The notes beneath the pieces were generated by a model that worked only from the letters and a program-made list of their open reading frames with translations, did no database searches and was not told the DNA's origin. 51,789 bases of DNA. Origin: Planctomycetota bacterium. GTDB lineage: Bacteria > Planctomycetota > Planctomycetia > Pirellulales > Pirellulaceae. Shown here piece by piece: positions 1 to 51,789 of the stretch; positions within the stretch are counted from its first letter, which is position 1; the number at the start of each line of letters is the position of its first letter. The stretch lies in the NCBI GenBank assembly GCA_027622275.1, contig JAQBZB010000025.1, positions 1 to 51,789 on the forward strand, written 5' to 3'. Made by a program: the position numbers and the translations under genes.

Positions 1-61
1 ACCACTCCAAGAAACACGAATCTCAAAAGACAAAGTCGTGGAGCCCAAGTCAGGAGTTCTG

Positions 62-100
62 AGCCTGCGGTTCTCGCGAACTTCCAGAGAACCGCAGGCT
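62..100. repeat. Perfect 14-bp inverted repeat (hairpin) upstream of hemH
   Basis: Positions 62-75 and 87-100 are exact reverse complements around an 11-nt loop. There is no T-run on either side, so it is not a classical intrinsic terminator. The rest of 1-254 shows no convincing gene; it presumably holds the promoter of the ferrochelatase gene. Confidence 0.6.
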
Positions 101-254
101 ATCGCGTGGCGGCTGATTTGCGCGGTGTATTGGGCAAGATAGCCGTAACTCTTTTTACAAACGTATGTTTTGAAGAATACTCACCGGTTCATGAATAATC
201 CGGGCTACACTAATTTTTAACCTAGCCAAAGCACTACTTTGTTCGGCTGCTTTT

Positions 255-1274
255 ATGAGTGAACCTTACGACGCGATCCTGCTTGTTTCCTTCGGCGGCC
301 CCGAAGGTTCCGCGGACGTCACGCCCTTTCTGGAGAACGTGCTCCGCGGCAAGAATGTTCCCCGCGAGCGGATGCTGGAAGTCGCCGAGCACTACAAGCA
401 GTTTGGCGGTGTTAGTCCGATCAATCAGCAGTGCCGCGAGTTGCTCGCCGCGCTCGCCGCCGAATTGACGCTGCACGGCCCCCAGCTGCCGATCTACTGG
501 GGCAACCGCAATTGGCAGCCGCTGTTGGCCGACACGTTGCGGCAGATGAAAGACAATGGCGTCCGGCGTTCTCTGGCGTTCATGACGTCCGCGTTCAGTT
601 CGTATTCCGGTTGCCGGCAATATCGCGAAGATGTCGCCCGCGCCCAGGCCGACGTTGGCGAAGACGCTCCCGAAGTCCACAAGCTTCGCGTCTTTTATAA
701 TCATCCAGGGTACATCGAGCCGATGCGCGAGCGCGTCCGATCGGCGCTCGACGAGATTCCCGCCGAACGTCACGCCACCACGCAGATCGTTTACACGGCG
801 CACAGCATTCCGAACGCGATGGCTGCCGGCTGCGATTACGAGCAGCAACTCACCGAGTCCTGCCGCTTGGTCAGCGAAGTCTTTCCCGGCCAACGCTGGC
901 GACTCGTGTACCAAAGCCGTAGCGGTCCGCCGACGCAATCGTGGCTCGAACCCGACGTCTGTGACTACTTAACAGAGTTGCACAAGTCCGGCGAAGCGAC
1001 CGATGTCGTCGTGTCGCCAATCGGATTCATCTCCGACCACCTGGAAGTCCTCTTCGACCTCGACACACAAGCACAAAACCTGTGCGGGCAACTCGGCTTG
1101 AACATGATTCGTGCCGCCACGGTTGGAACTCATCCACGATTCATCCGCATGATTCGCGAACTGATTGACGAGCGAACCGGCGACACACCGAAGGCTTGTC
1201 TGGGCAAGTTCGGCCCAAACCACGATGACTGCCCCGAAGATTGTTGTTTGTCAGGCCGCCCGCCGCATCCGTAA
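255..1274 (+). CDS. hemH: Ferrochelatase
   Basis: Protein of 339 residues that inserts iron into a porphyrin in the last steps of haem synthesis (protoporphyrin or coproporphyrin route). Family hallmarks in order: an N-terminal LLVSFGGPE strand-loop, VSPINQQ, YWGNRNWQP, a TSAFSSYSGCRQYRED segment, the YTAHSIP motif carrying the metal-site histidine, a YQSRSGPPTQSWLEP segment, and SPIGFISDHLEVLFDLD with the acidic residue opposite that histidine. Length is normal for the monofunctional enzyme. The C-terminus is unusual in having four cysteines (about C315, C326, C330, C331), which could bind an iron-sulfur cluster as in some other ferrochelatases; that is inference. The ATG start fits the conserved N-terminus. 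The downstream selenoprotein gene starts 55 bp later on the same strand, so co-transcription is likely. Confidence 0.95.
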   Translation: MSEPYDAILLVSFGGPEGSADVTPFLENVLRGKNVPRERMLEVAEHYKQFGGVSPINQQCRELLAALAAELTLHGPQLPIYWGNRNWQPLLADTLRQMKDNGVRRSLAFMTSAFSSYSGCRQYREDVARAQADVGEDAPEVHKLRVFYNHPGYIEPMRERVRSALDEIPAERHATTQIVYTAHSIPNAMAAGCDYEQQLTESCRLVSEVFPGQRWRLVYQSRSGPPTQSWLEPDVCDYLTELHKSGEATDVVVSPIGFISDHLEVLFDLDTQAQNLCGQLGLNMIRAATVGTHPRFIRMIRELIDERTGDTPKACLGKFGPNHDDCPEDCCLSGRPPHP

Positions 1275-1329
1275 CACGGCGACGCGCGTCCGGAATGAGT
1301 CCCCGCTGAAAACCGAAAGGAGGAAACGG

Positions 1330-1677
1330 ATGTCGAAGATCGATTGGAGCTATCATCGCCCTGGCTGAGTCACCTGCGGAAAGACGCAAGAGTTTCTTGC
1401 CCACGGCTGCGTCGAAGTGAAAGAAGAGCAAAACGCTAAGAAAGCCACGATCCAAGCGGTGGAGGCTTTGGCGTTGGCCCGAACTGTAAGCGACATCTAC
1501 GCCGCCAAAGGCAAGAACGTCGTTCATATCAATATGAAGCGCGACAAGCCGGACGACGAGACGCTGACGAAGCTGATCGTCGGCCCAAGCGGCAATCTCA
1601 GAGCTCCAACATTACGCAAAGGAAAGACGTTGGTCGTCGGATTCCATCGGGAAACCTACGAGTCGATATTTAGCTGA
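1330..1677 (+). CDS. ArsC-family selenoprotein (UGA at 1366 read as selenocysteine)
   Basis: Read from ATG 1330 the frame runs through one in-frame TGA (1366-1368) and continues to TGA at 1675, giving 115 residues. Residue 13 is the UGA and residue 16 is cysteine, forming a U-x-x-C redox motif in the context PGUVTCGKT, where ArsC/thioredoxin-fold proteins carry their catalytic cysteine. Downstream the sequence is typical of the ArsC-like family, including DIYAAKGKNVVH and GPSGNLRAPTLRKGKTLVVG. An AGGAGG site at 1319-1324, five bases before the ATG, supports the upstream start, so translation must cross the UGA. A SECIS-like hairpin follows the UGA. Conventional calling would give a truncated 12-residue peptide plus an 86-residue ORF from GTG 1417. 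The physiological substrate is unknown; a thiol-disulfide reductase role is inferred. The genome must encode SelA, SelB, SelC and SelD elsewhere. Confidence 0.85.
1383..1413 (+). promoter_or_regulatory. Candidate bacterial SECIS element
   Basis: Directly after the in-frame UGA, GCAAG (1386-1390) and CTTGC (1396-1400) form a five-pair stem closing a five-nt loop AGUUU, with G as the second loop base. The apical G lies about 24 nt after the UGA, within the spacing known for bacterial SECIS elements. An alternative longer fold pairs GACGCA (1383-1388) with TGCGTC (1408-1413). SelB would bind such a hairpin to deliver Sec-tRNA. Confidence 0.65.
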
Positions 1678-1705
1678 CCCACGATCCGCGTGAAGGAGTC
1701 GTTCA

Positions 1706-2530
1706 TTGAAACTGTCGCTCTCGGTCCGCATTGCGGAAGCCGCATGCAAGACAAAGCTGAATGTCGACCTTTCGAAACTCCTGCGGCTGGCCGTCGAGAA
1801 CGGCTACGAAGCGATATGTATGCGAGCCAGCGCGGGCGGAGTGCAGGCTCCGCTGGACGAACTCCGGCGAATCAGAGAGCAAGTGGAACAAGCCGGACTC
1901 GTCGTCTCGATGGTAACCGCGGATTTTGATGTGCCGTTGAACAACGAGAACGGCCCGAACAGCCTGCGCGACATCGGCCCGAGTCTGGACGTGGCATCGG
2001 CCTTGGGCTGCGACCTGATTCGCGTTTGTCTAAAGCGAGAAGCCGACATCGCGTTAGCCCGCGAGGCGGCGGATCGCGCTGCCGAGCGCGGCATTCGGCT
2101 GGCCCATCAATGTCACACCATGACCTTGTTCGAGCAGATCGATCGCTCGATCGAAGTCCTACAGCAGATAGACCGGAGAAACTTTGGGCTGATCTACGAG
2201 CCGGCGAATCTCATGCTGTGCGGCGAACCGTACGACGCGACCGCGCTGCGGCGGCTTCAGCCTTATCTGATGAACGCCTACGTGCAAAATCATCGGCTCG
2301 ATCCGGCGGGACCGGAGGAACTCGAAACCTGGTGCCGCGGTGCGGTGCGTTTTCACCACCTGCCGCTGTGGGAAGACGGCGGCGTCGATTTCCGCGCCGC
2401 CGTCGATGGATTGAAGGCCGTAGGCTATGACGGGTACTTAACCGTGCATCAACACTTCGCCCACATCATGGGACCGGACGAAGCCGCGATCGAGAGCGGT
2501 CGTTACCTGCGCAGCTTGATCTCGGAGTAG
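1706..2530 (+). CDS. Sugar phosphate isomerase/epimerase-like TIM-barrel protein
   Basis: Protein of 274 residues from the AP-endonuclease-2/xylose-isomerase-like TIM-barrel family, common in planctomycetes and usually acting on sugars or related polyols. The sequence shows the expected alternating strands and helices: GYEAICMRASAGG near the N-terminus, CDLIRVCLKRE in the middle, then IRLAHQCH, LIYEPANLML, MNAYVQNHR and a C-terminal GYDGYLTVHQHF, which supply candidate metal-binding Glu, Asp and His residues. The start is TTG 1706, preceded by AAGGAG at 1693-1698; no in-frame ATG fits the first strand. It lies 28 bp after the selenoprotein gene, so the three genes probably form one operon. 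The TAG stop (2528-2530) is part of a GTAG palindrome end. The substrate cannot be told from the sequence. Confidence 0.85.
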   Translation: MKLSLSVRIAEAACKTKLNVDLSKLLRLAVENGYEAICMRASAGGVQAPLDELRRIREQVEQAGLVVSMVTADFDVPLNNENGPNSLRDIGPSLDVASALGCDLIRVCLKREADIALAREAADRAAERGIRLAHQCHTMTLFEQIDRSIEVLQQIDRRNFGLIYEPANLMLCGEPYDATALRRLQPYLMNAYVQNHRLDPAGPEELETWCRGAVRFHHLPLWEDGGVDFRAAVDGLKAVGYDGYLTVHQHFAHIMGPDEAAIESGRYLRSLISE

Positions 2531-2590
2531 TGGTGGCTTCCAGCCGCCACAAAGAAGCCGACGAAGGTGGCGGCTGGAAGCGACCACTAC
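2527..2590. repeat. GTAG...CTAC palindromic element A
   Basis: Arms 2527-2550 and 2567-2590 are reverse complements over 24 bp with one mismatch and a 16-nt loop. The left GTAG supplies the TAG stop of the isomerase gene. A shorter related hairpin (GTGGGC/GCCCAC, about 2596-2610) follows and ends in CTAC, which supplies the stop of the convergent hydrolase gene. It may also terminate transcription between the convergent genes. Confidence 0.8.
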
Positions 2591-2611
2591 AGCAGGTGGG
2601 CACAGCCCACT

Positions 2612-4924
2612 CTACGGCTTCGGCCAGTCGAGATGTTTGTGCAGGAAGTCGTAGGTACCTTGGCCGTTGATCGTGTGGACGCCTTTGTACTGGCCGTAGA
2701 ACCACTCGATCTCGGTGCGCTCGGGAATGAACAACTTGGCGGCGTACATGTGCCGGATCTTGGCATACTCATAGCCGACCCATTCGTCTTCGCCCACGCC
2801 GTCGAAATGTCCCCGCTCGACCATGAACGGCCGCGGGCAGATCAGGTAAGCCATCTCGGCATAGTTGAACGTGCTGCCGAGATCGAACTCGAAGATTTCA
2901 TATTCACCGGTCCACACGTAGCTGAAGTTATGCCGCGTGCTGGCGTTCTTCAGCACCCACTCATTGAAATCCGCTGAGCAGATCGACAAGCAGTAATCCG
3001 TCACGAGCGCCGGAATCCGCATCGCCGACTTGCCGCCATAGCTCAGCCCATAGAACGCGATGCGATCGGGATCGACGTTCGGCTGGGTCTTCAGCCAGTT
3101 CACGATTTGTTGATGTTGTGGCACCATGACCGAGAACAGCGTCTTGCCGAGCGGGTTGGCTTTTCGTTGCAGCGTGCGGAAGCGGTCTTTGAAGATGTAG
3201 ATGTTTTGCGGCGCGAACGTGATGAAGCCCCGCTCGCAAAGCTTGGCGGCGAAGTCGTGATACGCACCATGATCGCCCAGAAACACGTCCGTCGGCCGGC
3301 CTTCGAGCCCATGCTGGCAAACCACGACCGGCCGCTTCTCGCCTTCTTTCAAGTCCTTCGGAATCAGCAGCACGCCATAAGCGAACACGTCCGGGAACAC
3401 ATCGAGCATCACTTCGTAGCCGGTCCACTTTTCCGTTTCCCACGACTTGCGCGAGCGGGCGTTGAAAGGAAGCAAGTCGTGATCGAAGCTGCCGATGATT
3501 TCGTCGCGGAAGATGTCGCGATACGCTTCAGCACTTTTCTCGTATGCCTCAACGGACGAAGTATCGAGGTTCTTCATAAACTCCTTGCGGACGAACGGAC
3601 TTTCGCGGAGCAGCCACTGGCTGTGCCGGTCGAGTTGTAGGAGTTGACGTTCTTGGCGACCAAACGCCGAAGTTGTGTTGAGAACCTCCGGCGGCTTGGT
3701 TGCCTCAAAGTGTGGATCCATTTTCACACCGAGTCCACCAAGCAAGTCCCTCGAAGCCAAAAAGCCACCAATAAATGGCGTCTCTTTCTCGGGGCCGGTC
3801 GCCGCAACACTAACCCAATTCTCAAAGGGTTTCGTGAGGCTAATGAGTCGCTCTAACTCGCGATAGAACTCATCCTGCGTGACCGGTCGCAGTTCGGCTG
3901 GCGCTCCGCTCTCAGCGGTGAGCACGAGCGAAGGATAGCTGCGTGTCTCCAGAACAAGTTTCCGCGGTGCAATCAAGCTGGCGACTTCCGCGTCGCCGAA
4001 TTGGGCGAGCAGTCCGTACACGTTCCGATCGAGAGGCTGTTCCCAAATGTTGTCGCGGGGGCCGTAGTAGCCGCTGACGCCGCAGGCGTCGATCCGCGTG
4101 TCGAGCGCCGCGGCATACATCGCCAACATGCCGCCTTCACCATAGCCGATGACACCGATCTTTGGATCTTGGTCTCCCGCATCCTTCACAAACCAATCGA
4201 CGCCCGCCAAGACCTTTTGCACTTCGTAGCCGATCAAGTGCCTGCCGAGTTCAAAGGCACTGCGGTATATGTATTCGCGGCTGGTAATCTTGTTGCCGCG
4301 AGTCTGACCCGGCGGCGCTCGCATTTCCTTTGCGCGGCTGATCAGAGTCGGCACGAGCACTCGGCAGCCGCTTTCCGCGAATCGCCTCGCGAATTGTGAA
4401 GTGGCCGGGAGGCCTTCCGCCAGCCCGCAAATCTGTTCGGGCGTCTGATCCGCGTCCGGGATGGCAATGATATCAGCAACGGGTTTGTTGCCCGTCGGTA
4501 CGAGTAACAACCCTTCACCGTGAACATCTCCAAAGGCAGGCCAACGAACTGCGAACACATCGAAGCGTTCTCCTTTGCCGACTAACGCCGGTGCATCGGT
4601 CGTGGCGATCAGCTCCGGCGCGTCGAACGGGACGCGCGCGTCGCGAACTCCCAAAATGTGAGCCAAGCGTTTGCGGTTCGGCTCGATCGACGCGGCATAA
4701 GCTTCCGGCGACGAGAAGTCTCGCTTCCAGTGTTTCGCCCGCGCGTCAACCGACTGCTCGATTTCGCGCAGCAGGAAGCGGTCGATGCCATCGATCATCT
4801 CCGACGCGATGTCGCCTTCGAGCGTCAACGGCTTGGTGCCGGAATAGGTGTCCGGCGGCTGAGCGATCGCGGAACTGAGTGCTATGAAAACGAAGGCGAC
4901 CAAGAAGGCGAGTGAGCGAAGCAT
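2612..4924 (-). CDS. Exported two-domain alpha/beta hydrolase (acetyl xylan esterase-like)
   Basis: Protein of 770 residues with an N-terminal signal peptide (MLRSLAFLVAFVFIALSS, cleavage after AIAQ or nearby), so it acts in the periplasm or outside. Two alpha/beta-hydrolase domains follow. In the first, the nucleophile elbow reads GYGEGG, with Glu in place of the catalytic Ser. In the second it reads GLSYGG with an intact Ser, and a GVH near the C-terminus can supply the catalytic His. Thus only the second domain looks active, probably as a carbohydrate or carboxyl esterase; the substrate is not determinable. ATG 4924 is chosen because it begins the signal peptide, although the frame stays open upstream to 5437. 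A similar architecture recurs at 44480-46864. Confidence 0.8.
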   Translation of the reverse strand: MLRSLAFLVAFVFIALSSAIAQPPDTYSGTKPLTLEGDIASEMIDGIDRFLLREIEQSVDARAKHWKRDFSSPEAYAASIEPNRKRLAHILGVRDARVPFDAPELIATTDAPALVGKGERFDVFAVRWPAFGDVHGEGLLLVPTGNKPVADIIAIPDADQTPEQICGLAEGLPATSQFARRFAESGCRVLVPTLISRAKEMRAPPGQTRGNKITSREYIYRSAFELGRHLIGYEVQKVLAGVDWFVKDAGDQDPKIGVIGYGEGGMLAMYAAALDTRIDACGVSGYYGPRDNIWEQPLDRNVYGLLAQFGDAEVASLIAPRKLVLETRSYPSLVLTAESGAPAELRPVTQDEFYRELERLISLTKPFENWVSVAATGPEKETPFIGGFLASRDLLGGLGVKMDPHFEATKPPEVLNTTSAFGRQERQLLQLDRHSQWLLRESPFVRKEFMKNLDTSSVEAYEKSAEAYRDIFRDEIIGSFDHDLLPFNARSRKSWETEKWTGYEVMLDVFPDVFAYGVLLIPKDLKEGEKRPVVVCQHGLEGRPTDVFLGDHGAYHDFAAKLCERGFITFAPQNIYIFKDRFRTLQRKANPLGKTLFSVMVPQHQQIVNWLKTQPNVDPDRIAFYGLSYGGKSAMRIPALVTDYCLSICSADFNEWVLKNASTRHNFSYVWTGEYEIFEFDLGSTFNYAEMAYLICPRPFMVERGHFDGVGEDEWVGYEYAKIRHMYAAKLFIPERTEIEWFYGQYKGVHTINGQGTYDFLHKHLDWPKP

Positions 4925-5013
4925 GAGGGATGTTCTCCGGCATGAGGGTCGTAAGGCAGGGGCCAATGGCGACTCTCTTATATCCGATCGCGATTCGAAA
5001 GCCAAACGATTAT

Positions 5014-5065
5014 GTAGACCGCACACTCCGTGTGCGGAAATCGGCACACGGAGTGTGCCGCCTAC
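5014..5065. repeat. GTAG...CTAC palindromic element C
   Basis: The two halves 5014-5037 and 5043-5065 are near-exact reverse complements, and each contains its own small hairpin (GCACAC, three bases, GTGTGC), giving a double-hairpin structure. It lies between the hydrolase and pseudokinase genes, both on the minus strand. Confidence 0.75.
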
Positions 5066-5085
5066 AATGTTGCGGTCGCAAGCCG

Positions 5086-6729
5086 CTAAGAATCCACGCT
5101 CACTTCCACCGCCGGATGCAGCCGGCTCTCGGCCCGCTCGACCAGCGTCTGGAACTCGGGCTTGTTGCCGTACAGCTCGATGATCCCCCGCCAGATCTTC
5201 TTGGCGTCCAGCTCTTTGCCTTGCGTCGAGAGTTTCTCCGCGTCTCGTAACCGTGATTCGATGAATTGAATCCGGTCGTTGTCGGAGCCCACGGCTTCGA
5301 TCTCGGCGAGTTTGTGGCGGGCCAGGTTCACGAAAGCCAGCCGAGCCGCATCCTCGTCCCCGTCGACCAGGACGGCGACCATGCCGCGGTACTTTTCCAG
5401 CGCGGCAATGCGGTCGCCGAACTGCTCGAAGTCCCAAGCCTCCTTGTACAATCTTTCCGCCTCGGACTTCGGCTCGCGACCGTGCTTGACGTTGAACTCG
5501 AACTTCCGCTGCGCGCTCTGCATATCGAGCACCTTGAGGTGTTCTTCGGCGGTCTCCGCCAATTTGCCGTCGGGGTACATGCGCAGCAGCTTGTCGAGAT
5601 AAGGCCGCGCGTTCTCTCGCTCGACGCCTTCCTTCGCTTCGATGATGGCAACGGCGCGACGGAGCAAACCGGCTTCACTCGGCGGCCACGCCAGCCAAGT
5701 CCCAATACCGCCGATCAACAGGAACAAACACAGAGCCAGGAACCAGGCGCGTTCGTAAAAAGGGGGCTGCTCACCGGACTTCTGTGACCTGCGAGTTGGA
5801 CGTTGGGCCTGCTCAAGCAGCTCGCGCGCCGCATCCTTTTCGACTCGTGATTGCAGCGTGCTGAAGCCGCCCGCGGCATGGGCGATCGTCGAGGTCCCGG
5901 CGGCGACTTGGCGAGTTGTTTCGCAGAGCGCGAGCGAGACGGCCCCAGCTCCATAAGGCCGCTTGGCCGGATCCTTTTCAAGCAACTGTCCGATGATGGC
6001 CGAAAGCCACACGGGACACTCGAAGATGATGCCGTCCGCGCGAGGTGCTTCGTCCTCGCGATGCTGCCGGGCGATTGCTTCGACCGAGTCACCGGTGAAG
6101 GGAGGCCGGCCAACCAGCATCTCGAACATGATGCATCCCAGCGCGTACAGGTCCGTCTTGTGAGTCAGCTCCTGCTCGCCGGCCAGTTGCTCGGGCGCAC
6201 GGTACGCGGCGCGTTCGATGGTCAATCGAGTCGATGAAGCGCACCACGGGTTCCGCAATCGATCGACGCGGAAGTTCGCGATTTTGACGGTCCCGTCTTC
6301 CCCGATCAGAATCTTGTCGGGATGCAGGTCCTGATGGACGACGCCCTGTTCGTGCGCACATTCGAGTCCCGCCGTGATCTGATACGCATAATCGATGACC
6401 GTCTCCCAGGCCAATCGATCGCGTCGCGCGAGCAACTCCTTCAATGTCTCGCCTTCGACGAACTCGTACGCGATACACCCCTGCATCTGTTCCAGGATGC
6501 CACCGTGGCAACCGACGATGTTCCAGTGCTTCAGCTTCGTGAGTTTGTCCATTTCCTGGACGAGAGCTTGCTTGGCGGCCGTGTTCTTGGCGACCAAGGG
6601 TGCGTCGAACAACTTGACCGCGACCATCCGGCTTTGAGCGACGTGAATGGCCCGATAGACGGCCCCGTTCGGATCCTCGCCGAGTCTTCCTTCAAGAGCG
6701 AACGGGCCAAAACGGGACATTTTCTTCAC
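5086..6729 (-). CDS. Membrane-anchored Ser/Thr kinase-like protein, probable pseudokinase
   Basis: Protein of 547 residues: kinase-like domain about 8-270, one membrane helix about 328-346 (WFLALCLFLLIGGIGTWLAW), then a helical, TPR-like C-terminal half predicted on the far side of the membrane. The ATP-anchoring lysine (VAVK, K39) is present. The catalytic loop reads HQDLHPDK, so the proton-acceptor Asp134 remains but the Mg-binding Asn is Lys. The DFG motif reads NFR (152-154), so the other Mg ligand is Asn. Both metal ligands are missing, which suggests it does not phosphorylate or does so weakly, and may act as a scaffold or regulator. Either GTG 6729 or ATG 6720 could start it; the latter gives MSRFGPF. 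Neither has a clear ribosome site. No obvious operon partner. Confidence 0.8.
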   Translation of the reverse strand: MKKMSRFGPFALEGRLGEDPNGAVYRAIHVAQSRMVAVKLFDAPLVAKNTAAKQALVQEMDKLTKLKHWNIVGCHGGILEQMQGCIAYEFVEGETLKELLARRDRLAWETVIDYAYQITAGLECAHEQGVVHQDLHPDKILIGEDGTVKIANFRVDRLRNPWCASSTRLTIERAAYRAPEQLAGEQELTHKTDLYALGCIMFEMLVGRPPFTGDSVEAIARQHREDEAPRADGIIFECPVWLSAIIGQLLEKDPAKRPYGAGAVSLALCETTRQVAAGTSTIAHAAGGFSTLQSRVEKDAARELLEQAQRPTRRSQKSGEQPPFYERAWFLALCLFLLIGGIGTWLAWPPSEAGLLRRAVAIIEAKEGVERENARPYLDKLLRMYPDGKLAETAEEHLKVLDMQSAQRKFEFNVKHGREPKSEAERLYKEAWDFEQFGDRIAALEKYRGMVAVLVDGDEDAARLAFVNLARHKLAEIEAVGSDNDRIQFIESRLRDAEKLSTQGKELDAKKIWRGIIELYGNKPEFQTLVERAESRLHPAVEVSVDS

Positions 6730-7205
6730 GAGGGGTGCCTCGATGACAATACCATCACGGAAACAACAACACGAACCCGGGAAGAGATCGACGAGCTGAA
6801 TATGGCCTGAAGCTCGTTGGCCGACGTCTATTCTACGCTGCCGGACCTCAGGTAGCCAACACTACTACACGGATGCTGAATTGATTCCTTGGTCCCCCGC
6901 GGGCTCGTCCCGTGGGAACCGAAGATTAGCCGGTTAGTAGAAGGATCTTTGCGGACCACAGACCCCCACGAGCTTGTCTCGTGGGTGAATGAGATTCTGC
7001 GAGGCCATGTTGTTCGAGACCCTGTTGTTGGGCGGGAAGACGCGGTCGGTGAGTCTCATTCACCGAACTGGACAAGCCCGTTGGGGTCTTGGATTCGTGC
7101 ACGTTCGCTTCTAACTCACGAATCTTTTGTTCCAACGAGACGAGCTCGTTGGGGACAAGAGTCCCTCCGCGACGCCCTTCGGACCTCCGCTACGGACTCC
7201 GCTTC
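6730..7205. repeat. Gene-free stretch with a cluster of about 21-bp palindromes
   Basis: No credible gene. It holds several related short hairpins: 6891-6920, 6965-6985 (CCCACGAG, five-base loop, CTCGTGGG), 7065-7085 (partial) and 7132-7152 (CCAACGAG, five-base loop, CTCGTTGG). The loops are variants of CTTGT/ACGAG. In addition 6984-6994 and 7054-7064 are exact reverse complements (GGTGAATGAGA). They resemble REP-type intergenic repeats. Confidence 0.65.
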
Positions 7206-8006
7206 TTACTCGGCTCCGACCAAACTGAGGGCGGGACGAAAGCCGAGGTTGAAGTAGCGGACCGACGGGACGTACCGATGGCGGAACGCCGACCGGCAGT
7301 ACGCTGGCGTGAAGCTCCAACAGCCGCCTCGACGCACCCGATCCGAGGCCGAACTAGGACCAACGGGATCGGAACCACCTGGAAGTTTAGCGCCGTACCA
7401 GTCCGCGCACCACTCCCTGACATTACCGGACATATCGTGAATTCCCCACGCATTCGGCTTCTTCGTGCCAACCGGATGTGTCGAACCGCTGGAGTTCTTG
7501 TCATACCAAGCGTATTCGTCCAGCTGACTGTCCTGGTCCCCGAAGTGAAATCGCGTGGTCGAGCCGGCGCGGCAGGCGTATTCCCATTGCGCTTCGCTCG
7601 GCAATTGCAGCGTCCAACCGGCAGGAACGGAGTTCGAACTCGTTAACAGTGCTTGCAACTTCTTGCAAAAGGTCTCACATTCTTCATGGCTGACGTTGTA
7701 GACTGGGAAAACTGCGCCTTTGCCCCTCTCCGCCTCTGGACTGCTCCCCATCACGGCGGACCACAACTGCTGCGTGCATTCCGTTTCCGGGATCCAGAAT
7801 CCGCTGAGCGTCACGGAGACTTGATCCTCGTCGCGTCCTTCTTCGTAACTTGGGGTGCCCATCAAGAATTCTCCGGGCGGACACCATCGCATGGGCAAAT
7901 CGATCTCTTTCACCTTCAACAGCACACGCTCTCCTGCAGCTTGTCCGATGCCGTTGTCGTATAACGTCGCCAGCGTGATCTCGACGTGCTGCCGCGCGAT
8001 CTCCAC
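7206..8006 (-). CDS. Formylglycine-generating enzyme/SUMF1-like domain protein, possibly the detached C-terminus of the upstream kinase
   Basis: Protein of 266 residues carrying a nearly complete FGE-sulfatase (SUMF1) domain: PPGEFLMGTP at the start, then LPSEAQWEYACRAG, DMSGNVREWCADWYG, VRRGGCWSF and a C-terminal NLGFRPAL. Such domains convert sulfatase cysteine to formylglycine, but many planctomycete copies have other or unknown roles, so catalysis is uncertain. GTG 8006 is the nominal start, but no ribosome site is seen. The frame continues upstream without interruption for 18 codons to TAG 8061-8063, the stop of the kinase gene, which lies in the same frame. Kinase-FGE fusions are common in planctomycetes, so this is probably the severed end of a single protein. 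Confidence 0.75.
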   Translation of the reverse strand: MEIARQHVEITLATLYDNGIGQAAGERVLLKVKEIDLPMRWCPPGEFLMGTPSYEEGRDEDQVSVTLSGFWIPETECTQQLWSAVMGSSPEAERGKGAVFPVYNVSHEECETFCKKLQALLTSSNSVPAGWTLQLPSEAQWEYACRAGSTTRFHFGDQDSQLDEYAWYDKNSSGSTHPVGTKKPNAWGIHDMSGNVREWCADWYGAKLPGGSDPVGPSSASDRVRRGGCWSFTPAYCRSAFRHRYVPSVRYFNLGFRPALSLVGAE

Positions 8007-8060
8007 CGGATCGTCACCTTGACTCGCCCCAGCGGCACGGTTGTGCCCCGCTTGGTACGG

Positions 8061-10544
8061 CTATTGCCGAGCGACGAGTTGCACGATGGTTTGATCGACA
8101 TTGCGGACGGGCTGCGAAGCGGGCCGCGCGCTTTCGACGTTGATGAGGCGTTCCCGTTCGTCTCGTTGGGTTTTCAATTGACTTTCAAGCTGCAAGCACA
8201 GACTGCTTTCGGTCTTGTCCCGCGCCGCGAGGGCGGCGGCGACCAGTTGCCGATGTTGAGCCAACTCGGTGTTGATCCGGTCGATCGTGGGGCTGTCTTC
8301 GTTGAAGTCCAGCAACGCTGTTTTCTTTTTGATTGCGACTTTCTCGTATCCGGCCAGGGCCTTGACGAGCAAGCGATGTGCGTCGGACCACTCGGTGGTA
8401 TCGAGCGCATCGATTTCTTGTTGCAAGGTGGCGATCTCGGCCGCAGCACGAGCGACGTTCGGTCCCGCTCGCGTTTCCACTGCCGCTTGCAAGACAGCGA
8501 CTTGCCGTTCGAGCGGCGTGATTTTTCGTTGCAAGGCATCTCGTTCTTGCGTGACGGTTTCATGTTCCGACTGGAGTTCCGCCAGTTCGGCGAGTTGCGG
8601 CGATTGGACTTGGACCGTTTGTTGAAGCCTTTTGAGTTCCGCAGAGCCGACCCGGTTCTTGGCAGCTAAGTCGTCGGCACGTGTCTGCTCTTTCACCAGT
8701 TGCTCGCGATCGTCCGCGCCTTGTTTGGTGACCTGCGCGATTTGGGATTCCAATTCGCGGATGCGGGTGTCGTGCTTGTCTCGTTCCGTCTCGACGGCGG
8801 CCAACTGGGATTGCAGTTTTTTCTTGTCCTCTTCGACCAATCGGACTGTCTCTTCGTTGACCTGGGTGCGCTGCAACCATTCCTCGGGCGTTTCCTGCGT
8901 TGGCAGCCAGGCCGAGAGCTGGTCGTGGGCCAGTCCGTACAGTCGGGTCGCATCGGACCATTGGCCTTCGTCCCACGCGGCACGCGCTTCCACGCCGATT
9001 TGAGCCAACGGAGCGTAGCCCGGTTCCTTTCGCAAACGCTGGGCGACACCGCGTTGTAATCGTTCAAGAGCGGCTTGGGCGGCGAGTGCTTGACCCGCGT
9101 GCGTGTTGTCCGCGATGAGTTCGGCGAGATCGCGCTGCAAGCTGTCCAGCGCTGATTTCGCCTGTTCGACATTGCCGGTCGTCAGATCGTTACCGATGGC
9201 GGTGTAGCGGGCGTCGAGTTCGGCCTTGCGGCGGGCGATGAGATCGGAGGCGACCCACGGAATCTCGTTGAGCGGGATGGCGAGCGCCTCGCGCTGCGGT
9301 TGAGCTTGTTCTAATCCCGCGCTGACGGCGATGGCGCGACGATACAGCCGCGTCGCTTCGGCCCGTGAAGCAGCGGCGGCTGCGTCGTGGCTGCGTTGCA
9401 GTTCGTGCGATTGCTGATCGTGAGACTGCGCTTCGGACAGCAGATTGCGAACGGCATCGTATTCGGCATTGAGTTGTTCCGCTTGGCGTTGCAATTCGGC
9501 ATACTCGCGCAGTCCAGCGGCGTGCAGCAAGTCGAGATATAACCACCAACCGACCGCCGCGAAGGAACACAAGCAGCCGACCAGGAGCAGCAGTTGAGTG
9601 CGGCGGAGGCGTCGCTGCGGGCGAACGACTCGCCAATCATGCAGCGCGTCGCGGAAAGCCGCCGGCGTTGTGAAACGTCTCGATTCGTCTTGCAGTCCGC
9701 GCAGAACGACGTTCGCCAACGCTCGTGGAATGTCCTTCTCGCGAAGGCGGTTTCGGCACCGCTGCAAATGCTCCGGGTCGCCGGAACGAACGCTGTTCTC
9801 GGGCGGCACGTCGTCCGTCAGCACGTGCAACGCGACCATCGCACAGTTGTAAACTTTGTCCTTGACGTCGGCTCGTTTCGCTCCCTGCTGGACTTCCGGC
9901 GGCGAGTAGGTGGGATTGCCGTGAGCGGCGATCGTCGTGTTGCCTCGCTTGACGATTTCGCCCGCCAAGCCGAAGTCGATCAGCCGGACGTCCCCTTTGT
10001 CGTCGACCAACGTATTGGCCACCGAGATATCGCGATGGATCAGGTTGTTATCGTGGTTCAGGCGATGAATGCCGCCAGCCAGTTGCTCCAACAAGGTCAC
10101 TCGCGACTCCAGCGGCGTTTTATTCGCATCAACGAAATCGTTGATCTCGGTTCCCCGCACGTACTCGACAATCAGAAACGGTTGCAGGCCGTCGAAGTGC
10201 CTGGCATCCAGGCAGACCGGCACGAAGTCACGCGGAAAATTTGCGCTCTCCATCGTCTTCCGCTCGGTCTCCCAACTCGCGAAGCACGGCTGCGAATCGT
10301 CGCGAAACACCTTGATCGCCACCGGGCGATTGCCGTCGGTTCGCACCCCGTAATGGACCGCCGCATAGCCACCTTCGCCCAACAAGGAGGAATGCTTGCC
10401 CGGCGGGTTCGTGATCCGATAGCCAAGGTTTTCGATGGCTTGCCGCGTCGCGGGCTGGATCGCTTCGTCTTCGTGCGCGGTTCCCACGAGGTCATGCACG
10501 CGGAAGGGAGGTTTTGGCGGCGATTGTGGTTCTTTGGCATTCAT
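8061..10544 (-). CDS. Membrane Ser/Thr protein kinase with long coiled coil (N-terminal part of a kinase-FGE fusion)
   Basis: Protein of 827 residues. The kinase domain spans about 45-300 and is intact: glycine loop LGEGGYAAVHYG, AIK lysine about 78, HRDISVAN catalytic loop about 170-177, DFG about 190-192, and a SPPE motif in the activation region. A membrane helix lies about 316-338 (LLLLVGCLCSFAAVGWWLYL). The remaining 490 residues are rich in Glu, Gln, Arg and Ala with heptad-like spacing, indicating a long coiled coil, presumably outside the cytoplasm. It ends at TAG 8061, yet the same frame continues into an FGE domain 54 bp later. The start is ATG 10544 (MNAKEP); a TTG five codons upstream is also possible. 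The sigma-factor gene is 78 bp upstream on the same strand, a pairing often seen for planctomycete ECF sigma factors and kinases. Confidence 0.85.
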   Translation of the reverse strand: MNAKEPQSPPKPPFRVHDLVGTAHEDEAIQPATRQAIENLGYRITNPPGKHSSLLGEGGYAAVHYGVRTDGNRPVAIKVFRDDSQPCFASWETERKTMESANFPRDFVPVCLDARHFDGLQPFLIVEYVRGTEINDFVDANKTPLESRVTLLEQLAGGIHRLNHDNNLIHRDISVANTLVDDKGDVRLIDFGLAGEIVKRGNTTIAAHGNPTYSPPEVQQGAKRADVKDKVYNCAMVALHVLTDDVPPENSVRSGDPEHLQRCRNRLREKDIPRALANVVLRGLQDESRRFTTPAAFRDALHDWRVVRPQRRLRRTQLLLLVGCLCSFAAVGWWLYLDLLHAAGLREYAELQRQAEQLNAEYDAVRNLLSEAQSHDQQSHELQRSHDAAAAASRAEATRLYRRAIAVSAGLEQAQPQREALAIPLNEIPWVASDLIARRKAELDARYTAIGNDLTTGNVEQAKSALDSLQRDLAELIADNTHAGQALAAQAALERLQRGVAQRLRKEPGYAPLAQIGVEARAAWDEGQWSDATRLYGLAHDQLSAWLPTQETPEEWLQRTQVNEETVRLVEEDKKKLQSQLAAVETERDKHDTRIRELESQIAQVTKQGADDREQLVKEQTRADDLAAKNRVGSAELKRLQQTVQVQSPQLAELAELQSEHETVTQERDALQRKITPLERQVAVLQAAVETRAGPNVARAAAEIATLQQEIDALDTTEWSDAHRLLVKALAGYEKVAIKKKTALLDFNEDSPTIDRINTELAQHRQLVAAALAARDKTESSLCLQLESQLKTQRDERERLINVESARPASQPVRNVDQTIVQLVARQ

Positions 10545-10567
10545 GGTTTGGCCGTGCAATTCCGAAA

Positions 10568-10626
10568 GTAGGGTCCGCTGTGCGGACCAGTCGGCAACAT
10601 CTTGTGGGCCGCACAGCGGACCCTAC
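10568..10626. repeat. GTAG...CTAC palindromic element D
   Basis: Arms 10568-10585 and 10609-10626 (GTAGGGTCCGCTGTGCGG and its exact reverse complement) with a 23-nt loop. The right CTAC end supplies the TAG stop (10623-10625) of the sigma-factor gene on the minus strand. It sits between sigma factor and kinase and may attenuate or terminate transcription. Confidence 0.8.
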
Positions 10627-11273
10627 ATGGAAAGCAGCTTTCGCAGTTCGGCGAGCGCGGTATTGTGCCGCCGATGGAACGTAGCGGGCGAAATGTCCAG
10701 GTGGGATTGAATCTCCTCGTTCTCCAGTCCATCAATGTACCTGCCTCGCAACACCGCCGCCCATTGCCGCTCTTGCTCGCCACCGTTGGTGTCCCAGCGA
10801 TCGAATTGCTCCAATGCCGCATCGAAGTCGATGTCCGGGCAATCGTGCTTGAAGTAGACCTCGAAGTCGCGGAACAGATACTCCATTTCCTGGGCGGCGT
10901 TCGCACGACTTTTGCGGCGGCGACTGTGGCCGATCAGCAGATTCAAGAGCGCCCGTGAGACGTAATTCTTCAGTTCGCGAGTGGAATACAGGGCGACAAG
11001 TTGCGGTTGCTTGGCCTGCTTGTCGCGGGCTTTCTCCATGACACGGACAAAAAAGTCGTTCAGCATGTCCGTGAACTGCTTACTCGCCCGCCGCCCATCC
11101 ATGTCGGCTCCATGTTTCTTGACAAGCATGGGCCGCAAGTTGTCGTACAGGTGCTGGTAAACAAGACTCAGGCATTCCTGATCGTGGGCGGGATTCACGC
11201 CCTGGGCCAGCAATTCGGTCAGTCGATCTTCGTCGCGTTGCCGAGCAGAGATCGGCGGGGAAGTGGCAGACAT
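10623..11273 (-). CDS. ECF-like RNA polymerase sigma-70 family sigma factor
   Basis: Protein of 216 residues. A region 2-like helical block (about 40-135, including YQHLYDNLRPMLVKKHG and ELKNYVSRALLNLLIGHSRR) is followed by an acidic linker and a region 4 helix-turn-helix (about 170-215: LRGRYIDGLENEEIQSHLDI then SPATFHRRHNTALAELRKLL) for -35 recognition. It lacks sigma regions 1 and 3, as in the ECF group. ATG 11273 is chosen over an upstream codon because AGGAGG sits five bases before it. It is the first gene of the minus-strand set running into the kinase and FGE domain, and may be controlled by that kinase, as proposed for kinase-linked ECF groups; no anti-sigma factor is seen. Confidence 0.85.
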   Translation of the reverse strand: MSATSPPISARQRDEDRLTELLAQGVNPAHDQECLSLVYQHLYDNLRPMLVKKHGADMDGRRASKQFTDMLNDFFVRVMEKARDKQAKQPQLVALYSTRELKNYVSRALLNLLIGHSRRRKSRANAAQEMEYLFRDFEVYFKHDCPDIDFDAALEQFDRWDTNGGEQERQWAAVLRGRYIDGLENEEIQSHLDISPATFHRRHNTALAELRKLLSM

Positions 11274-11472
11274 CGGAACCTCCTTCGGCAGACCGGTGTA
11301 AATCGACCAGAAGCGTGACGGATAGTGTAACATCCTGTACCGTGCAACTGCACCACTTTGGACGGCGGGGACTTGTCACCGCTCTGGCATTTTGTGCGAA
11401 GCACTTTGGTTTCGTCGGCGCTGCAACCGTTGTGGCGGTTGCGAGACTAGCTTCGGATCGGAAAATACTAAA

Positions 11473-11490
11473 GCGGCGACAAGTCGCCGC
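11473..11490. repeat. Short palindrome GCGGCGAC/GTCGCCGC
   Basis: Eight-base perfect arms around AA, just beyond the end of the coiled-coil gene. A diverged copy (GGCGGGGACTTGTCACCGCT) lies at about 11363-11382. Probably a small intergenic repeat family; it could help terminate transcription. Confidence 0.55.
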
Positions 11491-11506
11491 ACTCCATAGA
11501 AAGGAC

Positions 11507-12433
11507 TTAGTTGATCGCCGTCTCAGGTAGCGCGGCGACGACCTCTTGAGCATCTTCGACCTGCGGTTCGGCATCCTTCTCGGCTTGTGCCGCCGGTGGT
11601 TGCTGGGCTTCAAACGAGTCGTGATACGACTTGAGTTCTTCCAGTCGATTCCAACTTCGAGAGATCTGATTGCGCGGTTGCCGGTCGTTGACGGAAGCGG
11701 TATCGCGGCGAGCTTCGTTGCGGGCTTCGATCTGTTCGACATTTGCTTTTAGCCGCTCGACGTCCTGGCCGATCGAGGCACCGGACGTCTGCTGATTGGC
11801 CGTGACGGAGGTGAGCATATCGAGCGTGGACGATTCGATTTGTGCCTGCTCGCGACGGCTCTTGAGGATGGCGACTTCCTGTTCGGTCGTTTCCAGGCCG
11901 TGGCGCATCTCGGCAATCGCTTGTTCTCCGTCATGGAGGCTCTTCTCCAGCCGTGCCAGACCATCACGTTTGACTTGAAGCTGACGAGTCTCGCGGTCTT
12001 GCTGGGTCATCAGATCGTCAATCTCGCCGTCGAAGTCCGGCATCGTGAAGTCGGTGCTGGCGAATCGCACGGCGGTCTGTTGGCCATCAATGGCCGCTTT
12101 CAGCAGCGGATACGCCTCGGCCAGCAACCGCTGCCTCCGCGCGACACTCGCGGTCAGCTTGGCCACTTCGTCGCGCAGTTGATCGATTTGGTTTCGCGAG
12201 AGATTCAGTTGCACCTGGCGGTCGATCAACTCCTGGCGGGCATGACGCAACTCGTGGTCCATTTTGCGGTCGTGGATCTCGACCGGGAATTGATTCTCGA
12301 CACGATCGACGGTCGTGTCGGCGGTAGCACGCACGAGCCCGCTTAACTCACCCAGGTGACGGCCCGCGACGATAAAGGTGCCGATGGCGCACAGGCCCAG
12401 CGTTCCGGCGGCAATTGCGATCTTGCGTAACAT
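11507..12433 (-). CDS. Membrane-anchored coiled-coil protein of unknown function
   Basis: Protein of 308 residues with one N-terminal hydrophobic segment (about 5-24, IAIAAGTLGLCAIGTFIVAG) serving as an anchor or uncleaved signal. About 60-235 is Gln, Arg and Glu rich with heptad character (for example LRHARQELIDRQVQLNLSRN), predicting a long coiled coil. The tail is acidic and Ala/Pro rich and probably disordered. I do not recognise a catalytic domain. ATG 12433 is chosen because it begins the hydrophobic segment and has AGGAG eight bases upstream. It lies 233 bp upstream of the sigma-factor gene on the same strand and divergent from the giant exported protein gene. Confidence 0.75.
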   Translation of the reverse strand: MLRKIAIAAGTLGLCAIGTFIVAGRHLGELSGLVRATADTTVDRVENQFPVEIHDRKMDHELRHARQELIDRQVQLNLSRNQIDQLRDEVAKLTASVARRQRLLAEAYPLLKAAIDGQQTAVRFASTDFTMPDFDGEIDDLMTQQDRETRQLQVKRDGLARLEKSLHDGEQAIAEMRHGLETTEQEVAILKSRREQAQIESSTLDMLTSVTANQQTSGASIGQDVERLKANVEQIEARNEARRDTASVNDRQPRNQISRSWNRLEELKSYHDSFEAQQPPAAQAEKDAEPQVEDAQEVVAALPETAIN

Positions 12434-12718
12434 GTTTGAGACTCCTGAGTTGAAGGTAGTTGGAGCGGTCGGAATTCGTGTCCGGCCGTGGGACAAACCG
12501 ATTCCGTTTTAGATACAACGAACGAGGAGCGGTCGGATTCTCACTTCGACGCAAAAAGATTTGTTTGGAAAGATGCCGTGGGGGTTCAAACGCGGCTTGG
12601 TCGTCACAAACACGTTGAAAACCAGAAGCGAGGCAAACTCGTCTAATCACCCGGCTGATGATGCGCAGCTACAATTGCGAGTACAGGGTTTAGCGTGCCG
12701 AATCAAGGAGTTACGACG
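12434..12718. other. Divergent intergenic region
   Basis: This 285-bp spacer lies between two divergent genes and must hold their promoters. I see ribosome sites for both genes but no operator or riboswitch that I can support. Confidence 0.4.
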
Positions 12719-13372
12719 ATGAAACGTCTTGCAGCACTGGTGGCTGGCTTTGCGATCGCGCTGGCGACAGGCCTCGACGCGAACGAAATCGGCTATATCG
12801 AGGATTTTGCACTCGCCAAAGATCGCACCGAGGCCTTGAAGCGGCTGATACCGGGTTCGGAGGAATACTACTACTACAACTGCCTCCACCTGCAGAACAC
12901 GGAAAAGTTCGATCAGGTCGAGGAGCTGCTGGCGGCTTGGATCAAGCGATACAACTACACGCCACTGGTCCGTCAGATTCAGAATCGCCAGGCGTTGCTC
13001 ACTTACGAACGAAATCCCGAGCAGTCGCTGGAGTTCATTCGTCGGCAACTGGGGATCGAGTTCAATCACCAACGCGAAACGCTCGGCGAGAAACCGAACT
13101 TGCCGACGCAGCTCGACCAGAATCTCATCAGCCGCGAGCGCCTGACGCAGATCGCCAAGCAGAACCACAAAGATCTGAGCGGCTTCACCGATGCGGCGCT
13201 CGATTGGCTCGTGGCGACCGAGCTTGATCCGGATCGTCGTCGACATTTGCTGCAGCGGTTGCAGCGGCCCGATTATCCGAATCTCGCCAAGCTCGTTGTC
13301 GACGACTTGAATCATCAATACAGCCAGCCGTTTGGTTCGATGACGATCCATCAGCAGTTGCTGACCGAGTAA
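12719..13372 (+). CDS. N-terminal part of a very large exported protein, ended by an in-frame TAA
   Basis: First 217 residues of a reading frame that continues past a single TAA (13370-13372) for another 1,894 codons. It begins with a signal peptide (MKRLAALVAGFAIALATGLD), with ATG 12719 eight bases after AAGGAG. The segment is helical and tyrosine/leucine rich (EEYYYYNCLHLQNTEKFDQV), resembling tetratricopeptide repeats. The stop falls between LLTE and LDECLRLKPDLLNQV, inside what looks like one helical repeat. No ribosome site or ATG follows the stop, so the second part is unlikely to be a separate gene. A single base change (from CAA, GAA or AAA), assembly error or readthrough would explain it. 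Confidence 0.75.
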   Translation: MKRLAALVAGFAIALATGLDANEIGYIEDFALAKDRTEALKRLIPGSEEYYYYNCLHLQNTEKFDQVEELLAAWIKRYNYTPLVRQIQNRQALLTYERNPEQSLEFIRRQLGIEFNHQRETLGEKPNLPTQLDQNLISRERLTQIAKQNHKDLSGFTDAALDWLVATELDPDRRRHLLQRLQRPDYPNLAKLVVDDLNHQYSQPFGSMTIHQQLLTE

Positions 13373-16300
13373 TTGGACGAATGCTTGCGGTTGAAGCCGG
13401 ATCTGCTCAATCAAGTCAACTTCGTCAACGCGTATCTCGCGAAGCTGCGTCCTAGCGCGGATGTCGACTGGCAATATGAGACGGACGAATACGACGCATA
13501 TCTCGATCGGTTGTGGCGATTCGTGTCGCGGCTGGCTCCCGTTCACAACTCGCTGAAGACGCACGTGCTGTTTCATCGGCTGACGCTTGATCGTGCGCGT
13601 GGCGTGTACGACAAAGACCGCTTCATGGCGTACATCCGTCTGCCGCGGAACGTCGCTTACATCGAGCCGAAGTTTCTGCAGCAGGACGAGAACCGGCGCT
13701 ATGCCGCCGATCTGAATGCCAACTACGAAGCCTTCACGCTGCTGCCGCCGGTGCGCGACGACGAGCCGCTGGTGCGCAGCTACTTGCATCACTTCTTCGT
13801 CGATGAGATCGTGACGACTCCCTACGAGCCGTTTATCCTCGACAGCTATCTGCGGCATAATCTGGCCGAGACGAAGATCGTCAACGGCCTTGGCGAGCCG
13901 GAGCAATGGTACTCGCTGTTGCCGCCGGATCGTTACCAGGCGTTGAAGGACCGGATCGATCTGGACTTCGCGCCGACCAATCCCAAATTCTTCGCGGCGG
14001 ACGATCCGGTCAGTCTCGACTTGCACGTCAAGAATGTCGGCACGCTGATCGTGCGCGTGTTCGAGATCAACACGAAGAATCTCTATCGCGAACACAACCG
14101 CGAGGTGAACGCGGACATCAACCTCGATGGCATGGTCGCGAACAACGAACAAACGTTCGAGTACCCCGAACCGCCGCTGCGCCGCGTCCGTCGGCATTTT
14201 GAATTTGCCGCGTTGACGAAGCCCGGCGTTTACGTCGTTGACTTTATCGGCAACGGCATGAACAGCCGCGTCGTCGTGCGCAAGGGGCAGCTTCGCCACT
14301 TGGTCCAGACATCGAGCGCGGGCCAGGTCTTTACCGTGTTGGACGAGAAGAACGAGCGGGTGACGCGCGCGTCGATCTGGCTGACGGGTCACGAATACTT
14401 GCCGCAAGAAGACGGCCGCATTCTGGTCCCGTTTACGACGCAGCCCGGTCGGCAAGCCATCATCCTCTCGCGCGGCGATCTCTCGTCGCTGGCCTTCTTC
14501 CAACATCAGGCCGAGCAGTATCAGCTCGCCGCCGGCATCTACGTCGATCGCGAATCGTTGCTCAAGCGGACGGTGGTGCCGGTCGTTGTCCGCTCGGGAC
14601 TGATTCTGAACGGCAGTCCTGTTGGCATCGCCGATTTGGAGGATATTCGCTTGACGATCGCGTCGGTCGACCATGATGGCGTCGCGTCGACGAAAGAAGT
14701 GAAGGACTTCGAGCTGTTCGAAGATCGCGAATCGATTTACGAATTCCAAGTCCCGCCACGGCTCGCGCAATTGACCTTCACGCTCCAGGCCAAGATCCAA
14801 AGCTTGAGCCAAGGCAAGAAGCTCGATCTGCAAGGCGCGGAGTCGTTTCAGCTGAATGGGATCGACAAGAGCGAGAAGGTCGCCGACTTGCACTTCGCCA
14901 AGATCAACGACACGTACGTCATCGAATCGCGAGGCAAGTCCGGGGAAGCTCGGCCCGATCGCCCCATCGTCCTGTCTTTGCAGCATCGCGACTTCAGCTT
15001 CCCGATGATCGCGACCGTCCAGACGGACCGCGATGGACGCGTCGTCCTCGGCCCGCTCGAAGGCATCGCGTCGGTCACGGCGACCGATCCGGAAGGAACC
15101 GCGCACACTTGGCCGTTGTCCCGCGACCAGTATTCCTATCACCAGTCAATTCACGCAACCGTCGGCGAGACGATCGAGATTCCCTACATGGGATCGAACG
15201 ACAAGCCGGCGCGCGAAGAACTGTCGCTGCTAGAACTTCGCGGTGAGACCTATGTGGCGGATCGCTTCAACGCGATTCGCATCAAAGACGGCATGCTTCA
15301 ACTGCGCGGTTTGCCGCGCGGCGATTACGACCTGCTGCTGAAAGATCGCACCCATCGGATGCGCATCCGAGTGGCGGACGGCAAGAGCGGCGAAGGCTAT
15401 GCGTTGGGCAGTTCGCGGCACCTCGAATCGCGAGGCGCGAAGCCGCTGCAAATCGCGAAAGTCGAGACTGACGACAAGCAGTTGCGGATTTCGGTGAACA
15501 ACAGCACGAAGTTCGCCCGCGTTCACATCTTCGCCACACGCTACCGGCCCGCCTTTTCGGCGTTTGGAAAACTGGCAGGCGTCGGCGATCCGGAGCCGTA
15601 TCAAGTTGATCCAGGCCGAATGACTGCGCTGTATGTCGCGGGCAGAAGCATCGGGGACGAGTATCAATACATCATCGACCGCCGCTATGCGAAGAAGTAC
15701 CCCGGCGTGCTCGTCGAGCGGCCGAGCGTGCTGCTGAATCCGTGGGCCGTACGCAGCACCGAATCGGGGCGGCAAGACGCTCAAGCCGGCGATGATTTCG
15801 CGCCCGCTGCGGAACCTGAACCGGCGATGGCCGAGCACGCTGCAAATCTAGGGCTAGTCGTCGCATCCGATGGCGACTTCGCCAATCTCGACTTCCTCAG
15901 CGAGGCTTCGGTTGTCCTCGCGAACTTGCAGCCGGACGAGAAGGGAGTCGTGACGATCCCGCTCGACAAACTCGGCGCGCATCAGGACTTACACATTGTC
16001 GCCGTCGATCCGCAAAGCACTGCCTATCGCAACGTGTCACTCGACGAAAAACCGATGAAGCTGTTCGATTTGCGGTTGCTCGCCGGGCTGGATACGAAGC
16101 GGCACTTCACGCAGCAAAAGCAAGTGAGTGTCGTCGACCAAGGCGGACAATTCGTCCTGCCCGATATCGCGACGTCGCGATTCGAGGCTTACGACACGCT
16201 CGCGCGAGTCTATTCGCTGTACGCCACGTTGAGCGGCGATGCGAAGCTGGCAGAGTTCAGCTTCATCCTCACTTGGCCGACGCTGGACGCCGCCCAGAAG

Positions 16301-19057
16301 CAAGCGTTGTATTCCAAGTACGCCTGTCACGAACTGAACTTCTTCCTGCTGAAGAAAGACCGCAAGTTCTTCGACGACGTGGTACGGCCCTATCTGGCGA
16401 ACAAACGCGACAAGACGCTGTTCGATGACTGGTTGCTGCAATACGACATGCAGGAGTATCTGCGGGCGTGGAACTACGCGCGGCTGAATGTCGCCGAGCG
16501 GATCTTGCTGTCGCAACGCATCGCCAACGACCGTCAACACACCACGCGCGACGTGCTCGACCAGTTCTCGCTGCTCACGCCGGATCGGGATCGGCTGAAC
16601 TTGCTGTTCTTGACGGCGGTCAAAGGTCGGGCGCTGGAAGCCGGACATGATTGGGCTTTTGATGCGGCCAAGGAAGCTCAGCTCGCGCTCGAGATCCAGG
16701 TGGATAACAACGACATCGAAGTGGAAAGAATGGGCGGCATCGCTGGAATTGCTTATGGCGGCGCAGTCGCGGCGTCGGGGCCGGCGGCGGATGCCTCTGG
16801 TCTCCGCTCCGAATTAGCACCCCTTGAGGAGGATCGGAAAAGCCTCGCTGCTGGAAGAGGACTCAATCGCCGCGCCGCATTGGGCCTCTCGGAATCGTGG
16901 GAGGACGACAAGGAGGCCGATAAGCAGTCAATGTTTTTTAGAAAGCAACTTGGCCGCCAGGAACTGAGTGTCCGATCCCTGTATCAGACGCTCGACAAGA
17001 CGCAGGAGTGGGCCGAGAACAACTACTATCATTTGCCGATCGAGCAGCAGCTGGCCGGGCTCGTCACGGTCAACGCCTTTTGGCGCGACTACGCCGAACA
17101 CGATCCGGCGCAGCCGTTCCGCTCGATCCACTTCGCCGAGGCGTCGCAGAACTTCACCGAGATGATGCTCGCGCTGTCGCTGTTGGATCTGCCGTTCGAA
17201 GCGGCCGAACATGCGACCGAATTCGCCGACGGCAAGATGACGCTCACGGCCGGCAGCCCGCTGATCGTCTTCCACGAAGAGATCCGCGAAACCGGCGACG
17301 TCGTCGAGCAGACGCCGATCCTAGTCAGCCAAAACTTCTTCCGTTACGACGACCGCTATCGGATGGAGAACAACGAGCGGTTGGACAAGTTCGTGACCGA
17401 CGAGTTCCTGGTTCACACGGTCTACGGCTGCCAGGTCGTGTTGACGAATCCGACGTCGTCGCCGCAAAAGCTCGATGTGCTGCTGCAAGTTCCGCTCGGC
17501 GCGATTCCCGTGCTGAACGGCCAAGAGACGCGCAGCGTGCAGCTGGATCTTCAGCCTTACAACACGCAGACGATCGAGTACGACTTCTACTTCCCGGCGG
17601 CCGGCCGCTATCCGCATTATCCGGTTCACGTCGCCAAAAACGAAAAGCTGTTGGCACACGCGGAAGCGACGATGCTGACGGTTGTCGAGAAGCTCAGCCG
17701 CATCGACCGCGAGTCGTGGCCATACCTGTCGCAATACGGTTCCGCCGAGGATGTCTTGGATTACCTGCGGCAGAACAATCTGCATCGCACCGACTTGGAC
17801 AAGATCGCGTTCCGGATGGGGAACAAGGCGTTCTTCCTGCAAGTCATCGACTTGCTCGAACGCCGCCACGCCTACAACCACACGCTGTGGTCGTACGGCA
17901 TCAAGCATAACGCGGTGCCCGCCGTCAACCAGTATCTGCAACATGCCGACGGCTTCGTCCAGCTGTGCGGGGCCGCGATTGACAGTCCGCTGCTGCGGAT
18001 CGATCCCATCGCGCGGCATGCGTATCAGCATCTGGATTACCAGCCCTTGGTCAACGCGCGGGCTCATCAACTCGGCCGGCAGCGGCAGATTCTCAATGCG
18101 CGTATGCACCAACAGTATCACCAGTTGCTGACCATCCTCAGTTGCCGCCGCGATCTCGACCAAGACGAGCTGATGGCGGTTACCTATTACTTGCTGCTGC
18201 AGGATCGGGTCGCCGAGACGATGGACTTCTTCAGCCGCGTGAATGGTGCCGACCTCGAAACGTCGCTGCAATACGATTACTTCGCCGCGTACCTGAACCT
18301 GTATCGAGCCGAGACCGACGCCGCACGAAAGATCACGTCGCGCTATGCCGACTATCCCGTCGACCGCTGGCGAAACGCGTTCGTCTCGATCGATCGCCAG
18401 CTGGACGAGATCAGCAGCGGCGAAGTCGAAGTGGTCGATCCCGACAGTCGCGACCAACGGCAGGCCGAACTGGCCGCGACGGCACCTTCGTTCGATCTGA
18501 AAGTCGAGGCGAAGAAAGTGCAACTGGACTACCAGAACCTCGAGCGGGTGCTCGTCAACTACTACTTGATGGACATCGAGCTGCTGTTCAGCCGCAATCC
18601 GTTCGTGCAGCATTCATCCGGCCAATTCTCGCAGATCCGGCCGAACCTGACGGATACGATCGAGTTGCCCAAGGGCGGCAAGAAGTTCGAGATCGCGTTG
18701 CCGGACGAGCTGTTGAATCGCAACGTCCTGGTTGAAATTGTCGGCGCTGGACAAACGAAGTCGCAGGCGTATTACTCGAACTCGCTGTCCGTGCAGTTGA
18801 TCGAAAACTACGGCCAATTGCGAGTCGCGGCGGAAGACACTGGCAAGCCGTTGGCAACCGTTTACGTGAAAGCTTACGCCCGCATGAAGGACGGCTCGGT
18901 CCGTTTCTTCAAGGACGGCTACACCGACTTGCGAGGCCGCTTCGATTACTCGTCGCTGAACACCAACGAACTCGATCACGTCGAGCGGTTCGCCTTGCTG
19001 ATCCTGAGCGACGATCACGGAGCCGTCGTGCGCGAGGCGGCTCCGCCGAAGCGGTAG
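13373..19057 (+). CDS. Main part of the roughly 2,100-residue exported protein (no own start seen)
   Basis: Open frame of 1,894 codons in phase with 12719-13372; together they encode about 2,112 residues. I do not recognise a catalytic domain. Seen: a helical first 150 residues; long stretches of beta-rich sequence with macroglobulin-like character (GVYVVDFIGNGMNSRVVVRKG; VLLQVPLGAIPVLNGQ); a variable Ala/Gly/Pro/Glu segment in the middle; more helical repeats; and a C-terminal beta domain ending ALLILSDDHGAVVREAAPPKR. The similarity to bacterial alpha-2-macroglobulin-type proteins is loose and there is no CGEQ thioester motif. With the signal peptide of the first part it would be exported. 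Codon usage is even throughout with no further stops, so the interruption at 13370 is recent or artefactual. A long antisense frame (12647-15142) is a shadow. Confidence 0.7.
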   Translation: MDECLRLKPDLLNQVNFVNAYLAKLRPSADVDWQYETDEYDAYLDRLWRFVSRLAPVHNSLKTHVLFHRLTLDRARGVYDKDRFMAYIRLPRNVAYIEPKFLQQDENRRYAADLNANYEAFTLLPPVRDDEPLVRSYLHHFFVDEIVTTPYEPFILDSYLRHNLAETKIVNGLGEPEQWYSLLPPDRYQALKDRIDLDFAPTNPKFFAADDPVSLDLHVKNVGTLIVRVFEINTKNLYREHNREVNADINLDGMVANNEQTFEYPEPPLRRVRRHFEFAALTKPGVYVVDFIGNGMNSRVVVRKGQLRHLVQTSSAGQVFTVLDEKNERVTRASIWLTGHEYLPQEDGRILVPFTTQPGRQAIILSRGDLSSLAFFQHQAEQYQLAAGIYVDRESLLKRTVVPVVVRSGLILNGSPVGIADLEDIRLTIASVDHDGVASTKEVKDFELFEDRESIYEFQVPPRLAQLTFTLQAKIQSLSQGKKLDLQGAESFQLNGIDKSEKVADLHFAKINDTYVIESRGKSGEARPDRPIVLSLQHRDFSFPMIATVQTDRDGRVVLGPLEGIASVTATDPEGTAHTWPLSRDQYSYHQSIHATVGETIEIPYMGSNDKPAREELSLLELRGETYVADRFNAIRIKDGMLQLRGLPRGDYDLLLKDRTHRMRIRVADGKSGEGYALGSSRHLESRGAKPLQIAKVETDDKQLRISVNNSTKFARVHIFATRYRPAFSAFGKLAGVGDPEPYQVDPGRMTALYVAGRSIGDEYQYIIDRRYAKKYPGVLVERPSVLLNPWAVRSTESGRQDAQAGDDFAPAAEPEPAMAEHAANLGLVVASDGDFANLDFLSEASVVLANLQPDEKGVVTIPLDKLGAHQDLHIVAVDPQSTAYRNVSLDEKPMKLFDLRLLAGLDTKRHFTQQKQVSVVDQGGQFVLPDIATSRFEAYDTLARVYSLYATLSGDAKLAEFSFILTWPTLDAAQKQALYSKYACHELNFFLLKKDRKFFDDVVRPYLANKRDKTLFDDWLLQYDMQEYLRAWNYARLNVAERILLSQRIANDRQHTTRDVLDQFSLLTPDRDRLNLLFLTAVKGRALEAGHDWAFDAAKEAQLALEIQVDNNDIEVERMGGIAGIAYGGAVAASGPAADASGLRSELAPLEEDRKSLAAGRGLNRRAALGLSESWEDDKEADKQSMFFRKQLGRQELSVRSLYQTLDKTQEWAENNYYHLPIEQQLAGLVTVNAFWRDYAEHDPAQPFRSIHFAEASQNFTEMMLALSLLDLPFEAAEHATEFADGKMTLTAGSPLIVFHEEIRETGDVVEQTPILVSQNFFRYDDRYRMENNERLDKFVTDEFLVHTVYGCQVVLTNPTSSPQKLDVLLQVPLGAIPVLNGQETRSVQLDLQPYNTQTIEYDFYFPAAGRYPHYPVHVAKNEKLLAHAEATMLTVVEKLSRIDRESWPYLSQYGSAEDVLDYLRQNNLHRTDLDKIAFRMGNKAFFLQVIDLLERRHAYNHTLWSYGIKHNAVPAVNQYLQHADGFVQLCGAAIDSPLLRIDPIARHAYQHLDYQPLVNARAHQLGRQRQILNARMHQQYHQLLTILSCRRDLDQDELMAVTYYLLLQDRVAETMDFFSRVNGADLETSLQYDYFAAYLNLYRAETDAARKITSRYADYPVDRWRNAFVSIDRQLDEISSGEVEVVDPDSRDQRQAELAATAPSFDLKVEAKKVQLDYQNLERVLVNYYLMDIELLFSRNPFVQHSSGQFSQIRPNLTDTIELPKGGKKFEIALPDELLNRNVLVEIVGAGQTKSQAYYSNSLSVQLIENYGQLRVAAEDTGKPLATVYVKAYARMKDGSVRFFKDGYTDLRGRFDYSSLNTNELDHVERFALLILSDDHGAVVREAAPPKR

Positions 19058-19439
19058 TCGAGGATGGAACAGAAGGTAACGAAGGAACTCAGGCGGAGAT
19101 TCCCGAACACTTGCGTGGCAACACCGCCTGTACGCACCTGCCCCGTTTAGGTCTACAGGGGTCGGGAGTGGCGTGTTCAGTCTGTGCGATGCAACTTGAA
19201 AGTGGTGTTTTCTCGGCGGCTTGAATTTGTTCCACTGGTGTCGGGCATCACGCTTCGAATCAGGGAGGGAATGAAGTCATGGAACGAGTTGAGTTTCGAA
19301 GTCCACTGCGGAAACTGGTTGCGTTCTTCGAAAGTACCGATGAGTCCGGCGAACAACGATGCCGCGGAAGCATCTGCGCCCGTAACCCCAGAGACACGGG
19401 GCCGAGGGAAGGGGGTCAGCAAGGAGGAATATCGATCAG

Positions 19440-19800
19440 TCTAACCTCGACCGGACACTGAGGCCGGAACGTCGAAGGTCACGCGGACTGCTCGGTGTGC
19501 GTGAGGCAGCTCAAGCGAGCCGTGAGTTCAAGTTCACCGCCCTGCTACATCACATCAACGTCGAACTGCTGACTTCGAGCTTTTACGAGTTCAAGAAGAC
19601 GGCAGCCGTCGGCGTCGACCGAGTGACATGGCATGAATACGAGCAAGGCCTGGAAGATCGCCGACCAACGCTGCGCGTCGGATGACTTTGTGATCGGATT
19701 TGAGCATGAGGCAGACGCCCGCGCCTGCTTGGAGGATCTCGCTGAGAGACTCCAAAAGTTCGGCTTGAATCTTCATCTTCAACGTCGCAGCCAGCGTGGA
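19440..19800 (+). pseudogene. Group II intron reverse transcriptase/maturase fragment
   Basis: The frame ending at 19685 reads LRPERRRSRGLLGVREAA, then FKFTALLHHINVELL and FYEFKKTAAVGVDRVTWHEY, the conserved N-terminal region (RT-0/RT-1) of group II maturases. It then jumps, in another frame (about 19675-19790), to SDDFVIGFEHEADARACLED and LQKFGLNLH, the region of the catalytic YADD box. About 150-200 residues between the two are missing and the reading frame is shifted. Domain X and the endonuclease are absent. The first residue of the YADD motif is also changed. Confidence 0.75.
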
Positions 19801-19912
19801 AAGTCTTGCTGGAATTGGAGTCGGATGGGCCGCTTGGTGCAGAAGTACCTTCCCCGTCCGCGTTTGACCCACCCACGTCCAAACATCCGGCACCACGCCC
19901 GACTCAGAGCAG

Positions 19913-19988
19913 GAGCCGTATGAGGGAATAGTCCACGTCCGGATCTGTGCGGGGGGCCGCCGGCAACGGCGGTCCCTACCGCGATCGC
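19913..19988 (+). ncRNA. Group II intron domains V and VI
   Basis: 19913-19945 begins GAGCCGTATGAGGG and ends CGTCCGGATC, matching the roughly 34-nt catalytic domain V hairpin of bacterial group II introns. It is followed directly by a GC-rich hairpin (GCCGCCG, GCAA loop, CGGCGGT, about 19956-19973) flanked by GCGGGG and CCCTACCGC, consistent with domain VI and the 3' end near 19985-19990. Confidence 0.7.
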
Positions 19989-20008
19989 CCAGCGGCTGAT
20001 AATCCGGG

Positions 20009-22603
20009 TTAGGGCAGCGCCGCGAACTTAACTCGCCATGCTGGCGGCCCGAGATCCGGGTAGAGCAACTCGAATTGATCGTACGCGATGCGAGCTTGGG
20101 CGGCGTCGAACTGAAACAGGCACGCAAGTTGATAGTACTTGGCTTCGAACCATTCGTCGGAACCCTTCGGAACGCCCCGCACCAATGTTCTCCAATGGAC
20201 GATCGCGGCGGCATAGTCCTTGGCGGCAAAACTCGCCAATCCCGCTCGTCGCAGATAACTCTTGCTCGGCGGGCCGTTACTCGCTTTCAGCAGACTCTCC
20301 AGACGCTGCGCTGCGACGTCGTGTTGCCCTAAACGAGCCGCATAGTCAGCGAGCTTGGAGTTCGCGACCTGCGCGTTCTTGCTCGCTCGAATCGCCTCCG
20401 GCGAATCGCCAAGCAATTCGACCAGCCGCTGGTACAACGCAAATGCTTCTCGCACGTCTTCGCTGGTCGCTGCGGCGGATAACGCCGCGATCTTCTTGTC
20501 CATTGTGCGAGCCATCACGATGATCGCGGCCGTCTCGTATCGCGAGCCGGTCGCATTCTTGACAAGCCACCCCGCGTGCAGACGCTCTTGCAATGAATCG
20601 CCTCGTTTGTGCGTCAACTGCATGGCATGAAAATAGTGCTCGGCGACGACCGAATCGGACTTGAGTATCGACGCCACCAGCGGACTCGCCTGACCGAGAT
20701 ACTTCGCCGCGGTCTCTGCCTGTGATCCGTCCCCGCTCAGCGCGACACCGATCGCTTGATTCAGCGCCCTCACGAGCCGGCTCTTGTCGGGCTCCGAACC
20801 CGTCAACGTGAGATAGGTATCCGTCGCGTCGAACAGCCGTTTCGCAAGTGCAGCTTTCTCGTCCGCCGCCGCCTTGGCCCACTGCTGATACAAGAGCGTC
20901 GTGATTTTATAGCGGGCGGACAGGTAATCGGGCGAGTCGGCGGGAACGTTTTGCAAACTGAGAAGCGTTTCGACCGGCGAGCTGCTTTGCCGCAGCTTGC
21001 CGATGTAGTAATCCGCCCGCTTGGCGTATTCGTGTTCGGGGAACTCGCGTTTGATCATGTTCAGCATCGCGATCGCCGCATCTTTGAAACGCGGCGCGGA
21101 CTTGCTGACGGCTTGGAACGAGACAAACCCCATCCAAGCGGAATCGATCGCGCGATCATCCCGCGCGGCAATCATTCGTTCGGCAGCGAGTTGAAACTCG
21201 CGGCCGGCGTCTTCGAAGTTTCCTTGTCGATACTGACACCACGCCAGCTGACTCCGGCATTGGCCCGCCGCTCCCAGGTCATCATTTGCCGCCGGCTCGC
21301 GCAGCGCCTGCGTCAGGCTTGCGGCCGCGGCAGCATAGTCTTCCTGCTTCTTTGTTTGTTCGGCTTGTTCGAACAGCTGCTGCCCTTGCAGCCAACGCAA
21401 GTAGAACCCGGCGTTGTCGTTCAGTTCGATCTTGTACTTCGCCATCAATTGCTTCGCCGTGCCACGTTGGCCAATCTTGATCAAACCTCCCAGCCCCAGC
21501 ACGCCAAGAGGTCGAACCCGCGGGTTCGTGACGGCACTTCCCGTAAAAGCCGCTTGAATCAGACTAACGCAGAAACTGACTTGGCCCTGTGTCGCCGCTC
21601 CCTGAAAGGCTGCGATCTGTTTCTCGGCAAACGCGGTCGCATCGGCGTAACGCTCGACGTTGAGCAGCGATTGCAGCCGCCAGTATCCGACCTGATCTCG
21701 CAACTGCGGCGGCACGGAAGCGTGATTGAGCAACTCGAAGCAATGGTCGCTCTGCTCCGTGTGATTCAACGCGGCTTCGGTCAGCGCCAAGCCAATTAAG
21801 GTTCGTGACCGCCAAATCGATTCCAAGCCAAGTTCCGCCGCGTCGAGATCCTCGTAAGAATCGCCAAGTCCGAGCAACTGGCGAAAAATCTTCAGCGCCA
21901 TCTCGTAGTCGGCGGCGGCGTTCTTCGTCAGCCCGCGATAGTAGCTCGACCACGCCGCGAAGTAAGAGGCACGCCCGACAATGGCTTGCAGCCGCGTGAG
22001 TTCTTTCTCTTTCTGAGTGAGTTGTTCCCCCTCTTCCAGCTTGTTGATCTCTTCCAGCAGCGTGTCGTGCTTGGAATTCAGCTCGGTCTGGAGCCGATTC
22101 AATTCGGGAGCGATGTGATCGAGCAGAACCTGAGCGCCGCTGCGGCTGGATTCGTCGCTGCGGTCGGCAATCCATTTCCCGACCAACCCCTCGGCGCGAT
22201 AGTAATCGGCTTGCAGTAGCATGACTTCAAGCAGCGACGTCTTGGCGGCGGGCACTCGTTCCAGCAACGCGTTGATCTTCCGGACCACCGCTTCGTACTT
22301 GCCAGCCTCGTCGGAGAAGGCGAGCAATTGTCCCGCGTAGAGATCGGCAAGACGCTGCGCAAGTTTCAGTCGCACGGCGTCATCGGTTTCGTGGACAAGC
22401 ACTTGCTCGATATGAACCGTCTGAAGTTCGATCAATCCGAGGCGTGTCAGGAGGCTTTCCAGCCGGTCGTCTTCGGGAGCCGCGAGCGCGCCGACCGGAG
22501 CCGACACGATCGCCATGACACACATCGCCAGCAGGCAGCCGCGAGTTGCTGTTGCCACAGCGTGTGGCTGGGGTCGAATCGGATTGTCAGTCGATCGGAA
22601 CAT
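20009..22603 (-). CDS. Large exported tetratricopeptide-repeat protein of the ExbB/ExbD operon
   Basis: Protein of 864 residues with a signal-like hydrophobic segment after a short charged N-terminus (about 22-42, GCLLAMCVMAIVSAPVGALA). The rest is almost entirely helical with repeating TPR-type pairs, for example YYRGLTKNAAADYEMALKIF and CQYRQGNFEDAGREFQLAAE. No enzyme domain is visible; it probably serves as a periplasmic interaction scaffold. ATG 22603 is chosen since it precedes the hydrophobic segment; it overlaps the upstream exbD gene by 17 bp, indicating translational coupling. Last gene of a five-gene minus-strand operon. In planctomycetes and myxobacteria, TPR proteins often accompany TolQ/TolR-type complexes; its partner is inferred from that. 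Confidence 0.75.
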   Translation of the reverse strand: MFRSTDNPIRPQPHAVATATRGCLLAMCVMAIVSAPVGALAAPEDDRLESLLTRLGLIELQTVHIEQVLVHETDDAVRLKLAQRLADLYAGQLLAFSDEAGKYEAVVRKINALLERVPAAKTSLLEVMLLQADYYRAEGLVGKWIADRSDESSRSGAQVLLDHIAPELNRLQTELNSKHDTLLEEINKLEEGEQLTQKEKELTRLQAIVGRASYFAAWSSYYRGLTKNAAADYEMALKIFRQLLGLGDSYEDLDAAELGLESIWRSRTLIGLALTEAALNHTEQSDHCFELLNHASVPPQLRDQVGYWRLQSLLNVERYADATAFAEKQIAAFQGAATQGQVSFCVSLIQAAFTGSAVTNPRVRPLGVLGLGGLIKIGQRGTAKQLMAKYKIELNDNAGFYLRWLQGQQLFEQAEQTKKQEDYAAAAASLTQALREPAANDDLGAAGQCRSQLAWCQYRQGNFEDAGREFQLAAERMIAARDDRAIDSAWMGFVSFQAVSKSAPRFKDAAIAMLNMIKREFPEHEYAKRADYYIGKLRQSSSPVETLLSLQNVPADSPDYLSARYKITTLLYQQWAKAAADEKAALAKRLFDATDTYLTLTGSEPDKSRLVRALNQAIGVALSGDGSQAETAAKYLGQASPLVASILKSDSVVAEHYFHAMQLTHKRGDSLQERLHAGWLVKNATGSRYETAAIIVMARTMDKKIAALSAAATSEDVREAFALYQRLVELLGDSPEAIRASKNAQVANSKLADYAARLGQHDVAAQRLESLLKASNGPPSKSYLRRAGLASFAAKDYAAAIVHWRTLVRGVPKGSDEWFEAKYYQLACLFQFDAAQARIAYDQFELLYPDLGPPAWRVKFAALP

Positions 22604-23006
22604 AAGACACCGAAACAAAGTCCGCATCCTTACAAGCTTGAATCGCCGTTGCCGCCATCTCGAAGGGCGCACCGTCACTGACCCGCACGAATGCCCCATC
22701 CAGTTTGTTTGGGAAGCCGCGCAACACATCCGTCAATCCAGCTCCCGTCGTCAGCTCGCGCGAACCAACACGATACACAAAGCCGGAACCGCCGGGAACG
22801 ATCTCGACTACCGCCGGTTCCAAGTCGCTCGCTTGGGCGGCTGACTTCTCGTTCACCTTGATCGCGGAATCGAGATCGCGTTCCGTCTTCACGAAGCTGG
22901 CAGTCGTCATGAAGAAGATCAGCAACAGAAAGACCACGTCGATCATGCTCGTCATCGACAGAGCGATCTTCCGGTCGTGTTGGACTTTGCGATTGGATAG
23001 TTTCAT
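22587..23006 (-). CDS. Biopolymer transport protein ExbD/TolR family (second copy)
   Basis: Protein of 139 residues. A short basic cytoplasmic N-terminus is followed by one membrane helix (about 18-38, MTSMIDVVFLLLIFFMTTA) with the conserved Asp in the SMIDVVFLLLIFFM motif, the proton-binding site of ExbD/TolR/MotB-like stators. The rest is a small periplasmic domain. It starts one base after the stop of the first exbD, and its end overlaps the TPR gene. Two ExbD paralogues downstream of one ExbB suggest a heteromeric stator. Confidence 0.9.
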   Translation of the reverse strand: MKLSNRKVQHDRKIALSMTSMIDVVFLLLIFFMTTASFVKTERDLDSAIKVNEKSAAQASDLEPAVVEIVPGGSGFVYRVGSRELTTGAGLTDVLRGFPNKLDGAFVRVSDGAPFEMAATAIQACKDADFVSVSYVPID

Positions 23007-23007
23007 G

Positions 23008-23424
23008 TTACCGCGGGACTTCGACGGCGATTCGCACGCGTCTGATCTGCAACTTGTTCAAAGCGGATACAACCGAGTTCACGCCGGCACTGGCACCTCG
23101 TTGATCCGCGCGAATGACAATATTTATGAGCTTCGGATCGTCCCCCACGCGGCGCAATTCGCGATTGACCAGCGATACAAATTCGCCAATCGCGAGCGTC
23201 CGGCCCGAGACAACTATCGCGCCGACTTCAGTCACGTTGACGGTGACAACGGACGGTTTCTGATCTTCCGTTCCCTTGAGCTTTGGCAGCTCCAGTTGTT
23301 CTTTGTTCAGCTTCGATACCTGCGTCACGGTCATGAAAAAGATGATCAACAAGAACACGATGTCGATCATCGGTGTCATGTCCATCTCGGGACGCGTGTT
23401 GCGGCGGCGTTTGGTGAGACGCAT
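23008..23424 (-). CDS. Biopolymer transport protein ExbD/TolR family (first copy)
   Basis: Protein of 138 residues with the typical layout: basic N-terminus (MRLTKRRRNTRPEMDMTP), one membrane helix with the conserved Asp in PMIDIVFLLIIFFM, and a periplasmic domain ending RRVRIAVEVPR. ATG 23424 is preferred over an upstream codon whose extra residues would be encoded in the adjacent palindromic repeat. It works with the ExbB homologue 97 bp upstream to couple proton flow to mechanical work at the envelope. Confidence 0.9.
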   Translation of the reverse strand: MRLTKRRRNTRPEMDMTPMIDIVFLLIIFFMTVTQVSKLNKEQLELPKLKGTEDQKPSVVTVNVTEVGAIVVSGRTLAIGEFVSLVNRELRRVGDDPKLINIVIRADQRGASAGVNSVVSALNKLQIRRVRIAVEVPR

Positions 23425-23461
23425 GGGTTGGTCTACGATTTGTGGTTCATGTAGGTGACTC

Positions 23462-23512
23462 GTAGGGTGGGCTGTGCCCACCAACTGCAATGGTCGGCAC
23501 AGCCCACCCTAC
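23462..23512. repeat. GTAG...CTAC palindromic element E
   Basis: Arms 23462-23478 and 23496-23512 (GTAGGGTGGGCTGTGCC and exact reverse complement) with a 17-nt loop. It sits inside the operon between exbB and the first exbD, where it might stabilise or attenuate the transcript. Confidence 0.8.
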
Positions 23513-23520
23513 AATCTTGC

Positions 23521-24351
23521 TTACTTTCGCCGACCCAGCGGCATGAGGACTTGTTCGACCCGTTTCCCCGCCTCGGCAATGATCGAATCGATTTTGTTAC
23601 GGAAGTAGCTGAAGGCGATCATCGTGGGAATGGCGACAAACAATCCCATCAACGTCGTCACGAGCGCTTGCCCAATGCCGCCGGCCAGTTCCGCCGGCTT
23701 CGCCGCGCCTTCGGTGGCCGCGATCGTATTGAACGCCTTGATCATACCAAGCACCGTTCCCGTCAATCCGAGCATCGGGGCAATCGAGCCGATCAAGCCA
23801 AGGATTTCCGTCTTGCGGTACAAGGAACCGGTCTGGTCCTCTCCGGCTTCTTCGACCGCGGCCTTGTACTCGGCGAAGCCAAACTCGGAACCTTTGTAGC
23901 GCTCCAGCCCAGCCAGCACGACCGTCGAAAACAGAGAATGATTGGCGGGATCGTGGCAGTACTCGACCGCCTGATCGACTTGCCCTTGCGCAATCAACGT
24001 CTCCAAATCCGCGGCAACCGCTTCCGGCATCAATGTCGTTTTTCGGATCGTCATGAAATGCTCGATGATGAAGCCGACCGAGACGACCGACAGCAAGATG
24101 ATGAACAGCCCAACGACTCCGCCATCGATGATCGTATCGAGAACGGTCCGCGTCTTCGCTGCGGGCGAACTAGCGGCCGGGCCGCTGGCAACGTCTTCCA
24201 AGACCTCATCGTCCTGTGCGAAAGCCACGGCACCCGGGTCCGGGCCTGCGAACCCGGCCAAGAGCAATGACATGGCGAGATAGATCGGCCAGGCGCTGTG
24301 CCATCGCGTTCGAGCAAGAGGGGAACTCCCGAGTCCGACAGAGCAATCCAT
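23521..24351 (-). CDS. MotA/TolQ/ExbB proton channel family protein
   Basis: Protein of 276 residues. An N-terminal hydrophobic segment (about 20-45) is probably a signal peptide, as in many planctomycete ExbB proteins. Then come three membrane segments: GGVVGLFIILLSVVSVGFII (about 77-96), IGSIAPMLGLTGTVLGMIKAF (about 187-208) and ALVTTLMGLFVAIPTMIAFSYF (about 229-250). The motif GLIGSIAPMLGLTGTVLGMI is diagnostic for the family. It forms the pentameric channel around ExbD helices and uses the proton motive force. The ATG has GAGGAG about six bases upstream. Confidence 0.92.
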   Translation of the reverse strand: MDCSVGLGSSPLARTRWHSAWPIYLAMSLLLAGFAGPDPGAVAFAQDDEVLEDVASGPAASSPAAKTRTVLDTIIDGGVVGLFIILLSVVSVGFIIEHFMTIRKTTLMPEAVAADLETLIAQGQVDQAVEYCHDPANHSLFSTVVLAGLERYKGSEFGFAEYKAAVEEAGEDQTGSLYRKTEILGLIGSIAPMLGLTGTVLGMIKAFNTIAATEGAAKPAELAGGIGQALVTTLMGLFVAIPTMIAFSYFRNKIDSIIAEAGKRVEQVLMPLGRRK

Positions 24352-24373
24352 GTTGACTCCTCAAGGCTGTATT

Positions 24374-25525
24374 CTAAGGATCAGGGTTGGGTTGGGGGGA
24401 CGGTTGGCGGTTCACCAGTTTCGCGGAGTAGGTACTCCCGTATCCCGCGAGCAATTCGCCGCGCAAAGCGACGCTGCCACGAACGTCTTTCTGATCGGCG
24501 AGCTTCTGCATGGCGAGCAGCAATGCCGCTCCTGCCAACTCGGGTTGGCGGTCTCCGTAGACGGCAGGAACGCGCAATAAATCGAGCAGGCCAAGGTGCT
24601 GTGTTTCAAGTTCGTCTGAATTCAGTCGATATCGTCCCAGCCAGTACAAGCCGAGCGGCATATTGTCGCCGCTTAGTTTATCGATGTTGTCGCTCAAATG
24701 CCGCACGGCGACGTTGGGTGTGACCTGAGTCAGAACCTCACGTTGCGCCCCGATGATATCGCGCAGCTCGGTGATTGGCGTTTGTGCCGATCGAACGGCG
24801 CCAAGCACCTTCTCCGCCGTCTGGTCGTCTCCCGCTGCCGAAGCCAAACTTGCGTAGTAGATAAAGACTCCATCGGGCCGATCCTTCATGCCGCGAATCA
24901 CTTGGTACACCTTGGGCATCTCGGCCCTGGCCGCTCTCGTATCGAACCACACCGGGGTCATGTCGGAGGTGAGCGCCGTTTTGGGATCAAACAACAGTCG
25001 TCTTTCACCAGGCAGCGGAAGCTCCGTCTTGCCTCGCCGCGCCAAGATGTCGTAGCACTGTAGATACGGCGCGAGAGCCGCCTCGCGTTGCCCAACGGCC
25101 AGCCGCCCCCACATCAATGCTTGCAGGACAGTGTAGGCCGTATCGCTGGTTCGCCCGACATAGCGCTGGTGAACGGCTTCGGCGTGCGGCAACAGGCCTT
25201 CGTAGTCGCCAACCGTCAACCGCTGACGAACGCGGTAAAGGTCGCCGCCCAACTCGCCGAGCATCTTATCGAAGGCCTCTTGCTTGTCGGGCGCGACCTT
25301 GGCTTTCTCGATCTCGTCCCAACCGAGAACCTGCGTGCTGTCCAGCCGGACTCCATCCTCGTCAAACGCCGTGACGGTCTTGTCCGTGATGATCTTCAGA
25401 TTGCGCAGCACGACGCGATCTGCACCGCTAACGGCCGGAATCACCGAGCCGGAAAGCCAGAGGAGCAGTAGCAAACGAGCAAGACGGGGGCAGGCAACGC
25501 TGCTTTGTCGGCAACTCTGCTTCAT
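24374..25525 (-). CDS. Exported helical protein of unknown function, first gene of the ExbBD operon
   Basis: Protein of 383 residues with a signal peptide (MKQSCRQSSVACPRLARLLL then a hydrophobic run to AVSGA). A short beta-rich N-terminal part (DRVVLRNLKIITDKTVTAFD) is followed by TPR-like helices and a Pro-rich tail. No enzymatic motif is seen. ATG 25525 is chosen because it begins a good signal peptide; a GTG at 25555 is an alternative. Its stop is 22 bp upstream of exbB, so it is probably co-transcribed and may work with the stator complex. Divergent from rdrA. Confidence 0.7.
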   Translation of the reverse strand: MKQSCRQSSVACPRLARLLLLLWLSGSVIPAVSGADRVVLRNLKIITDKTVTAFDEDGVRLDSTQVLGWDEIEKAKVAPDKQEAFDKMLGELGGDLYRVRQRLTVGDYEGLLPHAEAVHQRYVGRTSDTAYTVLQALMWGRLAVGQREAALAPYLQCYDILARRGKTELPLPGERRLLFDPKTALTSDMTPVWFDTRAARAEMPKVYQVIRGMKDRPDGVFIYYASLASAAGDDQTAEKVLGAVRSAQTPITELRDIIGAQREVLTQVTPNVAVRHLSDNIDKLSGDNMPLGLYWLGRYRLNSDELETQHLGLLDLLRVPAVYGDRQPELAGAALLLAMQKLADQKDVRGSVALRGELLAGYGSTYSAKLVNRQPSPQPNPDP

Positions 25526-25578
25526 GGATATGTGTGATTTGCATTTCAAGGACACGCCCCGGCCCGTGGAGAATGTCA

Positions 25579-25615
25579 GTACGAGTATTGTAACCGCGGC
25601 GGGCCGGGATGTGAA
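25579..25615 (+). repeat. Left copy of a 37-bp imperfect direct repeat bounding the RADAR island
   Basis: 31 of 37 bases match 33348-33384 in the same orientation, starting GTACGA and ending ATGTGAA. The two copies enclose rdrA, rdrB, the 503-residue gene and a broken gene fragment. They could be recombination or attachment sites, or copies of a dispersed repeat. Confidence 0.5.
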
Positions 25616-25679
25616 TTGTGCATGACACCGGGTGTATTTTTTCTACTAGAACCGCGCGGGTCGAAGTATTACACTATTT

Positions 25680-25709
25680 GCGATACAAGGCTCCGCGATA
25701 CAAGGCTCC
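25680..25709 (+). promoter_or_regulatory. Two tandem 15-bp repeats upstream of rdrA
   Basis: GCGATACAAGGCTCC occurs twice back to back (25680-25694 and 25695-25709), ending 28 bp before the rdrA start at 25738. The spacing suggests an operator for a repressor or activator, but this is inference. An AT-rich stretch with TATTACACTATTTG lies just upstream and could hold the promoter. Confidence 0.45.
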
Positions 25710-25737
25710 TCCGATCTTTGGCAGAACAGGGCGAATT

Positions 25738-28569
25738 ATGGCAGCGATTGCAACAAGTGACGAGTCTCAGCGGAGTGCGACTCAGCTCATCCTGCGGGGT
25801 GAAGCACAGCCTTTCCAATGGCGTTCCCTGAACGATGGGCAGCGACGAGCGTTCCAACGGATCGTTCTAGCTCTCTATGAATCTGTCCAACGACTCTCAC
25901 GAGTTGCTTCCCATCAGGACGCGGGCGAGTTGTCGTTCTACGAACGGGTGCGCGATGACGTCAATCAAACATTGCTTCTATCGGGTGATCGCGGGACGGG
26001 CAAGACTTCGCTGTTGGTCAGCATCGCGCGCGCAATGATTCACGCCTCGGAATGGGACGAGGAGATCAGATCGTACGAGAATGCGCGAGGGACAAAAGGT
26101 TTAACAGACATGGGGCGTCCGTCAACGCAGGGTTCCGATGCTGCTTCTTACAACATTGTGGGTACGAAACTAGCGACATTACGGGAGCACGTGATTTGGC
26201 TGGAACCGCTGCACATGGAGATTCTACCTGGCCCGACGAACTTGATTGCAGCGATCTTGACGCGCGTCGAAGCGATCGTCGATCGACTCGGGGTTAGTGG
26301 CTTTCGAGGCGAATCCGGACACGGACGCGGCATCCTTGATGTGCGGTCTGAGTACGAAAACACAATTCTCGAATTGAAGCGGCTGACGGCAGACGTGTCG
26401 TTGGCTTGGGACGGGAACCTTGATGAGCGAGGGGCAAACCTCGACCCGGACGGATTTGCGGCCGAGGTGATGCGCGCTGAACGTGTGAGGATGGCTCTGG
26501 TGTCGCGATTCGCCCGAGTGCTCGACTTGATCGCCCGGTTCGTGCCGTGGGACCACGGCATTCACAACCCGCTATTTGTCTTGCCGGTTGACGACTTTGA
26601 TCTCAATCCGCCGAGATGCTTGGAGCTGTTGCGGTTGCTCAGGATGCTGCGGGTGCCGCGATTGTTCTCGCTGATCCTGGGTGACATTCGTACCATGGAG
26701 CGGGTTGCTCAAATGCACTTTACAGGTGAGTTCGCGAAAATCGCCAAGGTGCGACTGCACGATGTGTCGGCTTTTGAATCGTCGCTGCATGGAATGCATA
26801 AGCCAATTACGAACGACGCGCTTCGCAAAATCCTGCCACCCGCTCAGCGCATCTACCTCAAATCGTTAGCCGGTGATGAAGTTCTCGATTTTCGCCCGGC
26901 AGGAAGTGACAAGACACTTAAGGCTTGGCTGGCCGAGCTGAAGATCAACTTGAACGCGACCAGTGAGAGCGAAGAGACGATTCCGACGGTTCTCGATTTC
27001 GTGCTGCCGCAATTACTACCTCGTGGTGTCGATGCCGAAACGGCGGACTTCGGATCCACGGATTCGGCGGCCTATAGTGTCGTTCGGACTTTCGACGCGC
27101 CGGCGCGCGTCGTCGCTGATATCTGGTTCCGCGTCGCTCAGCGAGCTGAGGACCAAATTCCAGGACGCCCCCCCTCGCCGAGCTTCGTCGTCCCGATGTA
27201 CCAGGAAGCAGTCGCGGCGGACCCGTATGTCACGAGCGACGAGACGGAAACTCTGCAACAAGTCTTCGAAGTCTACGACGCCACGCGGCGATGGGAAGTG
27301 CATCACGAGTGGGTCGACGTACGGTTTGCGGAAGCGCCTAAGCAGCACTCGGAGCTAGGCCAGGTTGTAGAGACCGCCGTGAGCTTACAGCTTTGTACTG
27401 AAGGTAAGTGGTTGGTGGCACCGCACAGGCATCGGAGCGAGGATCCTGCCGAAGTCGCCGCAGCCAACTCACGTGCGGGACAGCGGCATTTGAGCAATCA
27501 TGCGACGGCGTTGTTCGTACTCACTCACGATATGATTGCCTGTCATCCGAATCATGCCCCGGATCGCCATCTTGCCCCGGCTCCGAGCGAGATGTGTCTG
27601 GCGGCAACTGTTTGGCGGTTGCCCGAGGAGGATGTCGTTGTCCCTTGGCTGGCACCACCCTTTCGCACGTTCCGATCTTGGGATCGCTTCATTTTCTTAT
27701 GGAGACAGGTTAACTCTCGAAAGTTCACGGAACTCTCCATGCAGACTGAGGCTGACTACCTCGCATTCGCCTGGCTCGCGATTGGGACATCGCTCTTGGC
27801 TCCCACGACGTTGAGCAAGCCACTCTCTTCGGGGTGGCTCTTGGGGAACAAGCCGTTGGAGGAAGACTGGAACGATCTGTGGGAGAGCATTGGCAGTCTT
27901 ACCGTTCTTCCCAAAGAATCGGCCACGCACAGGAGTTTTGTTCGCGAGAGCTGGTTGCGGCATGTGGCGATGCTTCTGGCACCTGAAGTCTACCTTCCGT
28001 CGGTCTTTGAACGACTGCAACGGAGCCCAGCGAGGAAATGTTTGGAGACGTTCTGGCTTCTCGACGACCAGCGCTGGCTGATCCAACAAGCGCGCGCACG
28101 GCTGGCGGCTAAGTTTTACGCGCAAGGCAAGCACGAGCTAGTAAAAGCTTTTCTTCAGAATGTGAAGGGAACAAATTCCAACAGCAGCTCGCAGCAGAAG
28201 CGCGACCAAGTTAACCGCACGAAGGAGGTGATCGCCCGTGTGATCGGGGAATCCGCGTCGGGCACAACCCCGCGTTTTCCGGAATGGCAGGAGATCGCGG
28301 AGAATCTGCAGAGTTTTCCCACCTCCGGAAGTTACGACTCACGATTGCGCAAGCTGGCGGGTATCTTGCAAGAGATCCGTAAATCGTTTGCGCTGGTGAG
28401 CGACCGGTTACCACCGCGGGAAATGGCTCACGTTGCCAAAGAGGTCGATGATCAGGCGGTCGCGATCAGCGAACAGCTGAGTGCACGGCGCAGCTCGCTG
28501 AACGAGCTTGGGAAGGGTGCGCTTTGTCCGACGCCGGAGCAGATTGCCGAATGTATCGCTTCCCCGTGA
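25738..28569 (+). CDS. rdrA: RADAR anti-phage system ATPase RdrA
   Basis: Protein of 943 residues. Walker A is LLLSGDRGTGKTSLL (GDRGTGKTS at 83-91). Walker B is VLPVDDFDLN (281-290) with the acidic pair 285-286, and SLILGDIRTM (about 311-320) fits the next sensor strand. The long C-terminal half is helical with no recognised domain. Length, motif spacing and the adjacent adenosine deaminase gene fit RdrA, the AAA+/STAND-like ATPase that assembles into rings with RdrB and responds to phage infection. ATG 25738 is chosen (AGGG eight bases upstream); the frame is open back to 25618, but the added residues come from the tandem repeats and look non-coding. rdrB follows after 34 bp. Assignment rests on motifs and gene pairing; a homology search would confirm it. 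Confidence 0.82.
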   Translation: MAAIATSDESQRSATQLILRGEAQPFQWRSLNDGQRRAFQRIVLALYESVQRLSRVASHQDAGELSFYERVRDDVNQTLLLSGDRGTGKTSLLVSIARAMIHASEWDEEIRSYENARGTKGLTDMGRPSTQGSDAASYNIVGTKLATLREHVIWLEPLHMEILPGPTNLIAAILTRVEAIVDRLGVSGFRGESGHGRGILDVRSEYENTILELKRLTADVSLAWDGNLDERGANLDPDGFAAEVMRAERVRMALVSRFARVLDLIARFVPWDHGIHNPLFVLPVDDFDLNPPRCLELLRLLRMLRVPRLFSLILGDIRTMERVAQMHFTGEFAKIAKVRLHDVSAFESSLHGMHKPITNDALRKILPPAQRIYLKSLAGDEVLDFRPAGSDKTLKAWLAELKINLNATSESEETIPTVLDFVLPQLLPRGVDAETADFGSTDSAAYSVVRTFDAPARVVADIWFRVAQRAEDQIPGRPPSPSFVVPMYQEAVAADPYVTSDETETLQQVFEVYDATRRWEVHHEWVDVRFAEAPKQHSELGQVVETAVSLQLCTEGKWLVAPHRHRSEDPAEVAAANSRAGQRHLSNHATALFVLTHDMIACHPNHAPDRHLAPAPSEMCLAATVWRLPEEDVVVPWLAPPFRTFRSWDRFIFLWRQVNSRKFTELSMQTEADYLAFAWLAIGTSLLAPTTLSKPLSSGWLLGNKPLEEDWNDLWESIGSLTVLPKESATHRSFVRESWLRHVAMLLAPEVYLPSVFERLQRSPARKCLETFWLLDDQRWLIQQARARLAAKFYAQGKHELVKAFLQNVKGTNSNSSSQQKRDQVNRTKEVIARVIGESASGTTPRFPEWQEIAENLQSFPTSGSYDSRLRKLAGILQEIRKSFALVSDRLPPREMAHVAKEVDDQAVAISEQLSARRSSLNELGKGALCPTPEQIAECIASP

Positions 28570-28603
28570 CTCGGTTCGCCGTGACCTGCCGACAGGCGTT
28601 GAA

Positions 28604-31417
28604 ATGTCTCACCTAAGAACCGCCACGATACCGATCGACCACGTGTTGGCGGAAATGGCTGCCTTCCCGTTGGCTTCGCCGACATCGATGAGTTTGGGGC
28701 TCGCAGCGTTGGATCCGCGGTTGTCGCTAGATTCAGCGGCGGGAAGCGCGCAGCACCAGACAGCTCGTCTGTGGCGAGCCGCCGAGGCGTCTTTGGTCCG
28801 CGGCTGTCCCGCGGTTTCCGTCGACGAGTTGGTTGCCGTACGCGATGATGTGTGGTTCAGCGCGGCGCGAAATTCGGCTCCTCTGCCGCTGCATCGATTC
28901 CTCCACCATGTGGCCGCTCGCCATTTGAAGCCGCACGGAGCATCCGCGTCACCCTGCGTGTCGAACGCGACTCTGCAACGGGACGACCGAGACGAGGCAG
29001 TGCTCAATTCGCGAGCGCGCGAAGTCTGGCGGTGGCTGACTTTCGCCTTGCCGCCTGATTTGCTGCTTGCTGCTTTAGGGAACGGCCGTTCGATGCCGGT
29101 GACTGTCGAGTCGATTTCACCGCAGATCGCGTTAGACCTGAAGACACACGGATTCGCCGAGAGTCATCTGCACCTTGGCGCCGCATTTGAATTTGGCCTG
29201 TATTGGGTCGCGACCTTGTGTAGCTTGGCTGATCGGCAATTGACGAGTAGCGGCTTTCAAAGCCCCGGTGCGGAACTCGAAGAAGGGCGGGAACTCGCCT
29301 CCTGGTTGTTACATGGGGCGATCGTGAGATACGTTCTGGCGGGGTTTCTATTTCATCATAGCGACGCGAGCGCAAAACGCCGTAACTTGAGCGAGTATCT
29401 GCGGCATCATGTCTTTTCACCCGTCCAACGGCGGCTCGGATCGACTGCCGCGGTACTCTTGTATGGAGTGATCAATGACCTCGGGGCCGGCCAGCCGGTG
29501 ACTGATGCGGAGCGATTTGCGCTACTTCAGGATCTCTACCGGCAACTGACCGGTGCTACACCAAACTCCTTTCCACACTGCAAGACAGCACGGCCTGGCG
29601 ATGTCTGCGCGCCACATCTTCGACAGGCCATGCTGGCCGACCCGATCGCCGGGATGTGGTCCTCCTCCGGCGATCAGGGCCCATCGCCTGAAATGCTGTT
29701 CATTTCAGCAGGTCTCGGATATCTGAAACAGCGTGAGATTCGCGACAGCGATGCGGTGTTTGCCAAACTCTTCTGGCAAGTTGTCAGGACGCGCAATGTC
29801 CTCTATCGGCACATCGTTCAACGACCGCTCACACCGGGACTTCAATGGTTCGTCCGCACCTTTGGTCGGCTCGCTCCGGGGAAATCACCGTTGGATATCT
29901 GCATGTTCGTTGAGAGCGCCGCACAGGTGTGCGGCATCGGGCGAGGCCTTCGCGCGCTCGAAGTGCGCACTTCGCCTGGCGGAGACCGAAAGAGCTTGCT
30001 ACAGATGATCCGTATGGCAGATTCGCACTTTCAAGATGTGGTTGCTTCGCCCAAAACTCAGCAGGAGCGGAGTGGGCGCGGAACAGTCGGCGATCCGCCC
30101 TGCGAGTTTGGAATTGTTTTTCATCTGACAAAAGATCGTGGCGGCGGGGCTCGTGAGGGTGCGCCAGCCGCCGACTGGTATCGGTCTCACGCCGACCCCG
30201 ACCCACGCCACGGGAGCAACGTTCTGGGGTATCGTTATTCGCGTTACTATCAACAGGCCCGGCGTCAGGCCAGCAGCTTAGCGCGTGTCCTGCTTGACTT
30301 TCCGCTTTCGCTGGCGGTCGTTCGGGGCATTGACATTTGCACGGACGAACTCGGAACTCCGACTTGGGTGTTCGTTCCGTTGTTTCGTTATCTCCACGAG
30401 GTGTCACGCTCCGTATCCGCGTGGCTGCAGACACAGGCCGGGCTACAGATTCCACCGCTCCGCACGACGGTCCATGTCGGCGAGGACTACGTCCACTTAC
30501 TGGGTGGCTTGCGGCGTATTGACGAGGCGATCCGTTGCCTTGGCATGCGTGAAGGTGATCGGCTCGGACACGCGGTGGCGCTGGGAATCGACGCGCGACG
30601 GTGGTGCCTGGGAGCCGGACGTGTTCCGATGATGCGAGAAGAGAGGCTTCTCGACCTGACTTGGGAGTGGTCGTTCATCTCTGTTAACGGGATCCCGGCG
30701 TCCGCGCAGCGCCAAGCCTACCTTGAACGCGAGATTGCTCGTTTGTCGATGACATTGTTCGCTGACGATCCGATGACGCCCTATGATTGTGACGTCTTTG
30801 TTCGCTACTTGCATCGCGAGGATGCGTTGGCAAGACTTGGATTCCCAGGCGGATGGCAGCACGCCAATCCGCCATCGCGCGATGGCGTGCTTGGCACGGC
30901 TTGGCCTGCGAGGACGATGCATCGCTTGAAGCAGTATCTGAGTTGCCCAAGGCTCTTCCGTCGCGGTCGCGTGATCGAATGGATCGATCCGAGATCCGAG
31001 GTCGACACACTCGAGGCCTTGCAAGAGCAGCTTCGTCGTCGCGCCAGCGAGATGGGATTGACAGTTGAGGCGAACCCTTCGTCCAATCTCCTGATCGGCA
31101 ATCTTGGTGATTTGAAGTCGGGACATCCGTTCTGGCGTTTCGACCCACCGACGCCAACGAACGAGACCCATCGCGTCCCCCTGTGCATCGGCTCGGATGA
31201 TCCAATCACCTTCGGCACCCAGTTACGCGGCGAATACATGTTGATTCACGATGCGCTTGTACTCGGTGGCACTTCGTATGCGGATGCAGACGAATGGCTG
31301 GCACGCGTGAGGGAGAATGGCCTTCGCTCGCGTTTTACGATCCCACGACCTAATAGCGATGACATCTGCCATTGGCATGGCACCGTCGATGAATCGAGAC
31401 TACAGCCGATTCTGTGA
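28604..31417 (+). CDS. rdrB: RADAR adenosine deaminase RdrB
   Basis: Protein of 937 residues, far longer than a metabolic adenosine deaminase but right for RdrB. The metal-dependent deaminase motifs are present in order: SHLHLG (H188, H190 as zinc ligands), HVGED (H624, E627), RLGHAVAL (H656), a VEANPSSN segment (about 821-828) and CIGSDDP (D865, D866). Long insertions separate the first two motifs, as in RdrB. The system is known to deaminate adenosine nucleotides or RNA during infection, halting phage growth. ATG 28604 follows the rdrA stop by 34 bp; the longer ORF starting at 28508 overlaps rdrA and encodes an Arg-rich non-conserved extension. Tail-to-tail with the 503-residue gene, only 19 bp apart. 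Confidence 0.87.
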   Translation: MSHLRTATIPIDHVLAEMAAFPLASPTSMSLGLAALDPRLSLDSAAGSAQHQTARLWRAAEASLVRGCPAVSVDELVAVRDDVWFSAARNSAPLPLHRFLHHVAARHLKPHGASASPCVSNATLQRDDRDEAVLNSRAREVWRWLTFALPPDLLLAALGNGRSMPVTVESISPQIALDLKTHGFAESHLHLGAAFEFGLYWVATLCSLADRQLTSSGFQSPGAELEEGRELASWLLHGAIVRYVLAGFLFHHSDASAKRRNLSEYLRHHVFSPVQRRLGSTAAVLLYGVINDLGAGQPVTDAERFALLQDLYRQLTGATPNSFPHCKTARPGDVCAPHLRQAMLADPIAGMWSSSGDQGPSPEMLFISAGLGYLKQREIRDSDAVFAKLFWQVVRTRNVLYRHIVQRPLTPGLQWFVRTFGRLAPGKSPLDICMFVESAAQVCGIGRGLRALEVRTSPGGDRKSLLQMIRMADSHFQDVVASPKTQQERSGRGTVGDPPCEFGIVFHLTKDRGGGAREGAPAADWYRSHADPDPRHGSNVLGYRYSRYYQQARRQASSLARVLLDFPLSLAVVRGIDICTDELGTPTWVFVPLFRYLHEVSRSVSAWLQTQAGLQIPPLRTTVHVGEDYVHLLGGLRRIDEAIRCLGMREGDRLGHAVALGIDARRWCLGAGRVPMMREERLLDLTWEWSFISVNGIPASAQRQAYLEREIARLSMTLFADDPMTPYDCDVFVRYLHREDALARLGFPGGWQHANPPSRDGVLGTAWPARTMHRLKQYLSCPRLFRRGRVIEWIDPRSEVDTLEALQEQLRRRASEMGLTVEANPSSNLLIGNLGDLKSGHPFWRFDPPTPTNETHRVPLCIGSDDPITFGTQLRGEYMLIHDALVLGGTSYADADEWLARVRENGLRSRFTIPRPNSDDICHWHGTVDESRLQPIL

Positions 31418-31436
31418 GCATCTCGCGGTGTGTCGA

Positions 31437-32948
31437 TCAAGTGCTTCGTAATGCTCTGGGCAGCGTTCCGCTAGAAAAACCGTGGAGCCTAAGCGTTACA
31501 TCATTTGCCTGACGTAGAACGTCGTCACGAAACGCATCATCGGGTACGACTTGCTCTTCCGCCAGATCGGTGTCGTAAGAAGGCAATCCTGCCAGGCGGT
31601 CCTTTTGGGCGGACACGTCTCGTAAATGCGAGAAGGGCTGGGCCGGCCAGTTCCGCTCCACTTCCGCTTGGTTCAGTTGATCGAGTGTATGACAAGCAGA
31701 ATTCGTTGCGGCGTGTCGTCGCAATCGCCTAGCGACCGCATCGACCGCGTTGAGATAGGATTGCTCATGCTCACCAACACTATCTCGCGACAGGAAAATG
31801 TGCGCGATGACCCGATGAACGTCGAACGGTTCACCATCGTCCACAATACAGCCACGGTGAGACGGACTAGAGTCGTGGGCCTGTACGACAACGCGCGTGT
31901 TCATATCTCGCAGTTCGGCAATCATGCCACCGTTCGCGGCGGTTCCTTCGACTAAAACCAAGTCCGGCGGCGTATTGTTGCCATGAAACGCTCGCCGTGG
32001 CGGCACGTCGACGACACCGGCCATGCTACGTCCCGCTTCCGATTGCCAAGCTTCAGAGCCGAACAACCATACCTTGAAACGAGGACTTGCATCCTGTGCC
32101 ATGTTGGCCAGCGGGTTGACGGGACGATCAGCCAAGTGCAACAACCGAAACTCGCGCCGAATCGTCTTGCTCATTCGTGCCCAACGATCGCGAGAGCAGT
32201 CAAGGGCCAAGCACTCGAATCGCCACTTGATCGATTCCAGACACTCGTGGATGAGAGGCGTCTCGGCCTGGTACCCGCGCTTCTCGGCATCATGCTGGAT
32301 GCGGAGGACACGGTCCCCGACTTTACCGTGCAAGTTGAGGACTTCTGCGTTGTCTGCCTCGGTCCAAGAGTTAAGATCGATCGTTGCCCGAAAGTAGTTG
32401 ACAAGGAACAGATGCCGAGTCTTGATACAAAGATCGATCGCGTTGTCATCTCGCTTCAGTCCTAGGTGGACGTCGTCTAACGCTCGTTGGAGCAATAGAT
32501 CAGGATCCCACCCACGCGGGACGGGGATCGTGAGTTCGTCTGCCAGTCCATTCTCGCCAAGCTGCGCTTGCCACAACTCCAACAAGACGGCAAGCCGCGA
32601 TGTCTCACTGAGCGCCATATTCACTGCGGTGACCGAGCGCTGATACTCGTCGCGCCCCAACCAACCGAACACCTGCCCCGCTGGAATGTTTCTATCGATG
32701 TGTTGGTCGGCCGCGTTGACCAAACGCTTTGCCAGATTCGCCATATGCACCGAGACGTCAAACTGCGGCAGCGTCAGATTGAGGCGCTCGCTGTCGACCA
32801 GGTTTCGAAGTCCAACCACCGTTACATCCAGGAGTTGGATTTTCTGTTTCCAGTCGATGAGCGCAGAAGAATGGAAGAATTCACGCCGGAGCACGTGCGC
32901 GAACAGCGTCGCATACATTTTGGCTCGACCGATGCTAGCAGCGCACAT
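31437..32948 (-). CDS. Unknown 503-residue protein convergent with RADAR, candidate accessory or regulator
   Basis: I do not recognise this protein. Residues 1 to about 285 are predicted helical (for example SETSRLAVLLELWQAQLG; CLESIKWRFECLALD). About 290-415 looks like a Rossmann-type alpha/beta domain with strands FKVWLFGSE, PDLVLVEG, TRVVVQAHD and IAHIFLSRD and Asp/Ser residues at strand ends, resembling receiver or TIR-like folds, but no family motif is certain. The tail is charged. No membrane helices are seen, so it is not the RdrC (Csx27-like) or RdrD (SLATT) protein of known RADAR loci. Its stop lies 19 bp from the rdrB stop. It starts at ATG 32948 or ATG 32918. It lies within the 37-bp direct repeats, so it probably moves with rdrAB. 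Confidence 0.65.
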   Translation of the reverse strand: MCAASIGRAKMYATLFAHVLRREFFHSSALIDWKQKIQLLDVTVVGLRNLVDSERLNLTLPQFDVSVHMANLAKRLVNAADQHIDRNIPAGQVFGWLGRDEYQRSVTAVNMALSETSRLAVLLELWQAQLGENGLADELTIPVPRGWDPDLLLQRALDDVHLGLKRDDNAIDLCIKTRHLFLVNYFRATIDLNSWTEADNAEVLNLHGKVGDRVLRIQHDAEKRGYQAETPLIHECLESIKWRFECLALDCSRDRWARMSKTIRREFRLLHLADRPVNPLANMAQDASPRFKVWLFGSEAWQSEAGRSMAGVVDVPPRRAFHGNNTPPDLVLVEGTAANGGMIAELRDMNTRVVVQAHDSSPSHRGCIVDDGEPFDVHRVIAHIFLSRDSVGEHEQSYLNAVDAVARRLRRHAATNSACHTLDQLNQAEVERNWPAQPFSHLRDVSAQKDRLAGLPSYDTDLAEEQVVPDDAFRDDVLRQANDVTLRLHGFSSGTLPRALRST

Positions 32949-33007
32949 CCAAATCGCCCTTTCGAAACCTTTCGCCGCTGCAACTACAGCAATGAACAGT
33001 GGTTAGT

Positions 33008-33271
33008 CTAACGCGGGCGTCTGGCGGCGACAACGGGGAAGCCGTCCGGGAGGATGACCCCGAATTCTTTATCGGTCGTGACCTGAGGATGACTGAAGTC
33101 GGTGGCTCTGTCGAAGTAGAATTCGTTCAGTATGCGATCGGCAAGCTTGCAGAGGCATCTGTTCATTCAACTCCGCAGTAGGACGCGACGTCCAAAGTTG
33201 TTGACGACCTCCGCACGCAATTCGTTCCACACCAGAGTGAGATTCCCGCCAAGATACCGTCTTGTCAGGCT
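33008..33271 (-). pseudogene. Broken small gene upstream of the 503-residue gene
   Basis: On the minus strand a frame reads LTRRYLGGNLTLVWNELRAE up to TGA (33167-33169), and the very next codon is ATG in the same frame, continuing MNRCLCKLADRILNEFYFDR to a TAG at 33008. The second part is a 52-residue ORF (33008-33166) with GGAG in front. Either it is a real small protein gene, or the whole is the remnant of a longer protein with an in-frame stop; the latter is favoured because both parts look like ordinary globular sequence. TAA lies just upstream of the first part. Function unknown. Confidence 0.45.
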
Positions 33272-33347
33272 TTAGATTTCCGGGTCCGGTGCATAAAGTC
33301 TAGGCTGGTTGCGCTCAACCACACACCACCTACACCCTAATTCTAGG

Positions 33348-33384
33348 TACGAATATTGTAGGCGCGGTGAGCCGGAATGTGAAA
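33348..33384 (+). repeat. Right copy of the 37-bp imperfect direct repeat
   Basis: Matches 25579-25615 at 31 of 37 positions, same orientation, about 7.8 kb away. Beyond it ordinary planctomycete genes resume at 33626; 33385-33625 shows no gene or structure I can support. Confidence 0.5.
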
Positions 33385-33625
33385 CACGCGACCCCGCGCC
33401 TCGTGTTGCCCTCCGGCGAGATTTTCTGGCCCGGTCGCCTCGGTTTTGATAGACTCGACACACTCATCTCGTTGCTTTTTCATCTGATTTCGCTCGCCAT
33501 GAGGGCGCGACCGCATTCGACTGATACTGCCGCCACGTCACATTCTGGGGGCTGAGTTCATCGCCATCGCACCGGACACAACGCCGAGTCGGTTCGAAAG
33601 TCGCCCGCAATTTGGGATCAGCGCC

Positions 33626-34177
33626 ATGCTCTGGACCACTTTTGCCGTCGCGTTGGCGCTGGGATATCTGCGGCAATTCGATTCGCCGACCGTGTTTGCC
33701 TCCGCCGCGATTGTCATTGCGACTGCCGTCATTGTCGGAGGTTTGATCGGCTGGCCGGTTGGCCGAACGGGCGACGCCACGTACTGGGCGGTCGTGATCG
33801 CGACGGCGGCTTTTCTATCGGTGGCTGGCGATCCAGCCGCACCGGCGAGCTTTCGTTACGCGTGGTCCGCTGTCGGAATGCTTGCCGGTGCCGCCTGCGG
33901 CGCGGTCGCGCCGAGGCAGGTGTTGCGACGCGCGTTCTTTGGGGCGGGCGCGGGTGGCGCGGCCATGCTGGTTTGTTCGATGGCAATGCCCGTCCATGAC
34001 CTCGAATCGGTGTTCGATCTAATCTGTGCGCCGATTATTGGTGGATTGGTCGCTGTGCTGATCGAACTGATTCTTTGGCTCGAACGCGAGCGTTACTCGC
34101 CGCGTTACATCACGGCGTCTTGGCTGCTGTGCGCGGTGATCGTTGGGAATCTGCTCGTGCCGTGGGTGCTGGCTTAG
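33626..34177 (+). CDS. Small integral membrane protein of unknown function
   Basis: Protein of 183 residues that is hydrophobic almost throughout, with about five membrane segments (including VFASAAIVIATAVIVGGLIG, YWAVVIATAAFLSVAG, GAGGAAMLVCSMAM, ICAPIIGGLVAVLIELILWL and ASWLLCAVIVGNLLVPWVLA). No enzyme or transport motif is recognised. ATG 33626 starts it, although the frame is open upstream for about 40 codons and the phrase QFGIS just before resembles the cytoplasmic lead found in related planctomycete membrane proteins, so a non-ATG start further upstream is possible. Confidence 0.6.
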   Translation: MLWTTFAVALALGYLRQFDSPTVFASAAIVIATAVIVGGLIGWPVGRTGDATYWAVVIATAAFLSVAGDPAAPASFRYAWSAVGMLAGAACGAVAPRQVLRRAFFGAGAGGAAMLVCSMAMPVHDLESVFDLICAPIIGGLVAVLIELILWLERERYSPRYITASWLLCAVIVGNLLVPWVLA

Positions 34178-34196
34178 CGTCTGAACTTGGTCGGTG

Positions 34197-34556
34197 TCAC
34201 AGAGTTCCCAGCAATTGATTCGTGGCAGGCGACGGACTTTGATCGGCGGGGGCTAACTGTTGGGCGGCTTGCGTTGTATAGCTGCCCGCGGCTTCGCCGT
34301 ACAAATGCCCGTAGTAGTCGAGCCGCTGGGCGGCGAAGCGTTGCCGCTGTTCGTCGGTCAGATTCGGCTTGATGGACGACGTCACGTGATCGGTCGTCGC
34401 CTGCAACCACTTCCAGGCTCGATCGACTTCTTGCTTCGGCTCCACGCCGGCACTCTCCACCGTCCAACCAGCGGCTCCGAACAACATGAAGATCACTGCC
34501 CCCACCCCCATCGCTTCGATTGTTACGGCTCGGATTGCTTGCCAAATCATTCGCAT
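34197..34556 (-). CDS. Small single-pass membrane protein of unknown function
   Basis: Protein of 119 residues with one hydrophobic segment (about 10-33, AVTIEAMGVGAVIFMLFGAAGW) near the N-terminus and a polar Gln-rich remainder (RFAAQRLDYYGHLYGEAAGS). ATG 34556 has AGGGAG eight bases upstream; longer forms of this frame lack such a site. Not recognised. Convergent with the preceding membrane protein gene. Confidence 0.6.
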   Translation of the reverse strand: MRMIWQAIRAVTIEAMGVGAVIFMLFGAAGWTVESAGVEPKQEVDRAWKWLQATTDHVTSSIKPNLTDEQRQRFAAQRLDYYGHLYGEAAGSYTTQAAQQLAPADQSPSPATNQLLGTL

Positions 34557-34886
34557 CGCTCGACTCCCTCGTAGATGTAAGGCAGACCGCCTTGGAAGAT
34601 AGGTTGTAACCACTCGGTTCGCTACAATCATACGCAAGGGTCGTGCCAGAAAAACCGTTTGCACACTGCCAGACGGACGCAAACGGTTAGGATTGCACGG
34701 TTTATGCCTGCCGAAGCGGCGATCGGTGTACTCGTGCAAGCTTCCAATTGTTGTAGAAGTTACATTGCCGAAGAAAGACTCTGTCCGCACTACTCCCCAC
34801 TTCCCGATTTCGGTAGTGGTGGATTCCAGCCGCCATTGTGCGGTGGCGGCTGGAAACCAACCCTACACCTTCCCGAATGGACTCGC
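34557..34886. other. Divergent intergenic region before the helicase gene
   Basis: About 330 bp without a gene. It holds palindromic element F (34813-34866) and presumably divergent promoters. The open frame that runs through it ahead of the helicase is not coding. Confidence 0.5.
34813..34866. repeat. GTAG...CTAC palindromic element F
   Basis: Arms 34813-34835 and 34844-34866 are reverse complements with about four mismatches and an eight-nt loop. The arm core (TTCCAGCCGCCA) matches element A at 2527-2590, so the two are members of one family. Confidence 0.7.
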
Positions 34887-37193
34887 ATGACGCTCACTTC
34901 CCCGACTCGCGATGAACTCGCCAGCGATTACTTCGATCAACTGGAGTTTGATCCGTATCCGGTGCAGGAAGATGCGTTGCTAAACTGGTTCGCCTCGGAG
35001 CAAGGCGTGTTGGTCTGTGCTCCGACGGGGACGGGCAAGACGCTGATCGCGGAAGCGGCATTGTTCGAGGCTTTGAAGACGGGCAAGCGGGCGTACTATA
35101 CGACACCGCTGATCGCGCTCACGGAGCAGAAGCTGCAAGAGATGCAAGCGGCGGCGGTTCGTTGGGGATTCAGCGAGGACGATGTCGGTTTGGTAACCGG
35201 CAATCGGCGAGTCAACCCGGACGCGCCGATCTTGGTTGTCGTGGCCGAGATCCTTTTCAATCGTTTGCTCCATGGCGAGCAGTTTGAATTCGACGACGTG
35301 TGCGCGGTCGTGATGGACGAGTTTCATAGCTTCAACGATCCGGAACGCGGCATCGTCTGGGAGTTAACACTCGGCTTGTTACCGGAGCATGTGCGTTTGC
35401 TGTTGCTGTCGGCGACGGTGGGGAACGCGTACGAGTTTACGAGTTGGCTGCGGCGAGCACACAATCGCAATCTCGAGTTGGTTCAGAGTGACGAGCGGAG
35501 AGTGCCGCTGACGTATCACTGGATCGGCGATGCGCTGCTGACGGAGCATCTGGAGTGGATGGCGGCGGGGGATGAGGAAGCTCGCTATACGCCGACCCTG
35601 GTCTTCTGTTTCAATCGCGAGCAGTGCTGGAACGTCGCCGAACAACTCAAGGGCAAGTCGGTATTGCACGACGGCCAACAAAAGCGATTGCTGGCGGAAA
35701 TGGAACAATACAACTGGTCACAGGGAGCGGGACCGAAACTGAAGCAGATCTTGCAGCGCGGCGTCGGTGTGCATCATGCGGGTGTGCTGCCAAAGTACCG
35801 CCGCATCGTCGAAGAGCTGTTTCAACTAAAGCTGTTGTCGGTTTGTGTTTGCACCGAGACGCTGGCGGCTGGAATCAACTTGCCGGCACGAAGTGTCGTG
35901 ATCCCGGAATTGCTCAAAGGTCCGCCCGACAAGAAACGCCTGATCGAAGCCAGCGCCGCGCATCAAATGTTTGGCCGTGCCGGCCGTCCGCAGTTCGATA
36001 CGCAAGGGCACGTGTTCGCGCTGGCTCACGAAGACGACGTGAAGCATCTGCGGTGGAAGGAAAAGTACGATCAAATTCCCGAGGACACCAAGGATCCGGG
36101 GCTGCGGAAGGCGAAGAAGGCGCTCAAAAAGAAGATGCCGAAGCGCCGCACCAATCAGCAGTATTGGACCCAGCAGCAGTTTGAACAGCTTCGCAACGCG
36201 CCGTCGAGCAAGCTCGTCAGTCGCGGCCCGCTGCCGTGGCGGCTGTTGGCTTACATGCTCGATGTGTCGCCCGACCTCGCGCTGATTCGCTCGCTGGTCG
36301 ACAAGCGGTTGCTGGAAGGCAAGCAATTCGAGTCCGGCCAAAAGACACTCAATCGGATGCTGATGACGCTTTGGACGGCGGGTTACGTCACACTCGATCC
36401 GGAGCCGCCGAAGGAAGAAGATGCCAGCGACGGAAAACTGGGACTGGTGGAAGCCGAAGACGGCTCTGCGCCAGAAACCTACCAACCGCAGTTCGCTCAT
36501 CCGACCGACACGATGCAACGCCTGCTTCACTTTCGTGGCGTGAATCCGTTGTATGGAGTCTTCTTACTCAATCATCTCGGCATCGCGGATCGCGCCGAGC
36601 GAATTCAAGCGATCGAAAGCATCTTGGAGATTCCTGGTTCGGTGGCGCGTTTCGTCCGCGTTCCGAAGCACGAAGAAATGCCTCCCGGCCCGCTCGCCAC
36701 AACGCGTCTGGATGTTCATCTACTCCAGCTCGGTTTGGCCACACTCGAACAACTCGGAGCGGCCGAAGACGAGGAAGACGACAACCAACGGCGGCGTGGT
36801 GACGGCATCTTTGAAGAGGAACGCGTGTGGGTATTGACGCTGGCCGAGAAGTTACGGCTGTTGTTCGATCATGACTTCCCCGGCGTTCACGACGTCCGCG
36901 TCGTGCCCGTGTGGGCGGCGGGCGAATTGCTGGAATTTGGTGGCGACTTCAATAACTTCATCACCAGCAACGGACTGCAAAAGCAAGAAGGCGTCATCTT
37001 CCGGCACTTGCTGCGGATGATCTTATTGCTGGCCGAATTCAAGCAACTTTGTCCGCCGGATACGACCGAAGAAGAGTGGCGAACCGAACTGGACGACATC
37101 ACCGATCGGCTGGCGGAATCGTGTCGCCAAGTTGATCCAACCAGTACGGACAAGACGCTGGAGCAGGCCGAGCAGACTGGTGAGATCCCGTAG
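34887..37193 (+). CDS. DEAD/DEAH-box (Ski2-like) helicase
   Basis: Protein of 768 residues with superfamily 2 helicase motifs: the Q-motif-like [10 protein letters not shown] (about 24-33), motif I APTGTGKT (45-52), motif II DEFH (144-147), motif III SAT (175-177), a [12 protein letters not shown] motif V region and motif [11 protein letters not shown]. The [17 protein letters not shown] segment and DEFH are typical of the Ski2/Mtr4 group of RNA (or DNA) helicases. The C-terminal third has a Lys-rich stretch ([17 protein letters not shown]) and no recognised domain. ATG 34887 is chosen; the longer frame includes the palindromic repeat. Its TAG stop (37191-37193) lies in another GTAG motif. 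Single gene. Confidence 0.9.
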
Positions 37194-37213
37194 GGCGGCG
37201 GTGCCGCAGCCGC

Positions 37214-37274
37214 GTAGGATGGACTTCCAGTCACGCGGAAAGGCATTTAAGGACGGACTGGAAGTCCATCCTAC
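37214..37274. repeat. GTAG...CTAC palindromic element G
   Basis: Arms 37214-37232 and 37256-37274 (GTAGGATGGACTTCCAGTC and its exact reverse complement) with a 23-nt loop. The right CTAC provides the TAG stop (37271-37273) of the convergent kinase. A partial element, GTAGGGCGGCGGTGCCGC, sits just to the left and provides the helicase stop. Probably a bidirectional terminator in effect. Confidence 0.8.
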
Positions 37275-38536
37275 TCCTGCTTCTTGCGGAGTTCTTTCTG
37301 ATTGAGGAGCGTCTCTTCGCGGACGATCGTTTCGATCGTCGATTGACGCGTTTCATCCGGCGCGGGCTTGACGGCATCGCTCAGCGAACGGGCGGTGCTG
37401 CCCTGGTCGCGGATCTTGGCCTCCTTGTGCTGTTCCTTCCGCTTGGCGTGTGACATCCGAGCGTTCAGCACCGAGCGGAAATTGAACGCAGTGGCCTGAC
37501 GCTCAGCAAGGGGCCGCAGGTAACGAGCGACTTCCTTGGCGGTCTGAAAACGATTCTCGGGACGCTTCGCCATCAGCTTGGCAACGATCGCGGCGACCTG
37601 TCGCGGCACATCGGGTCGCAACTTCTGAACCGGCGTCGCCTTCTTCTTGAGGTGCGCTTTGAGCTTTTGCCCCGAACTCTCGAATGGGAACGGAACCTTT
37701 CCGGTCAATGCGAAGTACAACGTGCAACCAAGACTATACAGATCCGCCCGCGCGTCGACTTGGTAGCTGTCGAGATACTGTTCGGGCGAAATGTAATCCG
37801 CCGTGCCGAGACGATTCTGGCCGAAGATCATCGCCATCGAAAACTCTTCATCGTTCTCGTCAATCATCGCCAGACCAAAGTCCAGAATCTTCACGGTGCC
37901 ATCCGCACAGATCAGGATGTTTTCCGGTTTGATGTCGCGGTGAACGAGCCCCTGTTCGTGAGCGTACTCCAAACCTTGAGCGGCTTGCATGATGATATCG
38001 CAGGCGTGGCCAACGTCGAGCTTCTTCTTCATCAGCATGAACTCGAACAAGTTCACGCCGCGAACCAACTCCATGACCATGTACGCAACCCGCCCGTAAC
38101 GGTCTTCGGCTTCGCCAAGCTTGTGGCTACGGACGATGTTGGGGTGATTCAGCCTCATGCCGGCTTGTGCTTCGAGCCGGAAACGAGCGAGCGTGCCGGC
38201 GTCGTGTCTCGCTTCGTCGGGCAGAACCTTGATTGCCACGCGCCAATGCGTCTCCGAGTCCTCCGCGATATAAACCCACCCCATGCCGCCGCGACCGAGC
38301 ACCTCAACTATCTTGTAGCCGTCGATCACCAGGCCACGGAACGAACCTTCCAACAGGCGATCGGCTTGGAAGCGAGTCAAGTATCCATCTTCAACCAAGA
38401 CGTCCGCGATTGCTTCCTGAGTCGGATCATCCAATTGAGCCGCTGTCAGCGCAGCATCCTGGAGATCTGCTTGTGGCAGCAACTCGCTCTTCTTGAGAAG
38501 CGTGAGAAACTCGGTAGTCGATTTGGAGATTTGCAT
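37271..38536 (-). CDS. Ser/Thr protein kinase
   Basis: Protein of 421 residues. A short N-terminal helical domain (about 1-65, including DVLVEDGYLTRFQADRLLEG) common in planctomycete kinases precedes an intact catalytic domain (about 74-335): glycine loop GRGGMG (81-86), Lys103, HRDIKPEN (199-206), DFG (219-221) and SPEQ in the activation region. The remainder is a charged, probably disordered C-terminal tail with no membrane helix, so the protein is likely cytoplasmic. ATG 38536 begins the conserved MQISKSTTEFL. Unlike the kinase at 5086, all catalytic residues are present. Substrates unknown. Confidence 0.92.
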   Translation of the reverse strand: MQISKSTTEFLTLLKKSELLPQADLQDAALTAAQLDDPTQEAIADVLVEDGYLTRFQADRLLEGSFRGLVIDGYKIVEVLGRGGMGWVYIAEDSETHWRVAIKVLPDEARHDAGTLARFRLEAQAGMRLNHPNIVRSHKLGEAEDRYGRVAYMVMELVRGVNLFEFMLMKKKLDVGHACDIIMQAAQGLEYAHEQGLVHRDIKPENILICADGTVKILDFGLAMIDENDEEFSMAMIFGQNRLGTADYISPEQYLDSYQVDARADLYSLGCTLYFALTGKVPFPFESSGQKLKAHLKKKATPVQKLRPDVPRQVAAIVAKLMAKRPENRFQTAKEVARYLRPLAERQATAFNFRSVLNARMSHAKRKEQHKEAKIRDQGSTARSLSDAVKPAPDETRQSTIETIVREETLLNQKELRKKQE

Positions 38537-38792
38537 GAGAGACTCGCCGACACATCGTGCGTGGACGATCGTCGGGGCTCGACTCGAACGGCAGCGAACG
38601 CCACCACGTGATTCTATTCTATCACGGCTGCGCGTCAACTTGCACCCAGATTTCAAGGATTGCGGTCCTCGGACCAAGAAGGCGGGCAGGTGCCGAGGAG
38701 GTTCCGGGCGGAATCGTACCGCTTGCATTGGCTGCGCCGGATGAACACGCTTTCGCCCGGATACGAAGCGCTTTTTGGCGCGGAGCCGCCGA

Positions 38793-39533
38793 TTAAGTAA
38801 CGCCTACGAGAGGAAAGACCTCGACGTCGACGCCTGGCGAGTAATGAACAAAGGCCGGCGGTGCCGTGACGGCGGGGAAGCCGGCCGCGGCGATCAGTTC
38901 GTCTTGGACTTCAAACACGGTCGCGTCGAATGCAGGATAAGGCTCATGATGGACCTGGCCGGCATACATCTCGCGACCTCGCTCGACGAACAAGAGGTAA
39001 CGTTCCAGCAAGAAGTGCCGTAACGTTCCAGGCTCGGACGGACCGAATTCGTCACCGACACGATATCGCACGGAGTGACTCGGACCGTTACGAGGGCGTC
39101 GCGTTTCATAACCGGTTGCATCGTCGGTTCGCTTTACGCTGGCGCGAGCGTAGTGGTAAGGCAAGCCCCAACCGGCTCGCGCACCCCAGACCGCGAAACG
39201 CGAGTTGGCTTCGAGCGAAAAGAAATAGATGCCTGGACGACCGTTGTAAATGACGTAAGTCCGCAAATTCGTCTCCAGGAAGCTCATGGAGCACGATTCA
39301 GGCCACCACCACGGCCGAACGCCTTCCATTTCGAATGGGACAACACCAACGTAGGCTTTGTTTTCGTAGAGGTCGAGTTCCAACTCGGGCGGAACCAAGC
39401 GGCGGAGGATGTCAACGTCGACCGGCCAGTGCATGAAGAGCAACGAGCGCCAGCGTTGGTATCCGGCGATTCTGCCCGGCGGTCGGCGAGATGGTGCAAC
39501 GCGGTCAATCAGGGGGCGATCAAGTGAGTTCAT
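38793..39533 (-). CDS. DUF2071 (YqjF-like) family protein
   Basis: Protein of 246 residues. It shows the features of this family: the N-terminal RWRSLLFMHWPVDVDILRRL segment, VPPELELDLYENKAYVGVVP, an aromatic-rich stretch RPWWWPES, ETNLRTYV and GIYFFSLEANSRFAVWGARA, and the C-terminal region with HHEPYPAFDATVF. Function of the family is not established; the fold is related to acetoacetate-decarboxylase-like proteins. ATG 39533. No operon partner: the 119-bp repeat lies just upstream. Confidence 0.85.
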   Translation of the reverse strand: MNSLDRPLIDRVAPSRRPPGRIAGYQRWRSLLFMHWPVDVDILRRLVPPELELDLYENKAYVGVVPFEMEGVRPWWWPESCSMSFLETNLRTYVIYNGRPGIYFFSLEANSRFAVWGARAGWGLPYHYARASVKRTDDATGYETRRPRNGPSHSVRYRVGDEFGPSEPGTLRHFLLERYLLFVERGREMYAGQVHHEPYPAFDATVFEVQDELIAAAGFPAVTAPPAFVHYSPGVDVEVFPLVGVT

Positions 39534-39570
39534 GTCAGCTTCTCAACCGCACGGAACTTTCCCACTTAAC

Positions 39571-39689
39571 ATCGTTCGAGAAATAACTGTCCGATATCGA
39601 GTGAGCGGCACGGCGCTAGCCGCCGGTGTTGCACGACAACGGAAGAACCGGTGGCTAGCGCCATTCCGCTCACTTAATCCTCGAACGAT
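39571..39689. repeat. 119-bp palindromic element, copy 1
   Basis: The ends ATCGTTCGAG (39571-39580) and CTCGAACGAT (39680-39689) are exact reverse complements, and long internal arms (GAGTGAGCGG...GGCGCTAGCCGCCGGT against ACCGGTGGCTAGCGCC...CCGCTCACTT) make the whole a large hairpin. A second copy lies at 40939-41056, with the SGNH hydrolase gene between. MITE-like; no transposase inside. Confidence 0.75.
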
Positions 39690-39691
39690 CC

Positions 39692-40870
39692 TTAACGTCC
39701 GCGGGGCAACGATTCTGCTTTGAGCCACGCGTAGATGCTGGCCGCGACCTGCCGGTATCCGGTCTCGTTGGGATGCACGCCGTTGTTGGCGGGGTAACCA
39801 TCGACGGGATCGAGATTCAGTTCGGTCGGAACGATGAAGATCCGTTCCGCTTCGCGGTCGGAGTAATGTTCGAGCTGCCGTTGGACGAGGTGGTGTTGAA
39901 TTCGCTTCCAGCCCCAGCGGGTATAGCGATCCTGGTAGTTGGCCTCGAAGGCCTCCTGCCGCGAGTTGGGCGGAGTCGTCAAGCAAACCGCGAGCTTCGC
40001 CTCGGGAGCAGCTTTCGAAAATGCCGCGAGCAGTGTGTCGGCGTTCTTGAAAACATCATCGATTCTCGCGTCGATCGCCTGCGGGTCGTCAGGGTTCGCG
40101 CTGAAGCAGTCGTTGATCCCGAGCAGAAAGGTGACGACGTCTGGCGGCTCGCCGCCACATTCCTCGGCGAAATACCGCGTCACATCAAGCGCCGGCTTGC
40201 CATCGTCGCCAAGATAAACGAAGGGGCTACTTCGCTTGCGGTACGTCCCATCGGGATTGGGCTCGTACTGGTTGACAAAGCGTTGCCACGTCCAGCCGCC
40301 ATAGCCTTCGTGGGCAACGCCCTCCGCGGCACCGCCGGGTTTGTGAGTTCCCAGCATCGTCAACTTGGGATTGCCCGGCTGTGCAAACAGTCGCGACAGC
40401 TCGTTCGGATAAGCGCTCGCATGCGTCAGACTGTCTCCGACGATCAAGAGCCGTAGCTCGCTCCCCTGCCCCGCGTCCGGAGATGCAATTCGCAGGATCG
40501 TCTTCGCCGTGTCGAGGACTTTGCCGTCAGCATCCGTCACTCGCACCGTCACCGCATGGTCTCCGCGAGCATCGGCAACAGGCGTGACCGCCCAACGAGT
40601 TGCTTGCTGAGCGCCAAGACCGCAAGTGACTTCAAATCGATATGCATCCGGCGACTGCGTGAGCACTATGTTGTCGTAATAAATGGCCGACTCGACGCCG
40701 GGAATAGCGAACACGACGGGAGGGAGTGTCAACTGCAGATCTTCGGCACTCACGCCGCGCGACGACGGCAATATGGCCACCGTCGCCGCCAGGAAACTCA
40801 CGAGCGTCAACATACGCGTGTGGCTGGGGTCGAGTCTTCGAGCCCAGCCACCCTGTTCCGCAACTGACAT
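39692..40870 (-). CDS. Exported SGNH/GDSL-family hydrolase
   Basis: Protein of 392 residues. A signal peptide (hydrophobic run LTLVSFLAATVAIL, about 22-35) is followed by a beta-sandwich-like region to about 130 and an SGNH hydrolase domain: block I IVGDSLTHAS with the nucleophile Ser, block II HEGYGGWTW, block III LLGINDC, and block V NGVHPNETGY with catalytic Asp/His equivalents. Probably a carbohydrate esterase or lipase acting outside the cytoplasm. ATG 40870 has AGGA seven bases upstream, so it is preferred, although ATG 40813 gives a more usual signal peptide. The first 19 residues are encoded by a palindromic repeat (40820-40851). Confidence 0.85.
   Translation of the reverse strand: MSVAEQGGWARRLDPSHTRMLTLVSFLAATVAILPSSRGVSAEDLQLTLPPVVFAIPGVESAIYYDNIVLTQSPDAYRFEVTCGLGAQQATRWAVTPVADARGDHAVTVRVTDADGKVLDTAKTILRIASPDAGQGSELRLLIVGDSLTHASAYPNELSRLFAQPGNPKLTMLGTHKPGGAAEGVAHEGYGGWTWQRFVNQYEPNPDGTYRKRSSPFVYLGDDGKPALDVTRYFAEECGGEPPDVVTFLLGINDCFSANPDDPQAIDARIDDVFKNADTLLAAFSKAAPEAKLAVCLTTPPNSRQEAFEANYQDRYTRWGWKRIQHHLVQRQLEHYSDREAERIFIVPTELNLDPVDGYPANNGVHPNETGYRQVAASIYAWLKAESLPRGR
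40820..40851. repeat. Palindromic repeat inside the 5' end of the SGNH gene
   Basis: GTGGCTGGGGTCGA (40820-40833) and TCGAGCCCAGCCAC (40838-40851) are reverse complements with one mismatch. A half-copy of the same sequence occurs near 22558-22576. Being within the coding frame it encodes part of the N-terminus if ATG 40870 is used. Confidence 0.6.
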
Positions 40871-40938
40871 TGGTATTCCTACTTGGGTAAAGTGCCTTAC
40901 GAATTAACAAGCCGCCTCGACCGGTGATACGCTTAGGA

Positions 40939-41056
40939 CCGTTCGAGAAATACCTGTCCGAATACAGGTGAGCGGCACGGCGCTAGCCGCCGGTGTTTCA
41001 CGGCGCACGAAGAACCGGTGGCTAGCGCCATTCCACTCACTAATTCCTCGAATGGT
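40939..41056. repeat. 119-bp palindromic element, copy 2
   Basis: The ends ACCGTTCGAG (40939-40948) and CTCGAATGGT (41047-41056) form imperfect inverted repeats, and the interior closely matches 39571-39689. It lies between the SGNH and DUF1080 genes, directly before the stop of the latter. Confidence 0.75.
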
Positions 41057-41058
41057 GC

Positions 41059-41856
41059 TTACTCGCTCTCGATCGGCCGCTCTTCGCCTTTGTCGTCCCG
41101 CAAGAACGGTTCACGAACCTGTTCGCCTTGAGCTGGCTTGGTCTCGCGAATCCAGATGTTTCGGAAGCGGACTGGGTTGCCGTGATCTTGCAACCGGATC
41201 GGCAGGCGATCGGCGTGTTGGCTGTACTTGGGAGGTCGAACAAAAGGCGTGTCTCCCTTCAGCTCAAAGTGATTCAGAATCAACGCTCCGTTGTGCAACG
41301 CCGTGATAAACGCGGGTGAGTTCAGAGAACCGTCTTCATGGAATCGCGGAGCCGTCCAGATGATGTCGTAGACGTTCCATTGGCCCGGCGGGCGCATCGC
41401 GTTGACTTGCGGCGGCGTCTGTTTGTAGATCGCGCCGGCCTGGCCATCGAAGTACGTTTCGTTCTCGTACGAGTCGAGAACTTGGATCTCGTAGGTGTTC
41501 ATCAGAAAGATGCCGCTATTGCCACGGCCTTGGCCACTGCCAGTGGCGGGCGTTGGTGCCGACCATTCGATATGCAGCTGGCAATCACCGAACGACTCCT
41601 TCGTGCGGGCGTCGCCTTTACCGCTAACCATCGCACCTTCGTCGACCGTCCAGTTGTCCGCGTTCTCCCAGGCCGATAGATCGCTGCCATCGAACAGCAC
41701 AACCGCGTCGGACGGCACACCATTGTCGCCAACCGTGATGATCGGCGTTGGCTCCCATTTGATTCCGTTCAAATACTCGTCGGCGGAACTGGGTGACTGG
41801 TTGATGACGGCGGCGAATGCCACGGACAAGCAGGCAAGCTGAACAACTGATTTCAT
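41059..41856 (-). CDS. Exported 3-keto-disaccharide hydrolase domain (DUF1080) protein
   Basis: Protein of 265 residues with a signal peptide (MKSVVQLACLSVAFAAVINQ). The domain has the usual marks: VVLFDGSDLSAWE at the start, WTVDEGAMVSGKGD, FGDCQLHIEWSAP, GNSGIFLMNTYEIQVLDSY, PPGQWNVYDIIWTAPRF and PVRFRNIWIRE near the end, a concanavalin-like beta-sandwich. Members act on 3-keto-glycosides or bind carbohydrate; they are greatly expanded in planctomycetes. The TAA stop lies directly after the 119-bp element. Confidence 0.92.
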   Translation of the reverse strand: MKSVVQLACLSVAFAAVINQSPSSADEYLNGIKWEPTPIITVGDNGVPSDAVVLFDGSDLSAWENADNWTVDEGAMVSGKGDARTKESFGDCQLHIEWSAPTPATGSGQGRGNSGIFLMNTYEIQVLDSYENETYFDGQAGAIYKQTPPQVNAMRPPGQWNVYDIIWTAPRFHEDGSLNSPAFITALHNGALILNHFELKGDTPFVRPPKYSQHADRLPIRLQDHGNPVRFRNIWIRETKPAQGEQVREPFLRDDKGEERPIESE

Positions 41857-42079
41857 GGTGCAAGCTCCTTAACAGGTGGGCAACAACAGGCAGGGGTAGG
41901 TCTTCCGGCGGAAGTGACCTACTGGGACTTTTGAAACAAAGCCTAGTCTAACTTCCACGTCGCTCGCTTGCGCCTGCTGTCCAAGAAAGAGAAATTCGCC
42001 CGCGAATGACGGAGTCCGATTAAAAGAACTCTGCGTCGATCGCGGGCGAAGGTTAGCCGCTGCGAAAACTACTGACCGA

Positions 42080-42526
42080 TTAGTATCGCCCGTACGGCGA
42101 GCGACCAACTTGACTGCGGTAAGGGTACGCTCCATACGCAGACGAGCGATACGGCGTGCCATATCCAGAGGGAACACTTCGGTAGCTCTGGATGTAGCGG
42201 GGCGAGTAGGCTCGCGTCGCGTGAGCCGTCTCGTGTTCAACCGCGTCGTGGTACGAGGAGTGATCGAGATCGTTGTGCAGTCGGACGTGCTGACGAGTGG
42301 TCAGCGGCTGATAGTGGGCCGCCTGATGCACGTATTCCCGTTCGATCTCGCGGGCCTGCAAGTCAACGTGGTGGTCGACATGTGCGTGCTGAGCGGCATG
42401 GCGATACGACTGATGATTCGTGCCGAAGGCAATACGCAGGATCTCGGTCAAGTCCGAGGCTTGGGCGGAACTGGTGCAGGCAACCAAAACGGCGACGGTG
42501 GCGAAGCTAAGAGCGATACGTTTCAT
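42080..42526 (-). CDS. Small exported His- and Tyr-rich protein of unknown function
   Basis: Protein of 148 residues beginning with a signal peptide (MKRIALSFATVAVLVACTSSAQA). The mature part is rich in His (RHAAQHAHVDHHVDLQAREI; HVRLHNDLDHSSYHD) and ends in a Tyr/Gly/Arg/Ser-rich low-complexity tail. The histidines could bind metal; that is inference. ATG 42526 has AAGGAG seven bases upstream. Not otherwise recognised. Confidence 0.75.
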   Translation of the reverse strand: MKRIALSFATVAVLVACTSSAQASDLTEILRIAFGTNHQSYRHAAQHAHVDHHVDLQAREIEREYVHQAAHYQPLTTRQHVRLHNDLDHSSYHDAVEHETAHATRAYSPRYIQSYRSVPSGYGTPYRSSAYGAYPYRSQVGRSPYGRY

Positions 42527-42916
42527 GGCTTTCTCCTTCAGGCGGTTGAAAACTCGGGAGCGATCGGCGATCAACTGATTCGCCTTCTTGCTGTAACGCT
42601 GGTTCTCAATCGCAGACCCCGTGCCAAAAGTCGTGGCGTGCGGCACAGGTCGTTTCAGTACCGCCATTTAGAACGAGATTGCCCAATATCTCCCGCCGGC
42701 CTACACGCTGCTTTTGTCGTCCGTATGACAACGCCGTCGCACATAGAGAGACGCGGGTGACGGGACGCACGCCCGCCGCCGCCCCGAACGAAGCGCAGGC
42801 GTCCGCCGCGTGGATGCGGTGGCTCAGCAGGCATGCGGCGTTGTGCGACGGACAACGCCGCATAAGATTCTTGATCCCCCTGAACCGCCAAGAGGAGAAC
42901 TTAATGTACGGCCGAC
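42527..42916. other. Gene-free stretch with a hairpin
   Basis: About 390 bp with no credible gene. A perfect 12-bp inverted repeat with a seven-nt loop lies at 42833-42863 (ATGCGGCGTTGT and its reverse complement). No T-run follows it in either direction. Nothing else is identified. Confidence 0.5.
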
Positions 42917-43117
42917 TTATTTGCGAAACCAGACGATGATAAGGCCGATCAGGCCTTCTTGTGAGTGGGAAATTGAGATTAGTTTGTCCGCAGGCAATGT
43001 CGACGCGAAGTCCATCGCCTCTGTGCAAAGTGTGTCCCATGATTTCGTTCGGCTCGCGAAACGCCTGCACGTAACGGCAGTTTGGGATTTTCGGTTTTCA
43101 GCGGGTTGTGTCGCCAT
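42917..43117 (-). CDS. Possible small protein of 66 residues
   Basis: Starting at ATG 43117, or TTG 43138 in the longer version. The C-terminal part, DTLCTEAMDFASTLPADKLI followed by ISHSQEGLIGLIIVWF, has a balanced helix-strand composition typical of real small proteins in planctomycetes, but no named family is certain and no strong ribosome site is seen. Confidence 0.4.
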   Translation of the reverse strand: MATQPAENRKSQTAVTCRRFASRTKSWDTLCTEAMDFASTLPADKLISISHSQEGLIGLIIVWFRK

Positions 43118-43344
43118 TGGCTCGCCGCAGGTTATCAAAGCGAACGACCCTCAACAACCACCGATTGTAACAAACGGGACAGCTTCAAAAAACCAAAGCG
43201 GCGAATGCGCAGCATCTCTGCCCACATGCATTGTTGGCCGACGAGGGTTACGGAACGTTCTCCCGTGCGCTGGGACCGTACGGTGAAGGCGTCCGCCGTA
43301 GCCGGTATTGCGGGCATACGCTCTTGGAGCGCCCGCTGAGGTGA

Positions 43345-43626
43345 TCACGATTCTTCTCCGTCAGAATTCAATAAGGGAAATTCGGGATCACTTTCGCTAA
43401 GACACTGCATTCGTTTGCCAGACTTGATGTAGCATTCGTGATGGTGACGTTCAAAGCCGTACACATCGCGTGCATAGCGGTCGAAGGCACCGGAATCGTC
43501 GGGTACGTAAATACCGTTACGCTGCGCGACCAAGTGCGGTAGCACACTTTCGATCCACCGACCGCAGCCTGGGCACAGCAACCGCACGCGAATGGGTTCA
43601 CCTTCCAAGTCGATTGCAGTCATCAT
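43345..43626 (-). CDS. Small protein with a CxxC motif, unknown function
   Basis: Protein of about 93 residues. It contains LLCPGCGRWIESVLPHLV (CxxC, a possible half zinc site) and a His-rich GFERHHHECYIKSGKRMQ with another Cys, so four metal ligands are available. Two ATGs (43626 and 43623) are possible starts. Not recognised as a named family. Confidence 0.5.
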   Translation of the reverse strand: MMTAIDLEGEPIRVRLLCPGCGRWIESVLPHLVAQRNGIYVPDDSGAFDRYARDVYGFERHHHECYIKSGKRMQCLSESDPEFPLLNSDGEES

Positions 43627-43778
43627 GTCAGACTCAAATGGAGCGGCCAACGGTTGGCACGGTCGTCACCGCCCGTGCCGAAGGAGTAAAGGTTGAACTA
43701 CGATGATTGTATTACGCAAGCGGCGTTTGCACTACGCCGAAGGTGATTCCGCTTTGCGGTCGTGCCTTGTTGGACGGC

Positions 43779-44207
43779 TCAGAGACCGTCCAGAATCATG
43801 CCAGCCACAACTCCAGCAACTGCGGTGATACAACCAACAACCCAGCGACGCTTTCCCAAGAGAACGGAAGACGCAAGTAGCAAGACACCCACGCCAAACG
43901 CAAACCCAGCAAGCAGCGATTCACGCGCTATTGGCGATACGGGGTCGGCGGCGTCAAAGAGAACCGCAGTACCAATCGTGACTGACGCCCCAACGGTCAG
44001 TACGAGCCCCAGACCGCCAGTGATTACAGCGGGGATCAGATGCCAACGGAATCGGTATATTCGGGGCACGCTGCTTGTGCGCGGCGATGTGTACGGATTC
44101 GATTGGTCCCGGCGCACTACCAATCCTCGTTCGCCCAACGGTTTTCTAGCCGCCACCGTGTCGAAAAGTCTGGTCAGATCAAACGACGGACGGGGCGCTG
44201 GATACAT
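43779..44207 (-). CDS. Small membrane protein of unknown function
   Basis: Protein of 142 residues with an Arg/Pro-rich cytoplasmic N-terminus and three predicted membrane segments (LIPAVITGGLGLVLTVGASV, SLLAGFAFGVGVLLLASSVL and WVVGCITAVAGVVAGMIL). ATG 44207 begins MYPAPRPSF. No functional motif. Confidence 0.55.
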   Translation of the reverse strand: MYPAPRPSFDLTRLFDTVAARKPLGERGLVVRRDQSNPYTSPRTSSVPRIYRFRWHLIPAVITGGLGLVLTVGASVTIGTAVLFDAADPVSPIARESLLAGFAFGVGVLLLASSVLLGKRRWVVGCITAVAGVVAGMILDGL

Positions 44208-44479
44208 TGCTAGTACAGGTCGCTGATTATGGTTCCGTCGGACGCGATTGGCAAGACAATGGCCGGATGCCCTCGACACATCGAACTACCCCGGCAGCTT
44301 CGATGCACCTCACTCCTTGTTGTCGGCGACTCGCGTCCAAACGAACAATTGTGGCTGGGGAAGGCTCTGGTGGTTGGTAAGCATTCCCGAGACGACTTTG
44401 AGTTGAGAGTTCCCTCTTGCCGACGCCACGCTCGCGGCGTTACCATCGCCAGCGTACCGCGCGAGGCCGGAGCGAACTC

Positions 44480-46864
44480 ATGACTACTACAACACCATTG
44501 CAGTCCACATTGACGTTACTGCTTTTGCTGGTCATCCACACCGGCGCTCCTGCCGAGGCCGCACCCGGCGGCGTTGCCGACGAGCTGCGCAATCTCGACT
44601 CACGCGTCCTCACGCACGAGCAAGCGCAGCCGAAGCTCGCGCCGGATGACCTGCGATCGATGCTTTCCAGGGACATTCGCGCGCGGCGGCAATCGGTCAA
44701 CGAACGGGACTTGACCGCTTGGCGAACCATTTCGGATCGCGATCAGTGGGAGCGGCATCGGGACGCCAAGATTGCGGTGCTCACACAGTCTCTCGGGACG
44801 TTCACCGACCCGCCCGATGACCTGCAAGTCCAGGTGACGCGTTCGCTGCCTGGCGACGGTTTCGTCATCGACTGCCTCGTCTTCGAAAGCCGCGCGGGTC
44901 TGCTGGTGACCGCAAATCTCTATCGCCCGGCCACGCCGCGCGAATCCATGCCGGGGATTCTGATTTGCCACAGCCACCACAATCCGAAAACGGAAGGCGA
45001 GCTGCAAGACATGGGGATGATGTGGGCGCGGGCCGGATGCCTCGTCCTGATCATGGATCAAGTCGGGCACGGCGAGCGGCGGCAACATCCGTTTAAAACC
45101 GCGGCGGATTACGACGGCGAGTTCCGCGCGAGTCGCCAGGACTATTACTTCCGATACAACGTCGGCATCCAGCTGCATCTGATCGGCGACAGCCTGATCG
45201 GCTGGATGGCCTGGGATCTGATGCGGGGAGTCGATTTGCTGCTGGATCAGCCCGGCATCGATCCCGAGCGGATCATCTTGCTCGGCTCGGTCGCCGGTGG
45301 CGGTGATCCCGCGGCAGTGACCGCCGCGATCGACGACCGCATCAAGGCCGTCGTGCCGTTTAACTTCGGCGGGCCGCAGCCGGAGACAGTCTTTCCGCTG
45401 CCCGACGACGCGGAACTCAGCTTCAATTACGTCGGCGGCGGAAGTTGGGAATCCACGCGAAATCTGCGGCTCTCGGCGCGCGATGGTTTTCTGCCTTGGA
45501 CGATCGTCGCCGCCACCGCGCCACGGGCACTGATCTATGCCCACGAATTCAAGTGGGACAGCGACAACGACCCCGTGTGGAAGCGGCTGGAGTCCATCTT
45601 CGGCATGTACGATTGCCGCGATCGGCTGAGTTCGCTGAAGGGCTACGGAGCCGTCCAACTGTCGTCCAATGAAGCGTCGCACTGTAACAACATCGGCGGG
45701 CAGCATCGGGCGCAGATCCATCCCGCGTTCGAGCGCTGGTTCAACATCGTCGTGTCCGATCCGGACTTCCGCGACCGGCGAGACTCGAGCGCGTTGCTGT
45801 GTGTCGAGGGTGTTGAGACAGACACGCCGATCGCGCTGCCTCGCGTGCATGAACTTGCCGGCGCAATCGCCGACCAGCGATTGCGATCATTCCGCGAACA
45901 GCTCGACTCGAACCCAACGGACCGAACCGCCGTTCTAAGAACAGCCTGGTCCGAAGTGCTCGGCGGAGTCGCGCATTCCCAAGTGGCGGACGCCAAAACG
46001 ACGACCGACGAGCAAGAACAGTTCCGTCTTGTCCGTTTCACCTTGAACCCGGAACGCGACATCCTGGTGCCAGGCATCCTGTTGCTCCCGAAGAACCCCG
46101 CGCACCAGCACTGCCCCGCCGTGGTGGCGATCGCGCAGTCCGGCAAACAGCGTTTCCTCGCCGAGCGTCATGCCAGCATCGCGCGGCTGTTGGAGGCCGG
46201 CATCGCCGTTTGCCTGCCCGATCTGCGCGGGACGGGCGAGACGCGACCGGGCGACTACCGCGGGCGAAGCAGTAACGCGACCGGGTTGTCGTCGAGCAAA
46301 CTCATGCTCGGCGGCACGCTGCTCGGTTCGCGTCTGTCCGATCTGCTGACGGTCGTGCATTGGTTGCGAACGCGGCCGGACATCGACGACGCGTCGATCG
46401 CGGTGTGGGGCGATTCGTTTGCCAACGTCAACGGTCCCGATCACCGCATCGACGTCCCGCTGGGCATCGACGACGAACCCACTCACTCCGAACCGCTAGG
46501 CGCTACCTTGGCGCTGCTCGCTGGACTGTTCGACGACGACATGAAAGCGGTGGTCGCACGCGGCGGGCTCGTTTCGGTGCGCAGCGTGCTCGACAGCCCC
46601 TTCATGCACGTGCCGCACGATTTCGTTGTGCCGGGGCTGCTCACGGCAGGCGACCTGCCGGACATCGCCGCCGCCATCGCCCCGCGACCGTTGCGCGTCG
46701 AAGGCTTGGTCGATGGAACGAATCGCCGCGCCGAATCGCTTCGGGAGTGGCAGACAACTTCAGCCGCATACGCCCAGTCGCCGGAAAACCTCGTCGTAGA
46801 AATCGACGCCAGTCAACCATCAATTGTGGTCGACTGGCTGATCCGCAAGACGTTCGACGATTGA
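44480..46864 (+). CDS. Exported two-domain alpha/beta hydrolase
   Basis: Protein of 794 residues with a signal peptide (MTTTTPLQSTLTLLLLLVIH, cleavage near APAEA). Two alpha/beta-hydrolase domains: in the first the strand-turn HSHHNPKTEGELQDMG and VGHGERRQHP are typical, but the nucleophile elbow reads GSVAGGG, so Val sits where Ser is expected. In the second the elbow is WGDSFA with an intact Ser, after PDLRGTGETRPGDYRG. Thus, as in the protein at 2612-4924, the first domain looks catalytically dead and the second active. Esterase or peptidase of unknown substrate. ATG 44480 begins the signal peptide; GGAG lies about nine bases upstream. Confidence 0.8.
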   Translation: MTTTTPLQSTLTLLLLLVIHTGAPAEAAPGGVADELRNLDSRVLTHEQAQPKLAPDDLRSMLSRDIRARRQSVNERDLTAWRTISDRDQWERHRDAKIAVLTQSLGTFTDPPDDLQVQVTRSLPGDGFVIDCLVFESRAGLLVTANLYRPATPRESMPGILICHSHHNPKTEGELQDMGMMWARAGCLVLIMDQVGHGERRQHPFKTAADYDGEFRASRQDYYFRYNVGIQLHLIGDSLIGWMAWDLMRGVDLLLDQPGIDPERIILLGSVAGGGDPAAVTAAIDDRIKAVVPFNFGGPQPETVFPLPDDAELSFNYVGGGSWESTRNLRLSARDGFLPWTIVAATAPRALIYAHEFKWDSDNDPVWKRLESIFGMYDCRDRLSSLKGYGAVQLSSNEASHCNNIGGQHRAQIHPAFERWFNIVVSDPDFRDRRDSSALLCVEGVETDTPIALPRVHELAGAIADQRLRSFREQLDSNPTDRTAVLRTAWSEVLGGVAHSQVADAKTTTDEQEQFRLVRFTLNPERDILVPGILLLPKNPAHQHCPAVVAIAQSGKQRFLAERHASIARLLEAGIAVCLPDLRGTGETRPGDYRGRSSNATGLSSSKLMLGGTLLGSRLSDLLTVVHWLRTRPDIDDASIAVWGDSFANVNGPDHRIDVPLGIDDEPTHSEPLGATLALLAGLFDDDMKAVVARGGLVSVRSVLDSPFMHVPHDFVVPGLLTAGDLPDIAAAIAPRPLRVEGLVDGTNRRAESLREWQTTSAAYAQSPENLVVEIDASQPSIVVDWLIRKTFDD

Positions 46865-46873
46865 CGCAACACA

Positions 46874-47392
46874 CTATGCTCGAGCGGCAGCCAGGGCCGC
46901 GTCATAGTCCGGGTGCTGGCCGACTTCCTTCACGTACTCCACGTGCGTGAGGATTCCCGCGCCGTTCACAACGAAGATCGCGCGGGCCAGGCACTGGTCA
47001 AACGGTCCGCCAGCAATCAACACTCCGTAGGATTCGCCAAACTCATTCGAGCGATGGGCACTCAGCGTGACAACATTCTCCACGCCCTCCGAGCCGCACC
47101 AGCGTTTTTGTCCAAAGGGCAAGTCCGTGCTGACCACCAGCACTTGAGCATTCGCTAATGTTCCGGCCTGCTCATTGAACTTCTTCGTCTCGGCGTGACA
47201 GACGGGCGTGTCGAGCGAAGGCACGGCAGCAATCAACAGCGTCTTGCCGGCGAACGTCTTTAACGTGACGTTCTCCAAGGCGTTGTTCTGAAGATTGAAG
47301 TCCGGTGCTGCATCGCCGACCTTCAACTCAGCGCCAGCCAAATCGGTGGGCGTACCCCTCAAGGTAATCGCACCGGTTCGTACTTTTGTCAT
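46874..47392 (-). CDS. tpx: Thiol peroxidase (atypical 2-Cys peroxiredoxin)
   Basis: Protein of 172 residues that reduces hydroperoxides with thioredoxin. The peroxidatic Cys65 is in SLDTPVCHAETKKF and the resolving Cys99 in KRWCGSEGVEN, exactly 34 apart as in the Tpx family. TFAGKTLLIAAVPSLDTPV and STDLPFGQKRWC are diagnostic, and DYDAALAAARA is the usual C-terminus. ATG 47392 has AAGGAA about eight bases upstream. The start lies only about 18 bp from the left end of an IS21-family element, so the native promoter has probably been displaced or is supplied by the element. Confidence 0.95.
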   Translation of the reverse strand: MTKVRTGAITLRGTPTDLAGAELKVGDAAPDFNLQNNALENVTLKTFAGKTLLIAAVPSLDTPVCHAETKKFNEQAGTLANAQVLVVSTDLPFGQKRWCGSEGVENVVTLSAHRSNEFGESYGVLIAGGPFDQCLARAIFVVNGAGILTHVEYVKEVGQHPDYDAALAAARA

Positions 47393-47564
47393 GGATTCGT
47401 TCCTTTCGGTGTATAGCGACAATTAGTTTTCCCGGTCAGCGACAATTAGAACTCCTGGGTTGACGGGGAGTGCTAGCTTTGTTTGCTGGGGCGATTCTTC
47501 ACCCAGCGACAATTAGAATTCCCGCCCAACGAAGTTTCCTTCAATATCGCATCTCCCTATTTTC

Positions 47565-48275
47565 ATGGAGATTGCGATGATCACTGATGGACGAGTCAAG
47601 GAACTGCGGCGAATGCTTGCACAAGGCAAGCCACTGGCCGCTTCGGCAAGGATGACACTCATGGATGAGAAGACTGCACGCAGCTATCGTGACGATGATC
47701 GTCTGCCCTCCCAGCGAAAAAGGTCTCGCGAGTATCGAACTCGCACCGACCCGTTCGCCGACGTCTGGAGCGAAGTCCAGCAGCGACTCGAAGCCGAGTC
47801 AAAACTGAAAGCCCAGACGCTCTTCGCGTGGCTACAACAGACTCAGCCTGGCGAGTTCCCCGACTCCACTCGACGAACCTTCGAACGACGCGTCGCCCAG
47901 TGGCGAAGCCTCCATGGGCCAGGCAAAACCGTCTTCTTCCCACAACAACATCACGCCGCAAGATTGGCCGCCAGCGACTTCACCGTCATGAATAGTCTGA
48001 ACGTGAAGATCGCTGGAGCGAGATTCGATCACACGCTCTTTCACTGCGTGCTGACCTACAGCAACGTGGAATCGGTCTCGCTGTGTTTCTCGGAATCGTT
48101 CGAGGCCCTGAGTGAGGGCATTCAAAAAGCGTTTTGGGAATTCGGTGGTGTGCCGCAGCGGCATCGTACCGATTCGCCCTGTGTTGCCATCAATACAGTG
48201 CCGCCATCAAGAACCACTCCAGCCGCAAGCCAACACGTCCCCCAACGCCGATGGCAAAACCGAAAGTGGACGTGA
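47565..48275 (+). pseudogene. istA: IS21 IstA transposase, truncated
   Basis: Codes for 236 residues instead of the roughly 400-500 expected. The N-terminal helix-turn-helix region (MITDGRVKELRRMLAQGKPL, with EKTARSYRDD) and part of the catalytic domain (HHAARLAASDFTVMNSLNVK, with Asp) are normal up to GGVPQRHRTDS. Then the sequence jumps to the distal end of the gene in a different frame, so the rest of the DDE core and C-terminus are missing. Another frame in front of istB retains the true IstA C-terminal codons (YSAAIKNHSSRKPTRPPTP). Non-functional. Confidence 0.85.
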
Positions 48276-49045
48276 CGCTTCAGATGACGGACCAGTTTCG
48301 CGAGCTTCGTCTGCCGAGCTTTCGCGATCACTTTCAGCTGGCGGCGGATCGTGCAGCGACGGAGAATCTCAGTCACTTGAATTATCTCTCGGAGTTAACG
48401 ACACGGGAATGCGAAACTCGGCGGGAGGGACGGATCCGGCGATTGATGGCACGCTCGCGACTTCCGCTGGGCAAGACTTGGGACTCGTTCGACTTCGCGC
48501 GACTTCCGTTGAGCGTGAAGCGGCAGTTGGAAACGCTTCGCGACGGCTCGTTTCTGAATCGTCGGGAGAATGTTCTGCTGTTCGGCAAACCGGGATCAGG
48601 CAAGAGCCATGCGCTGTGTGCGTTGTCCCAGCAGTTGGTGCAGCAAGGTCACAGCATGCTGTTTACGACTTGCAGCCTGTTGGTTCAACAACTGCTGATC
48701 GCCAAACGGGACTTGCGTCTGCCGAAGTTGATCAAACAGTTCTCCAGCTTCGAGGGCTTGATCATCGACGACCTGGGCTACGTGCAGCAGAGCCGCGAGG
48801 AGATGGAGGTGCTGTTCACGTTGCTGGCGGAGCGTTACGAACGCGGGAGTGTGTTGTTGACGAGCAACTTAGCGTTCAGCAAATGGGACCAGATCTTCAA
48901 GGACGCCATGACGACGGCCGCCGCGATCGATCGCTTAGTTCACCACAGTGTGATCATCGAGTTGAACGTGCCGAGTTATCGAGTGGAGACCGCCAAGAAA
49001 ACAACCTCCCAAGGACGATCACAAGCATCGAAGGCCACCAACTAG
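48251..49045 (+). CDS. istB: IS21 IstB ATP-binding helper protein
   Basis: Protein of 264 residues, an AAA+ ATPase that assists IstA in strand transfer. Walker A is LLFGKPGSGKSHAL and Walker B is LIIDDLGY, followed by the sensor region VLLTSNLAFSKWDQIF. The N-terminal part (RELRLPSFRDHFQLAADRA) matches the family. Full-length. ATG 48251; the istA remnant overlaps its 5' end. With IstA destroyed it has no partner here but might assist another copy in the genome. Confidence 0.92.
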   Translation: MAKPKVDVTLQMTDQFRELRLPSFRDHFQLAADRAATENLSHLNYLSELTTRECETRREGRIRRLMARSRLPLGKTWDSFDFARLPLSVKRQLETLRDGSFLNRRENVLLFGKPGSGKSHALCALSQQLVQQGHSMLFTTCSLLVQQLLIAKRDLRLPKLIKQFSSFEGLIIDDLGYVQQSREEMEVLFTLLAERYERGSVLLTSNLAFSKWDQIFKDAMTTAAAIDRLVHHSVIIELNVPSYRVETAKKTTSQGRSQASKATN

Positions 49046-49103
49046 AATTCATGACACGGAATTCTAATTGTCGCTAAAGCGGAGAACTAATTGTCGCCGA
49101 ACA

Positions 49104-49532
49104 GCTAAGTTGGCCGGACCAACTAATAAACACTTTGATGGGCATCTACTTCTCCGTAAAGACTCTTGCGGGCGAACGCTTTGGATGACCGGGACCGAGA
49201 AAGTGATGTCTGAATTCAAAACCAACGCCGACGAGGTCTCCGGTCGATCCAATTGTTCGCCAGCTTCGGCGACTGGAATATATATGTTATCACGGCTTGA
49301 TTGTCGTGTTTGTTGTTCACCGAATCGGCTCCCTGGTTTGATAGGCCAGATCGTCGTCGATTCGGGAAGCAGTCCCCACACAGTGGGAGAGCCACAGGCA
49401 TGGCGGGCTTATTTAGGTTTGCCGCCATCATCCTGTGACCGTTACCGGGTTTTGCTATTGGCGATACCGGCGGCTGCTCGTCAGCCTGACATCGGGAACG
49501 CGCAAGCCCTTTTTGGGTGCTTGCCTTCACAA
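49104..49532. other. Gene-free stretch between two insertion sequences
   Basis: About 430 bp. An open frame on the plus strand runs through it but includes the IS21 end and has no family features. Nothing is identified. Confidence 0.4.
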
Positions 49533-51239
49533 CTGCACTTTAGGCGAGTATATCTCTAATCCTCAGGTGCGGACATGATTGTAGCGGACGCTGGGCGGTG
49601 GGCTGCCTGGGAGTAACTTTGCTGGAAAGGGCTAGGGTCGGTTGCAGGTGCGACTTTGGTCACACGCTCAGGCTGATGAGGTCTTCGATCAGCCTCCGGA
49701 ATTTCCTCGTATCTGGGGTCTTGGGCAGACCCGCCAAAAATTGTTTCTCCAGCATTTCCTTGGATATTGCGCGCCGCCGGTCCGCATGCGACGGGCGCCG
49801 ATCGGGATTGTCCCAAGGACGGTGGCGGCGATCGGTTAACTCGGGTTTAGCGACGTCCCACGAGCTCAGTTCCACCAGGGTGTACATCCATTGGTTCAGA
49901 TGCCAGCAGCCAATGTTGGACCAGACGTTGCGCACTTGTTGTTGGCCGGCTCCCCAGACTTCCTTCACGTCATGAAAGTGTTCTTCGATCGCCCATCGTG
50001 CTGCAACGGTTTCCAGAATGTCACGCACTTCGACCTGAGCATCCGTGCAGAAGTAGGGTGCCCAGCCGCCGTCGTCGAAGCGCACGATCACCACTCGGAT
50101 GACGTCTCCCACGAGGCACGATGTCGCTAAGAACTCTTTGTACTGCCGAACAACTTCTCCGCCGCGGCAATGATAAGTGATGGTTTGCCAACCTTCGCCG
50201 TGGTTGGCCCGCTTGCTGAGGGAGATTCGATGGAAACCATAGATACGTGGCCGACCAAGCTGCTTGGCCTTTCGCTCAGGAGGCAGATCAAACAACTTAG
50301 CGTCCTTGCGCAAGCGACTGAACAGAACCACTCCACGATTTTTAAGTGGTTTCAGGACTTTCATCGCAGCGTAGGCACCATCGGCCACCATCCAGATCTG
50401 GCACGTCACACCCAGCGAACGTAACGTGCTGACGAACCAAGTCATCAGCTTGACCGCCAATTGATGTTTGGTCTGGAATTCCCAGTCATATTTCTCTTGC
50501 AGCTTGGGGACGTCCACAGCCCGAACGTAAAGCATCGACCGCAAGGGCAACGCGATCACGCCCCACAATGAATGCTTGGCAAGCACACACAGCGAAACCC
50601 AGTTGTGTCCATATAGCCACTCGCCATCGGCCGGACCCGGCGTTGGATTGTGATGCACACCAGCGCCTTCCACATGGCGACCGTAACGCTGCGTTGGCGA
50701 GTCGTCGATGACTGCCGTGAGATGACCATCCGGACCCGGATCGAACTTCTGTAGCACCGCTTTCAACAGCGGCAAGGCCAGCGGCTGAGTGTTGCGTCCG
50801 ACGCTGATCAGACAATCATAGAACCGGTCCCAGTCATCTTGCACGCCAGCGGCCGTGAACCAAGCAGCGGCCACGCGCCGGTCATCCGCCAACATCATCC
50901 CCGCCATCACGATCGACAATCGGAAGGCCATGCGGGCATCGAGCATGCCACCCATCGAGGAGACCGTAGCCGCCAATGCGCCAACCAAGGGCACCTTCGC
51001 CCGCGAAGTCTTCTTGCGCCGCGGATTGACCGTGTTGAGCCGTTGCCGCTTATCGAATTGTGACGACTTTCCCTGACGCTTGTGCCGAGCTTGCCGACGC
51101 TTCGAAGACTGTTTACGCTTAGCCATCCGTGGCTCCTTCAATGTGCTAGAGGTTTTGCAACTCCTAAATCATTGTCGAGAGCCACGGTTTCTTGAAATAT
51201 CAGTTCTAAAGTCGATGAGATTCTTGCCTAAAGTGCAGA
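49533..51239 (-). mobile_element. Complete insertion sequence with a DDE transposase
   Basis: Terminal inverted repeats: CTGCACTTTAGGCGAGTAT at 49533-49551 and its reverse complement at 51221-51239, 17 of 19 matching. The single transposase gene is intact. CACAA occurs immediately left of the element and again three bases right of the inverted repeat, a possible target-site duplication. It separates the IS21 element from the fibronectin type III gene. Confidence 0.8.
49660..51126 (-). CDS. IS701/IS4-superfamily DDE transposase
   Basis: Protein of 488 residues. After a Lys/Arg-rich N-terminus (MAKRKQSSKRRQARHKRQGK), the RNase-H-like core shows AVIDDSPTQRYGRHVEG with a first catalytic Asp, a second Asp in MVADGAYAAMKVL, and a Glu in WAIEEHFHDVKEVWG. 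The substructure YGHNWVSL and GPADGEWLYG fits IS701-like DDE transposases; the exact IS family cannot be fixed without a search. ATG 51126 has AAGGAG eight bases upstream. Full-length and probably functional. Confidence 0.85.
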   Translation of the reverse strand: MAKRKQSSKRRQARHKRQGKSSQFDKRQRLNTVNPRRKKTSRAKVPLVGALAATVSSMGGMLDARMAFRLSIVMAGMMLADDRRVAAAWFTAAGVQDDWDRFYDCLISVGRNTQPLALPLLKAVLQKFDPGPDGHLTAVIDDSPTQRYGRHVEGAGVHHNPTPGPADGEWLYGHNWVSLCVLAKHSLWGVIALPLRSMLYVRAVDVPKLQEKYDWEFQTKHQLAVKLMTWFVSTLRSLGVTCQIWMVADGAYAAMKVLKPLKNRGVVLFSRLRKDAKLFDLPPERKAKQLGRPRIYGFHRISLSKRANHGEGWQTITYHCRGGEVVRQYKEFLATSCLVGDVIRVVIVRFDDGGWAPYFCTDAQVEVRDILETVAARWAIEEHFHDVKEVWGAGQQQVRNVWSNIGCWHLNQWMYTLVELSSWDVAKPELTDRRHRPWDNPDRRPSHADRRRAISKEMLEKQFLAGLPKTPDTRKFRRLIEDLISLSV

Positions 51240-51789
51240 TCCACAACAAGACGTTTAATGCGGCCGTGTCTAGTTACAAAATGCAAGCCGACATATTCCG
51301 GAACACCACGGACTACGAAGGCCAAGTCATCTGGCTAGCTACAGCTATTCAGCCTAACCGTGCTCCAAGCGTGCCGACGAACCCGGTGGCGTCAAACGTG
51401 ACCCGCACCAGCGCGAGGGTCAGTTGGGGTGCCTCGAACGATCCGGATGGAGATCCGATCACCTACACGATCCAATGGAAGACCGATGGTGCGCTGTCGT
51501 GGCCATTGGCAAACACGGCGGCGACCTCCAACGCGTATTTCAACGTGACCGGGCTTAGTGCTGGCATGGTTTACGATGTGCATGTCAAGGCATCCGACGG
51601 ATCGTTGGAGAGCAACTGGAACGGTTGGTTCGACAGCAGCGAAGAAAACGTTATCACGACGTTACCGCCTAACCGTGCTCCAAGCATACCGGCGAACCCG
51701 ATGTCGTCAAACTTGGCCCGCACTAGTCCCAGAACAAGCGAACTCTTGAAGACTGCTTCGCAAGCTGAGCAAGAAAAACTCAAAATCCC
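51240..51789 (+). CDS. Fibronectin type III repeat protein, partial, open at both ends
   Basis: The frame is open from the right end of the insertion sequence to the end of the window. It encodes PNRAPSVPTNPVASNVTRTS, ARVSWGASNDPDGDPITYTI, GLSAGMVYDVHVKASDG, a typical fibronectin type III module, and then starts a second copy (PNRAPSIPANPMSSNLARTS) that departs from the pattern at PRTSELLKTASQ. Such domains mediate extracellular adhesion or sit in polysaccharide-degrading enzymes. The N-terminal part is not recognisable on the other side of the insertion sequence. Confidence 0.65.

Follow-up and report, generated by a model that had tools for sequence, protein, structure and literature searches.

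We identified a pair of adjacent genes in a Planctomycetota bacterium that is a divergent new member of RADAR, a known bacterial system that defends against phages by poisoning the nucleotide pool; a passenger gene, so far unexplained, accompanies the pair. The window, the whole stretch of DNA analyzed, is 51,789 nucleotides long (contig JAQBZB010000025.1, assembly GCA_027622275.1). We interpret the pair as a divergent, standalone-type RADAR system acquired by horizontal transfer, to which we assign a probability of about 0.87. This reading draws on direct observations: both proteins are homologous to RADAR components, the genes stand in RADAR order, the catalytic residues are kept, the locus that received the insertion is conserved, and the distribution is patchy.

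The rdrA-like gene (25738-28569, + strand) codes for a 943-aa AAA+ ATPase, recognized through NCBIfam, PADLOC, a PDB profile search, hhalign, and fold matches; its frame runs from an ATG at 25738 to the stop at 28569 and is also open from a GTG at 25618. The rdrB-like gene (28604-31417, + strand), recognized through NCBIfam, PADLOC, PDB entry 8fnw, and hhalign, codes for a 937-aa adenosine deaminase, with its ATG at 28604 and its stop at 31417. The two genes are adjacent, with rdrA first and a gap of 34 bp between them. An earlier note, made from the letters alone, had proposed RADAR on the basis of the motifs in both translations and of gene length, order, and close spacing; the coordinates prove right, all of the quoted motifs are present, and the lengths, same-strand order, and spacing are as in RADAR. 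All of these motifs are read from the + strand. RdrA has a Walker A motif, GDRGTGKTS (residues 83-91; 25984-26010), which aligns with E. coli RdrA G81 K82 T83, and a Walker B motif, VLPVDDFDLN (residues 281-290; 26578-26607), which aligns with D221 D222, the E. coli positions being those given in the available text of PMC9994260. RdrB has the zinc motif ESHLHLG (29159-29179; SHLHLG is residues 187-192, with H188 and H190), HVGED (residues 624-628; 30473-30487), RLGHAVAL (residues 653-660; 30560-30583), and CIGSDDP (residues 861-867; 31184-31204), the first aspartate of which, D865, is present in 14/14 RdrBs, and the second, D866, in 13/14.

The RdrB-like protein matches the NCBIfam RdrB profile with an E value of 1.1e-48 (score 166.5) and the PADLOC RdrB profile with 2.1e-42. 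A single-sequence search aligned it with the solved E. coli RdrB (PDB 8fnw) at E 2.6e-29 over residues 539-911 only, and a profile of five members of its clade matched the same E. coli chain at E 4.3e-51. Against a set of eight RdrBs, drawn from Paenibacillus and from plasmids, hhalign aligned 758 columns (probability 100%, E 6e-78). The active site of E. coli RdrB is composed of H152, H154, H498, H530, and E501 (PMC9994260, in the portion available), and alignment places the equivalents in the window at H188, H190, H624, and H656 (the zinc histidine tetrad) and E627 (the catalytic glutamate). H498, E501, and H530 are placed by the significant PDB alignment, and H152 and H154 by a piece of the profile alignment with an insignificant score, backed by hhalign and by the alignment of 14 RdrBs. 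All five residues are identical in 14/14 aligned RdrBs, and homology to known RdrB is secure from these sequence comparisons. Identity to seven RdrBs from plasmid records is 24-30% over 30-60% of the protein. Six RefSeq plasmid proteins match the window RdrB, five of them named 'hypothetical protein' and one rdrB; the phage records searched yielded no match.

For RdrA, the match by sequence alone is weak but significant, with an E value of 4.6e-11 (score 41.9) against the NCBIfam profile and 1.4e-5 against that of PADLOC. A single-sequence PDB search with the window RdrA found no RdrA entry; a profile of six relatives placed two RdrA entries first, 8fnt (E 1.2e-5) and 8hr7 (E 1.7e-5), with the next entry at 0.005, and hhalign against eight RdrAs gave 99.3% (E 9e-21). 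The Walker residues G88, K89, D285, and D286 are identical in 13/13 RdrAs and T90 in 12/13; D316, at sensor 1, is an aspartate in 10/13. The AlphaFold model has a mean pLDDT of 50 overall, with values mostly below 60 past about residue 400; only portions of its N-terminal ATPase region can be used. There, the best seven VIA fold matches are all RdrA (Z 16.0 to 13.5), led by RdrA 8hr8 (Z 16.0, model residues 21-333) and followed by BrxC at 11.0 and ORC/Cdc6 below 10; the ten best Foldseek rows are also RADAR entries. The VIA rows cover residues 21-330 and include no full-length RdrA match, the C-terminal part being unmatched because the model is of low confidence beyond the ATPase part. Homology to RdrA is secure for the ATPase domain, which, as modeled, is closest to RdrA among solved structures. 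With both the RdrA and the RdrB profile matching significantly, and the zinc-site residues aligning with H152/H154/H498/H530 and E501 of E. coli RdrB, the RADAR identity first suggested from motifs holds.

Both proteins score far under the NCBIfam equivalog cut-offs (NF041743 and NF041744; RdrA 41.9 versus 600, RdrB 166.5 versus 800), which are annotation thresholds and not biological features. Control RdrBs encoded on plasmids also fall under the cut-off, with scores of 161.5 (the SLATT-associated Aureibacter copy), 162.2 (Rhizobium), and 180.5 (Cetobacterium), and the RdrB cut-off thus does not separate the window RdrB from these controls. Divergence of this extent is normal for RADAR: three working systems differ from one another as much, their RdrBs being 24-28% identical and their RdrA ATPase domains 22-25%, according to the part of PMC9994260 at hand. 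The low identity to plasmid RdrBs, together with the fact that the residues surrounding the substrate beyond the zinc site lie outside the RdrB comparison, leaves some room for a RADAR-descended pair acting on another substrate, such as RNA adenosines (the first RADAR proposal) or a signaling nucleotide. We consider this improbable, given that the zinc tetrad and catalytic glutamate are conserved throughout the aligned RdrBs and that conversion of ATP to ITP has been demonstrated for E. coli RdrB (PMC9994260, available portion). A decayed, inactive copy is less probable again, and very much so: both frames are full length and free of stops, and every catalytic residue tested is kept. Its one point of encouragement is a relative, locus L023, that is perhaps damaged, with rdrB split over two overlapping frames, and there an assembly error is possible.

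Relatives of the window RdrB were sought in one genome per species across 84,980 species, using an RdrB alignment and two peptide patterns, so members without those patterns are missed. The scan returned seven loci (L019-L025), two of which were already among the genomes found (L022 is genome G108 and L024 is G218). DNA upstream of rdrB is present in six of the seven, L021 starting within rdrB, and an rdrA-like frame lies there in 6/6 (L019, L020, L022, L023, L024, and L025); the window RdrA as tblastn query gave E values from 3e-69 to 9e-5. In the locus from an Acidobacteria metagenome-assembled genome (MAG; L020), a frame resembling a type IIG restriction enzyme-methyltransferase (2265-5717; PADLOC E 2.1e-84) ends just before rdrA.

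In a maximum likelihood tree of 15 RdrBs, the window belongs to a six-member clade (support 100/99) that is separate from E. coli-type RdrB; the other members are one Acidobacteria MAG, one Rhodospirillales MAG, and three further rows from Planctomycetota. L025 groups with Cetobacterium. The highest identity to the window RdrB in the tree set is 45% over 651 columns, to L021, which is a 680-aa partial sequence. The tree leaves out L023, for its split rdrB, and G241, for its short match (E 1.7e-4), and is to be read with the long branches of L018 and L010 and the unusual letter make-up of nine rows, the window included, in mind. The planctomycete G371 (L010) codes for a much more divergent RdrB (7722-10271; NCBIfam RdrB E 1.9e-33) that keeps the zinc residues; the frame that overlaps the start of this rdrB (5644-7725, 693 aa) has a P-loop and no NCBIfam RdrA match.

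Close to home, rdrB is found in 2/196 relatives and in 4/392 genomes of the phylum, with the window's own genome counted both times; of the four phylum matches, one is short and weak. The gene is thus rare, patchy, and accessory within its own lineage. A literature search that mostly lacked subscription papers found no paper on RADAR in planctomycetes.

Comparison with genus mates locates the insertion. The left flank of the window aligns with genus mate G001 to position 25622 and the alignment resumes at 34197; the segment 25623-34196 is absent from G001, which has 86 bp instead. An imperfect 37-bp direct repeat, neither copy of which has a third counterpart in the 9.78-Mb draft genome (searched with a pattern from both copies, ≤3 mismatches), is present at 25579-25615 and 33347-33383 (both + strand; 84% identical, self-BLAST E 9e-5). 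The repeat fits the borders suggested by the empty site in G001, and it bounds an insert of about 7.7 kb that carries, besides rdrA and rdrB, a single further gene. These borders and the third gene go beyond what the earlier note mentions.

The genes flanking the insert recur in relatives. To the left lies a gene (24374-25555, − strand), outside the system and beside a TolQ/ExbB-like gene, that is 72-77% identical in two genus mates. To the right is a DEXH helicase gene (34659-37193, + strand; homology from about 34872) present in 6/6 related genomes, with best matches 68-90% identical. Between the right repeat and the helicase is a gene for a 183-aa hydrophobic protein (33626-34177, + strand), of which genus mate G002 has a copy that is 77% identical (76% in DNA) and G001 has none. 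It looks like an old neighbor by its G002 copy, and for this reason we place the end of the foreign part ahead of 33626.

Two other assignments for these flanking genes were considered and rejected. The 183-aa protein might have served as a RADAR membrane stand-in, but it has no SLATT match, and in G002 its copy sits on the matching side of the left flank gene; its absence from G001 is a counterpoint to this rejection. The helicase matches PADLOC HamB (E 3.6e-29), as expected of Hachiman, but no HamA match was found in the neighbors scanned, and the helicase is conserved in all six relatives; in both G001 and G009, less than 1 kb separates it from the left flank gene.

The two genes flanking the insert are 33 kb apart in G002 (G002:C52:103668-137113), where the helicase is turned relative to the other gene. 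Within these 33 kb (L039, L040) are an open frame of 3844 codons and a gene for a Ser/Thr kinase that matches PADLOC PD-T4-6 models. From the flank spacing, the turned helicase, and the kinase gene, this site seems prone to rearrangement and insertion.

The third gene on the insert is a convergent ORFan (31437-32948, − strand; 503 aa) of no known family, with 19 bp separating the end of its frame from the rdrB stop. Apart from rdrA, rdrB, and this ORFan, we take no sizeable frame on the insert as a gene. The 503-aa protein has no match in Pfam, NCBIfam, PADLOC, or PHROGs, and, its own copy apart, no homologue in viral contigs, plasmids, 392 genomes of the phylum, or 196 relatives (two genus mates included). 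Its codon-position GC (0.655/0.419/0.621) is gene-like; an almost identical pattern comes from the complementary frame, and codon GC by itself thus does not fix the strand. Position-3 GC (0.621) is similar to that of rdrA (0.644) and rdrB (0.634) and lower than that of three flank genes (0.695-0.708). No Kyte-Doolittle segment exceeds 1.6, the highest being 1.04, and a VanZ-family control is also under that threshold (1.37); the test is therefore a weak one, and the protein is only likely to be soluble. The structure model (mean pLDDT 36) is useless.

A possible counterpart lies in G108, a genome of the same family, in which a 543-aa gene directly follows rdrB on the same strand and precedes a TIR gene (Pfam TIR_2 E 3.6e-14). 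The 503-aa and 543-aa proteins have short collinear blocks in common, and their alignment score was reached by 8/500 shuffles in local mode (Z 2.9) and 2/500 in semiglobal mode (Z 3.9), with eight other proteins giving Z ≤1.9. BLASTP with the partial copy gave only E 0.028, and single-sequence hhalign gave E 0.055 with a score of 22.0, when shuffles reached 25.8 and the unrelated control P0002 27.6. A relationship between the two is possible from these alignments. A tblastn search (E 0.1) with both proteins against loci L001-L025 found only their own copies, and thus no counterpart was detected at other loci of the scan. The 543-aa protein has no homologues in viral contigs or plasmids, only itself among the 196 relatives, three short matches (E 0.001-0.006) in the 392 phylum genomes, and one PHROGs match at E 0.14. 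In this same G108 genome (KLAP7; L003/L022), rdrAB is followed by the 543-aa and TIR genes (5667-8203), and further on L003 has another frame, TIR-like at its N-terminus, with weak PADLOC matches (13716-16031); the region looks like a defense island.

These observations raise the question of whether the 503-aa protein is a functional third component of a three-gene RADAR variant, acting as a regulator, an immunity factor, or a second effector. Its place on the insert, its absence from relatives, its position-3 GC, and the weak alignment with the gene that follows rdrB in G108 suggest as much; but the gene is on the strand opposite to rdrAB, the hhalign comparison is not significant, the BLASTP match is weak, and the other loci lack a detectable counterpart, so we hold this idea to be possible but less likely than not. 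A fuller form is more doubtful: an apparently soluble, unnamed protein would replace the SLATT, Csx27, or (in Cetobacterium) VanZ-family gene, and its counterpart in the related planctomycete would be TIR-coupled as a second effector arm.

We favor instead the standalone reading. PMC7699616, which comments on the first RADAR report, distinguishes three subtypes in its available part: rdrAB by itself, rdrAB with Csx27, and rdrAB with SLATT. The earlier note had stated that the planctomycete copy lacks the known RdrC or RdrD membrane protein. This stands for SLATT, for which the 503-aa and 183-aa neighbors have no NCBIfam match while the same library recognizes SLATT in the RADAR locus of the Aureibacter plasmid (E 9.4e-17); PADLOC misses that control and Pfam scores it under its cut-off, so those two libraries say little. 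For Csx27, PADLOC, Pfam, and NCBIfam gave no match beside the window rdrAB, in a search run without a Csx27 control. A missing SLATT is not unusual, since rdrAB alone is a described subtype (PMC7699616, same excerpt), and by gene content the pair appears to fit that standalone subtype.

Other neighbors occur beside RADAR genes on plasmids. A VanZ-family gene (7768-8199; Pfam VanZ E 3.4e-21) lies 72 bp after rdrA-rdrB on the same strand in the Cetobacterium somerae plasmid NZ_CP092520.1 (L012), where rdrA-rdrB is annotated as hypothetical; it is a possible accessory other than SLATT or Csx27. The Rhizobium leguminosarum plasmid pRLN3 (L013), the gene table of which is incomplete and gives rdrA-rdrB as hypothetical, has an adenylosuccinate synthetase gene (8962-10563) 0.9 kb downstream on the same strand. 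Adenylosuccinate synthetase is a purine enzyme acting on IMP.

As to how the window system works, we infer its assembly, trigger, substrate, and anti-phage effect from the E. coli system. In RADAR, RdrA has a C-terminal domain unique to it and forms a heptameric ring, and RdrB is a dodecamer. The window RdrA would likewise be an AAA+ ring ATPase that reacts to phage infection and docks on a shell of RdrB. RdrB, as a zinc adenosine deaminase, would turn ATP into ITP and dATP into dITP; E. coli RdrB converts ATP to ITP in the account available from PMC9994260. Nucleotide conversion would then stop phage replication, probably at the cell's cost. An action like that in E. coli is most likely here because the same catalytic residues are present in both proteins.

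With this pair, RADAR gains a clade whose members come from several phyla and are missed by the NCBI named-family cut-offs; their natural variation can serve to map the substrate pocket and the interface between RdrA and RdrB. The ORFan on the insert offers an inexpensive way to ask whether the accessory proteins of RADAR extend beyond the described membrane ones.

Among known systems, the closest comparison is with E. coli RADAR (RdrA 8fnt; RdrB 8fnv and 8fnw), which likewise has a pair of neighboring genes on one strand, each about 900 codons long, an AAA+ ATPase with Walker A and B motifs, and a deaminase with a zinc histidine tetrad and glutamate. The window system differs in its low identity, the separate clade of its RdrB, and the extra convergent ORFan on its insert. 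The RdrA of S. suis RADAR (8fnu) has the same ATPase fold (Z 13.5, 212 aligned residues), although identity is 14% over the aligned part. SLATT- and Csx27-associated RADAR have the same rdrA-rdrB core, the copy compared being that of the Aureibacter plasmid with its SLATT gene; unlike the SLATT-associated systems, the window pair has no SLATT gene alongside. Cad1, a CARF-fused effector of type III CRISPR, is also an adenosine deaminase that converts ATP to ITP (PMC11645235, in the part available), whereas the window RdrB has no CARF match in PADLOC, Pfam, or NCBIfam and is paired with an RdrA instead.
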